Positions 1-38,971 of a stretch of DNA of 38,971 nucleotides are shown in pieces. Position numbers and translations under genes: made by a program. Below the pieces are notes generated by a model that ran no database searches, had not been told where the DNA came from, and worked only from the letters and a program-made list of their open reading frames with translations. Source of the stretch: a virus. The stretch is from the IMG/VR virus record IMGVR_UViG_3300003937_000007, positions 1-38,971 of that record, one strand, 5' to 3'. Within the stretch, counting starts at the first letter, position 1. The number at the start of each line of letters is the position of its first letter.

Positions 1-1
1 T

Positions 2-229
2 AAGTACTTATCTAATCGATATGATGAGTTACGAAAAGAAATGAAATCTCGTGGAATGAATCCTGATTCGTCAAGAGTATTTAAACGAGAACAATGGCCC
101 GATGAGTTATGGAATGAGTGGATGCCATTGGTGGAAGATTATAAAATTATCAGACAAAGAATTGAAGAAAAAATTAGAATGAAACCTGATTGGTATAGGG
201 TTACAAAAAAAAGTGAAAATAATGCTTGA
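2..229 (+). CDS. denV: Pyrimidine dimer DNA glycosylase, DenV-like (5' truncated)
   Basis: The frame is open from base 2, so the gene starts outside the window; 75 C-terminal residues are visible. They follow the C-terminal half of T4 endonuclease V (DenV, Pyr_excise family): a helix with YLSNRYDELRKEMKSRGMN matching T4 FLRKRQIELIAECLKRGFN, then a variable stretch, then EKIRMKPDWYR matching T4 EKIAQRPTWYK. In T4 this aromatic C-terminal segment contacts the DNA at the dimer. The family nicks DNA at UV-induced cyclobutane dimers as glycosylase plus AP lyase. The catalytic N-terminal Thr and Glu cannot be checked here. An internal ATG at 41 would give only 62 residues and is not the real start. 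Followed by a promoter overlapping its stop codon. Confidence 0.8.
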   Translation, partial: KYLSNRYDELRKEMKSRGMNPDSSRVFKREQWPDELWNEWMPLVEDYKIIRQRIEEKIRMKPDWYRVTKKSENNA

Positions 230-254
230 CATTGACAAATATATGTTATATATT
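226..254 (+). promoter_or_regulatory. Sigma70-like promoter (GCTTGACA / TATATT)
   Basis: TTGACA at 226-231 and TATATT at 249-254, separated by 17 bases, sit at the stop codon of the DenV-like gene and 26 bases before the next ATG. The -35 box has the same 5' context (GCTTGAC) as the promoters at 8993 and 10602, suggesting one host-type sigma factor reads all three. Confidence 0.65.
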
Positions 255-279
255 AAGGGGTATTTAAAATAGGAAAAAT

Positions 280-372
280 ATGAAATTAGTATTATATAGA
301 ATAGCAGAGTTTTTAACCGCACTATGGATGTTTGTGGTTTTCTACATTTTAATGATTGTGGCTAATATTTAA
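280..372 (+). CDS. 30-aa single-span membrane micropeptide
   Basis: A short frame of 30 codons starting at ATG 280, preceded by AGGA at 271-274, six bases from the ATG. Residues 9-29 are strongly hydrophobic (LTALWMFVVFYILMIVANI), which predicts one membrane span with a short basic N terminus (MKLVLYR). It is the first gene after the 226-254 promoter and ends three bases before the SWIM-domain gene. No family is recognised. Similar tiny membrane peptides recur through the window (1940, 4276, 8277), typical of phage micropeptides whose targets are unknown. Confidence 0.55.
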   Translation: MKLVLYRIAEFLTALWMFVVFYILMIVANI

Positions 373-375
373 TAT

Positions 376-636
376 ATGGAACTACTTGATTTAATAATCG
401 AAAAGTTCGATGGTGTTATAGTTGATGATTTCGGCTGGGAACACTATAAAGTTAAAGGTAAGGATTACGATATACGGTTTGATCCTTCTCGTATAGAGTG
501 GGCATGTGATTGTAAGGCATTCACATTCAGACATAGGTTTGGTAAAAAATATTGTAAACATATTTTGGAAATACAAGATAATAAATTTAAACAAAGGGTA
601 ATCAGTAGAGGCCGTGCTGGTGCCAGAGTGGTTTAA
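376..636 (+). CDS. SWIM zinc-finger protein (86 aa)
   Basis: Residues 44-63 carry CDCKAFTFRHRFGKKYCKHI, a match to the SWIM zinc-finger pattern CxCx(n)CxH. SWIM domains bind DNA or protein and occur in transposases, MEKK1 and SWI2-like ATPases; here the domain stands nearly alone, with about 40 N-terminal residues of predicted beta structure (VIVDDFGWEHYKVKGKDYDI). The role is unknown; DNA or RNA binding is plausible. There is no clear Shine-Dalgarno sequence. The last 23 bases of the frame, including its stop codon, lie inside the tRNA gene at 614-687, so the C-terminal residues (GARVV) are encoded by tRNA sequence. Confidence 0.75.
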   Translation: MELLDLIIEKFDGVIVDDFGWEHYKVKGKDYDIRFDPSRIEWACDCKAFTFRHRFGKKYCKHILEIQDNKFKQRVISRGRAGARVV

Positions 637-687
637 TGGGGTGGATTGCAAATCCATTATTCGCAGGTTCGAATCCTGTCCAGCACT
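614..687 (+). tRNA. tRNA-Cys (GCA)
   Basis: Cloverleaf is readable by eye. The acceptor stem GTGCTGG (614-620) pairs with CCAGCAC (680-686), discriminator T at 687. The anticodon arm GTGGA-TTGCAAA-TCCAT gives anticodon GCA. The T arm is GCAGG-TTCGAAT-CCTGT. CCA is not encoded. It is the only tRNA seen in the window. Confidence 0.9.
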
Positions 688-700
688 CAAAGTAAAATAA

Positions 701-940
701 ATGGAAGTTGATATGACAATTAGAGATTTAGTTGAGAGATTAGAAAGTATAGAAAAAAATGCGGGAGATAATATTCGTGAAGAGTTATCTATACTGATAG
801 ATGATATTATTGAGTTTGATATGCATATGTCAAAAATATTTAAAAACATTAAAAAAGATATTCATAATGTTGAAGAAAAAGATGTTATGGATTTACTATT
901 TAAAGAAGGAATTAAATCTGGTGAAATTGGAGAAGCTTAA
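701..940 (+). CDS. Hypothetical protein (79 aa), helical
   Basis: No family recognised. The protein is highly charged and predicted mostly alpha-helical, with heptad-like hydrophobic spacing in residues 5-60 (IRDLVERLESIEKN, then ELSILIDDIIEFDMH), so a small coiled-coil or helical bundle is likely. It starts 13 bases after the tRNA-Cys. Neither the first ATG (701) nor the in-frame ATG at 713 has a clear Shine-Dalgarno sequence; I use the first. It is followed by a strong Shine-Dalgarno sequence for the next gene. Confidence 0.6.
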   Translation: MEVDMTIRDLVERLESIEKNAGDNIREELSILIDDIIEFDMHMSKIFKNIKKDIHNVEEKDVMDLLFKEGIKSGEIGEA

Positions 941-958
941 ATTAAAAAAGGAGAAAAA

Positions 959-1432
959 ATGAATTCGTTTGAAAAAAACGGCGGTTATATAGTCAAAAAA
1001 GAAACTAATCATTATGGTGGTAAAAACATTCGATATATGGATTGTAAACTTTGTGGTGGACAAGTGCGTAATGTTGGTGAAGAAGCCAAATCGGTAATTT
1101 GTAATACTTGTTTCAATGGGAGAATGGTAAAACAATTCCCTGAAACAGCAGACTTTAATGGAAGAACATACAAACCCACAGGTCGTCCAGCAGGATGGCA
1201 TTGGATGTCAGAGTTCGTAGATAAAGATGGTAATGTGTTTCATAAAGGTAAAGAGATGAAAAAGTTAAAAGGTACTTTACCATCTACTAAGGTTAAACCA
1301 CCTAAGAAAAGAATTAAACGCCGTACTAAAGATGCGATACTTGTAGAAAAGTATAAAGAGAAAAAGAAAGCTTTGAGAAAGGCTGTAAAAAAACAAAAAG
1401 ATTTTATTAATCACAATATAGATAAAGGATAG
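959..1432 (+). CDS. Zinc-ribbon protein with basic C terminus (157 aa)
   Basis: Two CxxC pairs, CKLC near residues 24-27 and CNTC near 43-46, form a zinc-ribbon-like knuckle in the N-terminal third. After about residue 95 the chain is extremely rich in Lys and Arg (KVKPPKKRIKRRTKDA, then KEKKKALRKAVKKQK), which suggests nucleic-acid binding. ATG 959 is preceded by AAAAGGAG with good spacing. It lies immediately before a cold-shock-like protein, with only zero to three bases between them, so both may be co-translated RNA-binding factors. Specific function unknown. Confidence 0.75.
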   Translation: MNSFEKNGGYIVKKETNHYGGKNIRYMDCKLCGGQVRNVGEEAKSVICNTCFNGRMVKQFPETADFNGRTYKPTGRPAGWHWMSEFVDKDGNVFHKGKEMKKLKGTLPSTKVKPPKKRIKRRTKDAILVEKYKEKKKALRKAVKKQKDFINHNIDKG

Positions 1433-1435
1433 ATG

Positions 1436-1642
1436 ATGAACGAAGGTAAAGTAAAATGGTTTGATAGCAAAAAAGGTTACGGTTTCGTAAACGATGGATC
1501 AGACAATCAAGACTACTTTGTACATTTCTCTGAAATTCAAAGTGATGATTTTAAGACCTTAGATGAAGGTCAAAAAGTCTCATTTGAAATTGGAGAGAGG
1601 AACACAATTACAAAGAATACTCATATGAAGATGGTGAGTTAA
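1436..1642 (+). CDS. Cold-shock domain protein (CspA-like)
   Basis: A single cold-shock (OB-fold) domain of 68 residues: [15 protein letters not shown] contains RNP1 (KGYGFV) and DYFVHFSEI contains RNP2 (YFVHF). This family binds single-stranded RNA or DNA and melts RNA secondary structure. I choose ATG 1436 because AAAGGA at 1424-1429 then has a six-base spacing; ATG 1433 is in frame but too close. The last 15 residues ([14 protein letters not shown]) do not resemble the usual CSP end, and a long orphan frame shifted by one base follows from here (see next entry), so the C terminus may be altered by a missing base. Confidence 0.88.
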
Positions 1643-1710
1643 CAATTACATTTTGGGCAAAGGATGATACTGATGCTGAATTGTATAAGAAAAAAGTAGG
1701 TAAAGTATGA
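1588..1710 (+). pseudogene. Orphan coding frame after the cold-shock gene (probable frameshift)
   Basis: Reading in the -1 frame relative to the cold-shock gene gives 40 protein-like codons (including [16 protein letters not shown]) ending in TGA at 1708-1710, which overlaps the next ATG (1707) in the ATGA style used by genuine genes here. The frame has no ATG, GTG or TTG near its beginning; a stop at 1585-1587 bounds it upstream. The simplest reading is one base missing between about 1588 and 1640, so that the cold-shock domain continues into this tail. A lost start codon of a separate gene, or programmed frameshifting, is possible; no slippery heptamer is obvious. Confidence 0.45.
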
Positions 1711-1940
1711 GTGGATTTGGAAATCCTAATTTGAGTAATTATATTTACCCTGTCCAAACTTCTGAACAAAGGAATCAAGATCCTCAGGAAGACCCAAGAG
1801 TCCAAGTGAGTGAAATGTTAAAAGGTCCAGTTAGAGAAGAAGGTGAATCTTATGAAGATTATAAGATTCGTATGAAAGTTGAATACAAACTCACACGAGA
1901 TTATTTAAAAGGTTATTTACTTCCACAAGGAGATAAATAA
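1707..1940 (+). CDS. Hypothetical protein (77 aa)
   Basis: No family recognised. A Pro/Asn/Gln-rich N-terminal half (NPNLSNYIYPVQTSEQRNQD) is followed by an acidic and basic helical half (EEGESYEDYKIRMKVEYKLTRDYLKGY). The start overlaps the stop of the preceding orphan frame (ATGA) and its own stop overlaps the next start (TAATG), so it is part of a tightly coupled set. Function unknown. Confidence 0.6.
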   Translation: MSGFGNPNLSNYIYPVQTSEQRNQDPQEDPRVQVSEMLKGPVREEGESYEDYKIRMKVEYKLTRDYLKGYLLPQGDK

Positions 1941-2020
1941 TGTTTGAATTTTTAGTAGTATGTTTACTGATTTTCATTGCAGTAAAATTGAGTGATAATA
2001 ACCGACCACCAGGATTTTAA
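1940..2020 (+). CDS. 26-aa membrane micropeptide
   Basis: Twenty-six codons starting at ATG 1940, which overlaps the previous stop (TAATG), and ending at 2020, which in turn overlaps the start of the deformylase gene (TAATG). Residues 2-16 are hydrophobic (FEFLVVCLLIFIAVK), then a polar tail SDNNRPPGF. The exact double overlap is good evidence that it is translated. One membrane span predicted, function unknown. Confidence 0.55.
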   Translation: MFEFLVVCLLIFIAVKLSDNNRPPGF

Positions 2021-2667
2021 TGAATAAAGTTATAAATTGTTTTACAGACGATAACCCAGTTATCAATAAAAAATTAAAAGAGGTTTCAGTTGAAGAAGGA
2101 ATGGCTATTGCCACAGAATTATTTCAGATACTTAACGAAAGAAAAGACGGTATTGGGTTGGCAGCTAATCAAGTGGGAATTGATGCACAAGTGGCCGTTG
2201 TCAATGTTCGTGAACCTTTGGTACTCATTAATCCAAAAGTAATTTCTACTGATAATGAGATACCTTATTATGAGGGATGTCTATCTTTCCCAAAGAAAGG
2301 TATTCACACTAAACGATACGAAACGATACAGATACAAACTGCTCAAGAAGAAAGTGGTTGGGTATTTAGTGGTACACCAAATGGAAATGTTGGTAAAGGT
2401 AGTTGGGAAAAAAACGATACACAAGATAATGAATTAAGGTTGTTAGAATCAATATGTGTTCAACACGAGATAGACCATTTAAATGGAATGACTATTCACG
2501 ACAGAGAAGATAAACCAAAACCTATTAAAGTATCAAGGTCTTATGGAAGAAATGAAGTAGTTATGATTACTAATGGTAAAGAAACTAAAGATTTAAAATA
2601 CAAAAAAGCTAAACCACTTATTGATAGTGGTAAATGGGAAATCTATATAGGTGGCCCGATAACTTAG
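2020..2667 (+). CDS. def: Peptide deformylase
   Basis: All three family motifs are present: GIGLAANQ (residues 44-51), EGCLSFP (85-91) and HEIDH (149-153), giving metal ligands Cys87, His149 and His153 and catalytic Glu150. The enzyme removes the formyl group from the N-terminal methionine of new proteins. At 215 aa it is longer than bacterial enzymes (about 170): there are about 20 extra residues between EGCLS and HExxH (62 residues from Cys87 to His149, against 42 in E. coli), and about 60 extra residues after HEIDH. Phage deformylases, known from cyanophages, are usually shorter than the host form, so this size is odd. Coupled on both sides by overlapping stop/start codons. Confidence 0.93.
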   Translation: MNKVINCFTDDNPVINKKLKEVSVEEGMAIATELFQILNERKDGIGLAANQVGIDAQVAVVNVREPLVLINPKVISTDNEIPYYEGCLSFPKKGIHTKRYETIQIQTAQEESGWVFSGTPNGNVGKGSWEKNDTQDNELRLLESICVQHEIDHLNGMTIHDREDKPKPIKVSRSYGRNEVVMITNGKETKDLKYKKAKPLIDSGKWEIYIGGPIT

Positions 2668-2843
2668 TGAATAAAAAATTTAAAAAAGTGTGGGATAAAA
2701 TGGATGATGAATCAAAAGAAGCTATAAAGTTTTTGATAAACGAATTGTCTCAAAAGAAATATCAGAAGATAGCAGATGAAGCAATGAAATTACAAGGTGG
2801 GGATAAAGTAATTAATATGGTAAAGAAACAAGGTGAAGCTTAA
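2667..2843 (+). CDS. Hypothetical helical protein (58 aa)
   Basis: No family recognised. The chain is short, Lys-rich and predicted helical (KKVWDKMDDESKEAIKFLIN). I choose GTG 2667, which overlaps the deformylase stop as TAGTG, in the same way as neighbouring gene junctions; an in-frame ATG at 2634 lies inside the deformylase gene and has no better ribosome binding site, and ATG 2700 would give 47 residues. Its stop overlaps the next ATG (TAATG). Confidence 0.55.
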   Translation: MNKKFKKVWDKMDDESKEAIKFLINELSQKKYQKIADEAMKLQGGDKVINMVKKQGEA

Positions 2844-3265
2844 TGTTTGACAAAACAATAAAACTTACAGGAGAATATCCAAGTGATTTCAAACCATCAG
2901 TATCAGTACAAGAAGTACAACAATATTTTGATGCGTACAAATTCTATGATGGTAGAATGTTAGGTGGTTCTAAAATTGATTATCGTACTCAATATCCAGA
3001 TGATTTAATTATATTTAATGCTAATGTATTGATGCCAGGTTATGGTAAAGTATGGTATGGTGATTTAAATCTTACAGAAGATTATTTAGTATTGAGAGAA
3101 ATTGCTCAAAATTTAAATACAGATTTATATGTACTGTGGGAATCGGATGGAAGATTTGGTTTAGAGATGAAACCATTGAATGAGTTATTTGATAAAGCAG
3201 TATGGAATACGAGTGAAGATAACCCAACTAAAGAATGGTATAAAAAGAAAATGGAAAGTAAATAA
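2843..3265 (+). CDS. Hypothetical protein (140 aa)
   Basis: No family recognised. Mixed alpha/beta composition with many aromatic residues (YFDAYKFYDGRMLGG near residues 28-42, then GYGKVWYGDLNLTEDYL near 71-87). It has no signal peptide, membrane segment or cysteine cluster. It sits between overlapping start/stop codons (TAATG at both ends), so it is translated as part of the same block as the deformylase. The even, globular composition suggests a soluble enzyme or binding protein; no catalytic motif is evident. Confidence 0.65.
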   Translation: MFDKTIKLTGEYPSDFKPSVSVQEVQQYFDAYKFYDGRMLGGSKIDYRTQYPDDLIIFNANVLMPGYGKVWYGDLNLTEDYLVLREIAQNLNTDLYVLWESDGRFGLEMKPLNELFDKAVWNTSEDNPTKEWYKKKMESK

Positions 3266-3417
3266 TGTCAAGAGACATTTTTGGAAATAAAAGAAAACTT
3301 CGTAACGAAAAAGATTCTCGTTATAAAACATCCGAGTGGGATGTTACGAAAGAAAAAATAAAAATAGTTATATGGATAGCCTTAGGAATAGGTTATTTGT
3401 ATTTCATAGTATTATGA
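3265..3417 (+). CDS. Small membrane-anchored protein (50 aa)
   Basis: Starts at ATG 3265 overlapping the previous stop (TAATG). The first 32 residues are charged (SRDIFGNKRKLRNEKDSRYK) and the last 17 are hydrophobic (IVIWIALGIGYLYFIVL), giving a C-terminal tail anchor with the basic part in the cytoplasm. No family recognised. Confidence 0.55.
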   Translation: MSRDIFGNKRKLRNEKDSRYKTSEWDVTKEKIKIVIWIALGIGYLYFIVL

Positions 3418-3430
3418 AAAGGATAATATA

Positions 3431-3700
3431 ATGGCAAGACCAAGAGGCAGAGATGCAAGACCAAAGTTAGACCCAATCAGAAGAAAGTGTTCAACTTGTG
3501 GTAAGATAAAAGTAGTTCAACATAGAAGTTGGGTAGTACCATCAGCTAGTTCAGAATTTAATATACCAACATATAATAAAAATGCTGAACATAAAAATAG
3601 GGAAGATTTAAAAGGAGCTGTGGTAAAAAACTATTGTAGTTTGGAGTGTTCAGGAGATAGTTTTTTAAACAAATATACAGAAGAAGACTTTGACAGATAA
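3431..3700 (+). CDS. Zinc-finger-like protein (89 aa)
   Basis: Two cysteine pairs, CSTC at residues 20-23 and CSLEC near 69-73, are about 45 residues apart and could form a split zinc ribbon. The N terminus is basic (ARPRGRDARPKLDPIRRK). ATG 3431 is preceded by AAGGAT. The last 11 bases overlap the TTG start of the following gene. Nucleic-acid binding is a reasonable guess; no specific family recognised. Confidence 0.65.
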   Translation: MARPRGRDARPKLDPIRRKCSTCGKIKVVQHRSWVVPSASSEFNIPTYNKNAEHKNREDLKGAVVKNYCSLECSGDSFLNKYTEEDFDR

Positions 3701-3887
3701 TGCAAAGAAATCAATCTTTAGAGATGCCGATGGAGCAGGAAAAGGAGATAGACCGAGAAGCTATTCCACGAAGGATTGGGGAGAACGCTGGGAAAAAATT
3801 TTTGGTAAAAAGGACGAGGTGGCACGAGAAGAATCTGGGTCAATACATCCACCAAAGACTGAAAGAGGAAAATCTAACGATGAATGA
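3690..3887 (+). CDS. Small phage protein with GKGDRPR...RIFGKK-type motif (65 aa)
   Basis: The frame starts at TTG 3690, overlapping the previous stop, and encodes DADGAGKGDRPRSYSTKDWG followed by ERWEKIFGKK. A GKGD(x)xRP...NWDxIFGKK arrangement recurs in small uncharacterised phage proteins, so I take this frame as the real one. A competing frame opening at ATG 3700 covers the same bases but reads as low-quality Gln/Lys/Glu-rich sequence; only its distal part (3880-3963) looks genuine. Function unknown. Confidence 0.6.
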   Translation: MTDNAKKSIFRDADGAGKGDRPRSYSTKDWGERWEKIFGKKDEVAREESGSIHPPKTERGKSNDE

Positions 3888-3963
3888 TTTGGATGAAGAT
3901 ACAATTAATTTTTTCTTTCAACAATTTAAAGTTGATATAGATGAAACGGACAACGAAGGGTAA
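3880..3963 (+). CDS. 27-aa acidic micropeptide
   Basis: ATG 3880 is preceded by GAGGAA at 3865-3870 and overlaps the end of the 3690-3887 frame by eight bases. The peptide is acidic with a central aromatic run (NDLDEDTINFFFQQFKVDID). It fills the gap before the GroES-like gene. It could also be an unneeded tail of the longer ATG 3700 frame; coding status is uncertain. Confidence 0.4.
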   Translation: MNDLDEDTINFFFQQFKVDIDETDNEG

Positions 3964-3976
3964 AGTGAAATAGGTT

Positions 3977-4273
3977 ATGTTAAGACCGATAGGTGCAAGA
4001 GTAGTAGTTGAAAAACAAGCAAGACAAGAAAAGACAGATAGTGGTATTATAATACCAGATACTGCTAGAGAAGGTGGATTACCAGACATAGGAACAATAG
4101 TTGCATGTGGTAAGGGTTCGGTAAGTCATATGACAGGAGAAAGAATACCAATGGAAGTTAGTGTTGATGATACTATTTACTATGGTAGATTTCAGGCTCA
4201 AGAACTTGAGTATAAAGGTAAGAAATATTTAATACTTGGTGAACAAGATATTATAGCAGTGATAGAGGAGTAG
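3977..4273 (+). CDS. groES: GroES-like co-chaperonin
   Basis: Full-length Cpn10 (98 aa; E. coli GroES is 97). It opens with LRPIGARVVVEK, the family's first strand, followed by the mobile loop whose hydrophobic tip is SGIIIPD (about residues 22-28). GTIVACGKGSV and VDDTIYYGRFQAQEL are the later barrel strands, and the chain ends GEQDIIAVIEE. The protein caps GroEL and closes the folding chamber. No GroEL gene is in the window, so like T4 gp31 it presumably works with host GroEL, perhaps to fold the phage capsid protein. A weak AGG lies just before the ATG. Confidence 0.93.
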   Translation: MLRPIGARVVVEKQARQEKTDSGIIIPDTAREGGLPDIGTIVACGKGSVSHMTGERIPMEVSVDDTIYYGRFQAQELEYKGKKYLILGEQDIIAVIEE

Positions 4274-4275
4274 AG

Positions 4276-4338
4276 ATGGTTGAAATGACAATTTTAATTA
4301 GTGTGGTAATATTATTCCACTTAATGCTTAATAAATAA
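4276..4338 (+). CDS. 20-aa hydrophobic micropeptide
   Basis: Twenty codons from ATG 4276, with AGAGGAG at 4264-4270 five bases upstream, inside the end of the GroES-like gene. The peptide (VEMTILISVVILFHLMLNK) is a single membrane span. The strong ribosome binding site supports translation; function unknown. Confidence 0.5.
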   Translation: MVEMTILISVVILFHLMLNK

Positions 4339-4344
4339 ATTTAA

Positions 4345-4569
4345 ATGAGTGTAATAACCAAGTTAGAAGATGGTGGAGAAGTAGATGATACTTTCGTAAC
4401 GAGTATTGATAGTATTATGATATTGAAATCATTAATGGGTGATGATAAAGTATTTGATGAGAATCTAAATATGACAGAGTATGGAAACAAAAAATTAAAG
4501 AAACTACAAAAGAAGTGGTGTAGAGAAAATCAACACAAGAATTATAATAATAAAGATTATGCAAAATGA
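4345..4569 (+). CDS. Hypothetical protein (74 aa)
   Basis: No family recognised. Acidic first half (LEDGGEVDDTFVTSIDSI), then a basic, Asn-rich tail (KLKKLQKKWCRENQHKNYNN). No clear Shine-Dalgarno sequence. The stop overlaps the next start (ATGA at 4566-4569), which supports translation with the following gene. Function unknown. Confidence 0.55.
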   Translation: MSVITKLEDGGEVDDTFVTSIDSIMILKSLMGDDKVFDENLNMTEYGNKKLKKLQKKWCRENQHKNYNNKDYAK

Positions 4570-5024
4570 TTTCTAAACAAAATTTAAAAAACAAATTAGA
4601 AAAATTGGAGTTGTTAATTGATAAGACTCAACCTGATGAATCAGATAAAGAAGACTTATTTCAACAACATCAAATAGATAATTGTGATAACATTAGATAT
4701 GTTGATAATTTAAAGAATCAGCAGAATTTAACTTTAGATGAAAGAGAACATTTAATTTACATCATGAGAACTTCAAACAAAGTTTGGAAGATGAGAAATA
4801 AAATGTTAGATGGAGATTGGAACTTAGAAGATATTAAGTTAGATGAGATGGAAAAAGAATTAAGAAATCTTTTACCTAATAATAAGATAGGTGCCATTAA
4901 ACATTATAGACAAGTTATGATAGACGAATTTGGAAAACAAGTTTCTCTTAGAGATTCGAAAGAACGAATAGACAATCTTTCAAGAGAAATGACTTACGAA
5001 CAAGGTTTAATAATAAACCACTAA
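4566..5024 (+). CDS. Protein with ribosomal L7/L12 C-terminal-like segment (152 aa)
   Basis: Residues 1-105 are highly charged and predicted helical. Near residues 105-140, NNKIGAIKHYRQVM followed by SLRDSKERIDN resembles the helix-turn-helix of the ribosomal L7/L12 C-terminal domain (pattern KIxxIKxxRExxGxxLxEAKxxVD), the surface that recruits translation factors. The usual central GLGLKEAK is altered here to FGKQVSLRDSK, so the similarity is suggestive only. If real, the protein could contact the translation machinery; otherwise it is a helical protein of unknown role. ATGA overlap with the previous gene. Confidence 0.55.
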   Translation: MISKQNLKNKLEKLELLIDKTQPDESDKEDLFQQHQIDNCDNIRYVDNLKNQQNLTLDEREHLIYIMRTSNKVWKMRNKMLDGDWNLEDIKLDEMEKELRNLLPNNKIGAIKHYRQVMIDEFGKQVSLRDSKERIDNLSREMTYEQGLIINH

Positions 5025-5040
5025 ACAAGGAGTACAGGTT

Positions 5041-5297
5041 ATGTATTTTGAAACACAAGTAATATTTACAGAAGAAATTCCAACAAAGAATGGTGTACGA
5101 GAAAAGAAAACTCGTAGAGCATTTTAAATAAATTTGAATCGAAGATTGGGTTATATACATATGTGGATACTTCACATAGAGAAGAAGAAGTACCATTTTA
5201 TATACCACCTATTGAAGAAGAAATAGATTCAACATTTATACTACCAGATAGATTAAAACTCAAGGAGACAGAAGATGATTCTTCAAGGACTGCTTAG
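5041..5297 (+). pseudogene. Small protein gene interrupted by a probable one-base deletion
   Basis: ATG 5041, with AAGGAG at 5028-5033, opens 28 codons beginning YFETQVIFTEEIPTKNGVRE and stops at TAA 5125-5127. The -1 frame then stays open to TAG 5295-5297 and reads like protein (ESKIGLYTYVDTSHREEEVP, later EEEIDSTFILPDRLKL). A stop in that frame at 5115-5117 confines any shift to about 5118-5127, where the run ATTTTAAATAAA is found: one extra T would join both parts into a protein of about 85 aa. It overlaps the next gene's start at 5275. The N terminus loosely recalls the DUF4494 family of Bacteroidota and their phages; I am not sure of that. Confidence 0.5.
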
Positions 5298-5862
5298 TGG
5301 ATTAATTTTATTCGGTAGTGTTGCATTTAGAACACCTAACAATCCAGATATTACAAAAGATGATTATGAAATATCTTTGGGTTTTAAAAATAAATCAATT
5401 TATCTTAAACGAGATTGGGAACGAGAGTTAGGTGAGAAGTATATTGATGATGAGTTGTGGTTTGTATATGAACCAAAAGGATTTCCATTATATTTTAAAC
5501 CAGAGTATGTAAATAAAACATCTCGTGATTTACAATATGGTAAAGTGGATACAAGATATAAAAGAGATTGGTTTAGCATAGGACATACAGTATTAATATC
5601 TGAAGACAAAACAGAACAAGGAACATCAATTGGTATTCATAGAAAAAAGAAAATCAATCATAGATGGGAATTGGAATCAAAGTTTGATGGATATTATTTT
5701 AGAGATGAAGTTCTTGGGTTAGATAGATTTGACAGACAAAGTTTTGTTTCATTGAATTGGAAGATAAATGATAAACTTACATTATCTAATATCTTTGATT
5801 ACAATGATATAAAAGAAAAAAAATATTATAAATTTAAAATAGGAGTTGAGTATGAATTATAA
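5275..5862 (+). CDS. Outer-membrane beta-barrel-like protein (195 aa)
   Basis: ATG 5275 follows AAGGAG (5262-5267) at seven bases. A short hydrophobic N terminus (ILQGLLSGLILFGSVAF) looks like a signal peptide, without an obvious lipobox. The rest is a series of amphipathic beta strands with aromatic girdles (DYEISLGFKNKSIYLKRDW; FSIGHTVLISED; WELESKFDGYYFRDEV; SFVSLNWKINDKLTLSNIF) and the last strand ends KFKIGVEYEL, close to the outer-membrane C-terminal signature. Eight or so strands would fit. No named family recognised. A second barrel-like protein is at 32126. Confidence 0.55.
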   Translation: MILQGLLSGLILFGSVAFRTPNNPDITKDDYEISLGFKNKSIYLKRDWERELGEKYIDDELWFVYEPKGFPLYFKPEYVNKTSRDLQYGKVDTRYKRDWFSIGHTVLISEDKTEQGTSIGIHRKKKINHRWELESKFDGYYFRDEVLGLDRFDRQSFVSLNWKINDKLTLSNIFDYNDIKEKKYYKFKIGVEYEL

Positions 5863-6079
5863 ATGGAATTCACTTAATACTATTGTAATGGGATATACTA
5901 CAGCAGCTATAGTTTTAGGAGCTGTTAGTATAGTATTGTTATTTGTTCCATTTTGGTTATTATGGAATTGGTTGATGCCTTTATTTGGTTTACCAGAAAT
6001 AACACTTTTACAGAGTGTTGGATTATATTTATTGTTAAGAATTATTCTATTTCAACCTACTTATACTAACAAACAATAG
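5852..6079 (+). CDS. Two-span membrane protein (75 aa)
   Basis: I choose ATG 5852 because AGGAG at 5841-5845 then has a six-base spacing; the in-frame TTG at 5846 is too close. Two hydrophobic segments, about residues 13-40 (GYTTAAIVLGAVSIVLLFVP) and 49-67 (EITLLQSVGLYLLLRIILF), predict a hairpin membrane protein. It overlaps the end of the barrel-like gene by 11 bases. The size and topology would allow a holin-like or membrane-stabilising role, but nothing specific supports it. Confidence 0.6.
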   Translation: MNYKWNSLNTIVMGYTTAAIVLGAVSIVLLFVPFWLLWNWLMPLFGLPEITLLQSVGLYLLLRIILFQPTYTNKQ

Positions 6080-6089
6080 GGAAAACTTT

Positions 6090-6257
6090 ATGAGTATTAG
6101 TATGGTGGAGCTTAAAGAAAAATTAGAAAAAGCGTATAACGATGAAAATTGGAGTATCATAGAAGAGTTGTTAGAAACATTATCATATGAGATTGAAAAT
6201 GGTGAAGGTTTATTTGAACAATATAAAGATGATGAAGAAGAAGATTTATGGGGCTGA
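6090..6257 (+). CDS. Hypothetical acidic protein (55 aa)
   Basis: Fifty-five codons from ATG 6090, ten bases after the previous stop and without a strong Shine-Dalgarno sequence. Predicted two-helix acidic protein (VELKEKLEKAYNDENWSIIE, ending DDEEEDLWG). Its last eight bases, including the TGA, are the first eight bases of the tmRNA gene, so the WG-stop end is formed by the tmRNA acceptor strand. No family recognised. The alternative ORF at 6187-6408 in another frame runs through the tmRNA and is rejected. Confidence 0.5.
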   Translation: MSISMVELKEKLEKAYNDENWSIIEELLETLSYEIENGEGLFEQYKDDEEEDLWG

Positions 6258-6656
6258 ACGGTATCGACTGGTATTGTTTGGTATTGAAGTGCAGCAGAGA
6301 TTGAGTATGTCTCGTATAAAAAGACTCAACAATCCAAATTGGCGAATTTTCGCTAAACGGGTTGGTAATAGATTGGCATTTATTCGAAATGGATATGCCA
6401 GTTGCTGAACCAGCAATGGCTCAAAACCACCAACCAACTTACGCTTACGCATAAGTTATTGAGTTGTCTAACACTCGATTATAAAAAAAGTTAGACGAAC
6501 AACTCGCGTGGTAGAGTATAAAAGTCATCTGTTGACAATCAGAACAAATGTCCGAATGGTTTGTTAGTATCCTATCGTGATTGGAAACTAAACTAAGCTG
6601 TAAATGACTTCGTATTGAAGATAGACAGGACGGGAGTTCGATTCTCCCCAGCTCCA
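6250..6656 (+). ncRNA. ssrA: Transfer-messenger RNA (tmRNA, ssrA)
   Basis: The 5' end GGGGCTGAACGGTATCGAC is the classic tmRNA start. GGGGCTG (6250-6256) pairs with CAGCTCC (6649-6655), discriminator A 6656; CCA is not encoded. The T arm is GGGAG-TTCGATT-CTCCC. In the middle an open tag frame ends in TAA at 6452-6454. At about 407 nt it is somewhat longer than the usual 350-400. tmRNA rescues stalled ribosomes by acting as tRNA-Ala and then as message for a degradation tag. The gene is uninterrupted (one-piece) and sits in the same transcript as the genes on either side: its 5' end overlaps a small CDS and its 3' end is six bases from the sufB start. Confidence 0.93.
6404..6454 (+). other. 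tmRNA tag-peptide reading frame
   Basis: The frame reads AEPAMAQNHQPTYAYA-stop; the resume codon is probably one of the GCT/GCA codons at 6404 or 6413, so the tag is about 13-16 residues. The end YAYA is a variant of the usual hydrophobic ALAA-type protease signal. Which codon resumes translation cannot be fixed by eye. Confidence 0.7.
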
Positions 6657-6661
6657 CAAGA

Positions 6662-8104
6662 ATGAAAGAAACAATAACAAGAAAATCGGAATTAGAATCT
6701 GGATATAAATACGGATTCACTACTGATATTGAATCTTATCAAATACCAAAAGGTATTGATGAGAAAACCGTACGCTTAATTTCATCTATTAAAAAAGAAC
6801 CTAAGTGGGTAACTGATTTTAGAATAAAAGGATATAGAAGTTGGATAAGACAAAAACATCCTGAATGGCATAATCTCGATATACCCGAAATAGATTTTCA
6901 AGATATAGTTTATTATTCAGCTCCAAAAGGAACTGATGATGTAAAGACACTTGATGATTTACCAAAAGAAATTTTAGATACCTATGAGAAGTTAGGTATT
7001 CCATTACAAGAAGTAAAACAATTAGAGGGTATTGCAGTAGAGGCTGTATTTGATTCAGTTTCAGTAGGACAAGCTGTAAATAAAGCTTTAGATAAGGTTG
7101 GAGTTATATTTTGTCCTATCTCTGAAGCAGTAAAAAAGTATCCTGATTTAGTAAAAAAATATATGGGTTCGATTGTACCAGCAAATGACAATTATTATGC
7201 TGCACTTAATACGGCAGCTTTTAGTGATGGTAGTTTTGTTTATATTCCAAAGGGTGTTAGATGTCCATTAGAGTTATCTACATACTTTAGATTGAATGAG
7301 GCCAATACAGGACAATTTGAGAGAACATTAATTATAGCAGATGAAGATAGTTATGTAAGTTATCTTGAGGGTTGTTCTGCACCAATGAGAAAGGATAGTC
7401 AATTACATAGTGCTATAGTTGAGATTATAGTATTAGATGGAGCAGAAGTAAAGTACTCTACAGTACAGAATTGGTGGCCAGGAGATGAGAAAACTGGTGA
7501 AGGTGGAGTATTTAATTTTGTAACTAAACGAGGTATATGTCATGAACGAGCAAAACTTAGTTGGACACAAGTAGAGACAGGTTCAAGTATTACTTGGAAA
7601 TATCCAAGTTGTATATTAAAGGGTGATGATAGTGTAGGAGAATTTTATTCTGTAGCAGTTACTAAAGGAAAACAACAAGCTGATACAGGAACAAAAATGA
7701 TTCATATTGGAAAGAGAACTAAATCCACAATAGTTAGTAAAGGGATTTCTGCAGGTAAAGGACAACAAACCTATAGAGGTGGAGTTAAAGTATTAAAAGG
7801 TGCTAAAAATGGTAGGAACTATACTCAATGTGATTCATTACTTATTGGTAGTGATTGTGGGGCACACACATTTCCATATATAGAAGTGAAGAACCCAACT
7901 TTTACTCAAGAACATGAGGCATCAACTTCAAAGGTAAGTGATGAACAATTGTTTTATTGTCAACAAAGAGCAATAAATACAGAAGATGCTATAAGTTTAA
8001 TTGTAGGTGGATTCTGTAATGATGTATTTAATAAACTACCGATGGAGTTTGCTGTTGAAGCAAACCAACTATTGGCTGTAAGTCTGGAGGGAACAGTAGG
8101 ATGA
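6662..8104 (+). CDS. sufB: Fe-S cluster assembly protein SufB
   Basis: Full-length SufB (480 aa; E. coli 495) with strong identity throughout, for example [65 protein letters not shown] and GAHTFPY. Residues used for cluster building in E. coli are kept: Cys238 (E. coli Cys254, in LEGCSAP), Cys390 (Cys405, in TQCDS), His418 and Glu419 (His433/Glu434, in QEHEAS). The SufBCD complex assembles Fe-S clusters on SufB. No SufC, SufD, SufS or SufE gene is in the window, so the product must work with host partners or replace host SufB. The Cys-rich segment after YYSAP in E. coli is absent here. Start ATG 6662 is six bases after the tmRNA and lacks a clear Shine-Dalgarno sequence. Confidence 0.97.
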
Positions 8105-8280
8105 AAAAGAATTGGGTATATTATATGCAAGAAGGATTAAAGGCTATGTGGAAAAAGAAAGAAGTGCCAGATTATAGAAGAGAAAAGAATTTGGCTAAAT
8201 TATATAATCAAGAAAAAGTTTTTAAACCGATAGATTATAAAGAGTGTGGATGTTTACCAGATTGTGGGTGTAAAGAATGA
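8101..8280 (+). CDS. Small basic protein with Cys-rich tail (59 aa)
   Basis: ATG 8101 overlaps the sufB stop (ATGA), so it is likely translated right after SufB. The first 45 residues are basic and aromatic ([20 protein letters not shown]); the last ten contain four cysteines as CGCLPDCGC. This tail could bind a metal ion or an Fe-S cluster, which is attractive next to SufB but unproven. Its stop overlaps the next start (ATGA). No family recognised. Confidence 0.6.
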
Positions 8281-8369
8281 ATCAGAAGTTTGGAGATTTA
8301 TATGGTAAGTTTCTTATCGTATTTGGAATATGGGCATTTATAGCATTTATATTTGGAATAGGATATTAA
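8277..8369 (+). CDS. 30-aa membrane micropeptide
   Basis: Starts at ATG 8277 overlapping the previous stop (ATGA) and ends directly against the ATG of the next gene. Residues 11-28 are hydrophobic (KFLIVFGIWAFIAFIFGIG). One membrane span, no recognised family. Tight junctions on both sides support translation. Confidence 0.55.
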   Translation: MNQKFGDLYGKFLIVFGIWAFIAFIFGIGY

Positions 8370-8984
8370 ATGTCAAAAAAAATTGATTTTAACAATGTAA
8401 GGAGATATTTATCTATGAGTGAATATGATACTTCATATATCGAAAGTAATATTATGAAGAATTTAAAAATATATTTTGGAGTTGGAATAATAATGATATT
8501 ATTTTTCAACACCTTTGTATGGACAGAGCTGTTTGAAAATTATAAAGATTTCCATAAGCAAACGCTTGTGGAATTGAGAGATGAGAATAGTAAACTCAAG
8601 AACATAGTTCAAGAGTTTAAACTGGAGGGATTGAATGTTACTGTTACAATGTATCATCCAGTTTCGTATCAAACTGATTCTACACCGAACATTCTCGCGG
8701 ATGGAACGCGCATAAGGGTAAATAAAGCTAGTGAATACCGATACATAGCGGTGAGTAGAAATCTTTTGACACGATATGGTGGATGGTTAGATTACGGTGA
8801 TTTCATTTATCTCAAAGGAACATCTGGTAAAGATGGTATGTACCAAGTACGCGACACAATGAACGCAAGATTTGTAAATCGTATAGACATCTTGGAATCG
8901 CCAGGTACACCACCATATAAATACACCGATGCTCAAATTATGAAACACTCTATAGAGTTAGTTAGTGGAGATCGAGATAGTTAA
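8370..8984 (+). CDS. Membrane-anchored 3D-domain protein (204 aa)
   Basis: Residues 32-50 form a membrane span (KIYFGVGIIMILFFNTFVW), followed by a coiled-coil stalk (TLVELRDENSKLKNIVQEF) and then, from about residue 88, a 3D/double-psi-beta-barrel domain: VTVTMYHPVSYQTDSTPN, then ILADGTRI, YIAVSRNLL, GDFIYLKG and VRDTMNARFVNRIDIL. The 3D domain, named for its three aspartates, occurs in peptidoglycan-active proteins related to MltA and RlpA. With the N-in topology the domain would lie in the periplasm, which fits a role in cell-wall cleavage at lysis or entry. Enzyme activity is inferred only. ATG 8370 touches the previous stop; ATG 8415 would remove the extreme N terminus. Confidence 0.75.
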   Translation: MSKKIDFNNVRRYLSMSEYDTSYIESNIMKNLKIYFGVGIIMILFFNTFVWTELFENYKDFHKQTLVELRDENSKLKNIVQEFKLEGLNVTVTMYHPVSYQTDSTPNILADGTRIRVNKASEYRYIAVSRNLLTRYGGWLDYGDFIYLKGTSGKDGMYQVRDTMNARFVNRIDILESPGTPPYKYTDAQIMKHSIELVSGDRDS

Positions 8985-8992
8985 AACAAAGC

Positions 8993-9022
8993 TTGACTTT
9001 TATATAAAAAAAGTCGTATATT
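8993..9022 (+). promoter_or_regulatory. Sigma70-like promoter (GCTTGACT / TATATT)
   Basis: TTGACT at 8993-8998 and TATATT at 9017-9022, spacing 18, in the 65-base gap before the methyltransferase gene. Same GCTTGAC context as the promoters at 226 and 10602. A six-codon leader frame (ATG 9030 to TAA 9047-9049) lies directly before the TTG start. Confidence 0.65.
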
Positions 9023-9049
9023 TAAACAATGAAAAATACAGGTTATTAA

Positions 9050-10588
9050 TTGAAATCGTTTTATGAAAAATCAAATATAGCGGATAAGACCAATCCTATT
9101 AATATCACATATGATGAATTGCTACACAAAAGTGATTCAGAGATTGATACATGGATTGATGAACTTCGTGAATATGTTATAACTCAATGGGATCAAAATG
9201 GCCAACCTCCAGTCATAGGACAAAATGAGGACACCATTATTTCTAATTGGAAAAAACTTTTTGGTTACGATGTTAAATCATTCTATACAGAAGATTTAAA
9301 AGTAATTAAGAACTTCAATAAATTTGCTTCGGCAGTAAATCAATTCTTTCCAACAATGTTAAAGACAAAAATATCAAGTGGAGTTAGTAGTGAGGGAGCT
9401 ACATCCATTTATGATATGTTTAAAGAAGATGATTTACGAGATACTTTTAAGAAAGCAATGTTGAGAGCTTTGTATAAAGATTCAATGTATAGTTTTAGTA
9501 AAAGTATTTTAAAGGATGAAGTGGATAGAGATGTTGGTGAGTATTTAACTTATCTGAATAATAATGATAAGTTTGGAATCACCGTTATACGACAAGCCGA
9601 TAAAACTCCTGTAGATATAAATTCAAAGTATTTGTTATTAAAGGGTAGTGAAGTACAAATGTATTTAACGAGTGGAAACTTAACCGAACAGAATGTTCGC
9701 ACAATAAGTGGTGAGTTAGATAATAGTATTACATTAAAGAATGGTGAGTTACGATATTACCATTACTATATAAGAAAGTATAAAAGAAGTCATAAGTTAT
9801 TTCCAACGGCATTACAAGTGTTTAGATTATCATTAGGACAACCCGCGGTTAACTTTCCTGCATTAACTGCTAAATTCTTATATGAACATTTTACAGAACA
9901 TATTAAAGATGAGAAGATTACAGTATATGATTGTTCATCAGGATGGGGTGGAAGAATATTAGGTGCTATGAGTACCGATAGAGATTTACATTATGTCGGT
10001 ACTGATCCCAATCCAGATAACATTGGACGATATGAGAGAGTAGCTGAATACTACAATACTCATTGTTTCCAAAGTAATCCATTTTGGGGGAGAGACAAGC
10101 CAAACACTTACGAAGTTTTTCAAGATGGTAGTGAGGTTATATGTGATAATCCTAAGTTTGATAAATATAAAAATTCGTTAGACTTTGTTTTCACAAGTCC
10201 ACCTTATTTTAACCGAGAACAATACTCACAAGATGAGAACCAATCGTTCAAGAAATTTTCGGCGTACGAAGACTGGAGAGATAACTTTCTAAAACCTACT
10301 TTGACTACGGCGTATACTAATCTAAAAAACGATAGGTTTCTTTGTTGGAACATTGCGGACATCAAGATAGGTGAAGACAAATACATTCCATTAGAACAAG
10401 ATTCAATTGATATCGTAGAGAGTTTAGGTGGAGAGTATCAAGGAATATATAAGATGTTGATGACACGAATGGTAGGAATCGATACATCTAAAATAAAGAA
10501 TTCAGTACAAGTAAAGCATCATCCATTACAACGAGGTGGAGATGTTTATAAATTTGAACCAATATTAGTATTTTATAAAGGAAAATAA
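9050..10588 (+). CDS. DNA methyltransferase (TSPPYF type), 512 aa
   Basis: The C-terminal half is an amino-methyltransferase. Motif I, DCSSGWGGRILGA at residues 294-306, binds S-adenosylmethionine; VGTDPNP follows as the adjacent acidic strand; TSPPYF at 382-387 is catalytic motif IV of N6-adenine or N4-cytosine enzymes. The order I then IV is the gamma/alpha-like order. The N-terminal 290 residues are not recognised and may hold target recognition or a partner domain. The frame follows an in-frame TAA at 9047, and no ATG lies nearby, so TTG 9050 is the most likely start, with a weak ACAGG upstream. It has its own promoter (8993-9022). It could protect phage DNA from restriction or mark it. 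Confidence 0.88.
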   Translation: MKSFYEKSNIADKTNPINITYDELLHKSDSEIDTWIDELREYVITQWDQNGQPPVIGQNEDTIISNWKKLFGYDVKSFYTEDLKVIKNFNKFASAVNQFFPTMLKTKISSGVSSEGATSIYDMFKEDDLRDTFKKAMLRALYKDSMYSFSKSILKDEVDRDVGEYLTYLNNNDKFGITVIRQADKTPVDINSKYLLLKGSEVQMYLTSGNLTEQNVRTISGELDNSITLKNGELRYYHYYIRKYKRSHKLFPTALQVFRLSLGQPAVNFPALTAKFLYEHFTEHIKDEKITVYDCSSGWGGRILGAMSTDRDLHYVGTDPNPDNIGRYERVAEYYNTHCFQSNPFWGRDKPNTYEVFQDGSEVICDNPKFDKYKNSLDFVFTSPPYFNREQYSQDENQSFKKFSAYEDWRDNFLKPTLTTAYTNLKNDRFLCWNIADIKIGEDKYIPLEQDSIDIVESLGGEYQGIYKMLMTRMVGIDTSKIKNSVQVKHHPLQRGGDVYKFEPILVFYKGK

Positions 10589-10601
10589 AGTTAAATAATG
10601 C

Positions 10602-10631
10602 TTGACTTATATAGGGTTTTAGTGTTATATT
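10602..10631 (+). promoter_or_regulatory. Sigma70-like promoter (GCTTGACT / TATATT)
   Basis: TTGACT at 10602-10607 and TATATT at 10626-10631, spacing 18, in the 94-base gap before the 672-aa gene at 10683. Third copy of the GCTTGAC-type promoter. Confidence 0.65.
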
Positions 10632-10682
10632 AGTGGATAAGAAATGATAGTAAAATTAACAATTAAACGAGATAATTAAAAA

Positions 10683-12701
10683 ATGAGTTTAGACTTAAAT
10701 AGAATGAAAAAGCATGTTGATGAAGGTATGGAATATATTGAACAACATGGATTATTAGAATCACACTTAAAACAAGTTAGGATGTCCGCTATATTTGGTA
10801 ATAGTTGGGAGTGGAGAGCAGATTCAATTCAATCTAAAGTAAGAGGTACAACACAAGGTTCTAAAAAACACATTAAAGAATTAGATGATAAAATAGGTTT
10901 TGAAACTTTATTAGTTCCAGATATAGGTGAAAGACTTTTTGTAGATTTTAAAAGTATTATTTGCTCTATCTATGACACCATAGTCAAAATAAAAGATGGT
11001 TGGACAAGAACTACTAAAGTAATTTCTTTATTAATAGGAATGTTATTTTTTATTAAAGAAAATAAATCAAAGATTATAAAGTTATCAAGTGAAGATGAAT
11101 ATAATGAAATTGAGAATTTAATAGTAAATTTATTTTATTTAGAAAAGTTAAAGTCTAATGGTAGAATTTTTGGATTTAAATGTGATTCATCCAAGTACGA
11201 TGTAATTGATCAATTAGATAATGTATTTGTATCCATATTGGATGGCAATACAACTTATAGTGAATTTAAAGAACTGGGTAAGTATAAGAATCAAGTATTT
11301 TATTTTAAACAACAAGTTGTTGAGTATTATAATTGGATTAATAGAAATAAAAAATTAGTTTTAAATGATATGGTTATTACCAATGTAACTAATTTTGTTA
11401 CTAACATTATCGAAGTACATATCATAGTTTTACAAGAGTCATTAGAAACCGAAGATACATTAGGTGGACAAGATTATGTAGAGACAAATGATTATGCACA
11501 AGAATTTTTGGCTGATGGTAAATTGGAACTCTACTATATAAACCACATGAAAAAGAATCCTGTTTTAGATGATACAGAAATAAAAGATGTTTTTAATGGA
11601 TATGTTTCTGATTTAGAATTTCAACTGCAAACTGCTGAAATAGAAACAACATCCAATAAGTTTTATAGTTGGTTACAATATTCTAACTTATCAAATAAAG
11701 TTACAGATAAAAGAAATGAAAAAGATGCATTCACAAAACTTGTTTCAGATTTTACCATTGAGGTTAAGCGATGTGGTAATGTAAATCATAAAGATTTTAT
11801 TACAAGATTGGAAAACAACCTTGAAGAAAATTTGAATTATATGGACGACTTTGAAAACATAAAAGAGTTTAGGTTGAGTGAAGAGGGATTGCACGATGTA
11901 TTTATACCATTCATACTTAGGATAAAAAAATTAGGTAAATGGGATAACTACCTTGAAAGGTTATTCAGAATGTTTTCTTTATTAAATAAAGTTGTAGCAA
12001 GAGGTAATTTATGGAATAGTTTTAGTAAAAGACAAATAGACATTGTTAAAGATAAAGATTTTGATACTAATCCAGCTGAAGTACTTATTAAACATTTAAT
12101 AGAGGGTATTGATATGTCCAATGCATTAGTTCAGGCAACACACAAAGATGTGGTAAGTCCTGATGGAACACTAAAACATCAAACAATATTTGATGAATTT
12201 ATTAATGAATTATTAAAAGGACAAATATCAAAAGCAATTGAATTACTTGATACCGTTAATTTACGAAAGTCAAAACTACCATCTGAAAATGGTGAACATT
12301 GTAGTTCACAAAATCCAGTAAGTAATAAACCAATTAGGAATGTAAATTCATCTAACAATATTGGTTATTGTGATGAGAAGTTAAACAAGCAGCTAGGTAA
12401 TAAAACAATATCAGAAAAGAAAAAATTTATTGAAAATAATAATAGATTTGATGGTTATAGTTTAAAGTTTCTTCTGCCGTTTTATGGTTGGGATAAGGTT
12501 AAGACTCTTGGTTATGATAAGAAAAATCATTCTTTGATGAAGAAATATTTTAATAGTAATTTTAAACTAATCGATACTGATATAGAGTGGGATGATTATA
12601 TTGAAGAGTATAATCCAAATAAAAAAATGTATGGGGAATATTATAAAGAAGTATTCGCCACTAAGAACTTTATAAAACTTATGAAGACAGGATTAAAATG
12701 A
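10683..12701 (+). CDS. Large protein of unknown function (672 aa)
   Basis: I recognise no family. The chain is charged, AT-codon-rich and predicted mostly alpha-helical; one hydrophobic stretch near residues 110-122 (TTKVISLLIGMLFFI) may be a buried helix rather than a membrane span. A polar, Asn/Ser-rich linker near residues 535-570 (SSQNPVSNKPIRNVNSSNN) separates a C-terminal domain of about 100 aa with aromatic and Lys-rich motifs (FDGYSLKFLLPFYGWDKVKT). It has its own promoter and its stop overlaps the start of the PLP-enzyme gene (ATGA), so it heads a four-gene unit reaching the HD-domain gene. The low-complexity style could mark recent acquisition. Confidence 0.7.
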   Translation: MSLDLNRMKKHVDEGMEYIEQHGLLESHLKQVRMSAIFGNSWEWRADSIQSKVRGTTQGSKKHIKELDDKIGFETLLVPDIGERLFVDFKSIICSIYDTIVKIKDGWTRTTKVISLLIGMLFFIKENKSKIIKLSSEDEYNEIENLIVNLFYLEKLKSNGRIFGFKCDSSKYDVIDQLDNVFVSILDGNTTYSEFKELGKYKNQVFYFKQQVVEYYNWINRNKKLVLNDMVITNVTNFVTNIIEVHIIVLQESLETEDTLGGQDYVETNDYAQEFLADGKLELYYINHMKKNPVLDDTEIKDVFNGYVSDLEFQLQTAEIETTSNKFYSWLQYSNLSNKVTDKRNEKDAFTKLVSDFTIEVKRCGNVNHKDFITRLENNLEENLNYMDDFENIKEFRLSEEGLHDVFIPFILRIKKLGKWDNYLERLFRMFSLLNKVVARGNLWNSFSKRQIDIVKDKDFDTNPAEVLIKHLIEGIDMSNALVQATHKDVVSPDGTLKHQTIFDEFINELLKGQISKAIELLDTVNLRKSKLPSENGEHCSSQNPVSNKPIRNVNSSNNIGYCDEKLNKQLGNKTISEKKKFIENNNRFDGYSLKFLLPFYGWDKVKTLGYDKKNHSLMKKYFNSNFKLIDTDIEWDDYIEEYNPNKKMYGEYYKEVFATKNFIKLMKTGLK

Positions 12702-13465
12702 ATAAGTTTTTAGACTACGGATATGATGACATTGTATGTCCTATTGATTTGGATTTACCAATCGTAGAGGAACACGATGGAATTAGAGTTGTACGAGATG
12801 ACTTATTAGCTGGTGGAACTAAACGAAGAGCATTTACAATGTATGTTTCGTCAAGACCTGATGTGAAAGAGTTTGTTTACGCTTCACCGCGACAAGGTTA
12901 TGCTCAATTATCTTTAGCTTATGCATGTAGAGATATGGGTGTAAAGTGTACCGTTACCGTTCCTAAAGGAAAACGATATTGGTTAACTGATGAGGCAGAA
13001 AACTTAGGTTGTAAAATAATAGAAGTTCCGATGGGATATTTAACAAATATACAACATAAGGCCAGAGTTTATTGTGAAGAGAATGAATCACATTTAATTC
13101 CATTTGGGGGAGACCATCCTGTTATTGTTGAGGCGATGTGTAGAGCAGGAATGAGTTTAGATTCTATTAAACATTTTGAACATCCAAAGGAAGTTTGGAC
13201 AGTTATGAGTAGTGGAGTATTGAGTAGAGGATTACAGAAAGCATGGCCAAATGCTAAATTTTATGGTGTTCAAATAGGACACAACACAACAGAATTAGAA
13301 ATGGGAAGAGCGGAAACATTTCGTTCTAAATATAAATTTCAACAAGAGTGTAAAAAAGATGAGTTACCACCATTTCCAAGTTCATTAACTTACGATAGTA
13401 AGGCATGGACATTCATTAAAGAACACGCAACAGAAGGAGCCTTATTTTGGAATGTGGGAAAATAA
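12698..13465 (+). CDS. PLP-dependent enzyme, D-cysteine desulfhydrase/ACC deaminase-like
   Basis: Near residues 28-45 the motif VVRDDLLAGGTKRRAF matches the family's KRDD...GGNKxRKL, where the Lys forms the internal aldimine with pyridoxal phosphate (fold type II, tryptophan synthase beta superfamily). YASPRQGYAQLSLAYACRDM corresponds to the SNHxxxTA(A)xA segment, with Ser-Asn-His replaced, and VWTVMSSGVLSRGL resembles the glycine-rich phosphate loop. At 255 aa it is shorter than ACC deaminase or D-cysteine desulfhydrase (about 330). The substrate is not predictable: the altered SNH suggests a changed reaction. It lies between a large orphan gene and a glycosyltransferase-like gene, with overlaps at both ends. 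Confidence 0.75.
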   Translation: MNKFLDYGYDDIVCPIDLDLPIVEEHDGIRVVRDDLLAGGTKRRAFTMYVSSRPDVKEFVYASPRQGYAQLSLAYACRDMGVKCTVTVPKGKRYWLTDEAENLGCKIIEVPMGYLTNIQHKARVYCEENESHLIPFGGDHPVIVEAMCRAGMSLDSIKHFEHPKEVWTVMSSGVLSRGLQKAWPNAKFYGVQIGHNTTELEMGRAETFRSKYKFQQECKKDELPPFPSSLTYDSKAWTFIKEHATEGALFWNVGK

Positions 13466-14619
13466 CATTTGTTAGATTAAGAAATAGTGAATATTATAAA
13501 GGTGAACCATTAACTCAAATCGTGGATTCAATTTATCACTTGTGTAACAATTATATAAAGACACATACAGAATATCCAAATCCATATGATAGTTATAATG
13601 TTTCTTTACTTGAGATAGAAAAGAGTAGAAAAACTATTAGGAATATTGAAGCAATAGAACAATCTGATGTTTTGATTATCCCAACCGAATCGGAATTTGC
13701 ATATCACATATACGGTAGAATATCTAATATAATGTTGGGTAGGGGGTGGACAATGGTTCAAAATATTAGAGAGGGATTATTAAGAAATCCCAAACCAAGA
13801 AAAGTTATTTTACTTTCAAGTGATAAGGCTGATACTATAGATTTATTTAAAGAAAGAGTGTTTCATGATATACCAGATTTAACATTTTACAGAATAGATG
13901 AAAGTGAATTTCCAGGGGGAGTTCATCATTTAAAATATTTAAACATTAAAAAATTAAATCTCGATACCAGTAAGAAAAAAGATTTTGGTTATTGGGGCAC
14001 ATCAAAAAGATTTAAAATAGATTTGACTTCAGAGGAAAAAGAAATAGGCATTAAAGATTGGTATGATAATGAAACTCATGAGTTAACACAAAGTTCAAAT
14101 ACAAATAAGAATTATCTTAAAGAGAGAATGAAAATAAATATGTTGAAGGGAGTTCCTTCTGAAGATGAGCGACATATTATATTAAAACAAATTTATAAAG
14201 ATGAAAGTATAAGTAATAATTTAATTGGTTATTTTGATGGTTTTAAATACACACATAAATTCGATAAAAAAATGACAAACATTTTACCACACATCGCTGA
14301 ATGTAAAACTACTTTGTGTTTTAATTGGCCAGGACAAGAAGAACATTTGACTTCAAGATATAATGAGGCATTAGGTTGTGATGTAATTCCTTTAGTGTGG
14401 AAAGATTATGATTGTAATAATCAATTGGTTTATTCTGATTGGCAAAGATGTTATTCTTTTGAAGATATTAAAAGAAAGTGCTTGGAATTGTCAGATAATC
14501 ATGTTAGATTATTAAGATTAAATGAAATAAAAAATAAGTATTTGGAAGTAACTAAACCATTAGAATATTATGAAAAAGAATTTAATAAAAAATTAGAAAA
14601 ACTAACAAATGGAGATTAG
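13447..14619 (+). CDS. Glycosyltransferase-like protein (390 aa)
   Basis: TTG 13447 is a well supported start: AAGGAG at 13434-13439 lies seven bases upstream, and no in-frame ATG occurs before conserved-looking sequence (KITFVRLRNSEYY). The gene begins inside the end of the PLP-enzyme gene. The C-terminal third contains TLCFNWPGQEEHLTSRYNEA followed by LGCDVIPLVWKDYD, which resembles the nucleotide-sugar side of GT-B transferases such as exostosin or fucosyltransferase types (E...RxxEALxCGxIPLV). The N-terminal domain (SDVLIIPTESEFAYHIYGR) looks Rossmann-like. Phage transferases often sugar-coat DNA or virions; no direct proof here. Confidence 0.55.
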   Translation: MECGKITFVRLRNSEYYKGEPLTQIVDSIYHLCNNYIKTHTEYPNPYDSYNVSLLEIEKSRKTIRNIEAIEQSDVLIIPTESEFAYHIYGRISNIMLGRGWTMVQNIREGLLRNPKPRKVILLSSDKADTIDLFKERVFHDIPDLTFYRIDESEFPGGVHHLKYLNIKKLNLDTSKKKDFGYWGTSKRFKIDLTSEEKEIGIKDWYDNETHELTQSSNTNKNYLKERMKINMLKGVPSEDERHIILKQIYKDESISNNLIGYFDGFKYTHKFDKKMTNILPHIAECKTTLCFNWPGQEEHLTSRYNEALGCDVIPLVWKDYDCNNQLVYSDWQRCYSFEDIKRKCLELSDNHVRLLRLNEIKNKYLEVTKPLEYYEKEFNKKLEKLTNGD

Positions 14620-14622
14620 AAA

Positions 14623-15332
14623 ATGAAACAGTTAACACCTGAACAAATACAAGCGAATTGGAATAAGTTAATACAACTTATTAAAGATACATTTCCAGAA
14701 GACTATAACATTATCATAATGCATTTGTAGGCGGTTATGTAGACCATGTACTTCATGTAACTGATTTAGCTGTAAAAATAAATAAGTTGTGGAAAGAGAA
14801 TGGAGCATCAATAAATTATACTGATGAAGAACTCATTTTTGCAGCTATACATCATGACTTAGGTAAAGTTGGTGATTTAGAAAATGATTATTATGTACCA
14901 AACGAATCAGATTGGCATCGTAAGAATCAAGGATTAATCTATAAACACGGCGAAGACCTTCAGTTCATGACAGTTACAGATAGAGCAATCTTTCTGTTAA
15001 ATCACTTTGGAGTTAAGTATTCCGAGAAGGAATATATTGGTTTGAGATTAACCGATGGATTGTATGAAGAAGCAAATAAAAACTATTATATTGGATATCA
15101 ACCATCAAGAAGTTTGAAATCAAATATAGCTTATGTTCTTCATCAAGCAGATTCTATGGCAACACACATTGAATATGATGAGTGGAAACATGGAGAACAA
15201 AAGAGTAGAAGAGAAGTAAATAAAAAAGTCATCAATATCAAAAAGGCAGTTGCAACAGAAGTTGAAACTAAATTAACTTCTAATGATAATGCTAAGGATT
15301 TATTTGATGAGTTGTTTGGAGATACAAAATGA
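14623..15332 (+). pseudogene. HD-domain phosphohydrolase-like gene, interrupted by one missing base
   Basis: Two frames together give a family known in marine T4-like phages. ATG 14623 opens 35 codons (KQLTPEQIQANWNKLIQLIK) and stops at TAG 14728. In the -1 frame NAFVGGYVDHVLHVTDLAV continues to HHDLGKVGD (the HD motif) and NESDWHRKNQGLIYK, ending with TGA at 15330-15332. Inserting one base at about 14709, turning AACATTATCAT into AACCATTATCAT, gives a clean join reading YNHYHNAFVGGYVDH. HD proteins are metal-dependent phosphohydrolases, often acting on nucleotides. The frame bounds place the shift between 14706 and 14727. Either a sequence error or a true null allele. ATG use at 14787 would lose the first histidine motif. 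Confidence 0.85.
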
Positions 15333-15589
15333 TATTAGAAATACTATTAGGAATTACAACCATTCTATCTATAGTACTTGGTTGGACAACATACAATCAA
15401 TTACAAAAGGTAGAACGATTAGAAGAGTGGGCAGAAGAATATTCCCAAAAACTAATCGATACTAAAACAACATTGGACTTGTTAGATTCAGAAGGTAAGT
15501 TTGAATCTGATGATGAAATTGGAACTGTATTTGAGGGAATCAAAGATGCAGTTAATGACTTAACCAAATTAACCGAAAAGGATATTTAA
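15329..15589 (+). CDS. Small membrane-anchored protein (86 aa)
   Basis: ATG 15329 overlaps the HD-gene stop (ATGA). Residues 2-20 are a membrane span (ILEILLGITTILSIVLGWT), followed by a coiled coil (YNQLQKVERLEEWAEEYSQK) and an acidic tail. Short proteins of this layout sit beside gene 55 in other marine T4-like phages as far as I recall, but no function is established. Coupled to both neighbours. Confidence 0.65.
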   Translation: MILEILLGITTILSIVLGWTTYNQLQKVERLEEWAEEYSQKLIDTKTTLDLLDSEGKFESDDEIGTVFEGIKDAVNDLTKLTEKDI

Positions 15590-15590
15590 C

Positions 15591-16325
15591 ATGCCAAGAA
15601 AAGCCAAGAAGTCTTCACCACGATATTATTTCCATCAAGGAACTGAAAATGCAATCATTCGTCATAATAAGGAAGATAGACCTTATATGAGGGAGAGAAT
15701 TTATAATGAACATATTCGTACACCATTTGAGAAATTAGCAGAGAATATCATCCATACATTTAAGTTTTATTACTTTGATGTACCGAGTGCAGATGTCGTG
15801 CATGAGGTGGTTAGCTTCCTTTATATGAACATGCATAAATTCGCTGAGGGTAAGGGTAAGGCCTTTTCATACTTCAGTATTGTTGCTAAGAATTATTTAA
15901 TTCTACACAATAATAATAATTACAAACGATTAAAACAACACGATAGTGAAGAGGTTACAGATTATAAACGAGATGCAATTTCAGAAGAAAAATCAAAAGA
16001 AAATCGTGAAGTTAAAGTTGAGTATTTAACTCAGTTAGCTGATTACTGGAGAAATAATCTTACTACTGTTTTTAAACGGAAGAAAGATTTAGATGTTGCA
16101 AATGCTGTTGTTGAGTTGATTGATATGAAAGATAATATTGATAACTTTAATAAGAAGGCTTTGTATATTTTGATTCGCGAAATGACTGATTCGAATACAC
16201 AACATATCACACGAGTAATTAATGTGATGAAGAAACACCACAATCAATTACAAAAAGCTTATCTTGCTACGGGTTCAATTGAAACTCGATGGACAGGTAG
16301 TTGGTTTAATCAACCAAAAAGATAA
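15591..16325 (+). CDS. 55: Late-transcription sigma factor, gp55-like
   Basis: A 244-aa protein with the layout of T4-type gp55: a basic N terminus (PRKAKKSSPRYYFHQ), then TPFEKLAENIIHTFKF, VVHEVVSFLYMNMHKF and GKGKAFSYFSIVAKNYLI, which correspond to the sigma region 2-like helices that bind core RNA polymerase and read the late -10 element; DYWRNNL and the C-terminal part are more variable. The factor directs host RNA polymerase to phage late promoters together with clamp and co-activator proteins. It lies just upstream of the structural genes and ends at a bidirectional terminator. A repeated TATTTAT-N3-TG motif downstream is a candidate target. Confidence 0.85.
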   Translation: MPRKAKKSSPRYYFHQGTENAIIRHNKEDRPYMRERIYNEHIRTPFEKLAENIIHTFKFYYFDVPSADVVHEVVSFLYMNMHKFAEGKGKAFSYFSIVAKNYLILHNNNNYKRLKQHDSEEVTDYKRDAISEEKSKENREVKVEYLTQLADYWRNNLTTVFKRKKDLDVANAVVELIDMKDNIDNFNKKALYILIREMTDSNTQHITRVINVMKKHHNQLQKAYLATGSIETRWTGSWFNQPKR

Positions 16326-16329
16326 AAAA

Positions 16330-16359
16330 AAAGGGGGCCATTTACAATCGACCCCCTTT
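16330..16359. terminator. Bidirectional rho-independent terminator
   Basis: AAAGGGGG (16330-16337) and CCCCCTTT (16352-16359) form an eight-pair stem with a 14-base loop, flanked by A runs on one side and T-rich sequence on the other. It lies between the convergent gp55-like gene and the - strand gene and can serve both. Confidence 0.9.
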
Positions 16360-16379
16360 ATTATCTATCCGATATAGTA

Positions 16380-16601
16380 CTACTTACGGAATAAACCCAC
16401 CAACACCAACAATGCGACGAGTCCAGCGAAACCCGATTCGCCGAAACTGTTTATGATGGATGTCAGGTTACCTATAACATTAACACCGAAGATACCACTA
16501 CCGAATATGACTTCGGAAACGGCACCAATGGCTACAAAGGATAAAAGTAAATGAGCAATGTCATCAACCCATCCCCTTACGAGTGCTATGATTTCCTTCA
16601 T
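16380..16601 (-). CDS. Two-span membrane protein on the - strand (73 aa)
   Basis: The only convincing - strand gene. Translation from the complement of 16601: MKEIIALVRGWVDDIAHLLL, a hydrophobic segment at residues 16-40 (AHLLLSFVAIGAVSEVIFGS), then a Gly-rich turn and a second one at 56-71 (GFAGLVALLVLVGLF) ending RK. The start is preceded by GGGAG on the same strand, nine bases from the ATG. The product could be a holin, a membrane-stabilising protein or a minor structural component; it is not assigned. The DNA is visibly more GC-rich than its neighbours. Upstream there is an inverted repeat and a TATAAATA element in the right orientation, suggesting late expression. Confidence 0.75.
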   Translation of the reverse strand: MKEIIALVRGWVDDIAHLLLSFVAIGAVSEVIFGSGIFGVNVIGNLTSIINSFGESGFAGLVALLVLVGLFRK

Positions 16602-16619
16602 GGTTTTTATCTCCCGTTA

Positions 16620-16658
16620 GTTATCAATTAGTCGGATTTTATACCCGACAGTAATAAC
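16620..16658. promoter_or_regulatory. Nested inverted repeat in the leader of the - strand gene
   Basis: GTTAT(16620-16624)-N6-GTCGG(16631-16635)-N9-CCGAC(16645-16649)-N4-ATAAC(16654-16658). It would fold as a two-part hairpin in the 5' leader of the - strand mRNA, or be an operator. Function inferred only. Confidence 0.4.
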
Positions 16659-16703
16659 TATTGTATATATTTTAAAATATTAATGGGTATATACAAGTGT
16701 ATA

Positions 16704-16711
16704 TATTTATA
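16704..16711 (-). promoter_or_regulatory. T4-type late promoter element TATAAATA
   Basis: Reading the - strand, TATAAATA occupies 16711 to 16704, a perfect match to the T4 late -10 element, about 100 bases upstream of the - strand start codon. The divergent + strand motif at 16734 serves the structural genes. Confidence 0.5.
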
Positions 16712-16733
16712 TATAACTATTTTCTGAACTTTT

Positions 16734-16747
16734 AATATTTATTATTG
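16734..16747 (+). promoter_or_regulatory. Candidate late promoter, AATATTTATTATTG
   Basis: One of four copies of a TATTTAT-N3-TG element found ahead of late-type units (also 28180, 31142 and 31665). It lies 30 bases before the first structural gene start at 16778, in the gap divergent from the - strand gene. Confidence 0.45.
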
Positions 16748-16777
16748 AATCAAATTCAATCAAAAATAGGTAATAAT

Positions 16778-17158
16778 ATGGCAATCGATTTTGAAGTTTT
16801 CGAGGGGAAATCCCTTTCAGATGTTTTTAAAGATATTTATGATAATTCAGTAACTAATAAAAAACAGTTAGAAGTGTTGATGAAAGAAGTTGTTGGGTTT
16901 ATCAAAGATGGTGATACAGCTGTGCAAATAATTCCAATGCTAAAAGAGTATTTGGAAATCAATGTGAAGAATGATGAACAATTAGTTAAGTTAGCAACAA
17001 TAGTTCAGAGGTTGGCTACTGCTGCTAAACAAGGTGATAGTGATGAAGAATTCGGTTTATCTGAAAAAGAGAAAGAACAATTGATGACAAGTATAGAACA
17101 TACAGTAAATGAATTACAAGATCATTCTGATAGTATAACATCCAAGTTAGATAATTAA
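16778..17158 (+). CDS. Probable virion or assembly protein (126 aa)
   Basis: No family recognised. First gene of the structural run. A helical, acidic protein (GKSLSDVFKDIYDNSVTNKK, DEEFGLSEKEKEQLMTSIEH) with no membrane segment. I choose ATG 16778 (AATAGG upstream) over the TTG 16745 that is in frame but has no ribosome binding site. It ends directly against the baseplate spike gene. Its place just before the spike protein suggests a baseplate or chaperone role. Confidence 0.65.
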   Translation: MAIDFEVFEGKSLSDVFKDIYDNSVTNKKQLEVLMKEVVGFIKDGDTAVQIIPMLKEYLEINVKNDEQLVKLATIVQRLATAAKQGDSDEEFGLSEKEKEQLMTSIEHTVNELQDHSDSITSKLDN

Positions 17159-18298
17159 ATGCCCGTAAAAATGAAAAAGAAAGGTGGTGCTAAATCAGGA
17201 CCACTTCAATCTAATAGAATACAAAATGTAGAATCAACGATGAGACTATTTAAACAATTAGTCCAGTCGGAAGAATTTTATGAATTAGAACCAGTAGAAA
17301 TTTTGGATGTACATTTGGATGAGAGTAAATCATCTTTTCCAAAAACATCTGAAGATAAACCAGATTATGCTTTTATTGGTGGGATTCTTGGTAGGTTTGT
17401 TTATTCGGAACAAGGTAAGACAATAGATAAATGTAAAAATTTTAAACCGATGAATCCAAGTATAAACAATTTACCAGCAGTTGGAGAGATTGTGATAGGA
17501 GTTCAGTATCTTGGACAATATTATTATACAACACAATTAAATGTATTTGGTAATCCTAATTTTAATTCACAACATGGAATTAGTAGATTAAAAAGAAAGA
17601 ACACACTTAAATCTTTGTTTGGTTTAGACACACCAAATACAGATGATAAAAGTGCTGAACTTGGATATTATTTAAAGAAGACAAAAGATTCTCGCAAATT
17701 ATTACCACACGAGGGTGATGTAATATTTGAAGGTAGACATGGAAACACTATAAGAATTGGTAGTGATATAAAGAATGAAAATGAAGATTCACCAAACATT
17801 ATTTTAAATGTTGGACAAAGTAAAGATGAGTTTCCTGAACCAAAACAACCAGTAGAAGAAAAGATTGATACGGATGGTTCAAGTATTTACTTGACTACAA
17901 ATCAAAAATTAGAGTTTACTTCAGGAATAGAAAGTAAAGTAGTTACAGCTCCATATGAGGGTAAAAATATTTTATTAAGTTCGGATAGGATTATATTTAA
18001 TACTAAGAACGGTGGAGATATTGGAATGTTTAGTAATAATAATGTTTCAATAGGAGCAGTTAGTGAAGTAGTAATTGAATCACCAGTAACAAAAATTGGT
18101 AGTTCAGGTGCTACTGAACCAATGGTATTGGGGGATAAATTAGAATCGGTGTTGAATGATATTTTAACATTAATAGAAACTGGATTATTAGCACCTACGG
18201 GTCCTGTACAAGTTGTTGCAGGACAACCAATATTACAAAAATTAAAAAGTGCATTAGGTATACCATCAATAAAAAGTCCAAAGAATACGGTAGAATAA
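17159..18298 (+). CDS. Baseplate central spike protein, gp5/gpV-like
   Basis: 379 aa with the arrangement of phage spike proteins. An OB-fold-like N-terminal part contains DYAFIGGILGRFVYSEQG, then PAVGEIVIGVQYLGQYYY. A second region has EGDVIFEGRHGNTIRIG, and a beta-helix-like stalk follows (IILNVGQSKDEF, ILLSSDRIIFNTKNGGDIGM, VSIGAVSEVVIESPVTKIG). It ends with the MVLGDKL type segment seen in gpV/gp5 C-terminal regions. Unlike T4 gp5 (575 aa) it has no lysozyme domain; the 3D-domain protein may supply a wall-active function elsewhere. The protein would form the trimeric needle that pierces the outer membrane. Confidence 0.75.
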   Translation: MPVKMKKKGGAKSGPLQSNRIQNVESTMRLFKQLVQSEEFYELEPVEILDVHLDESKSSFPKTSEDKPDYAFIGGILGRFVYSEQGKTIDKCKNFKPMNPSINNLPAVGEIVIGVQYLGQYYYTTQLNVFGNPNFNSQHGISRLKRKNTLKSLFGLDTPNTDDKSAELGYYLKKTKDSRKLLPHEGDVIFEGRHGNTIRIGSDIKNENEDSPNIILNVGQSKDEFPEPKQPVEEKIDTDGSSIYLTTNQKLEFTSGIESKVVTAPYEGKNILLSSDRIIFNTKNGGDIGMFSNNNVSIGAVSEVVIESPVTKIGSSGATEPMVLGDKLESVLNDILTLIETGLLAPTGPVQVVAGQPILQKLKSALGIPSIKSPKNTVE

Positions 18299-18299
18299 A

Positions 18300-18818
18300 A
18301 TGGCAGAAAAAATAGGTTGGGAATTATTTAGAGTTGAATATAAAGCAGCCTTAGAAAAGGGTGATGACATTGGTACGGCAATTGCTGATTCATATGATAA
18401 AGCAGTTAAAACCGCGGTACCAGGTATACCATATTTTGGTGGAACACAAAAAGGACAAGGAAGTGCAACTGTTCCAGGAATAATAGTTAAATCACCATTA
18501 AAAAAATTAATGGCAGGAATGTTAAATATGTGTTTGAAAAGTCCATTACCATTCCCACCATTTTCAGTAGCATTAGATACGGCATTAAAAATATATTGGA
18601 CTGGAGCCGTTTCAAGTAATATGTGTGTTGTAGTAGTTCCAGGTGTAACTGGAGCATTTATTGACGCAGAAGGAATTAAAAATAAAAGTGTAGATGATTT
18701 TATTGATCAACTAATAAAAGCATTTGATACACATTCAAAACAAGTACAGGGAGTTGGAGTTCCATTGGGAACTGTACCAACTGTATTTACAGGCTATAAA
18801 GTACCAAGTGGTGCGTAA
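18300..18818 (+). CDS. Probable baseplate or tail protein (172 aa)
   Basis: No named family. It follows the spike gene with one base between. The N-terminal helix (WELFRVEYKAALEKGDDIGT) is followed by Gly/Pro-rich, moderately hydrophobic sequence (KSPLPFPPFSVALDTALKIY, SNMCVVVVPGVTGAFIDAEG). Position between spike and gp25-like genes points to a baseplate hub or spike-tip partner. No signal peptide. Confidence 0.65.
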   Translation: MAEKIGWELFRVEYKAALEKGDDIGTAIADSYDKAVKTAVPGIPYFGGTQKGQGSATVPGIIVKSPLKKLMAGMLNMCLKSPLPFPPFSVALDTALKIYWTGAVSSNMCVVVVPGVTGAFIDAEGIKNKSVDDFIDQLIKAFDTHSKQVQGVGVPLGTVPTVFTGYKVPSGA

Positions 18819-18829
18819 AGGAGTTAGAC

Positions 18830-19288
18830 ATGACTAAAAAAGACCTTGTAAAAATAATACAAGAAGTAGTACGAATTGAAGTTAAAAAACAGGTGAAACA
18901 TATATTTATAACAGAGGAGAAATCTACTTCTCTCAAATCACTTACACAGCCAGTTCGAAAGAAAAAAGTAGTAAAGAAAAGAGAACCAGTACAATATACT
19001 GAGAACCAAACTCTGAACGATATACTAAATGAAACGGTTGGTTTAAATAGTAAATCACAAGAAATGGATGAGTATCCAACAATGGGTGGTGGTGCATTTG
19101 ATTCAACAAGAGCATCAGAATTATTAGGTTATGGTGGTGATAAACAAACACAACGAGAAGTTGGAGCAGTACAAACTATGAAAGAAGCTGGAGTTTCAGC
19201 TAATCAAGTTCCAGACCATGTACAAGATGCTTTAACAAAGGATTATAGTAAGTTAATGAAACACAATAAGATGAAAAGTAATAGATAA
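18830..19288 (+). CDS. Probable structural or scaffold protein (152 aa)
   Basis: ATG 18830 follows AAAGGAG. The first 50 residues are very basic and helical (KKDLVKIIQEVVRIEVKKQV, VRKKKVVKKREP); the rest is polar and Gly-rich (TMGGGAFDSTRASELLGYGG). No family recognised. It overlaps the gp25-like start (TAATG), so it belongs to the baseplate operon. Confidence 0.65.
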   Translation: MTKKDLVKIIQEVVRIEVKKQVKHIFITEEKSTSLKSLTQPVRKKKVVKKREPVQYTENQTLNDILNETVGLNSKSQEMDEYPTMGGGAFDSTRASELLGYGGDKQTQREVGAVQTMKEAGVSANQVPDHVQDALTKDYSKLMKHNKMKSNR

Positions 19289-19734
19289 TGAACACAAGAG
19301 ATATAAACAATCCATCAGTAGCAGCATTAAATGAGGACGAAGATAGTTTTTTCGGATGTACCTTTCCATTAACATATGGAGTAGGTGGTGAGGGATTTTT
19401 TCCCCGCTCAACAACATTAAAAGAACAAGCATCATCTAATATAAAAAATTTATTATTAACACAAAAAGGTGAAAGACTTGGACAACCAGCGTTTGGTAGT
19501 GATTTACCTGCAATTTTATTTGAACCAGTAACTGGTACTATTGGAGATAAAATTGATAGTGCAATTAGAGAAGCTTTAGCAATATGGTTACCTTATATTA
19601 CAGCTGAAAATATTTTTACTATACAGGATGAATCTAATCCTAATCAGGTAACGGTTTCACTTGAGTTTAGAGTAGATACAGATGACCCTGATTCAATTGA
19701 GACAATGACATTTAATTTTAATACAGGAGGATAG
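19288..19734 (+). CDS. 25: Baseplate wedge protein, gp25-like
   Basis: 148 aa (T4 gp25 is 132). The family signature LLTQKGERLGQPAFGSDLP is at about residues 53-71, followed by AILFEPVTGTIGDKIDSAIR and EALAIWLPYITAENI, ending in the strand VTVSLEFRV. Known as the gp25/GPW lysozyme-like superfamily, although these proteins are structural and not enzymes: they join the sheath to the baseplate wedge. Followed directly by the gp6-like gene, the same order as in most contractile tails. Confidence 0.92.
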   Translation: MNTRDINNPSVAALNEDEDSFFGCTFPLTYGVGGEGFFPRSTTLKEQASSNIKNLLLTQKGERLGQPAFGSDLPAILFEPVTGTIGDKIDSAIREALAIWLPYITAENIFTIQDESNPNQVTVSLEFRVDTDDPDSIETMTFNFNTGG

Positions 19735-19735
19735 A

Positions 19736-21700
19736 ATGGCTGTCGATTATAATACAAATCAAAAAGTAGAGAAAAAGGAAGTCCAATATCTTGGTAGAGA
19801 ATTTTCTGATATAAGAAACAATTTAATGGAATTTGCAAAGACATACTTTCCAAATACATATAATGATTTTAATGAATCAAGTCCTGGAATGATGTTTATA
19901 GAGATGGCAGCATATGTAGGAGATGTATTAGGATTTTATATTGATAATCAATATCGTGAATCATTATTACATGCAGCAGAAGAAAAGAAAAATATTTATA
20001 AAATTGCTCAATCATTTGGATATGAACCGAAACTATCAAGTCCAGCTACAGCAATATGTGATTTTAGTGTAGAAGTTCCATCATTACAAGTTGGAGAAAC
20101 TTACCAACCAGATTTAGATTATGCACCAATATTAGCAGGTGATAGTACATTCTCATCTACTAATGGAACAACATTTAGATTGGCGGATGATATTAATTTT
20201 AAAGTATCGAGTTCTTTAGATAATATGGATATAAGAGTTTCAAAGTTTGATGAAACCACACCAACACATTTTACATTGACGAAAAAAGGAATTTGTAAAT
20301 CAGGTACTAAAACATCACAAACATTTACTTTTGGTAATGCTACTAAATTCGATAAAATAATTTTAAGTAATAATAAAGTAATTGATATTATGTCAATAAC
20401 AGATAGTAAAGAAGAAAAATGGTATGAAGTTCCATTCTTGGCTCAAGATACTGTTTTTGCTTCAATGGAAAATTCTGATAATAATAGTCCTGATTTAACA
20501 TCATATAAAAAGGAATCCCCTTTCTTATTAAAGTTAATTAAAACTGCTAAAAGATTTACAAAGTATGTCCGTAGTGATGGTAAAACAGAAATAAGATTTG
20601 GTTCAGGTATTAGTTCAAATGCGGATGAAGAAATAATTCCAAATCCAGATAATGTTGGTTCATCGTTATCATTGGGTGTTAATAAATTGGATGAATCTTT
20701 TGATCCAAGTAATTTTTTGAAAACCAAAACTTTTGGATTGGCTCCAAGTAATACTACACTAACAGTAAAATATACACATGGTGGTTCAGTTAAAGATAAT
20801 GCACTTTCAGGTACAATTACAAATCTCGATAATGTTAGTTGGACATTTGATGATACAGGATTAAATGGTACAAAAGTAAGTGATATGAAAACAAGTTTAG
20901 TTATTACTAATGAAGAATCTGCAACTGGTGGTTCAAGTGGAGAGACAAATGAACAAGTTAGACAGAATGCATTAGCATATTTTAATTCACAAAATAGAGC
21001 AGTTACCAAAGAGGATTATATAATTAGAGTTTATTCATTACCACAAAAGTATGGTAATATTGCTAAATGTTTTATCGTTCAAGATGAACAATTAGAGGCA
21101 AATACTAAACTGATTGTTAAGAATGGTAAAATTTCTAAAAATAAATCTATAAGTACTTTACCTAATCCATTAGCATTAAATTTTTATACTTTAGGATATG
21201 ATGCAAATCAGAATTTAGTAACATTAAACCACGCTGTAAAAAATAATTTAAAAACATATCTATCACAATATAGAATTTTAACAGATGCAATTAATATTAA
21301 AGATGCATATATTGTAAATATTAGTTGTAGATTTTCAATTATTACTCAAAGAGGATTTAATAAAAATGAAGTATTGTTAAGGGCAATAGAATCAGTTAAG
21401 AAATATTTTGATATTAAGAAATGGCAAATTGGACAACCAATAATTTTAAGTGATATTGCTTATGCAATTTCATTAGTGGATGGTGTGGCAAGTATTGTTC
21501 CACCAGAAGATGATAATCCACAAAAACAAATGGTAGTTATTGATAATGAATGGCAAACAGAAAGTGGATATACTGGCCATGTATATGATTTACAATCAGC
21601 AACCAAAGATGGAGTTATTTATCCATCATTAGACCCTTGTATTTTCGAATTAAAATTCCCAAATACTGATATTTCGGGTAGAGTAGTAGGAGATGTATAA
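19736..21700 (+). CDS. 6: Baseplate wedge protein, gp6/J-like
   Basis: 654 aa, close to T4 gp6 (660). The N-terminal signature SSPGMMFIEMAAYVGDVLGF, then YIDNQYRESLLHAAEEKKN and YKIAQSFGYEP, is typical of baseplate J/gp6 proteins. Later segments (NEQVRQNALAYFNSQNRAVT, KEDYIIRVYSLPQKYGNIAK, ITQRGFNKNEVLLRAIESVK) match the core and C-terminal domain. gp6 forms the inner ring of the baseplate and rearranges when the sheath contracts. It starts one base after the gp25-like stop and overlaps the next start (TAATG). Confidence 0.92.
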   Translation: MAVDYNTNQKVEKKEVQYLGREFSDIRNNLMEFAKTYFPNTYNDFNESSPGMMFIEMAAYVGDVLGFYIDNQYRESLLHAAEEKKNIYKIAQSFGYEPKLSSPATAICDFSVEVPSLQVGETYQPDLDYAPILAGDSTFSSTNGTTFRLADDINFKVSSSLDNMDIRVSKFDETTPTHFTLTKKGICKSGTKTSQTFTFGNATKFDKIILSNNKVIDIMSITDSKEEKWYEVPFLAQDTVFASMENSDNNSPDLTSYKKESPFLLKLIKTAKRFTKYVRSDGKTEIRFGSGISSNADEEIIPNPDNVGSSLSLGVNKLDESFDPSNFLKTKTFGLAPSNTTLTVKYTHGGSVKDNALSGTITNLDNVSWTFDDTGLNGTKVSDMKTSLVITNEESATGGSSGETNEQVRQNALAYFNSQNRAVTKEDYIIRVYSLPQKYGNIAKCFIVQDEQLEANTKLIVKNGKISKNKSISTLPNPLALNFYTLGYDANQNLVTLNHAVKNNLKTYLSQYRILTDAINIKDAYIVNISCRFSIITQRGFNKNEVLLRAIESVKKYFDIKKWQIGQPIILSDIAYAISLVDGVASIVPPEDDNPQKQMVVIDNEWQTESGYTGHVYDLQSATKDGVIYPSLDPCIFELKFPNTDISGRVVGDV

Positions 21701-22878
21701 TGTATTATTTTGAATATCCAGTAGTAGACACAACAATTTATGAGGGAAATGTAAGTTCTTCTATCAATACAGGAATTGATCAAATATTAGAAGTTAGAAA
21801 AGAAGTTAATTCAACGGGAACATCTGTTGGAGTATCTCGAATACTTATTAAATTTGATTATAGTTATATTACTAATCAAGTAAATACAGGAGTTATTCCA
21901 AGCGATGCAAAATATTATTTAAATTTATATGATGCAAGTTCAGAAGAATTAGCAGTAGAACAAACTCTATACACTTATATGGTAAGTGGAAGTTGGTCAG
22001 GTGGAACAGGATTTTATAGTAGAGACCCAGTATTAAGTGATGGGGCAAGTTGGAAATATCGAGATAACGATACAACAAAAACTGAATGGGTGAGTGGTAG
22101 TACAACACAAGGTGGTACTTGGTTTACTTCAAGTATTAGTAGTCAATATGAAGTTAGCTCTTCAGAAAATTTAGTTTATGAAACTAAAGATATTAGAATG
22201 GATATTAGTGATTTGGTTAAAAATCATATTTATTCAAGTTCTATATTTCCAAATAATGGGCTTATTGTAAAGAGACAAAATGTAGCAACATCACAAAGTA
22301 TGTATTCAATATTCGATCCAACAACCGCAACAGGTTCAGCTGAAGGGGATACTAATCATATTGGACATTTAAAATTTTTCTCACGAGAGACAAATACAAT
22401 TTTTCCACCAAAGTTAGAAGTAGAGTGGGATGATAGTGTATGGAGTACTGGAAGTTTAAGTGCTTTAGCTTCATCCGATTTAGATAACCTAACTGTTTAT
22501 TTTAAAAATATTAAATCTGAATATAAAGAAAAATCAAAAGTAAAATTCAGATTAGTAGGTAGAGAACTATATCCAACAAGAGGATTTTCTACTACACCCG
22601 CAGCGTTAACTGTAAAATCTTTACCAAGTGGAAGTCAGTCTCTTGGCCAAGGAACTTACTATTCAGTAAAAGATTCTTTAACTGATGATGTGATAATTCC
22701 ATTTGGAACAGGTTCAATTGTTAGCTGTGATTCAACAGGTAATTATTTTAATTTGTGGATGGATGGGTTACAACCAGAAAGACATTATAAGTTTGAAATT
22801 AAAGTAGTAAGTGGAAGCGGAGCAGATGAATCATCTTTAGTATATGATGACGGATATGAATTTAAAGTGGTGAGATAA
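21700..22878 (+). CDS. Tail or baseplate-associated protein, beta-rich (392 aa)
   Basis: Beta-rich throughout, with Ser, Gly and Thr runs. The start (VDTTIYEGNVSSSINTGI, DQILEVRKE, then SRILIKFDYS) resembles DNRLRE-type domains, which form beta-sandwich surfaces in secreted proteins and fibres. A second domain near residues 255-390 (NLTVYFKNIKSEYKEKSKVK) ends with YKFEIKVVSGSG. It is coupled to the gp6-like gene, so it is probably a peripheral baseplate or fibre-attachment protein. Confidence 0.65.
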   Translation: MYYFEYPVVDTTIYEGNVSSSINTGIDQILEVRKEVNSTGTSVGVSRILIKFDYSYITNQVNTGVIPSDAKYYLNLYDASSEELAVEQTLYTYMVSGSWSGGTGFYSRDPVLSDGASWKYRDNDTTKTEWVSGSTTQGGTWFTSSISSQYEVSSSENLVYETKDIRMDISDLVKNHIYSSSIFPNNGLIVKRQNVATSQSMYSIFDPTTATGSAEGDTNHIGHLKFFSRETNTIFPPKLEVEWDDSVWSTGSLSALASSDLDNLTVYFKNIKSEYKEKSKVKFRLVGRELYPTRGFSTTPAALTVKSLPSGSQSLGQGTYYSVKDSLTDDVIIPFGTGSIVSCDSTGNYFNLWMDGLQPERHYKFEIKVVSGSGADESSLVYDDGYEFKVVR

Positions 22879-22879
22879 A

Positions 22880-23377
22880 ATGCCCTATACAATAAAACAA
22901 GCTAGAAATACAGATTATTATAAAAATGTACAAGATGCAGACGAACATAAACTTTTAAAACATTTAGAAGAAGAAAAGAAAAGAGCTGCAATGTCTGGTT
23001 CTGCACTTGATGCAACAGACCCATTGAGAGATGAAAGAGGATTTTTATTATCATACGAAGACCCTAAAAATCCAGGTGCTTCAATGGAAAAGGAACACCA
23101 ATATGTTAGACTTCCTGTAGTACAAAAATCTTCAAATAAAGACTTGTGGTTAAAGTTTTTTGGTCCTGAAGAATTAGGCGGGAATGGAAAATCAGTATTT
23201 AATGAATTACTTACTGAAGTACCACCTGAAGAACCAGAAGTAACACCTCCTGAACTTGAGGGAATGAGAATAGAATTACAATCTAAGATAGATGCTCAAG
23301 ATGAATTGAATATAACATTAGATGAAACTATAACAGAATTACAAGAAGAACTTGCAAAAGTAGCAGAGGGTGATTAA
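22880..23377 (+). CDS. Hypothetical tail protein with C-terminal coiled coil (165 aa)
   Basis: No family recognised. Residues 1-110 are charged with an early helix (DEHKLLKHLEEEKKRAAMSG) and a proline/glutamate linker (EVPPEEPEVTPPELEG). Residues 125-162 form a coiled coil (LQSKIDAQDELNITLDETIT). Its stop overlaps the start of the 1595-aa gene. Possibly an assembly chaperone or connector for that large protein. Confidence 0.65.
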   Translation: MPYTIKQARNTDYYKNVQDADEHKLLKHLEEEKKRAAMSGSALDATDPLRDERGFLLSYEDPKNPGASMEKEHQYVRLPVVQKSSNKDLWLKFFGPEELGGNGKSVFNELLTEVPPEEPEVTPPELEGMRIELQSKIDAQDELNITLDETITELQEELAKVAEGD

Positions 23378-26300
23378 TGTTAGAATACGGATTAAATCAA
23401 AAAGATAAAGAACAATTAGAAATTCCTGGACTGTTACCTTCTGGATTTGGTAGAAGAAATGAAGATTATATTCATATCTATGTTTATCAATCAGAAGACT
23501 TAACTACTGATGAAGACGATGTATTAGTTGGAGATGAAATATTTCCAGCAGGAGATGTATTTCCTGATGATAGAAAACTTGATTTAGATATAGGTGGACA
23601 TTTACGACAAATGGGTTTTACAGAAGGAACTTATAAAGTTAAGTATTTGTTTCTAAAGAGAATTGCTGGAAAAGAACAAACTGTATTTATAAATGAAGAT
23701 GGTGAGGTTCATGTTGGTAAAGTTCAAACAAAAGTTATTAATGGAAAAACAAAATATTTCTCAACTAAAAAATTTGGTAAAAGACAATCAAGACAAGAAC
23801 TAAAAGAAATATTTCCAAAAGAATTAAAATATGTTGTAAAGAAAATATCTGCTGATAAAACAGAAGTTGAAGTAGATACTCAAAATATTCAAAACGCACT
23901 TTATAAAAAGAGAATAAAAGAAATAAATTCGTGGATAACTTATACGCCACTTACAAATTCTACTTCAGGTAAAATAAGATTTGATTTAACCGACCCAAAT
24001 ATATTAGTATTAACACCACACGATAAAGAACCAGGATTTAGTGATGCTATGATTGGTGGTAAAATAACAATTAAAGGTGTGTATAGTATTACTGGCAAAC
24101 AGATTGCAGCTAGAATGAAACCAATAGTTTTCCCAAAATCAGTTTTTACTCCAGAAGATTTATCAAGTATAGATATTTTTGCAGGAGTTACACAAGGAGT
24201 GGAACAACCAACTGTAGATGAGCAGATTAATGTAAGAGCAGTAGATGAAGAAATGGTTGGTGGGAACGACAAGTTTTCAGGTGTTTGTTTTACAGGGAAT
24301 ACTAAAGTAAAATTAAGTAATGGTAGACAAGTTCCAATAAAATATTTAAGACATGGAATGAAAGTCAAAACAGAAATTGGTTATGCAAAAATATTAAAAG
24401 TAATTAAAGATGAAAGACCTTATGGTGATACACTTTCTAAATTTAAAAATCTAATAACTACAGATAACCATCCAATGAAGTATCGTGGTAAATGGTATAA
24501 GGCTCATGAGATTGGTAAGTTATTTCAATCTAAACCACTTAATGTTTATAATTTAATTCTTGATAAACACCACACAATAGTTGCAAACAATGTTGTTTGT
24601 GCAACTCTTGGTAAGTGGGAATCAATGAAGAAGTTTGAAATGTGGAGAGAAAGACAAATCACTATGTTGAGAGCTATGGATGAAGGTGATGATTGGAGTA
24701 TGGGTGGAGATTCTTCTACTGACAATGAGGGAATGACTTATAGTACACCATATATTGCAAATAATGAAGTTGTAGTTAATGCCCCACCACCAAGTGTAAC
24801 TCCAGACAATATTAGAGAGGCAATAGCTATGAGTCAGGCTTCAACTGATGCCCCAACGGTTACAGTACCAGCTCCAGCAATTGTAATACCAATTGATTAT
24901 GTTGGAACAATTGTTGAGGTGTTAGACAATAATAGAATAAGAGTTGATACATCATATGAACAAGGTGCAAATAAATTTGAACATAGTGGTGAAGATAATT
25001 CAAGAGCAATATTTGATGAATGTTTTGTTAATTTCAAAAAAGGACAAGTTGAAAGATTAAATACTTATATGGTTTGTAATGGAAGTTATCACTTAGTACT
25101 TAATTATTTAAAAAATCCATTTGGAGCTGAAACTTCAAGATTAGTAAAGTTATACGATAAGGTAGAAGAAACAGAAGAAATGGATTTGTGTTATTTCGTA
25201 GAAGAGAAAATGGAGCCATATGAAGATACGATTACTTTAGTTCCATTTGTAGAGGAAGATCCTGAAATATTATTTTTAAGATTACCAGATTTTAACTCTA
25301 CTAATAATCCAATAAATTTTCGTGGAACAAACTTTAATAACTATACTCAATTAATCGGAACAGATTCGGGAGTACAAGAAGATATTCAAAATAAATTAGT
25401 TTCACAAAGTTTACTTGATACCCAAGTCAATGTTGATTATACAAGAAGAACAGATTATTTAGGAAGTGATATAACAGATTATGGATTTGCTAATCACATT
25501 CACTTTAGTAGTGCAGAAAAAAGAATTGATAATTTTAAAACGAAATTAGAATTAATTGAATTATATGTTTCATCAAGTGATTCATTTCAAGATATAACTG
25601 GTTCTGAAGAAACTATTGGTGAATGGAATGCTAAAAAACGAAGAGTAATTAATTCATTTGATCCATTAGAACATTATATGTATTTTGAATCATCTTCATA
25701 CGCTTCGAGTTCAGTTGGAGAATACTACTCAGCTTCTTGGCCTAAGTCAAATTCATCTTCACCATATACATTAGTTCATACGAGTGGTTCTGCAGCAACA
25801 ACTTGGTTTGATACTTGGAGAGGATATGCAGAAGATTTTGATAGAAACAATCGTGATAGATTAGCTAATAATATACCACTTCATGTAAATACTGATACTC
25901 AAAATAATACATTTATAGATTTTCTTGATATGACTGGACAACAATTCGATGAGATTTGGAGTTATCTAAAACACTTCACAGATATAAATGAAAGAAGTAA
26001 TAAATTATCAGAGGGTATATCAAAGGATATTGTTAGAGAAGTTGCTAGGAGTATGGGATTTGAACTTACTAATGGTAATGATTTAATGATACTTCCAGAA
26101 TATTTGTTGGGTAAAGAAGCAGATGGTACTACTAAATATGAATCACCACAAGACCAGGTAACAGAAGAAATATGGAAAAGAATTTTAGCAAATACACCTT
26201 TCTTTCTGAAGACAAAAGGTACTATGAGGGCAATGAAAGGATTGTTAAATTGTTATGGTATACCAAGTTCAATATTACGAGTAAGAGAATATGGTGGTCC

Positions 26301-28164
26301 TGATAAAGGAACAAGAGTTTCTTATGAGATAAAAAGAAAGTTTACATATGCATTAGATTTTAAATCTTCAGAGTATGTTCAAGTGCCATGGAATGATGAT
26401 GGTACGAGTGGAATAAAACCTGAAACAGTAGAGTTTAGATTTAGAAGTCCAAAATCAAAAGACCAAGTTATATTGAATCAAGGAACTAATTGGGCAATAT
26501 CATTACAAGATAATGGAGCAACTGATGATTATGGATATTTAGAATTTGCTATTAGTGGTAGTTCTCTTGAATTTGTTACTTCATCTTTATTACCAGTTTA
26601 TAATGATGAGATGTGGAGTGTTATGTTAACGAGGAAATCAGCAAGTGGAGCTGAGTTAACTGCAGATACAACTTCACAAAATATAACTTATGAGTTAACA
26701 ACAAAACAATATGATTCAAGTAGAGAAGTTGTAAGGTTTGCAAGTAGTCAAAGTTTATCAACAAATACTGCAGCGACAAATGCTAAATTTGTTGCAGATG
26801 GTACTCTAAGTTTTGGTGGAAGTGGAACAGGGTTTTATACAACACAACTTAGTGGTTCATTAATGGAGCTTAGATTGTGGAGTGAACCATTATCACAGGA
26901 TTCATTTGATAACCATGTTAGAGCACCAAAATCTTATAATGGAAATACTACTGAATCTTTCTTTGATAATTTAATTCATAGGACACAATTGAATGATAAT
27001 GTAACATTAGATGCAACTTCAAGTTTTACCGATAATAGTTTTTCACAAACATATAATGCAACTGGTAGTGCTAAGAGTTTTAGTGGTAATCAATTTAGAA
27101 GTATTGTAGATAAAGAAGAATTAAGAGTTCCAAACATTGGGCCAAATAGAAGAAATGCAACCAAGATAAGATTAGAGGATAATACTTTAACTGGACCATT
27201 ATCATCTAATATTAGAAAAGAAAAATCATCACAAGATTTCGCACCTATAGATAGTAATAAACTCGGAATATTCTTTTCACCGACTGATGTAGTGAATGAG
27301 GATATAATGTATTCTATAGCGGATTTTAATTTTGATAATTTGGTTGGAGACCCAAGAGATGTTTATGAAGATAGTTATCGTGGATTAGAATTACAACAAA
27401 GAAAGTATTGGAAAAAATATTCACAAACAAATAACTTTTGGGATTATTTGAGAATCATAGATTATTATGATAGTGGTATTTGGCAACAACTTAGAAGTTT
27501 ATCACCAGCGAGAGCAAACACAACTCTTGGTGTATTGATTGAACCAAACATTTTAGAAAGAAGTAAAGTTGTTATTGGTAAAATTCCAGAATTTGATAAT
27601 CAATATTTTGAAAATGCAGGACACTTTGATGTTGGAATAGATATGACTAATTTCATAAGTGGTTCTGATGATAGGATGATGATTCTAACTGGTGAGTTTC
27701 CAAACTATAATGGAACTATAAATATACACAATAATGAAAGTGGTTCACTTGGAACATTAGCAATGCCATCATTGGTGAGATTGGGAGAAATTGACCCGAG
27801 AACAGAATTTGGTAATACATATGCTACAGCAAGTACTACACAGGGTGCTGTATCAAGAGTATTTACAGAAACATTACAACCTTATATTAGTTCTTCAAGA
27901 CTTGCAGAACACAATGAAATAAAATATAAGAATTATGCGAGTTCACAAGATGCTTATACTGATACACCACTTAGTTCATCATTTGAACCAGCGGAATATC
28001 AGAGTATGGCATATGACTCAAAACTTTTTAGACTTTTTTATAAAGGTCAATTATTAACAAAGAAAAATACAATAGATGGAAACGACCCCGTTGAGATAAC
28101 TATAACATCACCAACAAAACTTGTAACACAAGAACCAGGTGATTCTAAACTAAAAGTTGAATAA
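23377..28164 (+). CDS. Giant baseplate/tail protein with internal Hint domain and lectin-like domain (1595 aa)
   Basis: The largest gene. The N-terminal region (about 1-300) reads as a baseplate-type domain (HIYVYQSEDLTTDEDD, GTYKVKYLFLKR). Residues 304-407 are a Hint fold (see separate entry). The middle (about 440-980) is unassigned, with a segment MGFELTNGNDLMILPEYLLG common in phage wedge or fibre proteins. About residues 989-1175 look like a concanavalin/LamG-type lectin: YALDFKSSEYVQVPWNDD, then FRFRSPKSKDQVILNQ and GSLMELRLWSEPLSQDSF. The C terminus is beta-rich. In position it corresponds to the T4 gp7/gp8 region, and it probably forms the outer wedge and carries a receptor-binding or fibre-docking surface. 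ATG 23377 overlaps the previous stop (TAATG). Confidence 0.8.
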   Translation: MLEYGLNQKDKEQLEIPGLLPSGFGRRNEDYIHIYVYQSEDLTTDEDDVLVGDEIFPAGDVFPDDRKLDLDIGGHLRQMGFTEGTYKVKYLFLKRIAGKEQTVFINEDGEVHVGKVQTKVINGKTKYFSTKKFGKRQSRQELKEIFPKELKYVVKKISADKTEVEVDTQNIQNALYKKRIKEINSWITYTPLTNSTSGKIRFDLTDPNILVLTPHDKEPGFSDAMIGGKITIKGVYSITGKQIAARMKPIVFPKSVFTPEDLSSIDIFAGVTQGVEQPTVDEQINVRAVDEEMVGGNDKFSGVCFTGNTKVKLSNGRQVPIKYLRHGMKVKTEIGYAKILKVIKDERPYGDTLSKFKNLITTDNHPMKYRGKWYKAHEIGKLFQSKPLNVYNLILDKHHTIVANNVVCATLGKWESMKKFEMWRERQITMLRAMDEGDDWSMGGDSSTDNEGMTYSTPYIANNEVVVNAPPPSVTPDNIREAIAMSQASTDAPTVTVPAPAIVIPIDYVGTIVEVLDNNRIRVDTSYEQGANKFEHSGEDNSRAIFDECFVNFKKGQVERLNTYMVCNGSYHLVLNYLKNPFGAETSRLVKLYDKVEETEEMDLCYFVEEKMEPYEDTITLVPFVEEDPEILFLRLPDFNSTNNPINFRGTNFNNYTQLIGTDSGVQEDIQNKLVSQSLLDTQVNVDYTRRTDYLGSDITDYGFANHIHFSSAEKRIDNFKTKLELIELYVSSSDSFQDITGSEETIGEWNAKKRRVINSFDPLEHYMYFESSSYASSSVGEYYSASWPKSNSSSPYTLVHTSGSAATTWFDTWRGYAEDFDRNNRDRLANNIPLHVNTDTQNNTFIDFLDMTGQQFDEIWSYLKHFTDINERSNKLSEGISKDIVREVARSMGFELTNGNDLMILPEYLLGKEADGTTKYESPQDQVTEEIWKRILANTPFFLKTKGTMRAMKGLLNCYGIPSSILRVREYGGPDKGTRVSYEIKRKFTYALDFKSSEYVQVPWNDDGTSGIKPETVEFRFRSPKSKDQVILNQGTNWAISLQDNGATDDYGYLEFAISGSSLEFVTSSLLPVYNDEMWSVMLTRKSASGAELTADTTSQNITYELTTKQYDSSREVVRFASSQSLSTNTAATNAKFVADGTLSFGGSGTGFYTTQLSGSLMELRLWSEPLSQDSFDNHVRAPKSYNGNTTESFFDNLIHRTQLNDNVTLDATSSFTDNSFSQTYNATGSAKSFSGNQFRSIVDKEELRVPNIGPNRRNATKIRLEDNTLTGPLSSNIRKEKSSQDFAPIDSNKLGIFFSPTDVVNEDIMYSIADFNFDNLVGDPRDVYEDSYRGLELQQRKYWKKYSQTNNFWDYLRIIDYYDSGIWQQLRSLSPARANTTLGVLIEPNILERSKVVIGKIPEFDNQYFENAGHFDVGIDMTNFISGSDDRMMILTGEFPNYNGTINIHNNESGSLGTLAMPSLVRLGEIDPRTEFGNTYATASTTQGAVSRVFTETLQPYISSSRLAEHNEIKYKNYASSQDAYTDTPLSSSFEPAEYQSMAYDSKLFRLFYKGQLLTKKNTIDGNDPVEITITSPTKLVTQEPGDSKLKVE
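24286..24597 (+). other. Hint (hedgehog/intein-type) domain coding segment
   Basis: Residues 304-407 of the 1595-aa protein. Block A: CFTGNTKVKLSNGRQVPIKY with nucleophile-position Cys304. Block B: ITTDNHPMKY, giving the TxxH motif. Block F: NVYNLILDKHHTIVANNVV. Where inteins end in HN followed by Cys/Ser/Thr, this domain continues VCATLGK, so the terminal Asn is absent. Confidence 0.8.
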
Positions 28165-28177
28165 AAGATGAGTAAGT

Positions 28178-28191
28178 ATATATTTATCTAT
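28178..28191 (+). promoter_or_regulatory. Candidate late promoter, TATATTTATCTATG
   Basis: A copy of TATTTAT-N3-TG in the 69-base gap after the giant gene, 42 bases before the ATG at 28234, which itself has TTAGGAG upstream. Confidence 0.45.
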
Positions 28192-28233
28192 GAGGTTTTC
28201 CATCTCAAATACAATACAATTAGGAGTATTTAA

Positions 28234-29070
28234 ATGAATAAAAAATCAGTCGTTTGGACATCCCCAAGACGCGTGAAAATGGGATTTCTAAACAATACAA
28301 GCGTAACCGTTGATGCTATTCTTACCAAAAAAGGTCGAGAACTATTGGCAAGAGGGCAAGACGAGTTCAGAATAACAAAGTTTGCATTATCGGATGACGA
28401 AATAGATTACAGTCTATGGGATACAGCACATCCGAATGGTTCAAATTATTACGGAGCAGTAATTGAGAATATGCCGTTATTGGAAGCCTTTGTAGATGAA
28501 AATCAAGTTATGAGATATAAGTTAGTATCCTTACCGAAGAATACTGCTAAATTACCAATACTTGAAATTCCATCACCAACATTAGTTTTCAATGGTCCTG
28601 GTATTACTCAAACTATTACACCAAACACGCGAAATGGTAGTGATAACGAAAGTGGATATAACTTCATCTTACATGATGGTATTATAGCTAACTTGACTCC
28701 AGTAATCGTTTCTTCTAATACGAAGAAAAGTAGAGTACCACCAAAACAAAGGTTTGCAAGAAGAGCAGCTGGATCCAGTCGGGGAAGATTTTCCGCAGGA
28801 GCAGCTGGTAAATTGGGTGCAACCGCATTTTTAGATGAACTGGAAGATATGAATATTGCAGATTTACAATTTAATGCAGGGGCAACTACTCCAGTATTCT
28901 TAAACGAGGAAGAGAGAAAGAGTTCAATAACAATTACAGGAAAATCTGTAAATGTCGTTTCTCGTTCTGTAACTTCAGACACTTCAACAAATGTAACCGT
29001 AATTGGGTTGGACACAGGGGCGACATATAATGTTGCAGTTACTGTTAAAGCAGACCCAAGTAAATTATAA
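28234..29070 (+). CDS. Phage structural protein (278 aa)
   Basis: TAGGAG lies before ATG 28234. The first 100 residues (MGFLNNTSVTVDAILTKKGR, ELLARGQDEFRITKFALSDD, then EIDYSLWDTAHPNGSNYYGA and MPLLEAF) belong to a conserved protein type that I associate with uncultured marine phage tail modules; no function is named. A basic linker near 170-195 (KKSRVPPKQRFARRAAGSSR) precedes a beta-rich, Ig-like C terminus (SITITGKSVNVVSRS, TYNVAVTVKADP). Ig-like C-terminal domains are common on virion surfaces. It is the first gene of a new transcription unit with its own late-type promoter. Confidence 0.7.
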   Translation: MNKKSVVWTSPRRVKMGFLNNTSVTVDAILTKKGRELLARGQDEFRITKFALSDDEIDYSLWDTAHPNGSNYYGAVIENMPLLEAFVDENQVMRYKLVSLPKNTAKLPILEIPSPTLVFNGPGITQTITPNTRNGSDNESGYNFILHDGIIANLTPVIVSSNTKKSRVPPKQRFARRAAGSSRGRFSAGAAGKLGATAFLDELEDMNIADLQFNAGATTPVFLNEEERKSSITITGKSVNVVSRSVTSDTSTNVTVIGLDTGATYNVAVTVKADPSKL

Positions 29071-29080
29071 GGAGTAGATG

Positions 29081-30091
29081 ATGTCAGTATTTACAAGATT
29101 CGATTTTGAAAACGATGTAGTTGAAAATCAACGAACTAAAGTATCAAGTGGTATTTTTAGTGGTGGAAGTGGAACATTAACCACTTTCTTTACAGCATCA
29201 GCATTAGGTGATGTTAGTGGTTCGTATCGTGCAATATATCATAAAGTACCAAGCGATTCAACATCCGAGATACAATTTGATATAGGATATGCTAATTTTA
29301 ATGGAAGTGGTTCAGCAGGAAATTCAACCAAATTAACAAGTGGTGGAAGACAGACTGCGGGAATGTATAGACAATTCAGAAATGTTTTGTTATCACCAAA
29401 TACGGAAAAATTTACATTCACAAGTGCAGCAGCTTCTGCAGATGATTTCTATTTTATCTCGTTCAATCGAGCTCGTATGAGAGAAAAGATTGATCCAGGT
29501 AATTGGGAAATACATCTTGGAAGTACACCATTAAAATTAATTGATGATAGTGGAGCAACTAATAATCCAACTGTTAATGAGGGTGGAAGAGTATACAATA
29601 TTGTTTCAGGTTCATTGGAGACAGGAACAGGTGTTATTAAAACTGCAGCAGCTTCTCAACCAGGTGGAGCAATTGGTACATTCTATCCAGATTTAGGAAT
29701 TATTTTATTAAGTGCAGCCCAACTTGATGCAAGTGCCTCAATGGCAAGTGCCAGAAGTGCAGATGCATTCGATGACAATGGAATGAAATTTTATAATTCA
29801 ATGGTAACAGGTAATAAAGTTCAAGTTCGTAGAGAAGAAGAAATAACTTCAACAAACTTTTTCTGTAGAGTGAATAACAAACGATACAACTTTAGTTCCA
29901 ATCCAACTTTCTTTACAGGTTCAGATGGAGCATTAACACAACAAACTTTCTTCAAAGACCCTAAAGTTTATATTACAACTGTAGGTATGTACAATGATGA
30001 CAATGAGTTGTTGGCTATTGCTAAATTAAGTAAACCTATTTTGAAATCATACTCAAGGGAAGCTATTATAAAAGTAAAACTTGACTTCTAA
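29081..30091 (+). CDS. Structural protein with shared C-terminal module (336 aa)
   Basis: I use ATG 29081 because AAGGAG (29069-29074) is then six bases away; ATG 29078 is in frame but only three bases away. The protein is Gly/Ser/Ala-rich and beta-structured (SSGIFSGGSGTLTTFFTASA). The last 45 residues (VYITTVGMYNDDNELLAIAK, then LSKPIL) match the end of the next protein (VSTVGLYNDSNELMAIGKLS). The YNDxNELxAIxKLSK motif is a familiar tail-end element of phage structural proteins. Probably a tail fibre, tube or fibritin-like component; not assigned further. Confidence 0.65.
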   Translation: MSVFTRFDFENDVVENQRTKVSSGIFSGGSGTLTTFFTASALGDVSGSYRAIYHKVPSDSTSEIQFDIGYANFNGSGSAGNSTKLTSGGRQTAGMYRQFRNVLLSPNTEKFTFTSAAASADDFYFISFNRARMREKIDPGNWEIHLGSTPLKLIDDSGATNNPTVNEGGRVYNIVSGSLETGTGVIKTAAASQPGGAIGTFYPDLGIILLSAAQLDASASMASARSADAFDDNGMKFYNSMVTGNKVQVRREEEITSTNFFCRVNNKRYNFSSNPTFFTGSDGALTQQTFFKDPKVYITTVGMYNDDNELLAIAKLSKPILKSYSREAIIKVKLDF

Positions 30092-30103
30092 GGGGAAACT
30101 ATA

Positions 30104-31117
30104 ATGTTCAAAAACATTGACCCATCGAATAAGTCAATTAAACCTTTTAAAGCGTATAAGTCATTCACACTATCTAACAATGATAGTGGAAGTGGCCACT
30201 TTGTTTTAAAAGCAGTTAGTGGTTCTCATCATAATTTCAATACAGGTTCCGCAGCTTCACAGAGTTTTGGTAGTTATGTTCAATCTGCAAGTGCATTTGA
30301 ATATGGTACATTCTATGATTTACCTAATTGGCATGGAATAAATCAACTCTATTATAAAAGAAGTTCAGAACCATATGGAAATTTTGGAAGTAATAATCCT
30401 AAAAAGATTAATCGCGAACTAAATGGTACGGCAAGAATATTTTCCATACCAAGACAATTATTCGGTGAACAAATAAAACCAGAAAGTGTAACACTATCAG
30501 CTACAGCTGATGGCCAAACTTTTGATATCCGAGATGACGGAGATGGGAATTTATTTGATTTTGCTCATTCAGCAAGTTATGCTGCATTTAAATCAAGTTC
30601 ATTTAATAGGAGTCAAGGTGTACAATCAAATGGAAGTGGGAGTGAGGTAGGTAATGTTTTTTATGAACATGGCCAAATTGTTATAACCGATACAGGTTCT
30701 TATGTAAATGTAGGAACTTCAACAGGACATACTTTAAATTATAAAGCAACTTCTACATTATATGAACATGAATATATTGTGGATGCTACACCAAGTGAGT
30801 TTAATTTAAGTACTAATATAAGTGCTACATTTGAACGAAGTGGTAGTATATCAATTGCAGAAGGAAGTGTATCAATGTCAAGATTTTTCCCACCAGGTGA
30901 TCAACCAACGGGTGTGGGAACGGGCAGTTTAAAACCATTTTACAATGCAGCTTCTAAGGTGGCATCATACACAACACATTCTGAATTTCGACCATATGTT
31001 AGTACTGTAGGACTTTATAATGATAGTAATGAACTTATGGCTATTGGTAAGTTAAGTAAAGCAGTGAAGTTTAGTAAAGATTCAAACACATCAATAGTTA
31101 TAAGATTTGATGTATAA
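30104..31117 (+). CDS. Structural protein, partial paralogue of the previous gene (337 aa)
   Basis: Begins 12 bases after the previous gene with AGGGG upstream. N-terminal part is different (NIDPSNKSIKPFKAYKSFTL) and contains a conserved-looking block near residues 104-130 (NRELNGTARIFSIPRQLFGE). Gly/Ser-rich middle; C terminus YVSTVGLYNDSNELMAIGKL is shared with the previous protein. Both are about the same length, so the pair may come from duplication followed by divergence, or share only a docking module. Probably virion surface or tail proteins. Confidence 0.65.
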   Translation: MFKNIDPSNKSIKPFKAYKSFTLSNNDSGSGHFVLKAVSGSHHNFNTGSAASQSFGSYVQSASAFEYGTFYDLPNWHGINQLYYKRSSEPYGNFGSNNPKKINRELNGTARIFSIPRQLFGEQIKPESVTLSATADGQTFDIRDDGDGNLFDFAHSASYAAFKSSSFNRSQGVQSNGSGSEVGNVFYEHGQIVITDTGSYVNVGTSTGHTLNYKATSTLYEHEYIVDATPSEFNLSTNISATFERSGSISIAEGSVSMSRFFPPGDQPTGVGTGSLKPFYNAASKVASYTTHSEFRPYVSTVGLYNDSNELMAIGKLSKAVKFSKDSNTSIVIRFDV

Positions 31118-31140
31118 CAGAATTTAATTGAGTATATATT

Positions 31141-31153
31141 CTATTTATTATTG
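31141..31153 (+). promoter_or_regulatory. Candidate late promoter, CTATTTATTATTG
   Basis: TATTTAT-N3-TG at 31142-31153, preceded by GTATATATT, in the 82-base gap before the MscS-like gene at 31200. Confidence 0.45.
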
Positions 31154-31155
31154 GG

Positions 31156-31176
31156 ATTACATAGATGTAATTTTTT
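31156..31176 (+). terminator. Weak A/T-rich hairpin with T run
   Basis: ATTACA-TAGA-TGTAAT followed by five T bases. It could terminate the structural unit or form a 5' hairpin of the next transcript, since it follows the candidate promoter at 31141. The stem has only one G-C... pair per half apart from A-T pairs, so it is weak. Confidence 0.35.
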
Positions 31177-31199
31177 GAAACTTAAAATAGGAGACTACG

Positions 31200-31634
31200 A
31201 TGGAAACCGATGTTCAAGGTTTGTTGGAAAGCCTTATAGGACATTATGGTTGGATAGTAGTTACATTTGGTATTGGTTTCTTTTTTAAAGAGTCCATAAT
31301 GAATATGATTCAGGGTATGCAAATATTTATGGGTAACGATTTTAATAATGATGATGTTATCTATATTAGTGGCCGAGAAGCCAGAGTCGTGAGAGTCGGA
31401 ATAACTAAGACAGTATTTTACATGACCGACAGGAGAAGTAAAATGGTAGTGCCCAATGAAAAACTAAAATCCTTAACCTTAGAGAAACGATTACCGCGTG
31501 GTGCACGCCAGGCTAAAGACGGTTATTTGCCTAAATCTACCGATAAACTATCAGATAAACAAAAACAAGGATTACATGCAGTTTCTAAAGAAAAAACTGT
31601 ACGAGATAAGGGAAAAAAAATATCAAAAAAGTAG
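31200..31634 (+). CDS. MscS-like membrane protein (truncated mechanosensitive channel type), 144 aa
   Basis: Residues about 14-32 are a membrane span (YGWIVVTFGIGFFFKESIMN). Then GNDFNNDDVIYISGREARVV, followed by VGITKTVFYMTDRRSKMVVP and NEKL, matches the beta domain of MscS channels (GDxIxIxGxxGxVxxIxLxxTxLxxxDxxxVxIPNxxL). The last 55 residues are a basic tail (KDGYLPKSTDKLSDKQKQGL). Real MscS has three spans and 286 aa; here only the pore-lining end and beta domain are left. It could form a small channel, or poison or plug host MscS rings. AGGAG lies upstream of ATG 31200; it heads the envelope gene run. Confidence 0.7.
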   Translation: METDVQGLLESLIGHYGWIVVTFGIGFFFKESIMNMIQGMQIFMGNDFNNDDVIYISGREARVVRVGITKTVFYMTDRRSKMVVPNEKLKSLTLEKRLPRGARQAKDGYLPKSTDKLSDKQKQGLHAVSKEKTVRDKGKKISKK

Positions 31635-31662
31635 TAAGTTTTAATTAAAATTTAAAGGTTTT

Positions 31663-31676
31663 AATATTTATTAGTG
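31663..31676 (+). promoter_or_regulatory. Candidate late promoter, AATATTTATTAGTG
   Basis: Fourth copy of the TATTTAT-N3-TG element, 57 bases upstream of the ATG at 31734 in a 99-base gap. Confidence 0.45.
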
Positions 31677-31705
31677 GAACATATTGAGGATATAGATGAT
31701 TAATA

Positions 31706-31721
31706 CTGATTAAATAATCAG
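31706..31721 (+). promoter_or_regulatory. Hairpin next to the ribosome binding site of the 31734 gene
   Basis: CTGATT-AAAT-AATCAG is a perfect six-pair inverted repeat ending one or two bases before the AGGAAGG Shine-Dalgarno sequence. It could shield or position the ribosome binding site; effect unproven. Confidence 0.35.
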
Positions 31722-31733
31722 AGGAAGGTTAAT

Positions 31734-32099
31734 ATGAAACGATTAATTATGGTTTTGGCACTATGTGTACCATTAATGGCACAAGGAATACCAAAACAAG
31801 AAGACAAACAAGACAATGAGAATGTAGAACAACGAGATAAAAAATCTTGGACAAAAAGAGCTATAGTAGGATTACAAAATGCTGAGTGGAGAAAATTTGA
31901 TGCCGCTCACAGAAGAGCTCATTCTAAACGAGGTGAACATGCAGGTAAAGAATCTAAAAAACATAGAAGTGGTTGGGTTCGTAAGGCTGTAGGAATTGTT
32001 GTGATAGGTGGTATTGGATACTACATTGGTGTAAATGACAGAAAACATCGTAAAGGTGGTCATAAAAAACCTGGTGGATGGAATAGACCTACAAAATAA
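31734..32099 (+). CDS. Secreted basic protein with glycine-rich membrane segment (121 aa)
   Basis: A clear signal peptide (KRLIMVLALCVPLMAQG, cleavage probably after MAQ). The mature part is strongly basic and His-rich (AAHRRAHSKRGEHAGKESKK) and has one glycine-rich hydrophobic segment near residues 84-97 (AVGIVVIGGIGYYIG), like the spans of small membrane-active or glycine-zipper proteins. It ends in a His/Lys tail (HRKGGHKKPGGW). It would act in the periplasm or at the inner or outer membrane. No family recognised. Good AGGAAGG ribosome binding site. Confidence 0.65.
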   Translation: MKRLIMVLALCVPLMAQGIPKQEDKQDNENVEQRDKKSWTKRAIVGLQNAEWRKFDAAHRRAHSKRGEHAGKESKKHRSGWVRKAVGIVVIGGIGYYIGVNDRKHRKGGHKKPGGWNRPTK

Positions 32100-32125
32100 C
32101 ATTCAAAGGAGAGAGTGAACGAAGT

Positions 32126-33388
32126 ATGAGAAAATTATGGATGATACCATTGTTATTTAGTTTTGTGTTTTCACAGAATTTAATAACAGACTTTTTTAAA
32201 TATTCAACTGTATATGCTGGATTTAATTTATCTTCACCTAAATGGGAAGATGATAGATACAGATTGCAGTTAATAAATCCAGAAACTGGCCTACCAGATT
32301 GGCAGGGTGGAACTATTAGTGTAAATAAAGAAGATATAGAATTAAAACCAGATTTTGATTTCTCATTTGGTATAAGAAAAATCGCAAGATTTCATTATGA
32401 ACCAAAACGAGGAGTTAAAAATGCTGGTATAGGTGGAGATTGGTATAAAGGAAATGAATCAAGTCCAAATGATGCTGCTACAATTGGTAGAGTTAAAGGA
32501 TTTGAGTATTTAATAAAATATGAAGAAAATCGTAGATGGGATGAGGAGTTTACATCTCAAGAATATAATTTACGATATCTTGGTGATTGGTTTATTGCTA
32601 AAATTAAATACCATGATTTACAATTAGAAGACATTAAATATTCCCAAGCAGATTTGAGATTTAGAAAAGAATTTCTATTAGAGGATGCAAGTCTAAATCT
32701 ATCAGTTGGTATTGGTGGGAGAGAACATCCAGTTTATGGATTTGCCCCTACCGTTATAGATACAAGTTGGTATACAGGTTCTTGGTGGGATTTCGCATCA
32801 GATGAATTTGGTGTAAGTGATAAATACTATCGTGGTGATTTAGACGGAGATGGAGTAGGAGATGGTGGAATGACTATATATGATGCAGCTACAGGACAAC
32901 CAATAGGTTGGGTAGGTAGTGATTTTAGATGGTTTGATGCCAATGGTGAATTAATGGCAATGTCTGATAGAGAATTTTATCAATATCATTTTCCTGAATT
33001 ATTAGAAAATTGGTTTGAAGATAAAACAAAGGCATTAGGAAATCAACGAGAAATATCATTATCATTCGGTTTAGATTACTATAAATACACAGAGAACTTT
33101 TGGATACATGCATGGGGAACTTTGTTTCCTATCCACTATGGATTAGATAAATACTCTTTCCATAATGCATTTGCATTTAAAGAACATGAAAAACGAGGTG
33201 GGGATCCACTTGAGTTTGAATTTATGGATGCAGAAATAGAACAATGGAATGATTATGACTTCGGTGCAGTAATCGGATTTAAATTAAAAGATAATTTAGG
33301 ATTTTATGCTGAAGGTAAATATTTATACTATTGGGAACGCCCTACTTATGATGTACGATTAGGGTTAAATTATCAGTTTTTAAACTAA
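32126..33388 (+). CDS. Secreted outer-membrane beta-barrel-like protein (420 aa)
   Basis: Signal peptide RKLWMIPLLFSFVFSQN (cleavage near FSQ). The mature chain alternates aromatic and polar strands (YSTVYAGFNLSSP; FDFSFGIRKIARFHYEP; GDWFIAKIKYHDLQLE; ASLNLSVGIGGREHP; REISLSFGLDYYKYTENFW; FGAVIGFKLKDNLGFYAEGK) and ends DVRLGLNYQFLN, an outer-membrane-insertion type C-terminal signature. An Asp-rich loop, DLDGDGVGDGG near residues 238-248, looks like a calcium-binding (EF-hand/dockerin-like) turn. No named porin family. Such a protein in a phage may alter the host surface, for example superinfection exclusion; speculative. Confidence 0.65.
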   Translation: MRKLWMIPLLFSFVFSQNLITDFFKYSTVYAGFNLSSPKWEDDRYRLQLINPETGLPDWQGGTISVNKEDIELKPDFDFSFGIRKIARFHYEPKRGVKNAGIGGDWYKGNESSPNDAATIGRVKGFEYLIKYEENRRWDEEFTSQEYNLRYLGDWFIAKIKYHDLQLEDIKYSQADLRFRKEFLLEDASLNLSVGIGGREHPVYGFAPTVIDTSWYTGSWWDFASDEFGVSDKYYRGDLDGDGVGDGGMTIYDAATGQPIGWVGSDFRWFDANGELMAMSDREFYQYHFPELLENWFEDKTKALGNQREISLSFGLDYYKYTENFWIHAWGTLFPIHYGLDKYSFHNAFAFKEHEKRGGDPLEFEFMDAEIEQWNDYDFGAVIGFKLKDNLGFYAEGKYLYYWERPTYDVRLGLNYQFLN

Positions 33389-33404
33389 TATAGGAGAGAT
33401 AAGA

Positions 33405-33473
33405 ATGTTAAACGCATGTAAAAACCCAGATTGTAAATGTGAAAATTGCAATTGTAAAAATTGTGATTGTTAA
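33405..33473 (+). CDS. 22-aa cysteine-rich, metallothionein-like peptide
   Basis: ATG 33405 follows TAGGAGAG. The peptide is MLNA + CKNPDCKCENCNCKNCDC: seven cysteines in 22 residues, spaced C-x4-C-x-C-x2-C-x-C-x2-C-x-C, the pattern of metal-thiolate peptides. Likely binds Zn, Cu, Cd or an iron cluster. No signal peptide, so probably cytoplasmic. It lies in the 16-102 base gap region between the barrel gene and the next frame. Its shortness limits family assignment. Confidence 0.7.
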   Translation: MLNACKNPDCKCENCNCKNCDC

Positions 33474-33490
33474 TCACTCGGAGACAATAA

Positions 33491-34063
33491 GTGGATGAAA
33501 AGAAATTAGGTCAGATATTACTCGATAAAGATGTAATAACTAAACGACAATTACAGTCAGCTATACAACTACAAGTAAACGGTGATGATAGAAAAATAGG
33601 GGAAATCTTAATTGATAAGGAATTCCTTACTATGGGAGATTTAACAGATATTCTGTTAGAGAATGGTCATAGTGAGCCAACACCAGTTATACCAACCCCT
33701 GAGCCATCAGATTTAGTGGAAGGATCAGAATTGAGTAAAAATACAAAATTCAAAGTATCCATTCAGACGATGATTAGTGCTGGAGTTGGTATTGCAACAA
33801 TGGTTGGATTTTGGTACGCATTACAAGCAGACATACAAGAAGCAAAAGAGTTACCCGCGATTGGTAACATATATGACCAAGAGTATCCATCAAAACCAGA
33901 AGGATATAACTGGCCGCGTTCATATGAACAATATAAGGATAATGTTGGTGCACTTCAAGAAGATATGGATGCAGTATTTGAAACCTTAGAAGACTATGAA
34001 GAAAAGATTGAAGAATTAGAAAAGCAAGTTACAGAACTGAGAATTAAGGTGGGCAATAAATGA
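33491..34063 (+). CDS. Membrane protein with MshEN/GspE-N-like domain and coiled coil (190 aa)
   Basis: GTG 33491 has GGAG seven bases upstream. Residues 5-28 (KLGQILLDKDVITKRQLQSA, ending QLQ) and 35-58 (KIGEILIDKEFLTMGDLTDI) are tandem copies of the 24-residue pattern of the GspE/MshE N-terminal domain, where RLGxxLxxxGxIxxxxLxxxLxxQ binds cyclic di-GMP; here the Arg is Lys and one Gln is Asn. A Pro-rich linker, a membrane span near 93-112 (TMISAGVGIATMVGFWYALQ) and a C-terminal coiled coil (EDMDAVFETLEDYEEKIEEL) follow. A cytoplasmic sensor coupled through the membrane is a reasonable guess. The next gene overlaps by four bases. Confidence 0.65.
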   Translation: MDEKKLGQILLDKDVITKRQLQSAIQLQVNGDDRKIGEILIDKEFLTMGDLTDILLENGHSEPTPVIPTPEPSDLVEGSELSKNTKFKVSIQTMISAGVGIATMVGFWYALQADIQEAKELPAIGNIYDQEYPSKPEGYNWPRSYEQYKDNVGALQEDMDAVFETLEDYEEKIEELEKQVTELRIKVGNK

Positions 34064-34488
34064 AAAAAACAAGAATAATAAGAAATTTTCTATTTTGGTT
34101 TGTACTTGGATTTGTTATGATGGGTACAGTATCAAGTCAAACAAGACCTAAAGCAAAAGTAGAAATTACAGATAAAACTTTTAAGTCAGCAGTATCTAAA
34201 GGGTTTGTTGTGGTGATATTCACAGCAGATTATCAATTGAAAAATATTGATCCTAAGATGATAAAAGATATTGAAGGACATGAAAAAACTGTTGTGGTAT
34301 CAATACAACACAATAGTGTTTCAGCCGTTGTAAAGAAATTAAGGTTGAGAAATTATCCATCAATAGCTTTGTTTCATAATGGAGCAAAGAAAAAAGTTTG
34401 GAAACCAGATATGGATGGAAATTTAGGGATAACCCAAAAAGATATTAAAAAAGAAATAACCAATACATTAGCAGGTGATGTATTTTAA
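34060..34488 (+). CDS. Secreted thioredoxin-fold protein lacking CxxC (142 aa)
   Basis: Signal peptide or anchor (IRNFLFWFVLGFVMMGTVSS, then SSQ). The mature part follows a thioredoxin fold: KSAVSKGFVVVIFTADYQLK, where the active site WCxxC of thioredoxins is replaced by TADYQLK; then HEKTVVVSIQHNSVSAVVKK and LRNYPSIALFHNGAKKKVW, where NYPS is the cis-proline loop. With no active-site cysteine it cannot be a normal disulfide exchange enzyme; it may bind a protein or act as a scaffold in the periplasm. ATGA overlap with the previous gene. Confidence 0.7.
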   Translation: MKKTRIIRNFLFWFVLGFVMMGTVSSQTRPKAKVEITDKTFKSAVSKGFVVVIFTADYQLKNIDPKMIKDIEGHEKTVVVSIQHNSVSAVVKKLRLRNYPSIALFHNGAKKKVWKPDMDGNLGITQKDIKKEITNTLAGDVF

Positions 34489-34501
34489 AAAGGAGACTGA
34501 T

Positions 34502-35119
34502 ATGTTTAAAAAACTATTAGTAATAATACCGTTATTGTTTGCACTTGGATGTGAAGACAATATAAGTCATGAGCCAGAATCAACAATGAAATTGTGGTTG
34601 GATGGTGAAGTAGTAGATGTGGAAGCAAACTATGAAAAAATAACAACTTATGGTGAAGAAGTTGAATATTTTAATACAGAAGACAGTACCACATACACTA
34701 AAAAGATATTAGTTATTCACTTTCAAAAAGAAGGTGGTAGAGTAGAATTGAATAAAGAACATTATGCTGTAGTATTTACAGATTGGGAAGGTGATACTTC
34801 AAATGGTAAACCTATTGATGTAGGTGAATATCAATGGCCAGCTCAATGTCCAGTATGTGCAAGAAAATGTATTCACGGTGCATCAAGTAAATGGGTAAGA
34901 ATGGAAATCATTGGTGATTCAGATGTAGCCGTTGGTGGTCAAGCTCATATAGATGAGATAAGTAAAAGTGGAGATAGTTGGATAATAAGTGGAGAAGGTG
35001 AAGGAACATTTTTCAATCCATATATAGATGCTAATATGAATGGTAAAATACAGTTTTCAAATTTAAAAATAGATACAGATTCAGAAGAATCGCCGTATCA
35101 TAATTATGGTGGCAGATAA
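34502..35119 (+). CDS. Lipoprotein (205 aa)
   Basis: I choose ATG 34502, which has AAAAGGAG upstream; an ATG at 34475 in frame would place nine extra residues before the signal. The signal FKKLLVIIPLLFALGC ends in a lipobox with Cys17, so the mature protein is probably lipid-anchored. A central CPVCARKC cluster (about residue 117-124) could bind zinc or form disulfides. Beta-rich sequence throughout (WLDGEVVDVEANYEKITTYG; GDSWIISGEGEGTFFNPYID). No named family. It follows the thioredoxin-fold gene and precedes the TolA-like gene. Confidence 0.75.
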   Translation: MFKKLLVIIPLLFALGCEDNISHEPESTMKLWLDGEVVDVEANYEKITTYGEEVEYFNTEDSTTYTKKILVIHFQKEGGRVELNKEHYAVVFTDWEGDTSNGKPIDVGEYQWPAQCPVCARKCIHGASSKWVRMEIIGDSDVAVGGQAHIDEISKSGDSWIISGEGEGTFFNPYIDANMNGKIQFSNLKIDTDSEESPYHNYGGR

Positions 35120-35140
35120 ACCACTTGTAGGAGAAAGAAT

Positions 35141-36223
35141 ATGGCTGACGAAAATCAAGTAGAAACAAGTGAATCAGTATCAGTAGGTGATGATGAAGTT
35201 GGTGCAAGTGTAGAAGTAGATACAGGAGCAAGTGTAGAGGTAAGTGATGGTGGAGTATCAGCAGAAGCTCATTATGAAGAATCTGCAGAAGCTCATGCTG
35301 GAGTATCAACAGAATCAGACTTGGGAGAAGCTCATGCTGGAGTATCAGCCGAAGTAAGTGTTGAAGCAGAAGTTCATGCAGATGCAGGATTTGATGGTGA
35401 AGATGTGAGTGCAAGTGTTGGAGCATCAATTGAGGAAAAAGCTCAAGTAGGTGTTGAAGCAGGAGCAAGTACTGATGGGGCTGGAGTTGAAGTTTCAGGT
35501 GATGCATATGTTGAAACACACGCAACAGCAGAAGCAGATGTAAGTGTTGGAGAACATGGAGTAGAAGCTGGTGGAGAAGCATCCATTGGTTCAAGTGTCG
35601 GTGTTGAAGGTGAAGGAAGTGCAACCGTAGGAGCCGCAACTGGAACAGTTGGTGGTGGAGTTAGTGTTGGTGAACAAGTTGGAATTGGTGGAGAAGGACA
35701 CGCAACTATGGAAGATGGTGTAGTTGATGTAGGTGTTAGTGGAGATGTAGCAGCGTTAGTAGGAATTGAAGTTGATGTGGATGTACAAATAGATACTAAA
35801 GAAGTTCAGAAAGAAGCTGAAGCGGCACGAGTAGCAGCTGAAGAAGAAGCAAAACGAGTTGCTCAAGATGTGGCTGATGCAAAGAGAATTGCAGACCAAC
35901 AAGCAGCTGAGGCAAAAAGAATTGCAGATGAAGCTAAAGCAGAAGCAGAACGACAAGCCGAAGAAGTTAAGAAACAGGCTGAAGAAGCAAAACAACGAGC
36001 CGAAGAAGAAGCAAAACGAGTTGCTCAAGAAGCGGCAGATGCTAAAAGAATTGCAGAACAACAGGCGGCAGTGGCGAAAAAGAAAGCCGATGAGGCCTCA
36101 AAAGCAGCAAAGAAAGCAGCAGATGATGCAGCTAATAAAGCAAAGAAAGGTACTAAGAAAGCCACTAAGTCAATTTCAAAAGCTTTTGGTGGCGGTAAAA
36201 AGAAACATAAGAAGAAACACTAA
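35141..36223 (+). CDS. Repetitive acidic protein with TolA-like helical domain (360 aa)
   Basis: Residues 1-210 are short acidic repeats of Ala/Val/Glu/Gly/Ser (GASVEVDTGASVEVSDGGVS) with no signal peptide. Residues about 225-320 are one long Ala/Lys/Glu helix (EEEAKRVAQDVADAKRIADQ, QAEEVKKQAEEAKQRAEEEA), like the TolA stalk domain, followed by a very basic end (KKGTKKATKSISKAF, GGGKKKHKKKH). The two copies of EEAKRVAQ..AxDAKRIA show internal duplication. AGGAGA lies before ATG 35141. It could span or bundle in the cell envelope or be a virion-internal DNA-binding or tail protein; not settled. It ends one base from the next gene. Confidence 0.7.
   Translation: MADENQVETSESVSVGDDEVGASVEVDTGASVEVSDGGVSAEAHYEESAEAHAGVSTESDLGEAHAGVSAEVSVEAEVHADAGFDGEDVSASVGASIEEKAQVGVEAGASTDGAGVEVSGDAYVETHATAEADVSVGEHGVEAGGEASIGSSVGVEGEGSATVGAATGTVGGGVSVGEQVGIGGEGHATMEDGVVDVGVSGDVAALVGIEVDVDVQIDTKEVQKEAEAARVAAEEEAKRVAQDVADAKRIADQQAAEAKRIADEAKAEAERQAEEVKKQAEEAKQRAEEEAKRVAQEAADAKRIAEQQAAVAKKKADEASKAAKKAADDAANKAKKGTKKATKSISKAFGGGKKKHKKKH
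35287..35347 (+). repeat. Direct repeat pair inside the acidic-repeat gene
   Basis: AGAAGCTCATGCTGGAGTAT at 35287-35306 and again at 35326-35345, both followed by CA. The 39-base period is 13 codons and keeps frame, so the repeats encode AEAHAGVS-type units. Confidence 0.85.
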
Positions 36224-36483
36224 TGGCTATAACAGATTACGATGAATTACATGGTGGTGATGGACTACCAGATTGGATGCAATATAGTATTAGTATTGCA
36301 ATGTTTGGAATGTTTATATGGATAATTTGGTTGTTATTTCATTCTACTTTAGACCCACAGTTTAGAGACTTACTTAATATTATTGTAGGTGGTTTTTTAG
36401 CTTCATTTGGTAAAGTAGTAGACTTTTGGTTTAAACACGAAAAGTCTAAAAAGGGTGTAATGAGATGTACAGGAGGTAAATAA
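36223..36483 (+). CDS. Two-span membrane protein, holin-like (86 aa)
   Basis: Residues 19-40 (YSISIAMFGMFIWIIWLLFH) and about 51-68 (LLNIIVGGFLASFGKVVDFW) are membrane spans, followed by a charged C-terminal tail (FKHEKSKKGVMRCTGGK). Size, spans and polar tail fit class II holins, which make the inner-membrane holes at lysis. The second span plus DFWFKHEK resembles uncharacterised small holin-like proteins. It lies beside PAP2 and peptidase genes; no endolysin neighbour is clear. ATG 36223 overlaps the previous stop. Confidence 0.55.
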   Translation: MAITDYDELHGGDGLPDWMQYSISIAMFGMFIWIIWLLFHSTLDPQFRDLLNIIVGGFLASFGKVVDFWFKHEKSKKGVMRCTGGK

Positions 36484-36633
36484 ATGCCAAACAGAAAAGC
36501 AAAAGATAGAAAAGCTAAACGACAGAAGTTAAATGAAAAATGGAAACGAGAAGGTCGTACTGCCGTTCAACATAAAAAATGGTTGAAGAAAAATGGTGGT
36601 AAACAAAAACCAAAATATGGAGTTTATTCGTGA
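36484..36633 (+). CDS. Small very basic protein (49 aa)
   Basis: ATG 36484 follows the previous stop directly. Almost half of the residues are Lys or Arg (NRKAKDRKAKRQKLNEKWKR, HKKWLKKNGGKQKPKYGVYS), so nucleic-acid or membrane binding is likely. Its stop overlaps the GTG of the next gene. No family recognised. Confidence 0.6.
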   Translation: MPNRKAKDRKAKRQKLNEKWKREGRTAVQHKKWLKKNGGKQKPKYGVYS

Positions 36634-37277
36634 TTAAATTAAAAGAACTTATAGAATTAAAATCTATGATTTATTCTGAAGAAGTGAAACCAAAACACCA
36701 GAAAAAAATAGATATGAAGTTGAGTGTATTTCGTGAAGATTTACAATTACCTTATAGTTTGGGTACTTCATTAAAACCTGATAATGATTCACCAACGACA
36801 ATGAGAGAATTGAAATATCTTAGTGGTTTAAAAACTAATAATGATTTAGTAGAAGAAGGTGATGATATAAAAGGAAATTTTATACCATTAATTGATGAGA
36901 ATGAAATACCAATTTCTAAAACTTATGTAAAACAGGTTATTAAAGAAAGTGCAAAATTTGTCATGGAGATGAAATATCATTATAATCGTCCAAGACCATT
37001 TCAGGTTGCAGAAGTTTATGGTATAGATTTAAAAGGACATAAAACTGATAGTATGAATACACCAAGTTATCCAAGTGGACATGCAATTCAAGGATATTTA
37101 GTTGCAGAATTATTCTCATTTGTAGACCCAAAGAATTCAAAACAATATCAAGAAATTGGTGAATCAATTGCACACTCAAGAATAAATGCTAAGGCTCATT
37201 ATCCAAGTGATAAGAAATTTGGTAAGAAAGTCTCTGAAGTTTTATTTAAAGGGTTGATAAAAAATGATAACACTTAA
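36630..37277 (+). CDS. PAP2-superfamily acid phosphatase-like protein (215 aa)
   Basis: GTG 36630 overlaps the previous stop (GTGA). All three PAP2 signatures are exact: K-x6-RP with Lys115 and Arg122-Pro123 (KYHYNRPRP), PSGH at 148-151, and SR-x5-H-x3-D from Ser183 to Asp194 (SRINAKAHYPSD). These residues bind phosphate or vanadate and form the active site. No signal peptide or clear membrane spans, so it resembles soluble class A acid phosphatase or haloperoxidase-like members. A role in phosphate scavenging or in membrane lipid or cell-wall precursor metabolism would fit. It overlaps the next gene by 14 bases. Confidence 0.85.
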   Translation: MIKLKELIELKSMIYSEEVKPKHQKKIDMKLSVFREDLQLPYSLGTSLKPDNDSPTTMRELKYLSGLKTNNDLVEEGDDIKGNFIPLIDENEIPISKTYVKQVIKESAKFVMEMKYHYNRPRPFQVAEVYGIDLKGHKTDSMNTPSYPSGHAIQGYLVAELFSFVDPKNSKQYQEIGESIAHSRINAKAHYPSDKKFGKKVSEVLFKGLIKNDNT

Positions 37278-37656
37278 AGAAGTATACCAATTAGATGAGA
37301 GAACAGATTTTCAATATGTTGCTTCTGAATTAGTAAAATATTATGGATTGAGAAGTAAAATAAAATTTGGTACTTATGGTAAAAATGAAGGTGATTATGA
37401 TTTTGATAATGATGTAATTAAATTACGAAAAAGTTACCCAAATGTCAAGGAATTTATAGTTTCAGTACTACATGAGATACATCATGCAACTCAAGTAAAG
37501 AAGTATGGTAAAAAAAGATTTTTAAAGAAATATATTCAAGCCAGTAATATGGCAGATTTTGATGGTTTTAATCGATATGACAATAATAAATGGGAAAGAA
37601 AGGCTGAAAATTGGGCCAATCAAGAATATCGTAGATTTTGGAAAAATAAATTCTAA
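37264..37656 (+). CDS. HExxH zinc metallopeptidase-like protein (130 aa)
   Basis: The zinc motif HEIHH is at residues 70-74, preceded by a helix (NVKEFIVSVL), followed by the downstream WERKAENWANQE segment, whose Glu111 or Glu115 may be the third ligand (pattern of ImmA/IrrE or WLM-like peptidases). N-terminal part contains a beta pair (IKFGTYGKNEGDYDFDNDVI). It starts inside the PAP2 gene. A soluble zinc peptidase; the target is unknown. ImmA-type peptidases often cleave regulators, and related ones act on cell wall. Confidence 0.75.
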   Translation: MITLKEVYQLDERTDFQYVASELVKYYGLRSKIKFGTYGKNEGDYDFDNDVIKLRKSYPNVKEFIVSVLHEIHHATQVKKYGKKRFLKKYIQASNMADFDGFNRYDNNKWERKAENWANQEYRRFWKNKF

Positions 37657-37689
37657 TTTGGGGATTTTAGCTTATATTTATATATAGTT

Positions 37690-38025
37690 ATGAAAACTCG
37701 TTCTGCGAAAAATAAAGGTAAACGCCTACAAAATTCAGTAAGAGATGTACTTCTCGAAACATTCAAAGAAGATTTAGAACCTGATGATGTTAAATCAGCA
37801 ATTATGGGAGATTCAGGTGAAGATATTCAATTATCCCCTGCCGCTCGTAAACTTATACCATATTCAATAGAATGTAAAAATCAAGAAAAGTTGAATATAT
37901 GGTCATCATTAGAACAGGCAGAAGGTAATTCTAAAGAATCCACTCCTGTATTGATATTTAAAAGAAATCGTAGTAAAACTTATGCAGTTATAGAGTTTGA
38001 GGAGTTTGTAGAATTAATAAAGTAG
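37690..38025 (+). CDS. PD-(D/E)XK nuclease-like protein (111 aa)
   Basis: The segment GDSGEDIQLSPAARKLIPYS followed by IECKNQEKLNIWSSLEQA gives an acidic residue before the E-x-K strand (IECK), the active-site pattern of PD-(D/E)XK endonucleases, close in order to phage Holliday-junction or VRR-like nucleases. The basic N terminus (KTRSAKNKGKRLQNSVRDVL) would bind DNA. ATG 37690 has no Shine-Dalgarno sequence and lies only a few bases after an A/T-rich TATATTTATATATAG stretch. It ends inside the next gene's start. Confidence 0.7.
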   Translation: MKTRSAKNKGKRLQNSVRDVLLETFKEDLEPDDVKSAIMGDSGEDIQLSPAARKLIPYSIECKNQEKLNIWSSLEQAEGNSKESTPVLIFKRNRSKTYAVIEFEEFVELIK

Positions 38026-38432
38026 TAATAGTAAGTGGTTATTTTGATCCATTGCATGTCGGACATATTGAATATTTAGAGAAGTCAAGAAAACAAGGTG
38101 ATTACTTAGTTGTTATTGTTAATACAGATGAACAGGCAAAACTTAAAAAAGGTAAATCTTTTATGGGTGAACAAGATAGATGTAGAATCATATTTTCACT
38201 TGGTGTTGTAGATGAAGTTATTTTAAGTTCCGATACTGATTTAACCGTATGTCAATCTTTAGAACAAGTAGTTCAATTTCACGATGACGCTGAATTTATT
38301 TTTTGTCAAGGTGGAGATAGAGATTGGAGTGAAGTTCCAGAGTTTGAGGTTTGTGAGAAATTAGGAATACAAATGGTTGATGGTATGGGTGAAAAGATTC
38401 GTAGTAGTAGAGACTATACAGGATTAAAATGA
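38013..38432 (+). CDS. Cytidylyltransferase-like nucleotidyltransferase, apparent ATT start (139 aa)
   Basis: The family motif FDPLHVGH (HxGH) and a downstream GGDRDWSEVPEFEVCEKLGI with KIRSS mark a nucleotidyltransferase of the CTP/ATP:alcohol-phosphate type (GCT/RfaE-like). No ATG, GTG or TTG occurs in frame between a TGA at 37998 and the motif; the first candidate, TTG 38052, would remove the core first strand. ATT 38013 gives INKVVIVSGYFDPLHVGH, exactly the family N terminus, with GAGGAG at 37999-38004 eight bases upstream. It overlaps the nuclease gene by 13 bases and the primase gene by four. A phospho-sugar or lipid-head-group activator role is plausible. Confidence 0.8.
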   Translation: MNKVVIVSGYFDPLHVGHIEYLEKSRKQGDYLVVIVNTDEQAKLKKGKSFMGEQDRCRIIFSLGVVDEVILSSDTDLTVCQSLEQVVQFHDDAEFIFCQGGDRDWSEVPEFEVCEKLGIQMVDGMGEKIRSSRDYTGLK

Positions 38433-38971
38433 GTCAGTTAGTTATAAACATATTAGATAAAGCCCTTAAATCAAAGGGTAATAAATTAAAGAAGACAAAT
38501 GAGTATATGTGGTGGAGTCCATTTGTTTCACATCACAAACCAAAATTACAAGTCAATATAGAGACTGGTAAGTGGCATTGTTGGATTTCAAATCAAGGTG
38601 GACATAATCTGTTCCAATTATTAAAACAAGTAAATGCAAACAGAAGTTTATTCAAAGAGTTGAGTGATGCTGTCGGTTCAACTTACTATACTTCAGATAA
38701 GAAAGATGTGAAAGATATTGTATTAAATCTTCCGAAGGAAGCTAAACCATTATGGAATGGTGGAGATTCATTACAGAAGTTACATGCACTTAAATTTATA
38801 TATGAACGAGGTTTAACCGATGAAGATATACTACGATACAATTTACATTATTGTTTAAGTGGAGTGTATCAAAATAGAATCATTATACCGAGTTATGATA
38901 GTGATGGAGTATTGAATTATTTCGTAGGGAGAGATTTTTATAAGGGTGGAATGAAATACAAAAATCCCCCT
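38429..38971 (+). CDS. DNA primase, gp61/DnaG-like (3' end outside the window)
   Basis: ATG 38429 overlaps the previous stop (ATGA) and 181 codons are seen. The N-terminal part (WWSPFVSHHKPKLQ, ETGKWHCWISNQGGHN, LFQLLKQV) has the shape of the CHC2-type zinc domain, but only one of the zinc-binding cysteines is present (HCW). The C-terminal part (LTDEDILRYNLHYC, GVYQNRIIIPSYDSDGVLNY, FVGRDFY) matches the start of the catalytic core. It makes RNA primers for lagging-strand synthesis. Confidence 0.75.
   Translation, partial: MSQLVINILDKALKSKGNKLKKTNEYMWWSPFVSHHKPKLQVNIETGKWHCWISNQGGHNLFQLLKQVNANRSLFKELSDAVGSTYYTSDKKDVKDIVLNLPKEAKPLWNGGDSLQKLHALKFIYERGLTDEDILRYNLHYCLSGVYQNRIIIPSYDSDGVLNYFVGRDFYKGGMKYKNPP

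Follow-up and report, generated by a model that had tools for sequence, protein, structure and literature searches.

The block at positions 31,200-37,656 of the window (the whole stretch of viral DNA analysed, 38,971 nucleotides) consists of two functionally different late gene groups and is not one unit. The core of the first group comprises an outer-membrane barrel, a Cys-rich micropeptide, a transmembrane coiled-coil protein (TMCC), an exported thioredoxin-fold (Trx-fold) protein and a lipoprotein, sometimes joined by an MscS-like protein; the second group is a PAP2 phosphatase and a zinc peptidase, both probably packaged in the phage head. The MscS-like protein and a low-complexity 'TolA' gene are accessories. 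The first group is tentatively taken to be a trans-envelope module of late genes, with lysis as its most likely stage of action. For this role, and for the whole account in which the lysis-stage set stands beside head-packaged and injected enzymes, we estimate a probability of about 0.4.

Gene content and organization of the block

All ORFs of the block were present, on the same strand and at the coordinates given in the initial annotation, to which a 49-aa ORF was added (Table 1). Shine-Dalgarno sites precede most of them, and neighbouring ORFs overlap by 1-14 nt in several cases. The overlaps, the common strand and the export of several products would favour a single envelope-remodelling cassette of 11 genes, as proposed initially, but we now regard this as extremely improbable: the synteny counts contradict it, its members are gained and lost independently (a PAP2 gene is present at just one of the 26 non-redundant barrel loci, and the closest neighbour, L002, differs in gene content), and the PAP2 phosphatase and zinc peptidase bear a capsid-type tag. 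The candidate late promoters and coordinated expression proposed with it were not retained either, since the T4-type late-promoter motif TATAAATA was seen 11 times for 8.6 expected and sigma70-like sites 29 times for 37 expected, i.e. not above chance. The synteny search bore out the core, whose gene order is conserved and to which an objection from lack of conservation thus does not apply, and failed for the whole 11-gene set, whose members come and go.

Table 1. Features of the block (positions in the window)
Feature	Position	Strand	Evidence
Short MscS-like protein, one TM and beta-domain	31200..31634	+	PF00924 1.5e-7; recurrent accessory
Exported basic protein, accessory	31734..32099	+	29 Lys/Arg in 121 aa
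Outer-membrane beta-barrel, signal peptide, core of module	32126..33388	+	75 viral loci; AF2 model; Foldseek
Cys-rich micropeptide MLNACKNPDCKCENCNCKNCDC, Shine-Dalgarno site	33405..33473	+	recurs in relatives
TMCC: MshEN-like domain, one TM, periplasmic coiled coil (predicted)	33491..34063	+	profile match, alignment
Exported thioredoxin-fold protein without CXXC	34060..34488	+	PF00085 1.5e-6
Lipoprotein, acidic mature N-terminus (CEDN)	34475..35119	+	lipobox; homologues
Low-complexity acidic/helical ('TolA-like') protein, locally GC-rich	35141..36223	+	poorly conserved, outside core
Small membrane protein, 'holin-like' in appearance only	36223..36483	+	family near barrel in 19/75 loci
49-aa strongly basic protein, common to both module types	36484..36633	+	homologues
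PAP2-superfamily phosphatase, capsid-targeting-like N-terminus MIKLKELIE	36630..37277	+	PF01569 2.2e-9
HExxH zinc peptidase, capsid-targeting-like N-terminus MITLKEVYQLDE	37264..37656	+	HExxH, tag statistics

Among the accessory genes, the MscS beta-domain was confirmed (31.8 bits for a Pfam cut-off of 20.2) in a protein of 144 aa with a single TM, from which TM1-TM2 and the C-terminal alpha/beta cage are absent; its gene adjoins the barrel in 7 of the 26 non-redundant loci, and no report of a phage-encoded MscS was found in a literature search. The exported basic protein is missing from L002. The name 'TolA-like' was given up for a low-complexity helical protein showing little or no conservation, as was 'holin-like' for the small membrane protein, which gave no significant match to a lysis family in Pfam or PHROG. 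The 49-aa basic protein has 29 distinct homologues, which are 46-50 aa long and carry a net charge of +13 to +17, and a role as disruptin was considered as a candidate only.

The proposed envelope module and its neighbourhood

The cluster of exported envelope proteins sits downstream of the tail genes. It was noted initially as having no described counterpart, and none was found: tblastn searches with the barrel, TMCC and Trx-fold genes against cultured phages returned one insignificant match only. The barrel itself has no family match in Pfam, PHROG or NCBIfam; its assignment holds at the level of fold class, from an AF2 model of moderate confidence (pLDDT 69) and 184 Foldseek matches at 1e-3 or better to solved outer-membrane barrels taken as a class. 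An earlier model built from 8 sequences (pLDDT 52) was set aside. The viral barrel loci fall to 26 after redundancy removal, and no barrel was detected in host genomes (0/245 and 0/396, phyla around Marinimicrobia and Bacteroidales genomes) or in a scan of a genome collection with clade-specific patterns, these searches being run without a positive control.

Residues 4-60 of TMCC match PilF/PilB/MshE by profile (7e-10 to 3e-5), in agreement with its first description as an MshEN-like transmembrane protein. The N-terminal TM read from the sequence and the periplasmic coiled coil predicted from the alignment and coiled-coil matches give TMCC the layout of an i-spanin. Its MshEN-like domain is taken as cytoplasmic, and with the surrounding lysis genes and a cyclic-nucleotide-binding membrane protein (f13) that recurs in the same cassettes, it would suit a sensor of lysis timing, wherein TMCC would act as an antiholin-like regulator relaying a cytoplasmic or envelope signal, with the periplasmic and outer-membrane partners as input. 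This reading is improbable: position 10 carries Asp instead of the conserved Gly in 26/26 members, none of which therefore has an intact c-di-GMP motif, no TMCC protein has both 24-residue MshEN motifs, and the alignment shows the domain to be absent from distant members.

The thioredoxin fold of the next product was upheld, with cis-Pro present, but the CXXC active site is absent (0/26 homologues); the proposed role is that of a binding adaptor, not of an oxidoreductase. The Cys-rich micropeptide proved to be a real ORF, kept in relatives with repeat expansion and enriched upstream of TMCC compared with control windows. Its candidacy as a universal module member was rejected (0/10 barrel-free loci in a 1.2 kb test). 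The lipoprotein, whose true start is probably at 34502, is about 200 aa long and was confirmed by a lipobox Cys invariant across 20 homologues. Lipoprotein genes are frequent near TMCC (30/53 vs 2/155), and for that of the window the PHROG spanin hit reaches only E 0.27.

TMCC is found in 25/26 and the Trx-fold gene in 26/26 of the non-redundant barrel loci, and the two are adjacent in 49/49 loci, 10 of which are barrel-free. Many uncultured marine phages carry the core set as well, close to their tail and lysis genes. In the window it stands directly behind a tail gene pair; in L002 the tail and barrel are 99% identical to those of the window, the basic secreted gene is absent, the PAP2 gene is reduced to a C-terminal remnant and the lipoprotein is shortened. 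In distant phages the module's triad lies beside an M15 endolysin (PF08291 5.6e-24, phrog_894 2.4e-37) and a 3TM holin (phrog_3427 3.1e-17). In barrel-free phages a GH108 endolysin (7.3e-24) is encoded downstream; one phage has a DUF5675 gene upstream. Of the recognisable lysis genes, 19 lie no more than 5.5 kb from TMCC (in 640 kb) and 1 lies farther away (in 243 kb). Against a lysis role, any lysis gene is seen at just 14 of the 44 TMCC loci with good flanks, and no endolysin is recognised in the window's own cassette.

The place of the module between tail and lysis genes makes action at the end of infection the most likely. The exported products together would reach from the inner membrane across the periplasm to the outer membrane: TMCC would be an inner-membrane anchor with its coiled coil reaching into the periplasm, and the barrel and lipoprotein would sit in the outer membrane. 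Thus assembled, the group may link and breach both membranes, or gate their breaching; in some distant phages the triad is accompanied by a spanin-like lipoprotein of separate origin in the genome (f39), which means that breaking the outer membrane is not necessarily the task of the module.

Late surface remodelling, in which the barrel and a surface lipoprotein would block or replace the phage receptor (superinfection exclusion or progeny protection) and TMCC and the Trx-fold protein would aid their assembly, is possible, if rather unlikely. The acidic N-terminus of the lipoprotein resembles a Bacteroidota surface-export signal and is thus a poor fit with a periplasm-facing spanin; the site of the module, immediately after the tail gene pair, is comparable to that of T5 llp, which adjoins the receptor-binding gene (PMC4728585). 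The same slot in sister phages holds a T9SS cargo protein (TIGR04183; 25.5, 23.4, 29.0 and 28.5 bits for a cut-off of 23) followed by a PorV/PorQ-like protein (PorV_fam; 100.7, 103.3, 94.2 and 90.1 bits for a cut-off of 90, that of L008 scoring below it with 75.8 bits), which suggests surface display, and a role in superinfection or competition has been suggested for phage-encoded T9SS cargo (PMC7468147). Against this, the TMCC-Trx pair is kept where the barrel is missing, and in unrelated phages it is found grouped with lysis genes. The cargo and PorV/PorQ-like protein also point to a host of Bacteroidota type. The best matches of the phage SufB (63-68%) are scattered over many phyla. A CsgG/curli identity, suspected for another sister protein from its C-terminus, was rejected (no PDB profile match to E 1, no Pfam match).

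The adjoining tail genes, together with the tail fibre and spike genes found at the corresponding place in related cultured phages, would also be compatible with exported proteins that are virion components such as tail-associated adhesins; this is very improbable given the signal peptides or lipobox on the barrel, Trx-fold protein and lipoprotein, and an outer-membrane barrel fold that would be unusual in a virion part.

PAP2 phosphatase, zinc peptidase and their N-terminal tag

The PAP2 assignment was corroborated by motifs KX6RP, PSGH and SRX5HX3D invariant in 8 homologues; that of the zinc peptidase stands for its HExxH, invariant in 10 homologues, and less well for its family, the matches being weak. 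The PAP2 phosphatase has no PhoC-type signal peptide and begins with the tag itself. N-terminal peptides of the MIKLK(D/E)LLxE type were counted in 98 proteins of about 34 families vs 1.0 expected (for a pattern defined after seeing examples), and [LIVFM]xE occurs in 89/98 of them vs a shuffle mean of 42. In the T4 capsid-targeting sequence (CTS), positions 4 and 7 serve targeting and positions 8 and 10 processing (PMC9026906); Leu4, Leu/Ile7, hydrophobic 8 and Glu10 of the tag coincide with these, and the tag has the propeptide of 10-19 residues, the hydrophobic residues at 4, 7 and 8 and the processing Glu of a CTS (Glu at position 9 in the window's PAP2 and 12 in its zinc peptidase).

The head region lies outside both the window and the L002 contig. 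A search for the PF03420 protease gave 0 matches without a working control, and a direct gp21 query used in its place found gp21-like proteases (58-62% identity) on related contigs that encode either PAP2 together with zinc peptidase or the barrel module. Since they carry a capsid-targeting-like N-terminus and no signal peptide, the two enzymes are better read as head-packaged than as envelope-remodelling. To judge from their sequences, both are probably carried in the head and delivered into the next cell by injection: the T4-type peptide would direct packing into the prohead, followed by trimming by a gp21-type protease and injection with the DNA.

Significance and comparison with known systems

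In its broadest form, which is speculative and unlikely, the proposal is that phages of marine Bacteroidota type have an undescribed trans-envelope lysis machine replacing or regulating spanins, together with one T4-like N-terminal tag that serves generally to pack dozens of different enzymes, the PAP2 phosphatase and zinc peptidase included, into the head for injection. Such a machine would combine an outer-membrane barrel, a Trx-fold adaptor, an inner-membrane coiled coil, a lipoprotein and a metal-binding Cys micropeptide. Little is known of how the outer membrane is opened by phages whose marine hosts are Bacteroidota-like, and the module offers a concrete, widespread candidate set, without match in the cultured phage records searched. 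The capsid-type tag would be a simple sequence rule predicting proteins packed and injected by uncultured T4-like phages, including enzymes unexpected in a phage head, and the sister slot suggests phage use of a host-specific surface secretion.

The module resembles two-component spanins (lambda Rz/Rz1, Mu gp23/gp23.1) in its inner-membrane protein with a predicted periplasmic coiled coil, its putative outer-membrane lipoprotein and, in several phages, its lysis-gene neighbourhood, but adds the barrel, Trx-fold protein and Cys micropeptide, has a longer lipoprotein with an acidic start, and its genes are not nested. As in T5 Llp-type receptor blockers, the gene of an exported outer-membrane protein or lipoprotein lies beside tail genes; unlike them, the module is multi-component, with inner-membrane and periplasmic partners, and persists without the barrel. 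The sister loci, like Cryophage (PMC7468147), encode a T9SS type A cargo; in the sister loci it is followed by a PorV/PorQ-like gene, and the window phage has neither. The tagged proteins are comparable to the T4 internal proteins IPI-IPIII by a tag at the N-terminus, some 10 residues long, that shares its functional positions with theirs and has a hydrophobic-x-Glu cleavage-like site, and by a gp21-type protease, here on related contigs; they differ in that the tag, known here from sequence, extends over many families including enzymes such as PAP2 and the zinc peptidase.

Conservation of the envelope core

The family of the outer-membrane beta-barrel protein was used to scan viral sequences, which gave 75 loci, 26 of them with enough flanking sequence after reduction at 90% identity. 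Near the barrel gene in these 26 non-redundant loci were found the gene of an inner-membrane coiled-coil protein with an MshEN-like domain (TMCC; 25 loci), a thioredoxin-fold gene (26), a lipoprotein gene (15), MscS and zinc peptidase genes (7 each) and PAP2 (1). Synteny thus held for the core of the block that the initial annotation had described as one 11-gene late envelope-remodelling cassette, but not for PAP2. A scan with TMCC confirmed at least 528 relatives; among the matches listed, the thioredoxin-fold gene followed TMCC in 39/39 barrel loci and 10/10 barrel-free loci (non-redundant and flanked), and the TMCC-thioredoxin pair was therefore considered the most constant element, with the barrel as its usual third partner. 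This core is a recurrent module in uncultured marine phages, for which no prior description was found.

The barrel model, built with 51 homologues (pLDDT 69), matched solved outer-membrane barrels as a class with low TM scores against individual structures, which supports the predicted fold class but not a specific function; in BFVD it matched one viral entry at 1.7e-22. The N-terminal domain of TMCC is related to the MshE/PilB N-domain and is absent from distant members. Position 10 of the c-di-GMP motif, Gly in the published motif (PMC5013675), is Asp in 26/26 members otherwise fitting it. The thioredoxin family keeps the cis-Pro and has CXXC in 0/26 sequences, so that a redox enzyme is unlikely.

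The interval between the barrel and TMCC genes contains an ORF of 22 codons that has at least 7 Cys and a good Shine-Dalgarno site, replaced in relatives by differing, equally Cys-rich peptides, among them repeat expansions in which the Cys are preserved. In the 1.2 kb preceding TMCC, Cys-rich ORFs were detected at 9/39 loci with the barrel and 5/7 of the PorV type, versus 2/134 control windows, and a Markov control gave one per 819 kb. This micropeptide is a real recurrent element, although not universal. Together with an exported protein with a weak HMA match, encoded immediately before TMCC by some phages that lack the barrel, it hints at metal binding.

Coordinates of the features in the window and in related viral loci (L)
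Location	Position	Feature	Remarks
Window	2020-2667	Peptide deformylase gene	
Window	3977-4273	Candidate GroES-like ORF	
Window	6250-6657	Phage tmRNA	Tag AQNHQPTYAYA; adjoins SufB-like gene
Window	6662-8104	SufB-like gene	
Window	23377-28164	1595-aa tail-region protein	Hint (Vint) domain, 1.2e-18
Window	32126-33388	Barrel	
Window	33491-34063	TMCC	
Window	34060-34488	Thioredoxin-fold gene	
Window	36484-36633	Strongly basic protein, 46-50 aa	Conserved EGRTxxQHKKW-type core; occurs with both module types
Window	36630-37277	PAP2	
Window	37264-37656	Zinc peptidase	
L008	11275-15127	T9SS type A/cohesin gene, then PorV/PorQ-family outer-membrane gene	TMCC downstream; homologues L009, L012, L019, L075, L082, L087, L095
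L118	9262-9915	Family f13: several TM segments, cyclic-nucleotide-binding/Popeye (POPDC) domain	PF00027 1.6e-15, PF04831 2.4e-14; recurs in barrel cassettes
L129	14132-15268	Pseudopilin-like f28 (no Pfam match), type IV pilin-like f15 (N_methyl motif)	Directly 3' of module in some phages; also L133, L134, L141, L142
L304	5670-5984	Exported protein	Weak HMA (heavy-metal-associated) match, 0.0016

Mosaic structure and host

The tail protein immediately upstream of the block retrieved 35 related viral loci. In the closest (L002/L003; tail and barrel 99% identical), the basic secreted gene is absent, PAP2 is reduced to a C-terminal remnant and the lipoprotein is shortened to 64 aa. A sister group (L008, L009, L012, L019, L023, L024 and others) carries another gene set in the same slot, bounded by the tail gene on one side and by the 49-aa gene, PAP2 and zinc peptidase on the other: an exported protein of about 950 aa with cohesin and T9SS type A sorting domains, a PorV/PorQ-family protein, a TM-coiled-coil protein homologous to TMCC (profile matches in 23/23), a lipoprotein and others. 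The PorV-like barrel lies upstream of TMCC in these PorV-type loci, and the thioredoxin gene directly follows TMCC in 0/7. The single cassette merged two systems, the envelope core and the two enzymes PAP2 and zinc peptidase. The concentration of envelope proteins is nevertheless real; all proposed ORFs are present on the + strand with short overlaps, and Pfam scores for MscS beta-domain, Thioredoxin and PAP2 exceed the cut-offs. The late promoters were no better supported than chance. No convincing match to the block's proteins was found in PHROGs.

The Gln at the expected cleavage column in 23/26 thioredoxin-fold homologues matches the "Bacteroidetes Q rule" (PMC10367356), and the lipoprotein start, C-E-D, is acidic as in Bacteroidota surface-export signals, but without their leading polar/basic residue. 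Along with the sister T9SS/PorV genes, these sequence features point to a Bacteroidota-type host, which comparison of the phage SufB did not settle. The window comprises the entire linear IMG/VR record of 38,971 bases, probably an incomplete piece of the virus genome. The Hint (Vint) domain suggests that a structural protein may undergo splicing or autoprocessing.

Association with lysis genes

In phages whose barrel is only about 30% identical, the triad of barrel, TMCC and thioredoxin-fold genes adjoins an M15 endolysin and a 3TM holin, with about 25 nt or less separating the end of the endolysin gene from the start of TMCC; in barrel-free phages, a GH108 endolysin or transglycosylase-like gene lies a few genes downstream of the TMCC-thioredoxin pair. 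Recognisable lysis genes numbered 19 at up to 5.5 kb from TMCC (640 kb searched) versus 1 farther away (243 kb), and were present at 14/44 well-flanked TMCC loci; no endolysin was recognised within the cassette in the window's own clade. This clustering supports, without proving, a lysis-stage role, and the core most likely acts at lysis.

A capsid-type N-terminal tag

PAP2, the zinc peptidase and many unrelated proteins on related contigs start with the same peptide (MIKLK(D/E)LLxE type). The pattern, chosen post hoc from examples already seen, occurs at candidate starts of 98 unique proteins, against an expectation of 1.0 based on the internal start codons in that set; the 98 form about 34 families, an approximate number since clustering merges some (PAP2 and zinc peptidase together). 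Hydrophobic-x-Glu within residues 6-14 was present in 89/98, compared with 42 on average and 54 at most after shuffling. In PAP2 every catalytic residue is conserved and a signal peptide is absent; the zinc peptidase retains HExxH, with weak matches to Tox-MPTase4 and MPTase-PolyVal. Proteases resembling gp21 (58-62% to Microcystis phage Mel-JY01) are encoded on L075, with PAP2 and zinc peptidase, and on L152, with the barrel module and zinc peptidase. Judging from the tag, PAP2 and the zinc peptidase are most probably proteins of the phage head, and we infer that they would be packaged in it and injected.

The window's baseplate wedge protein shares 47% identity with its counterpart in Mel-JY01 and 40% with the one in Flavobacterium phage immuto; the annotation of both records includes T4-like capsid genes and a prohead protease. 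Taking one protein per family, the tag has Leu4 in 100% (a residue of the search pattern itself), Leu/Ile at residue 7 in 96%, a hydrophobic residue 8, a free residue 9 and Glu10 in 67%; in T4 IPIII, residues 4 and 7 are important for capsid targeting, and residues 8 and 10 for processing (PMC9026906).
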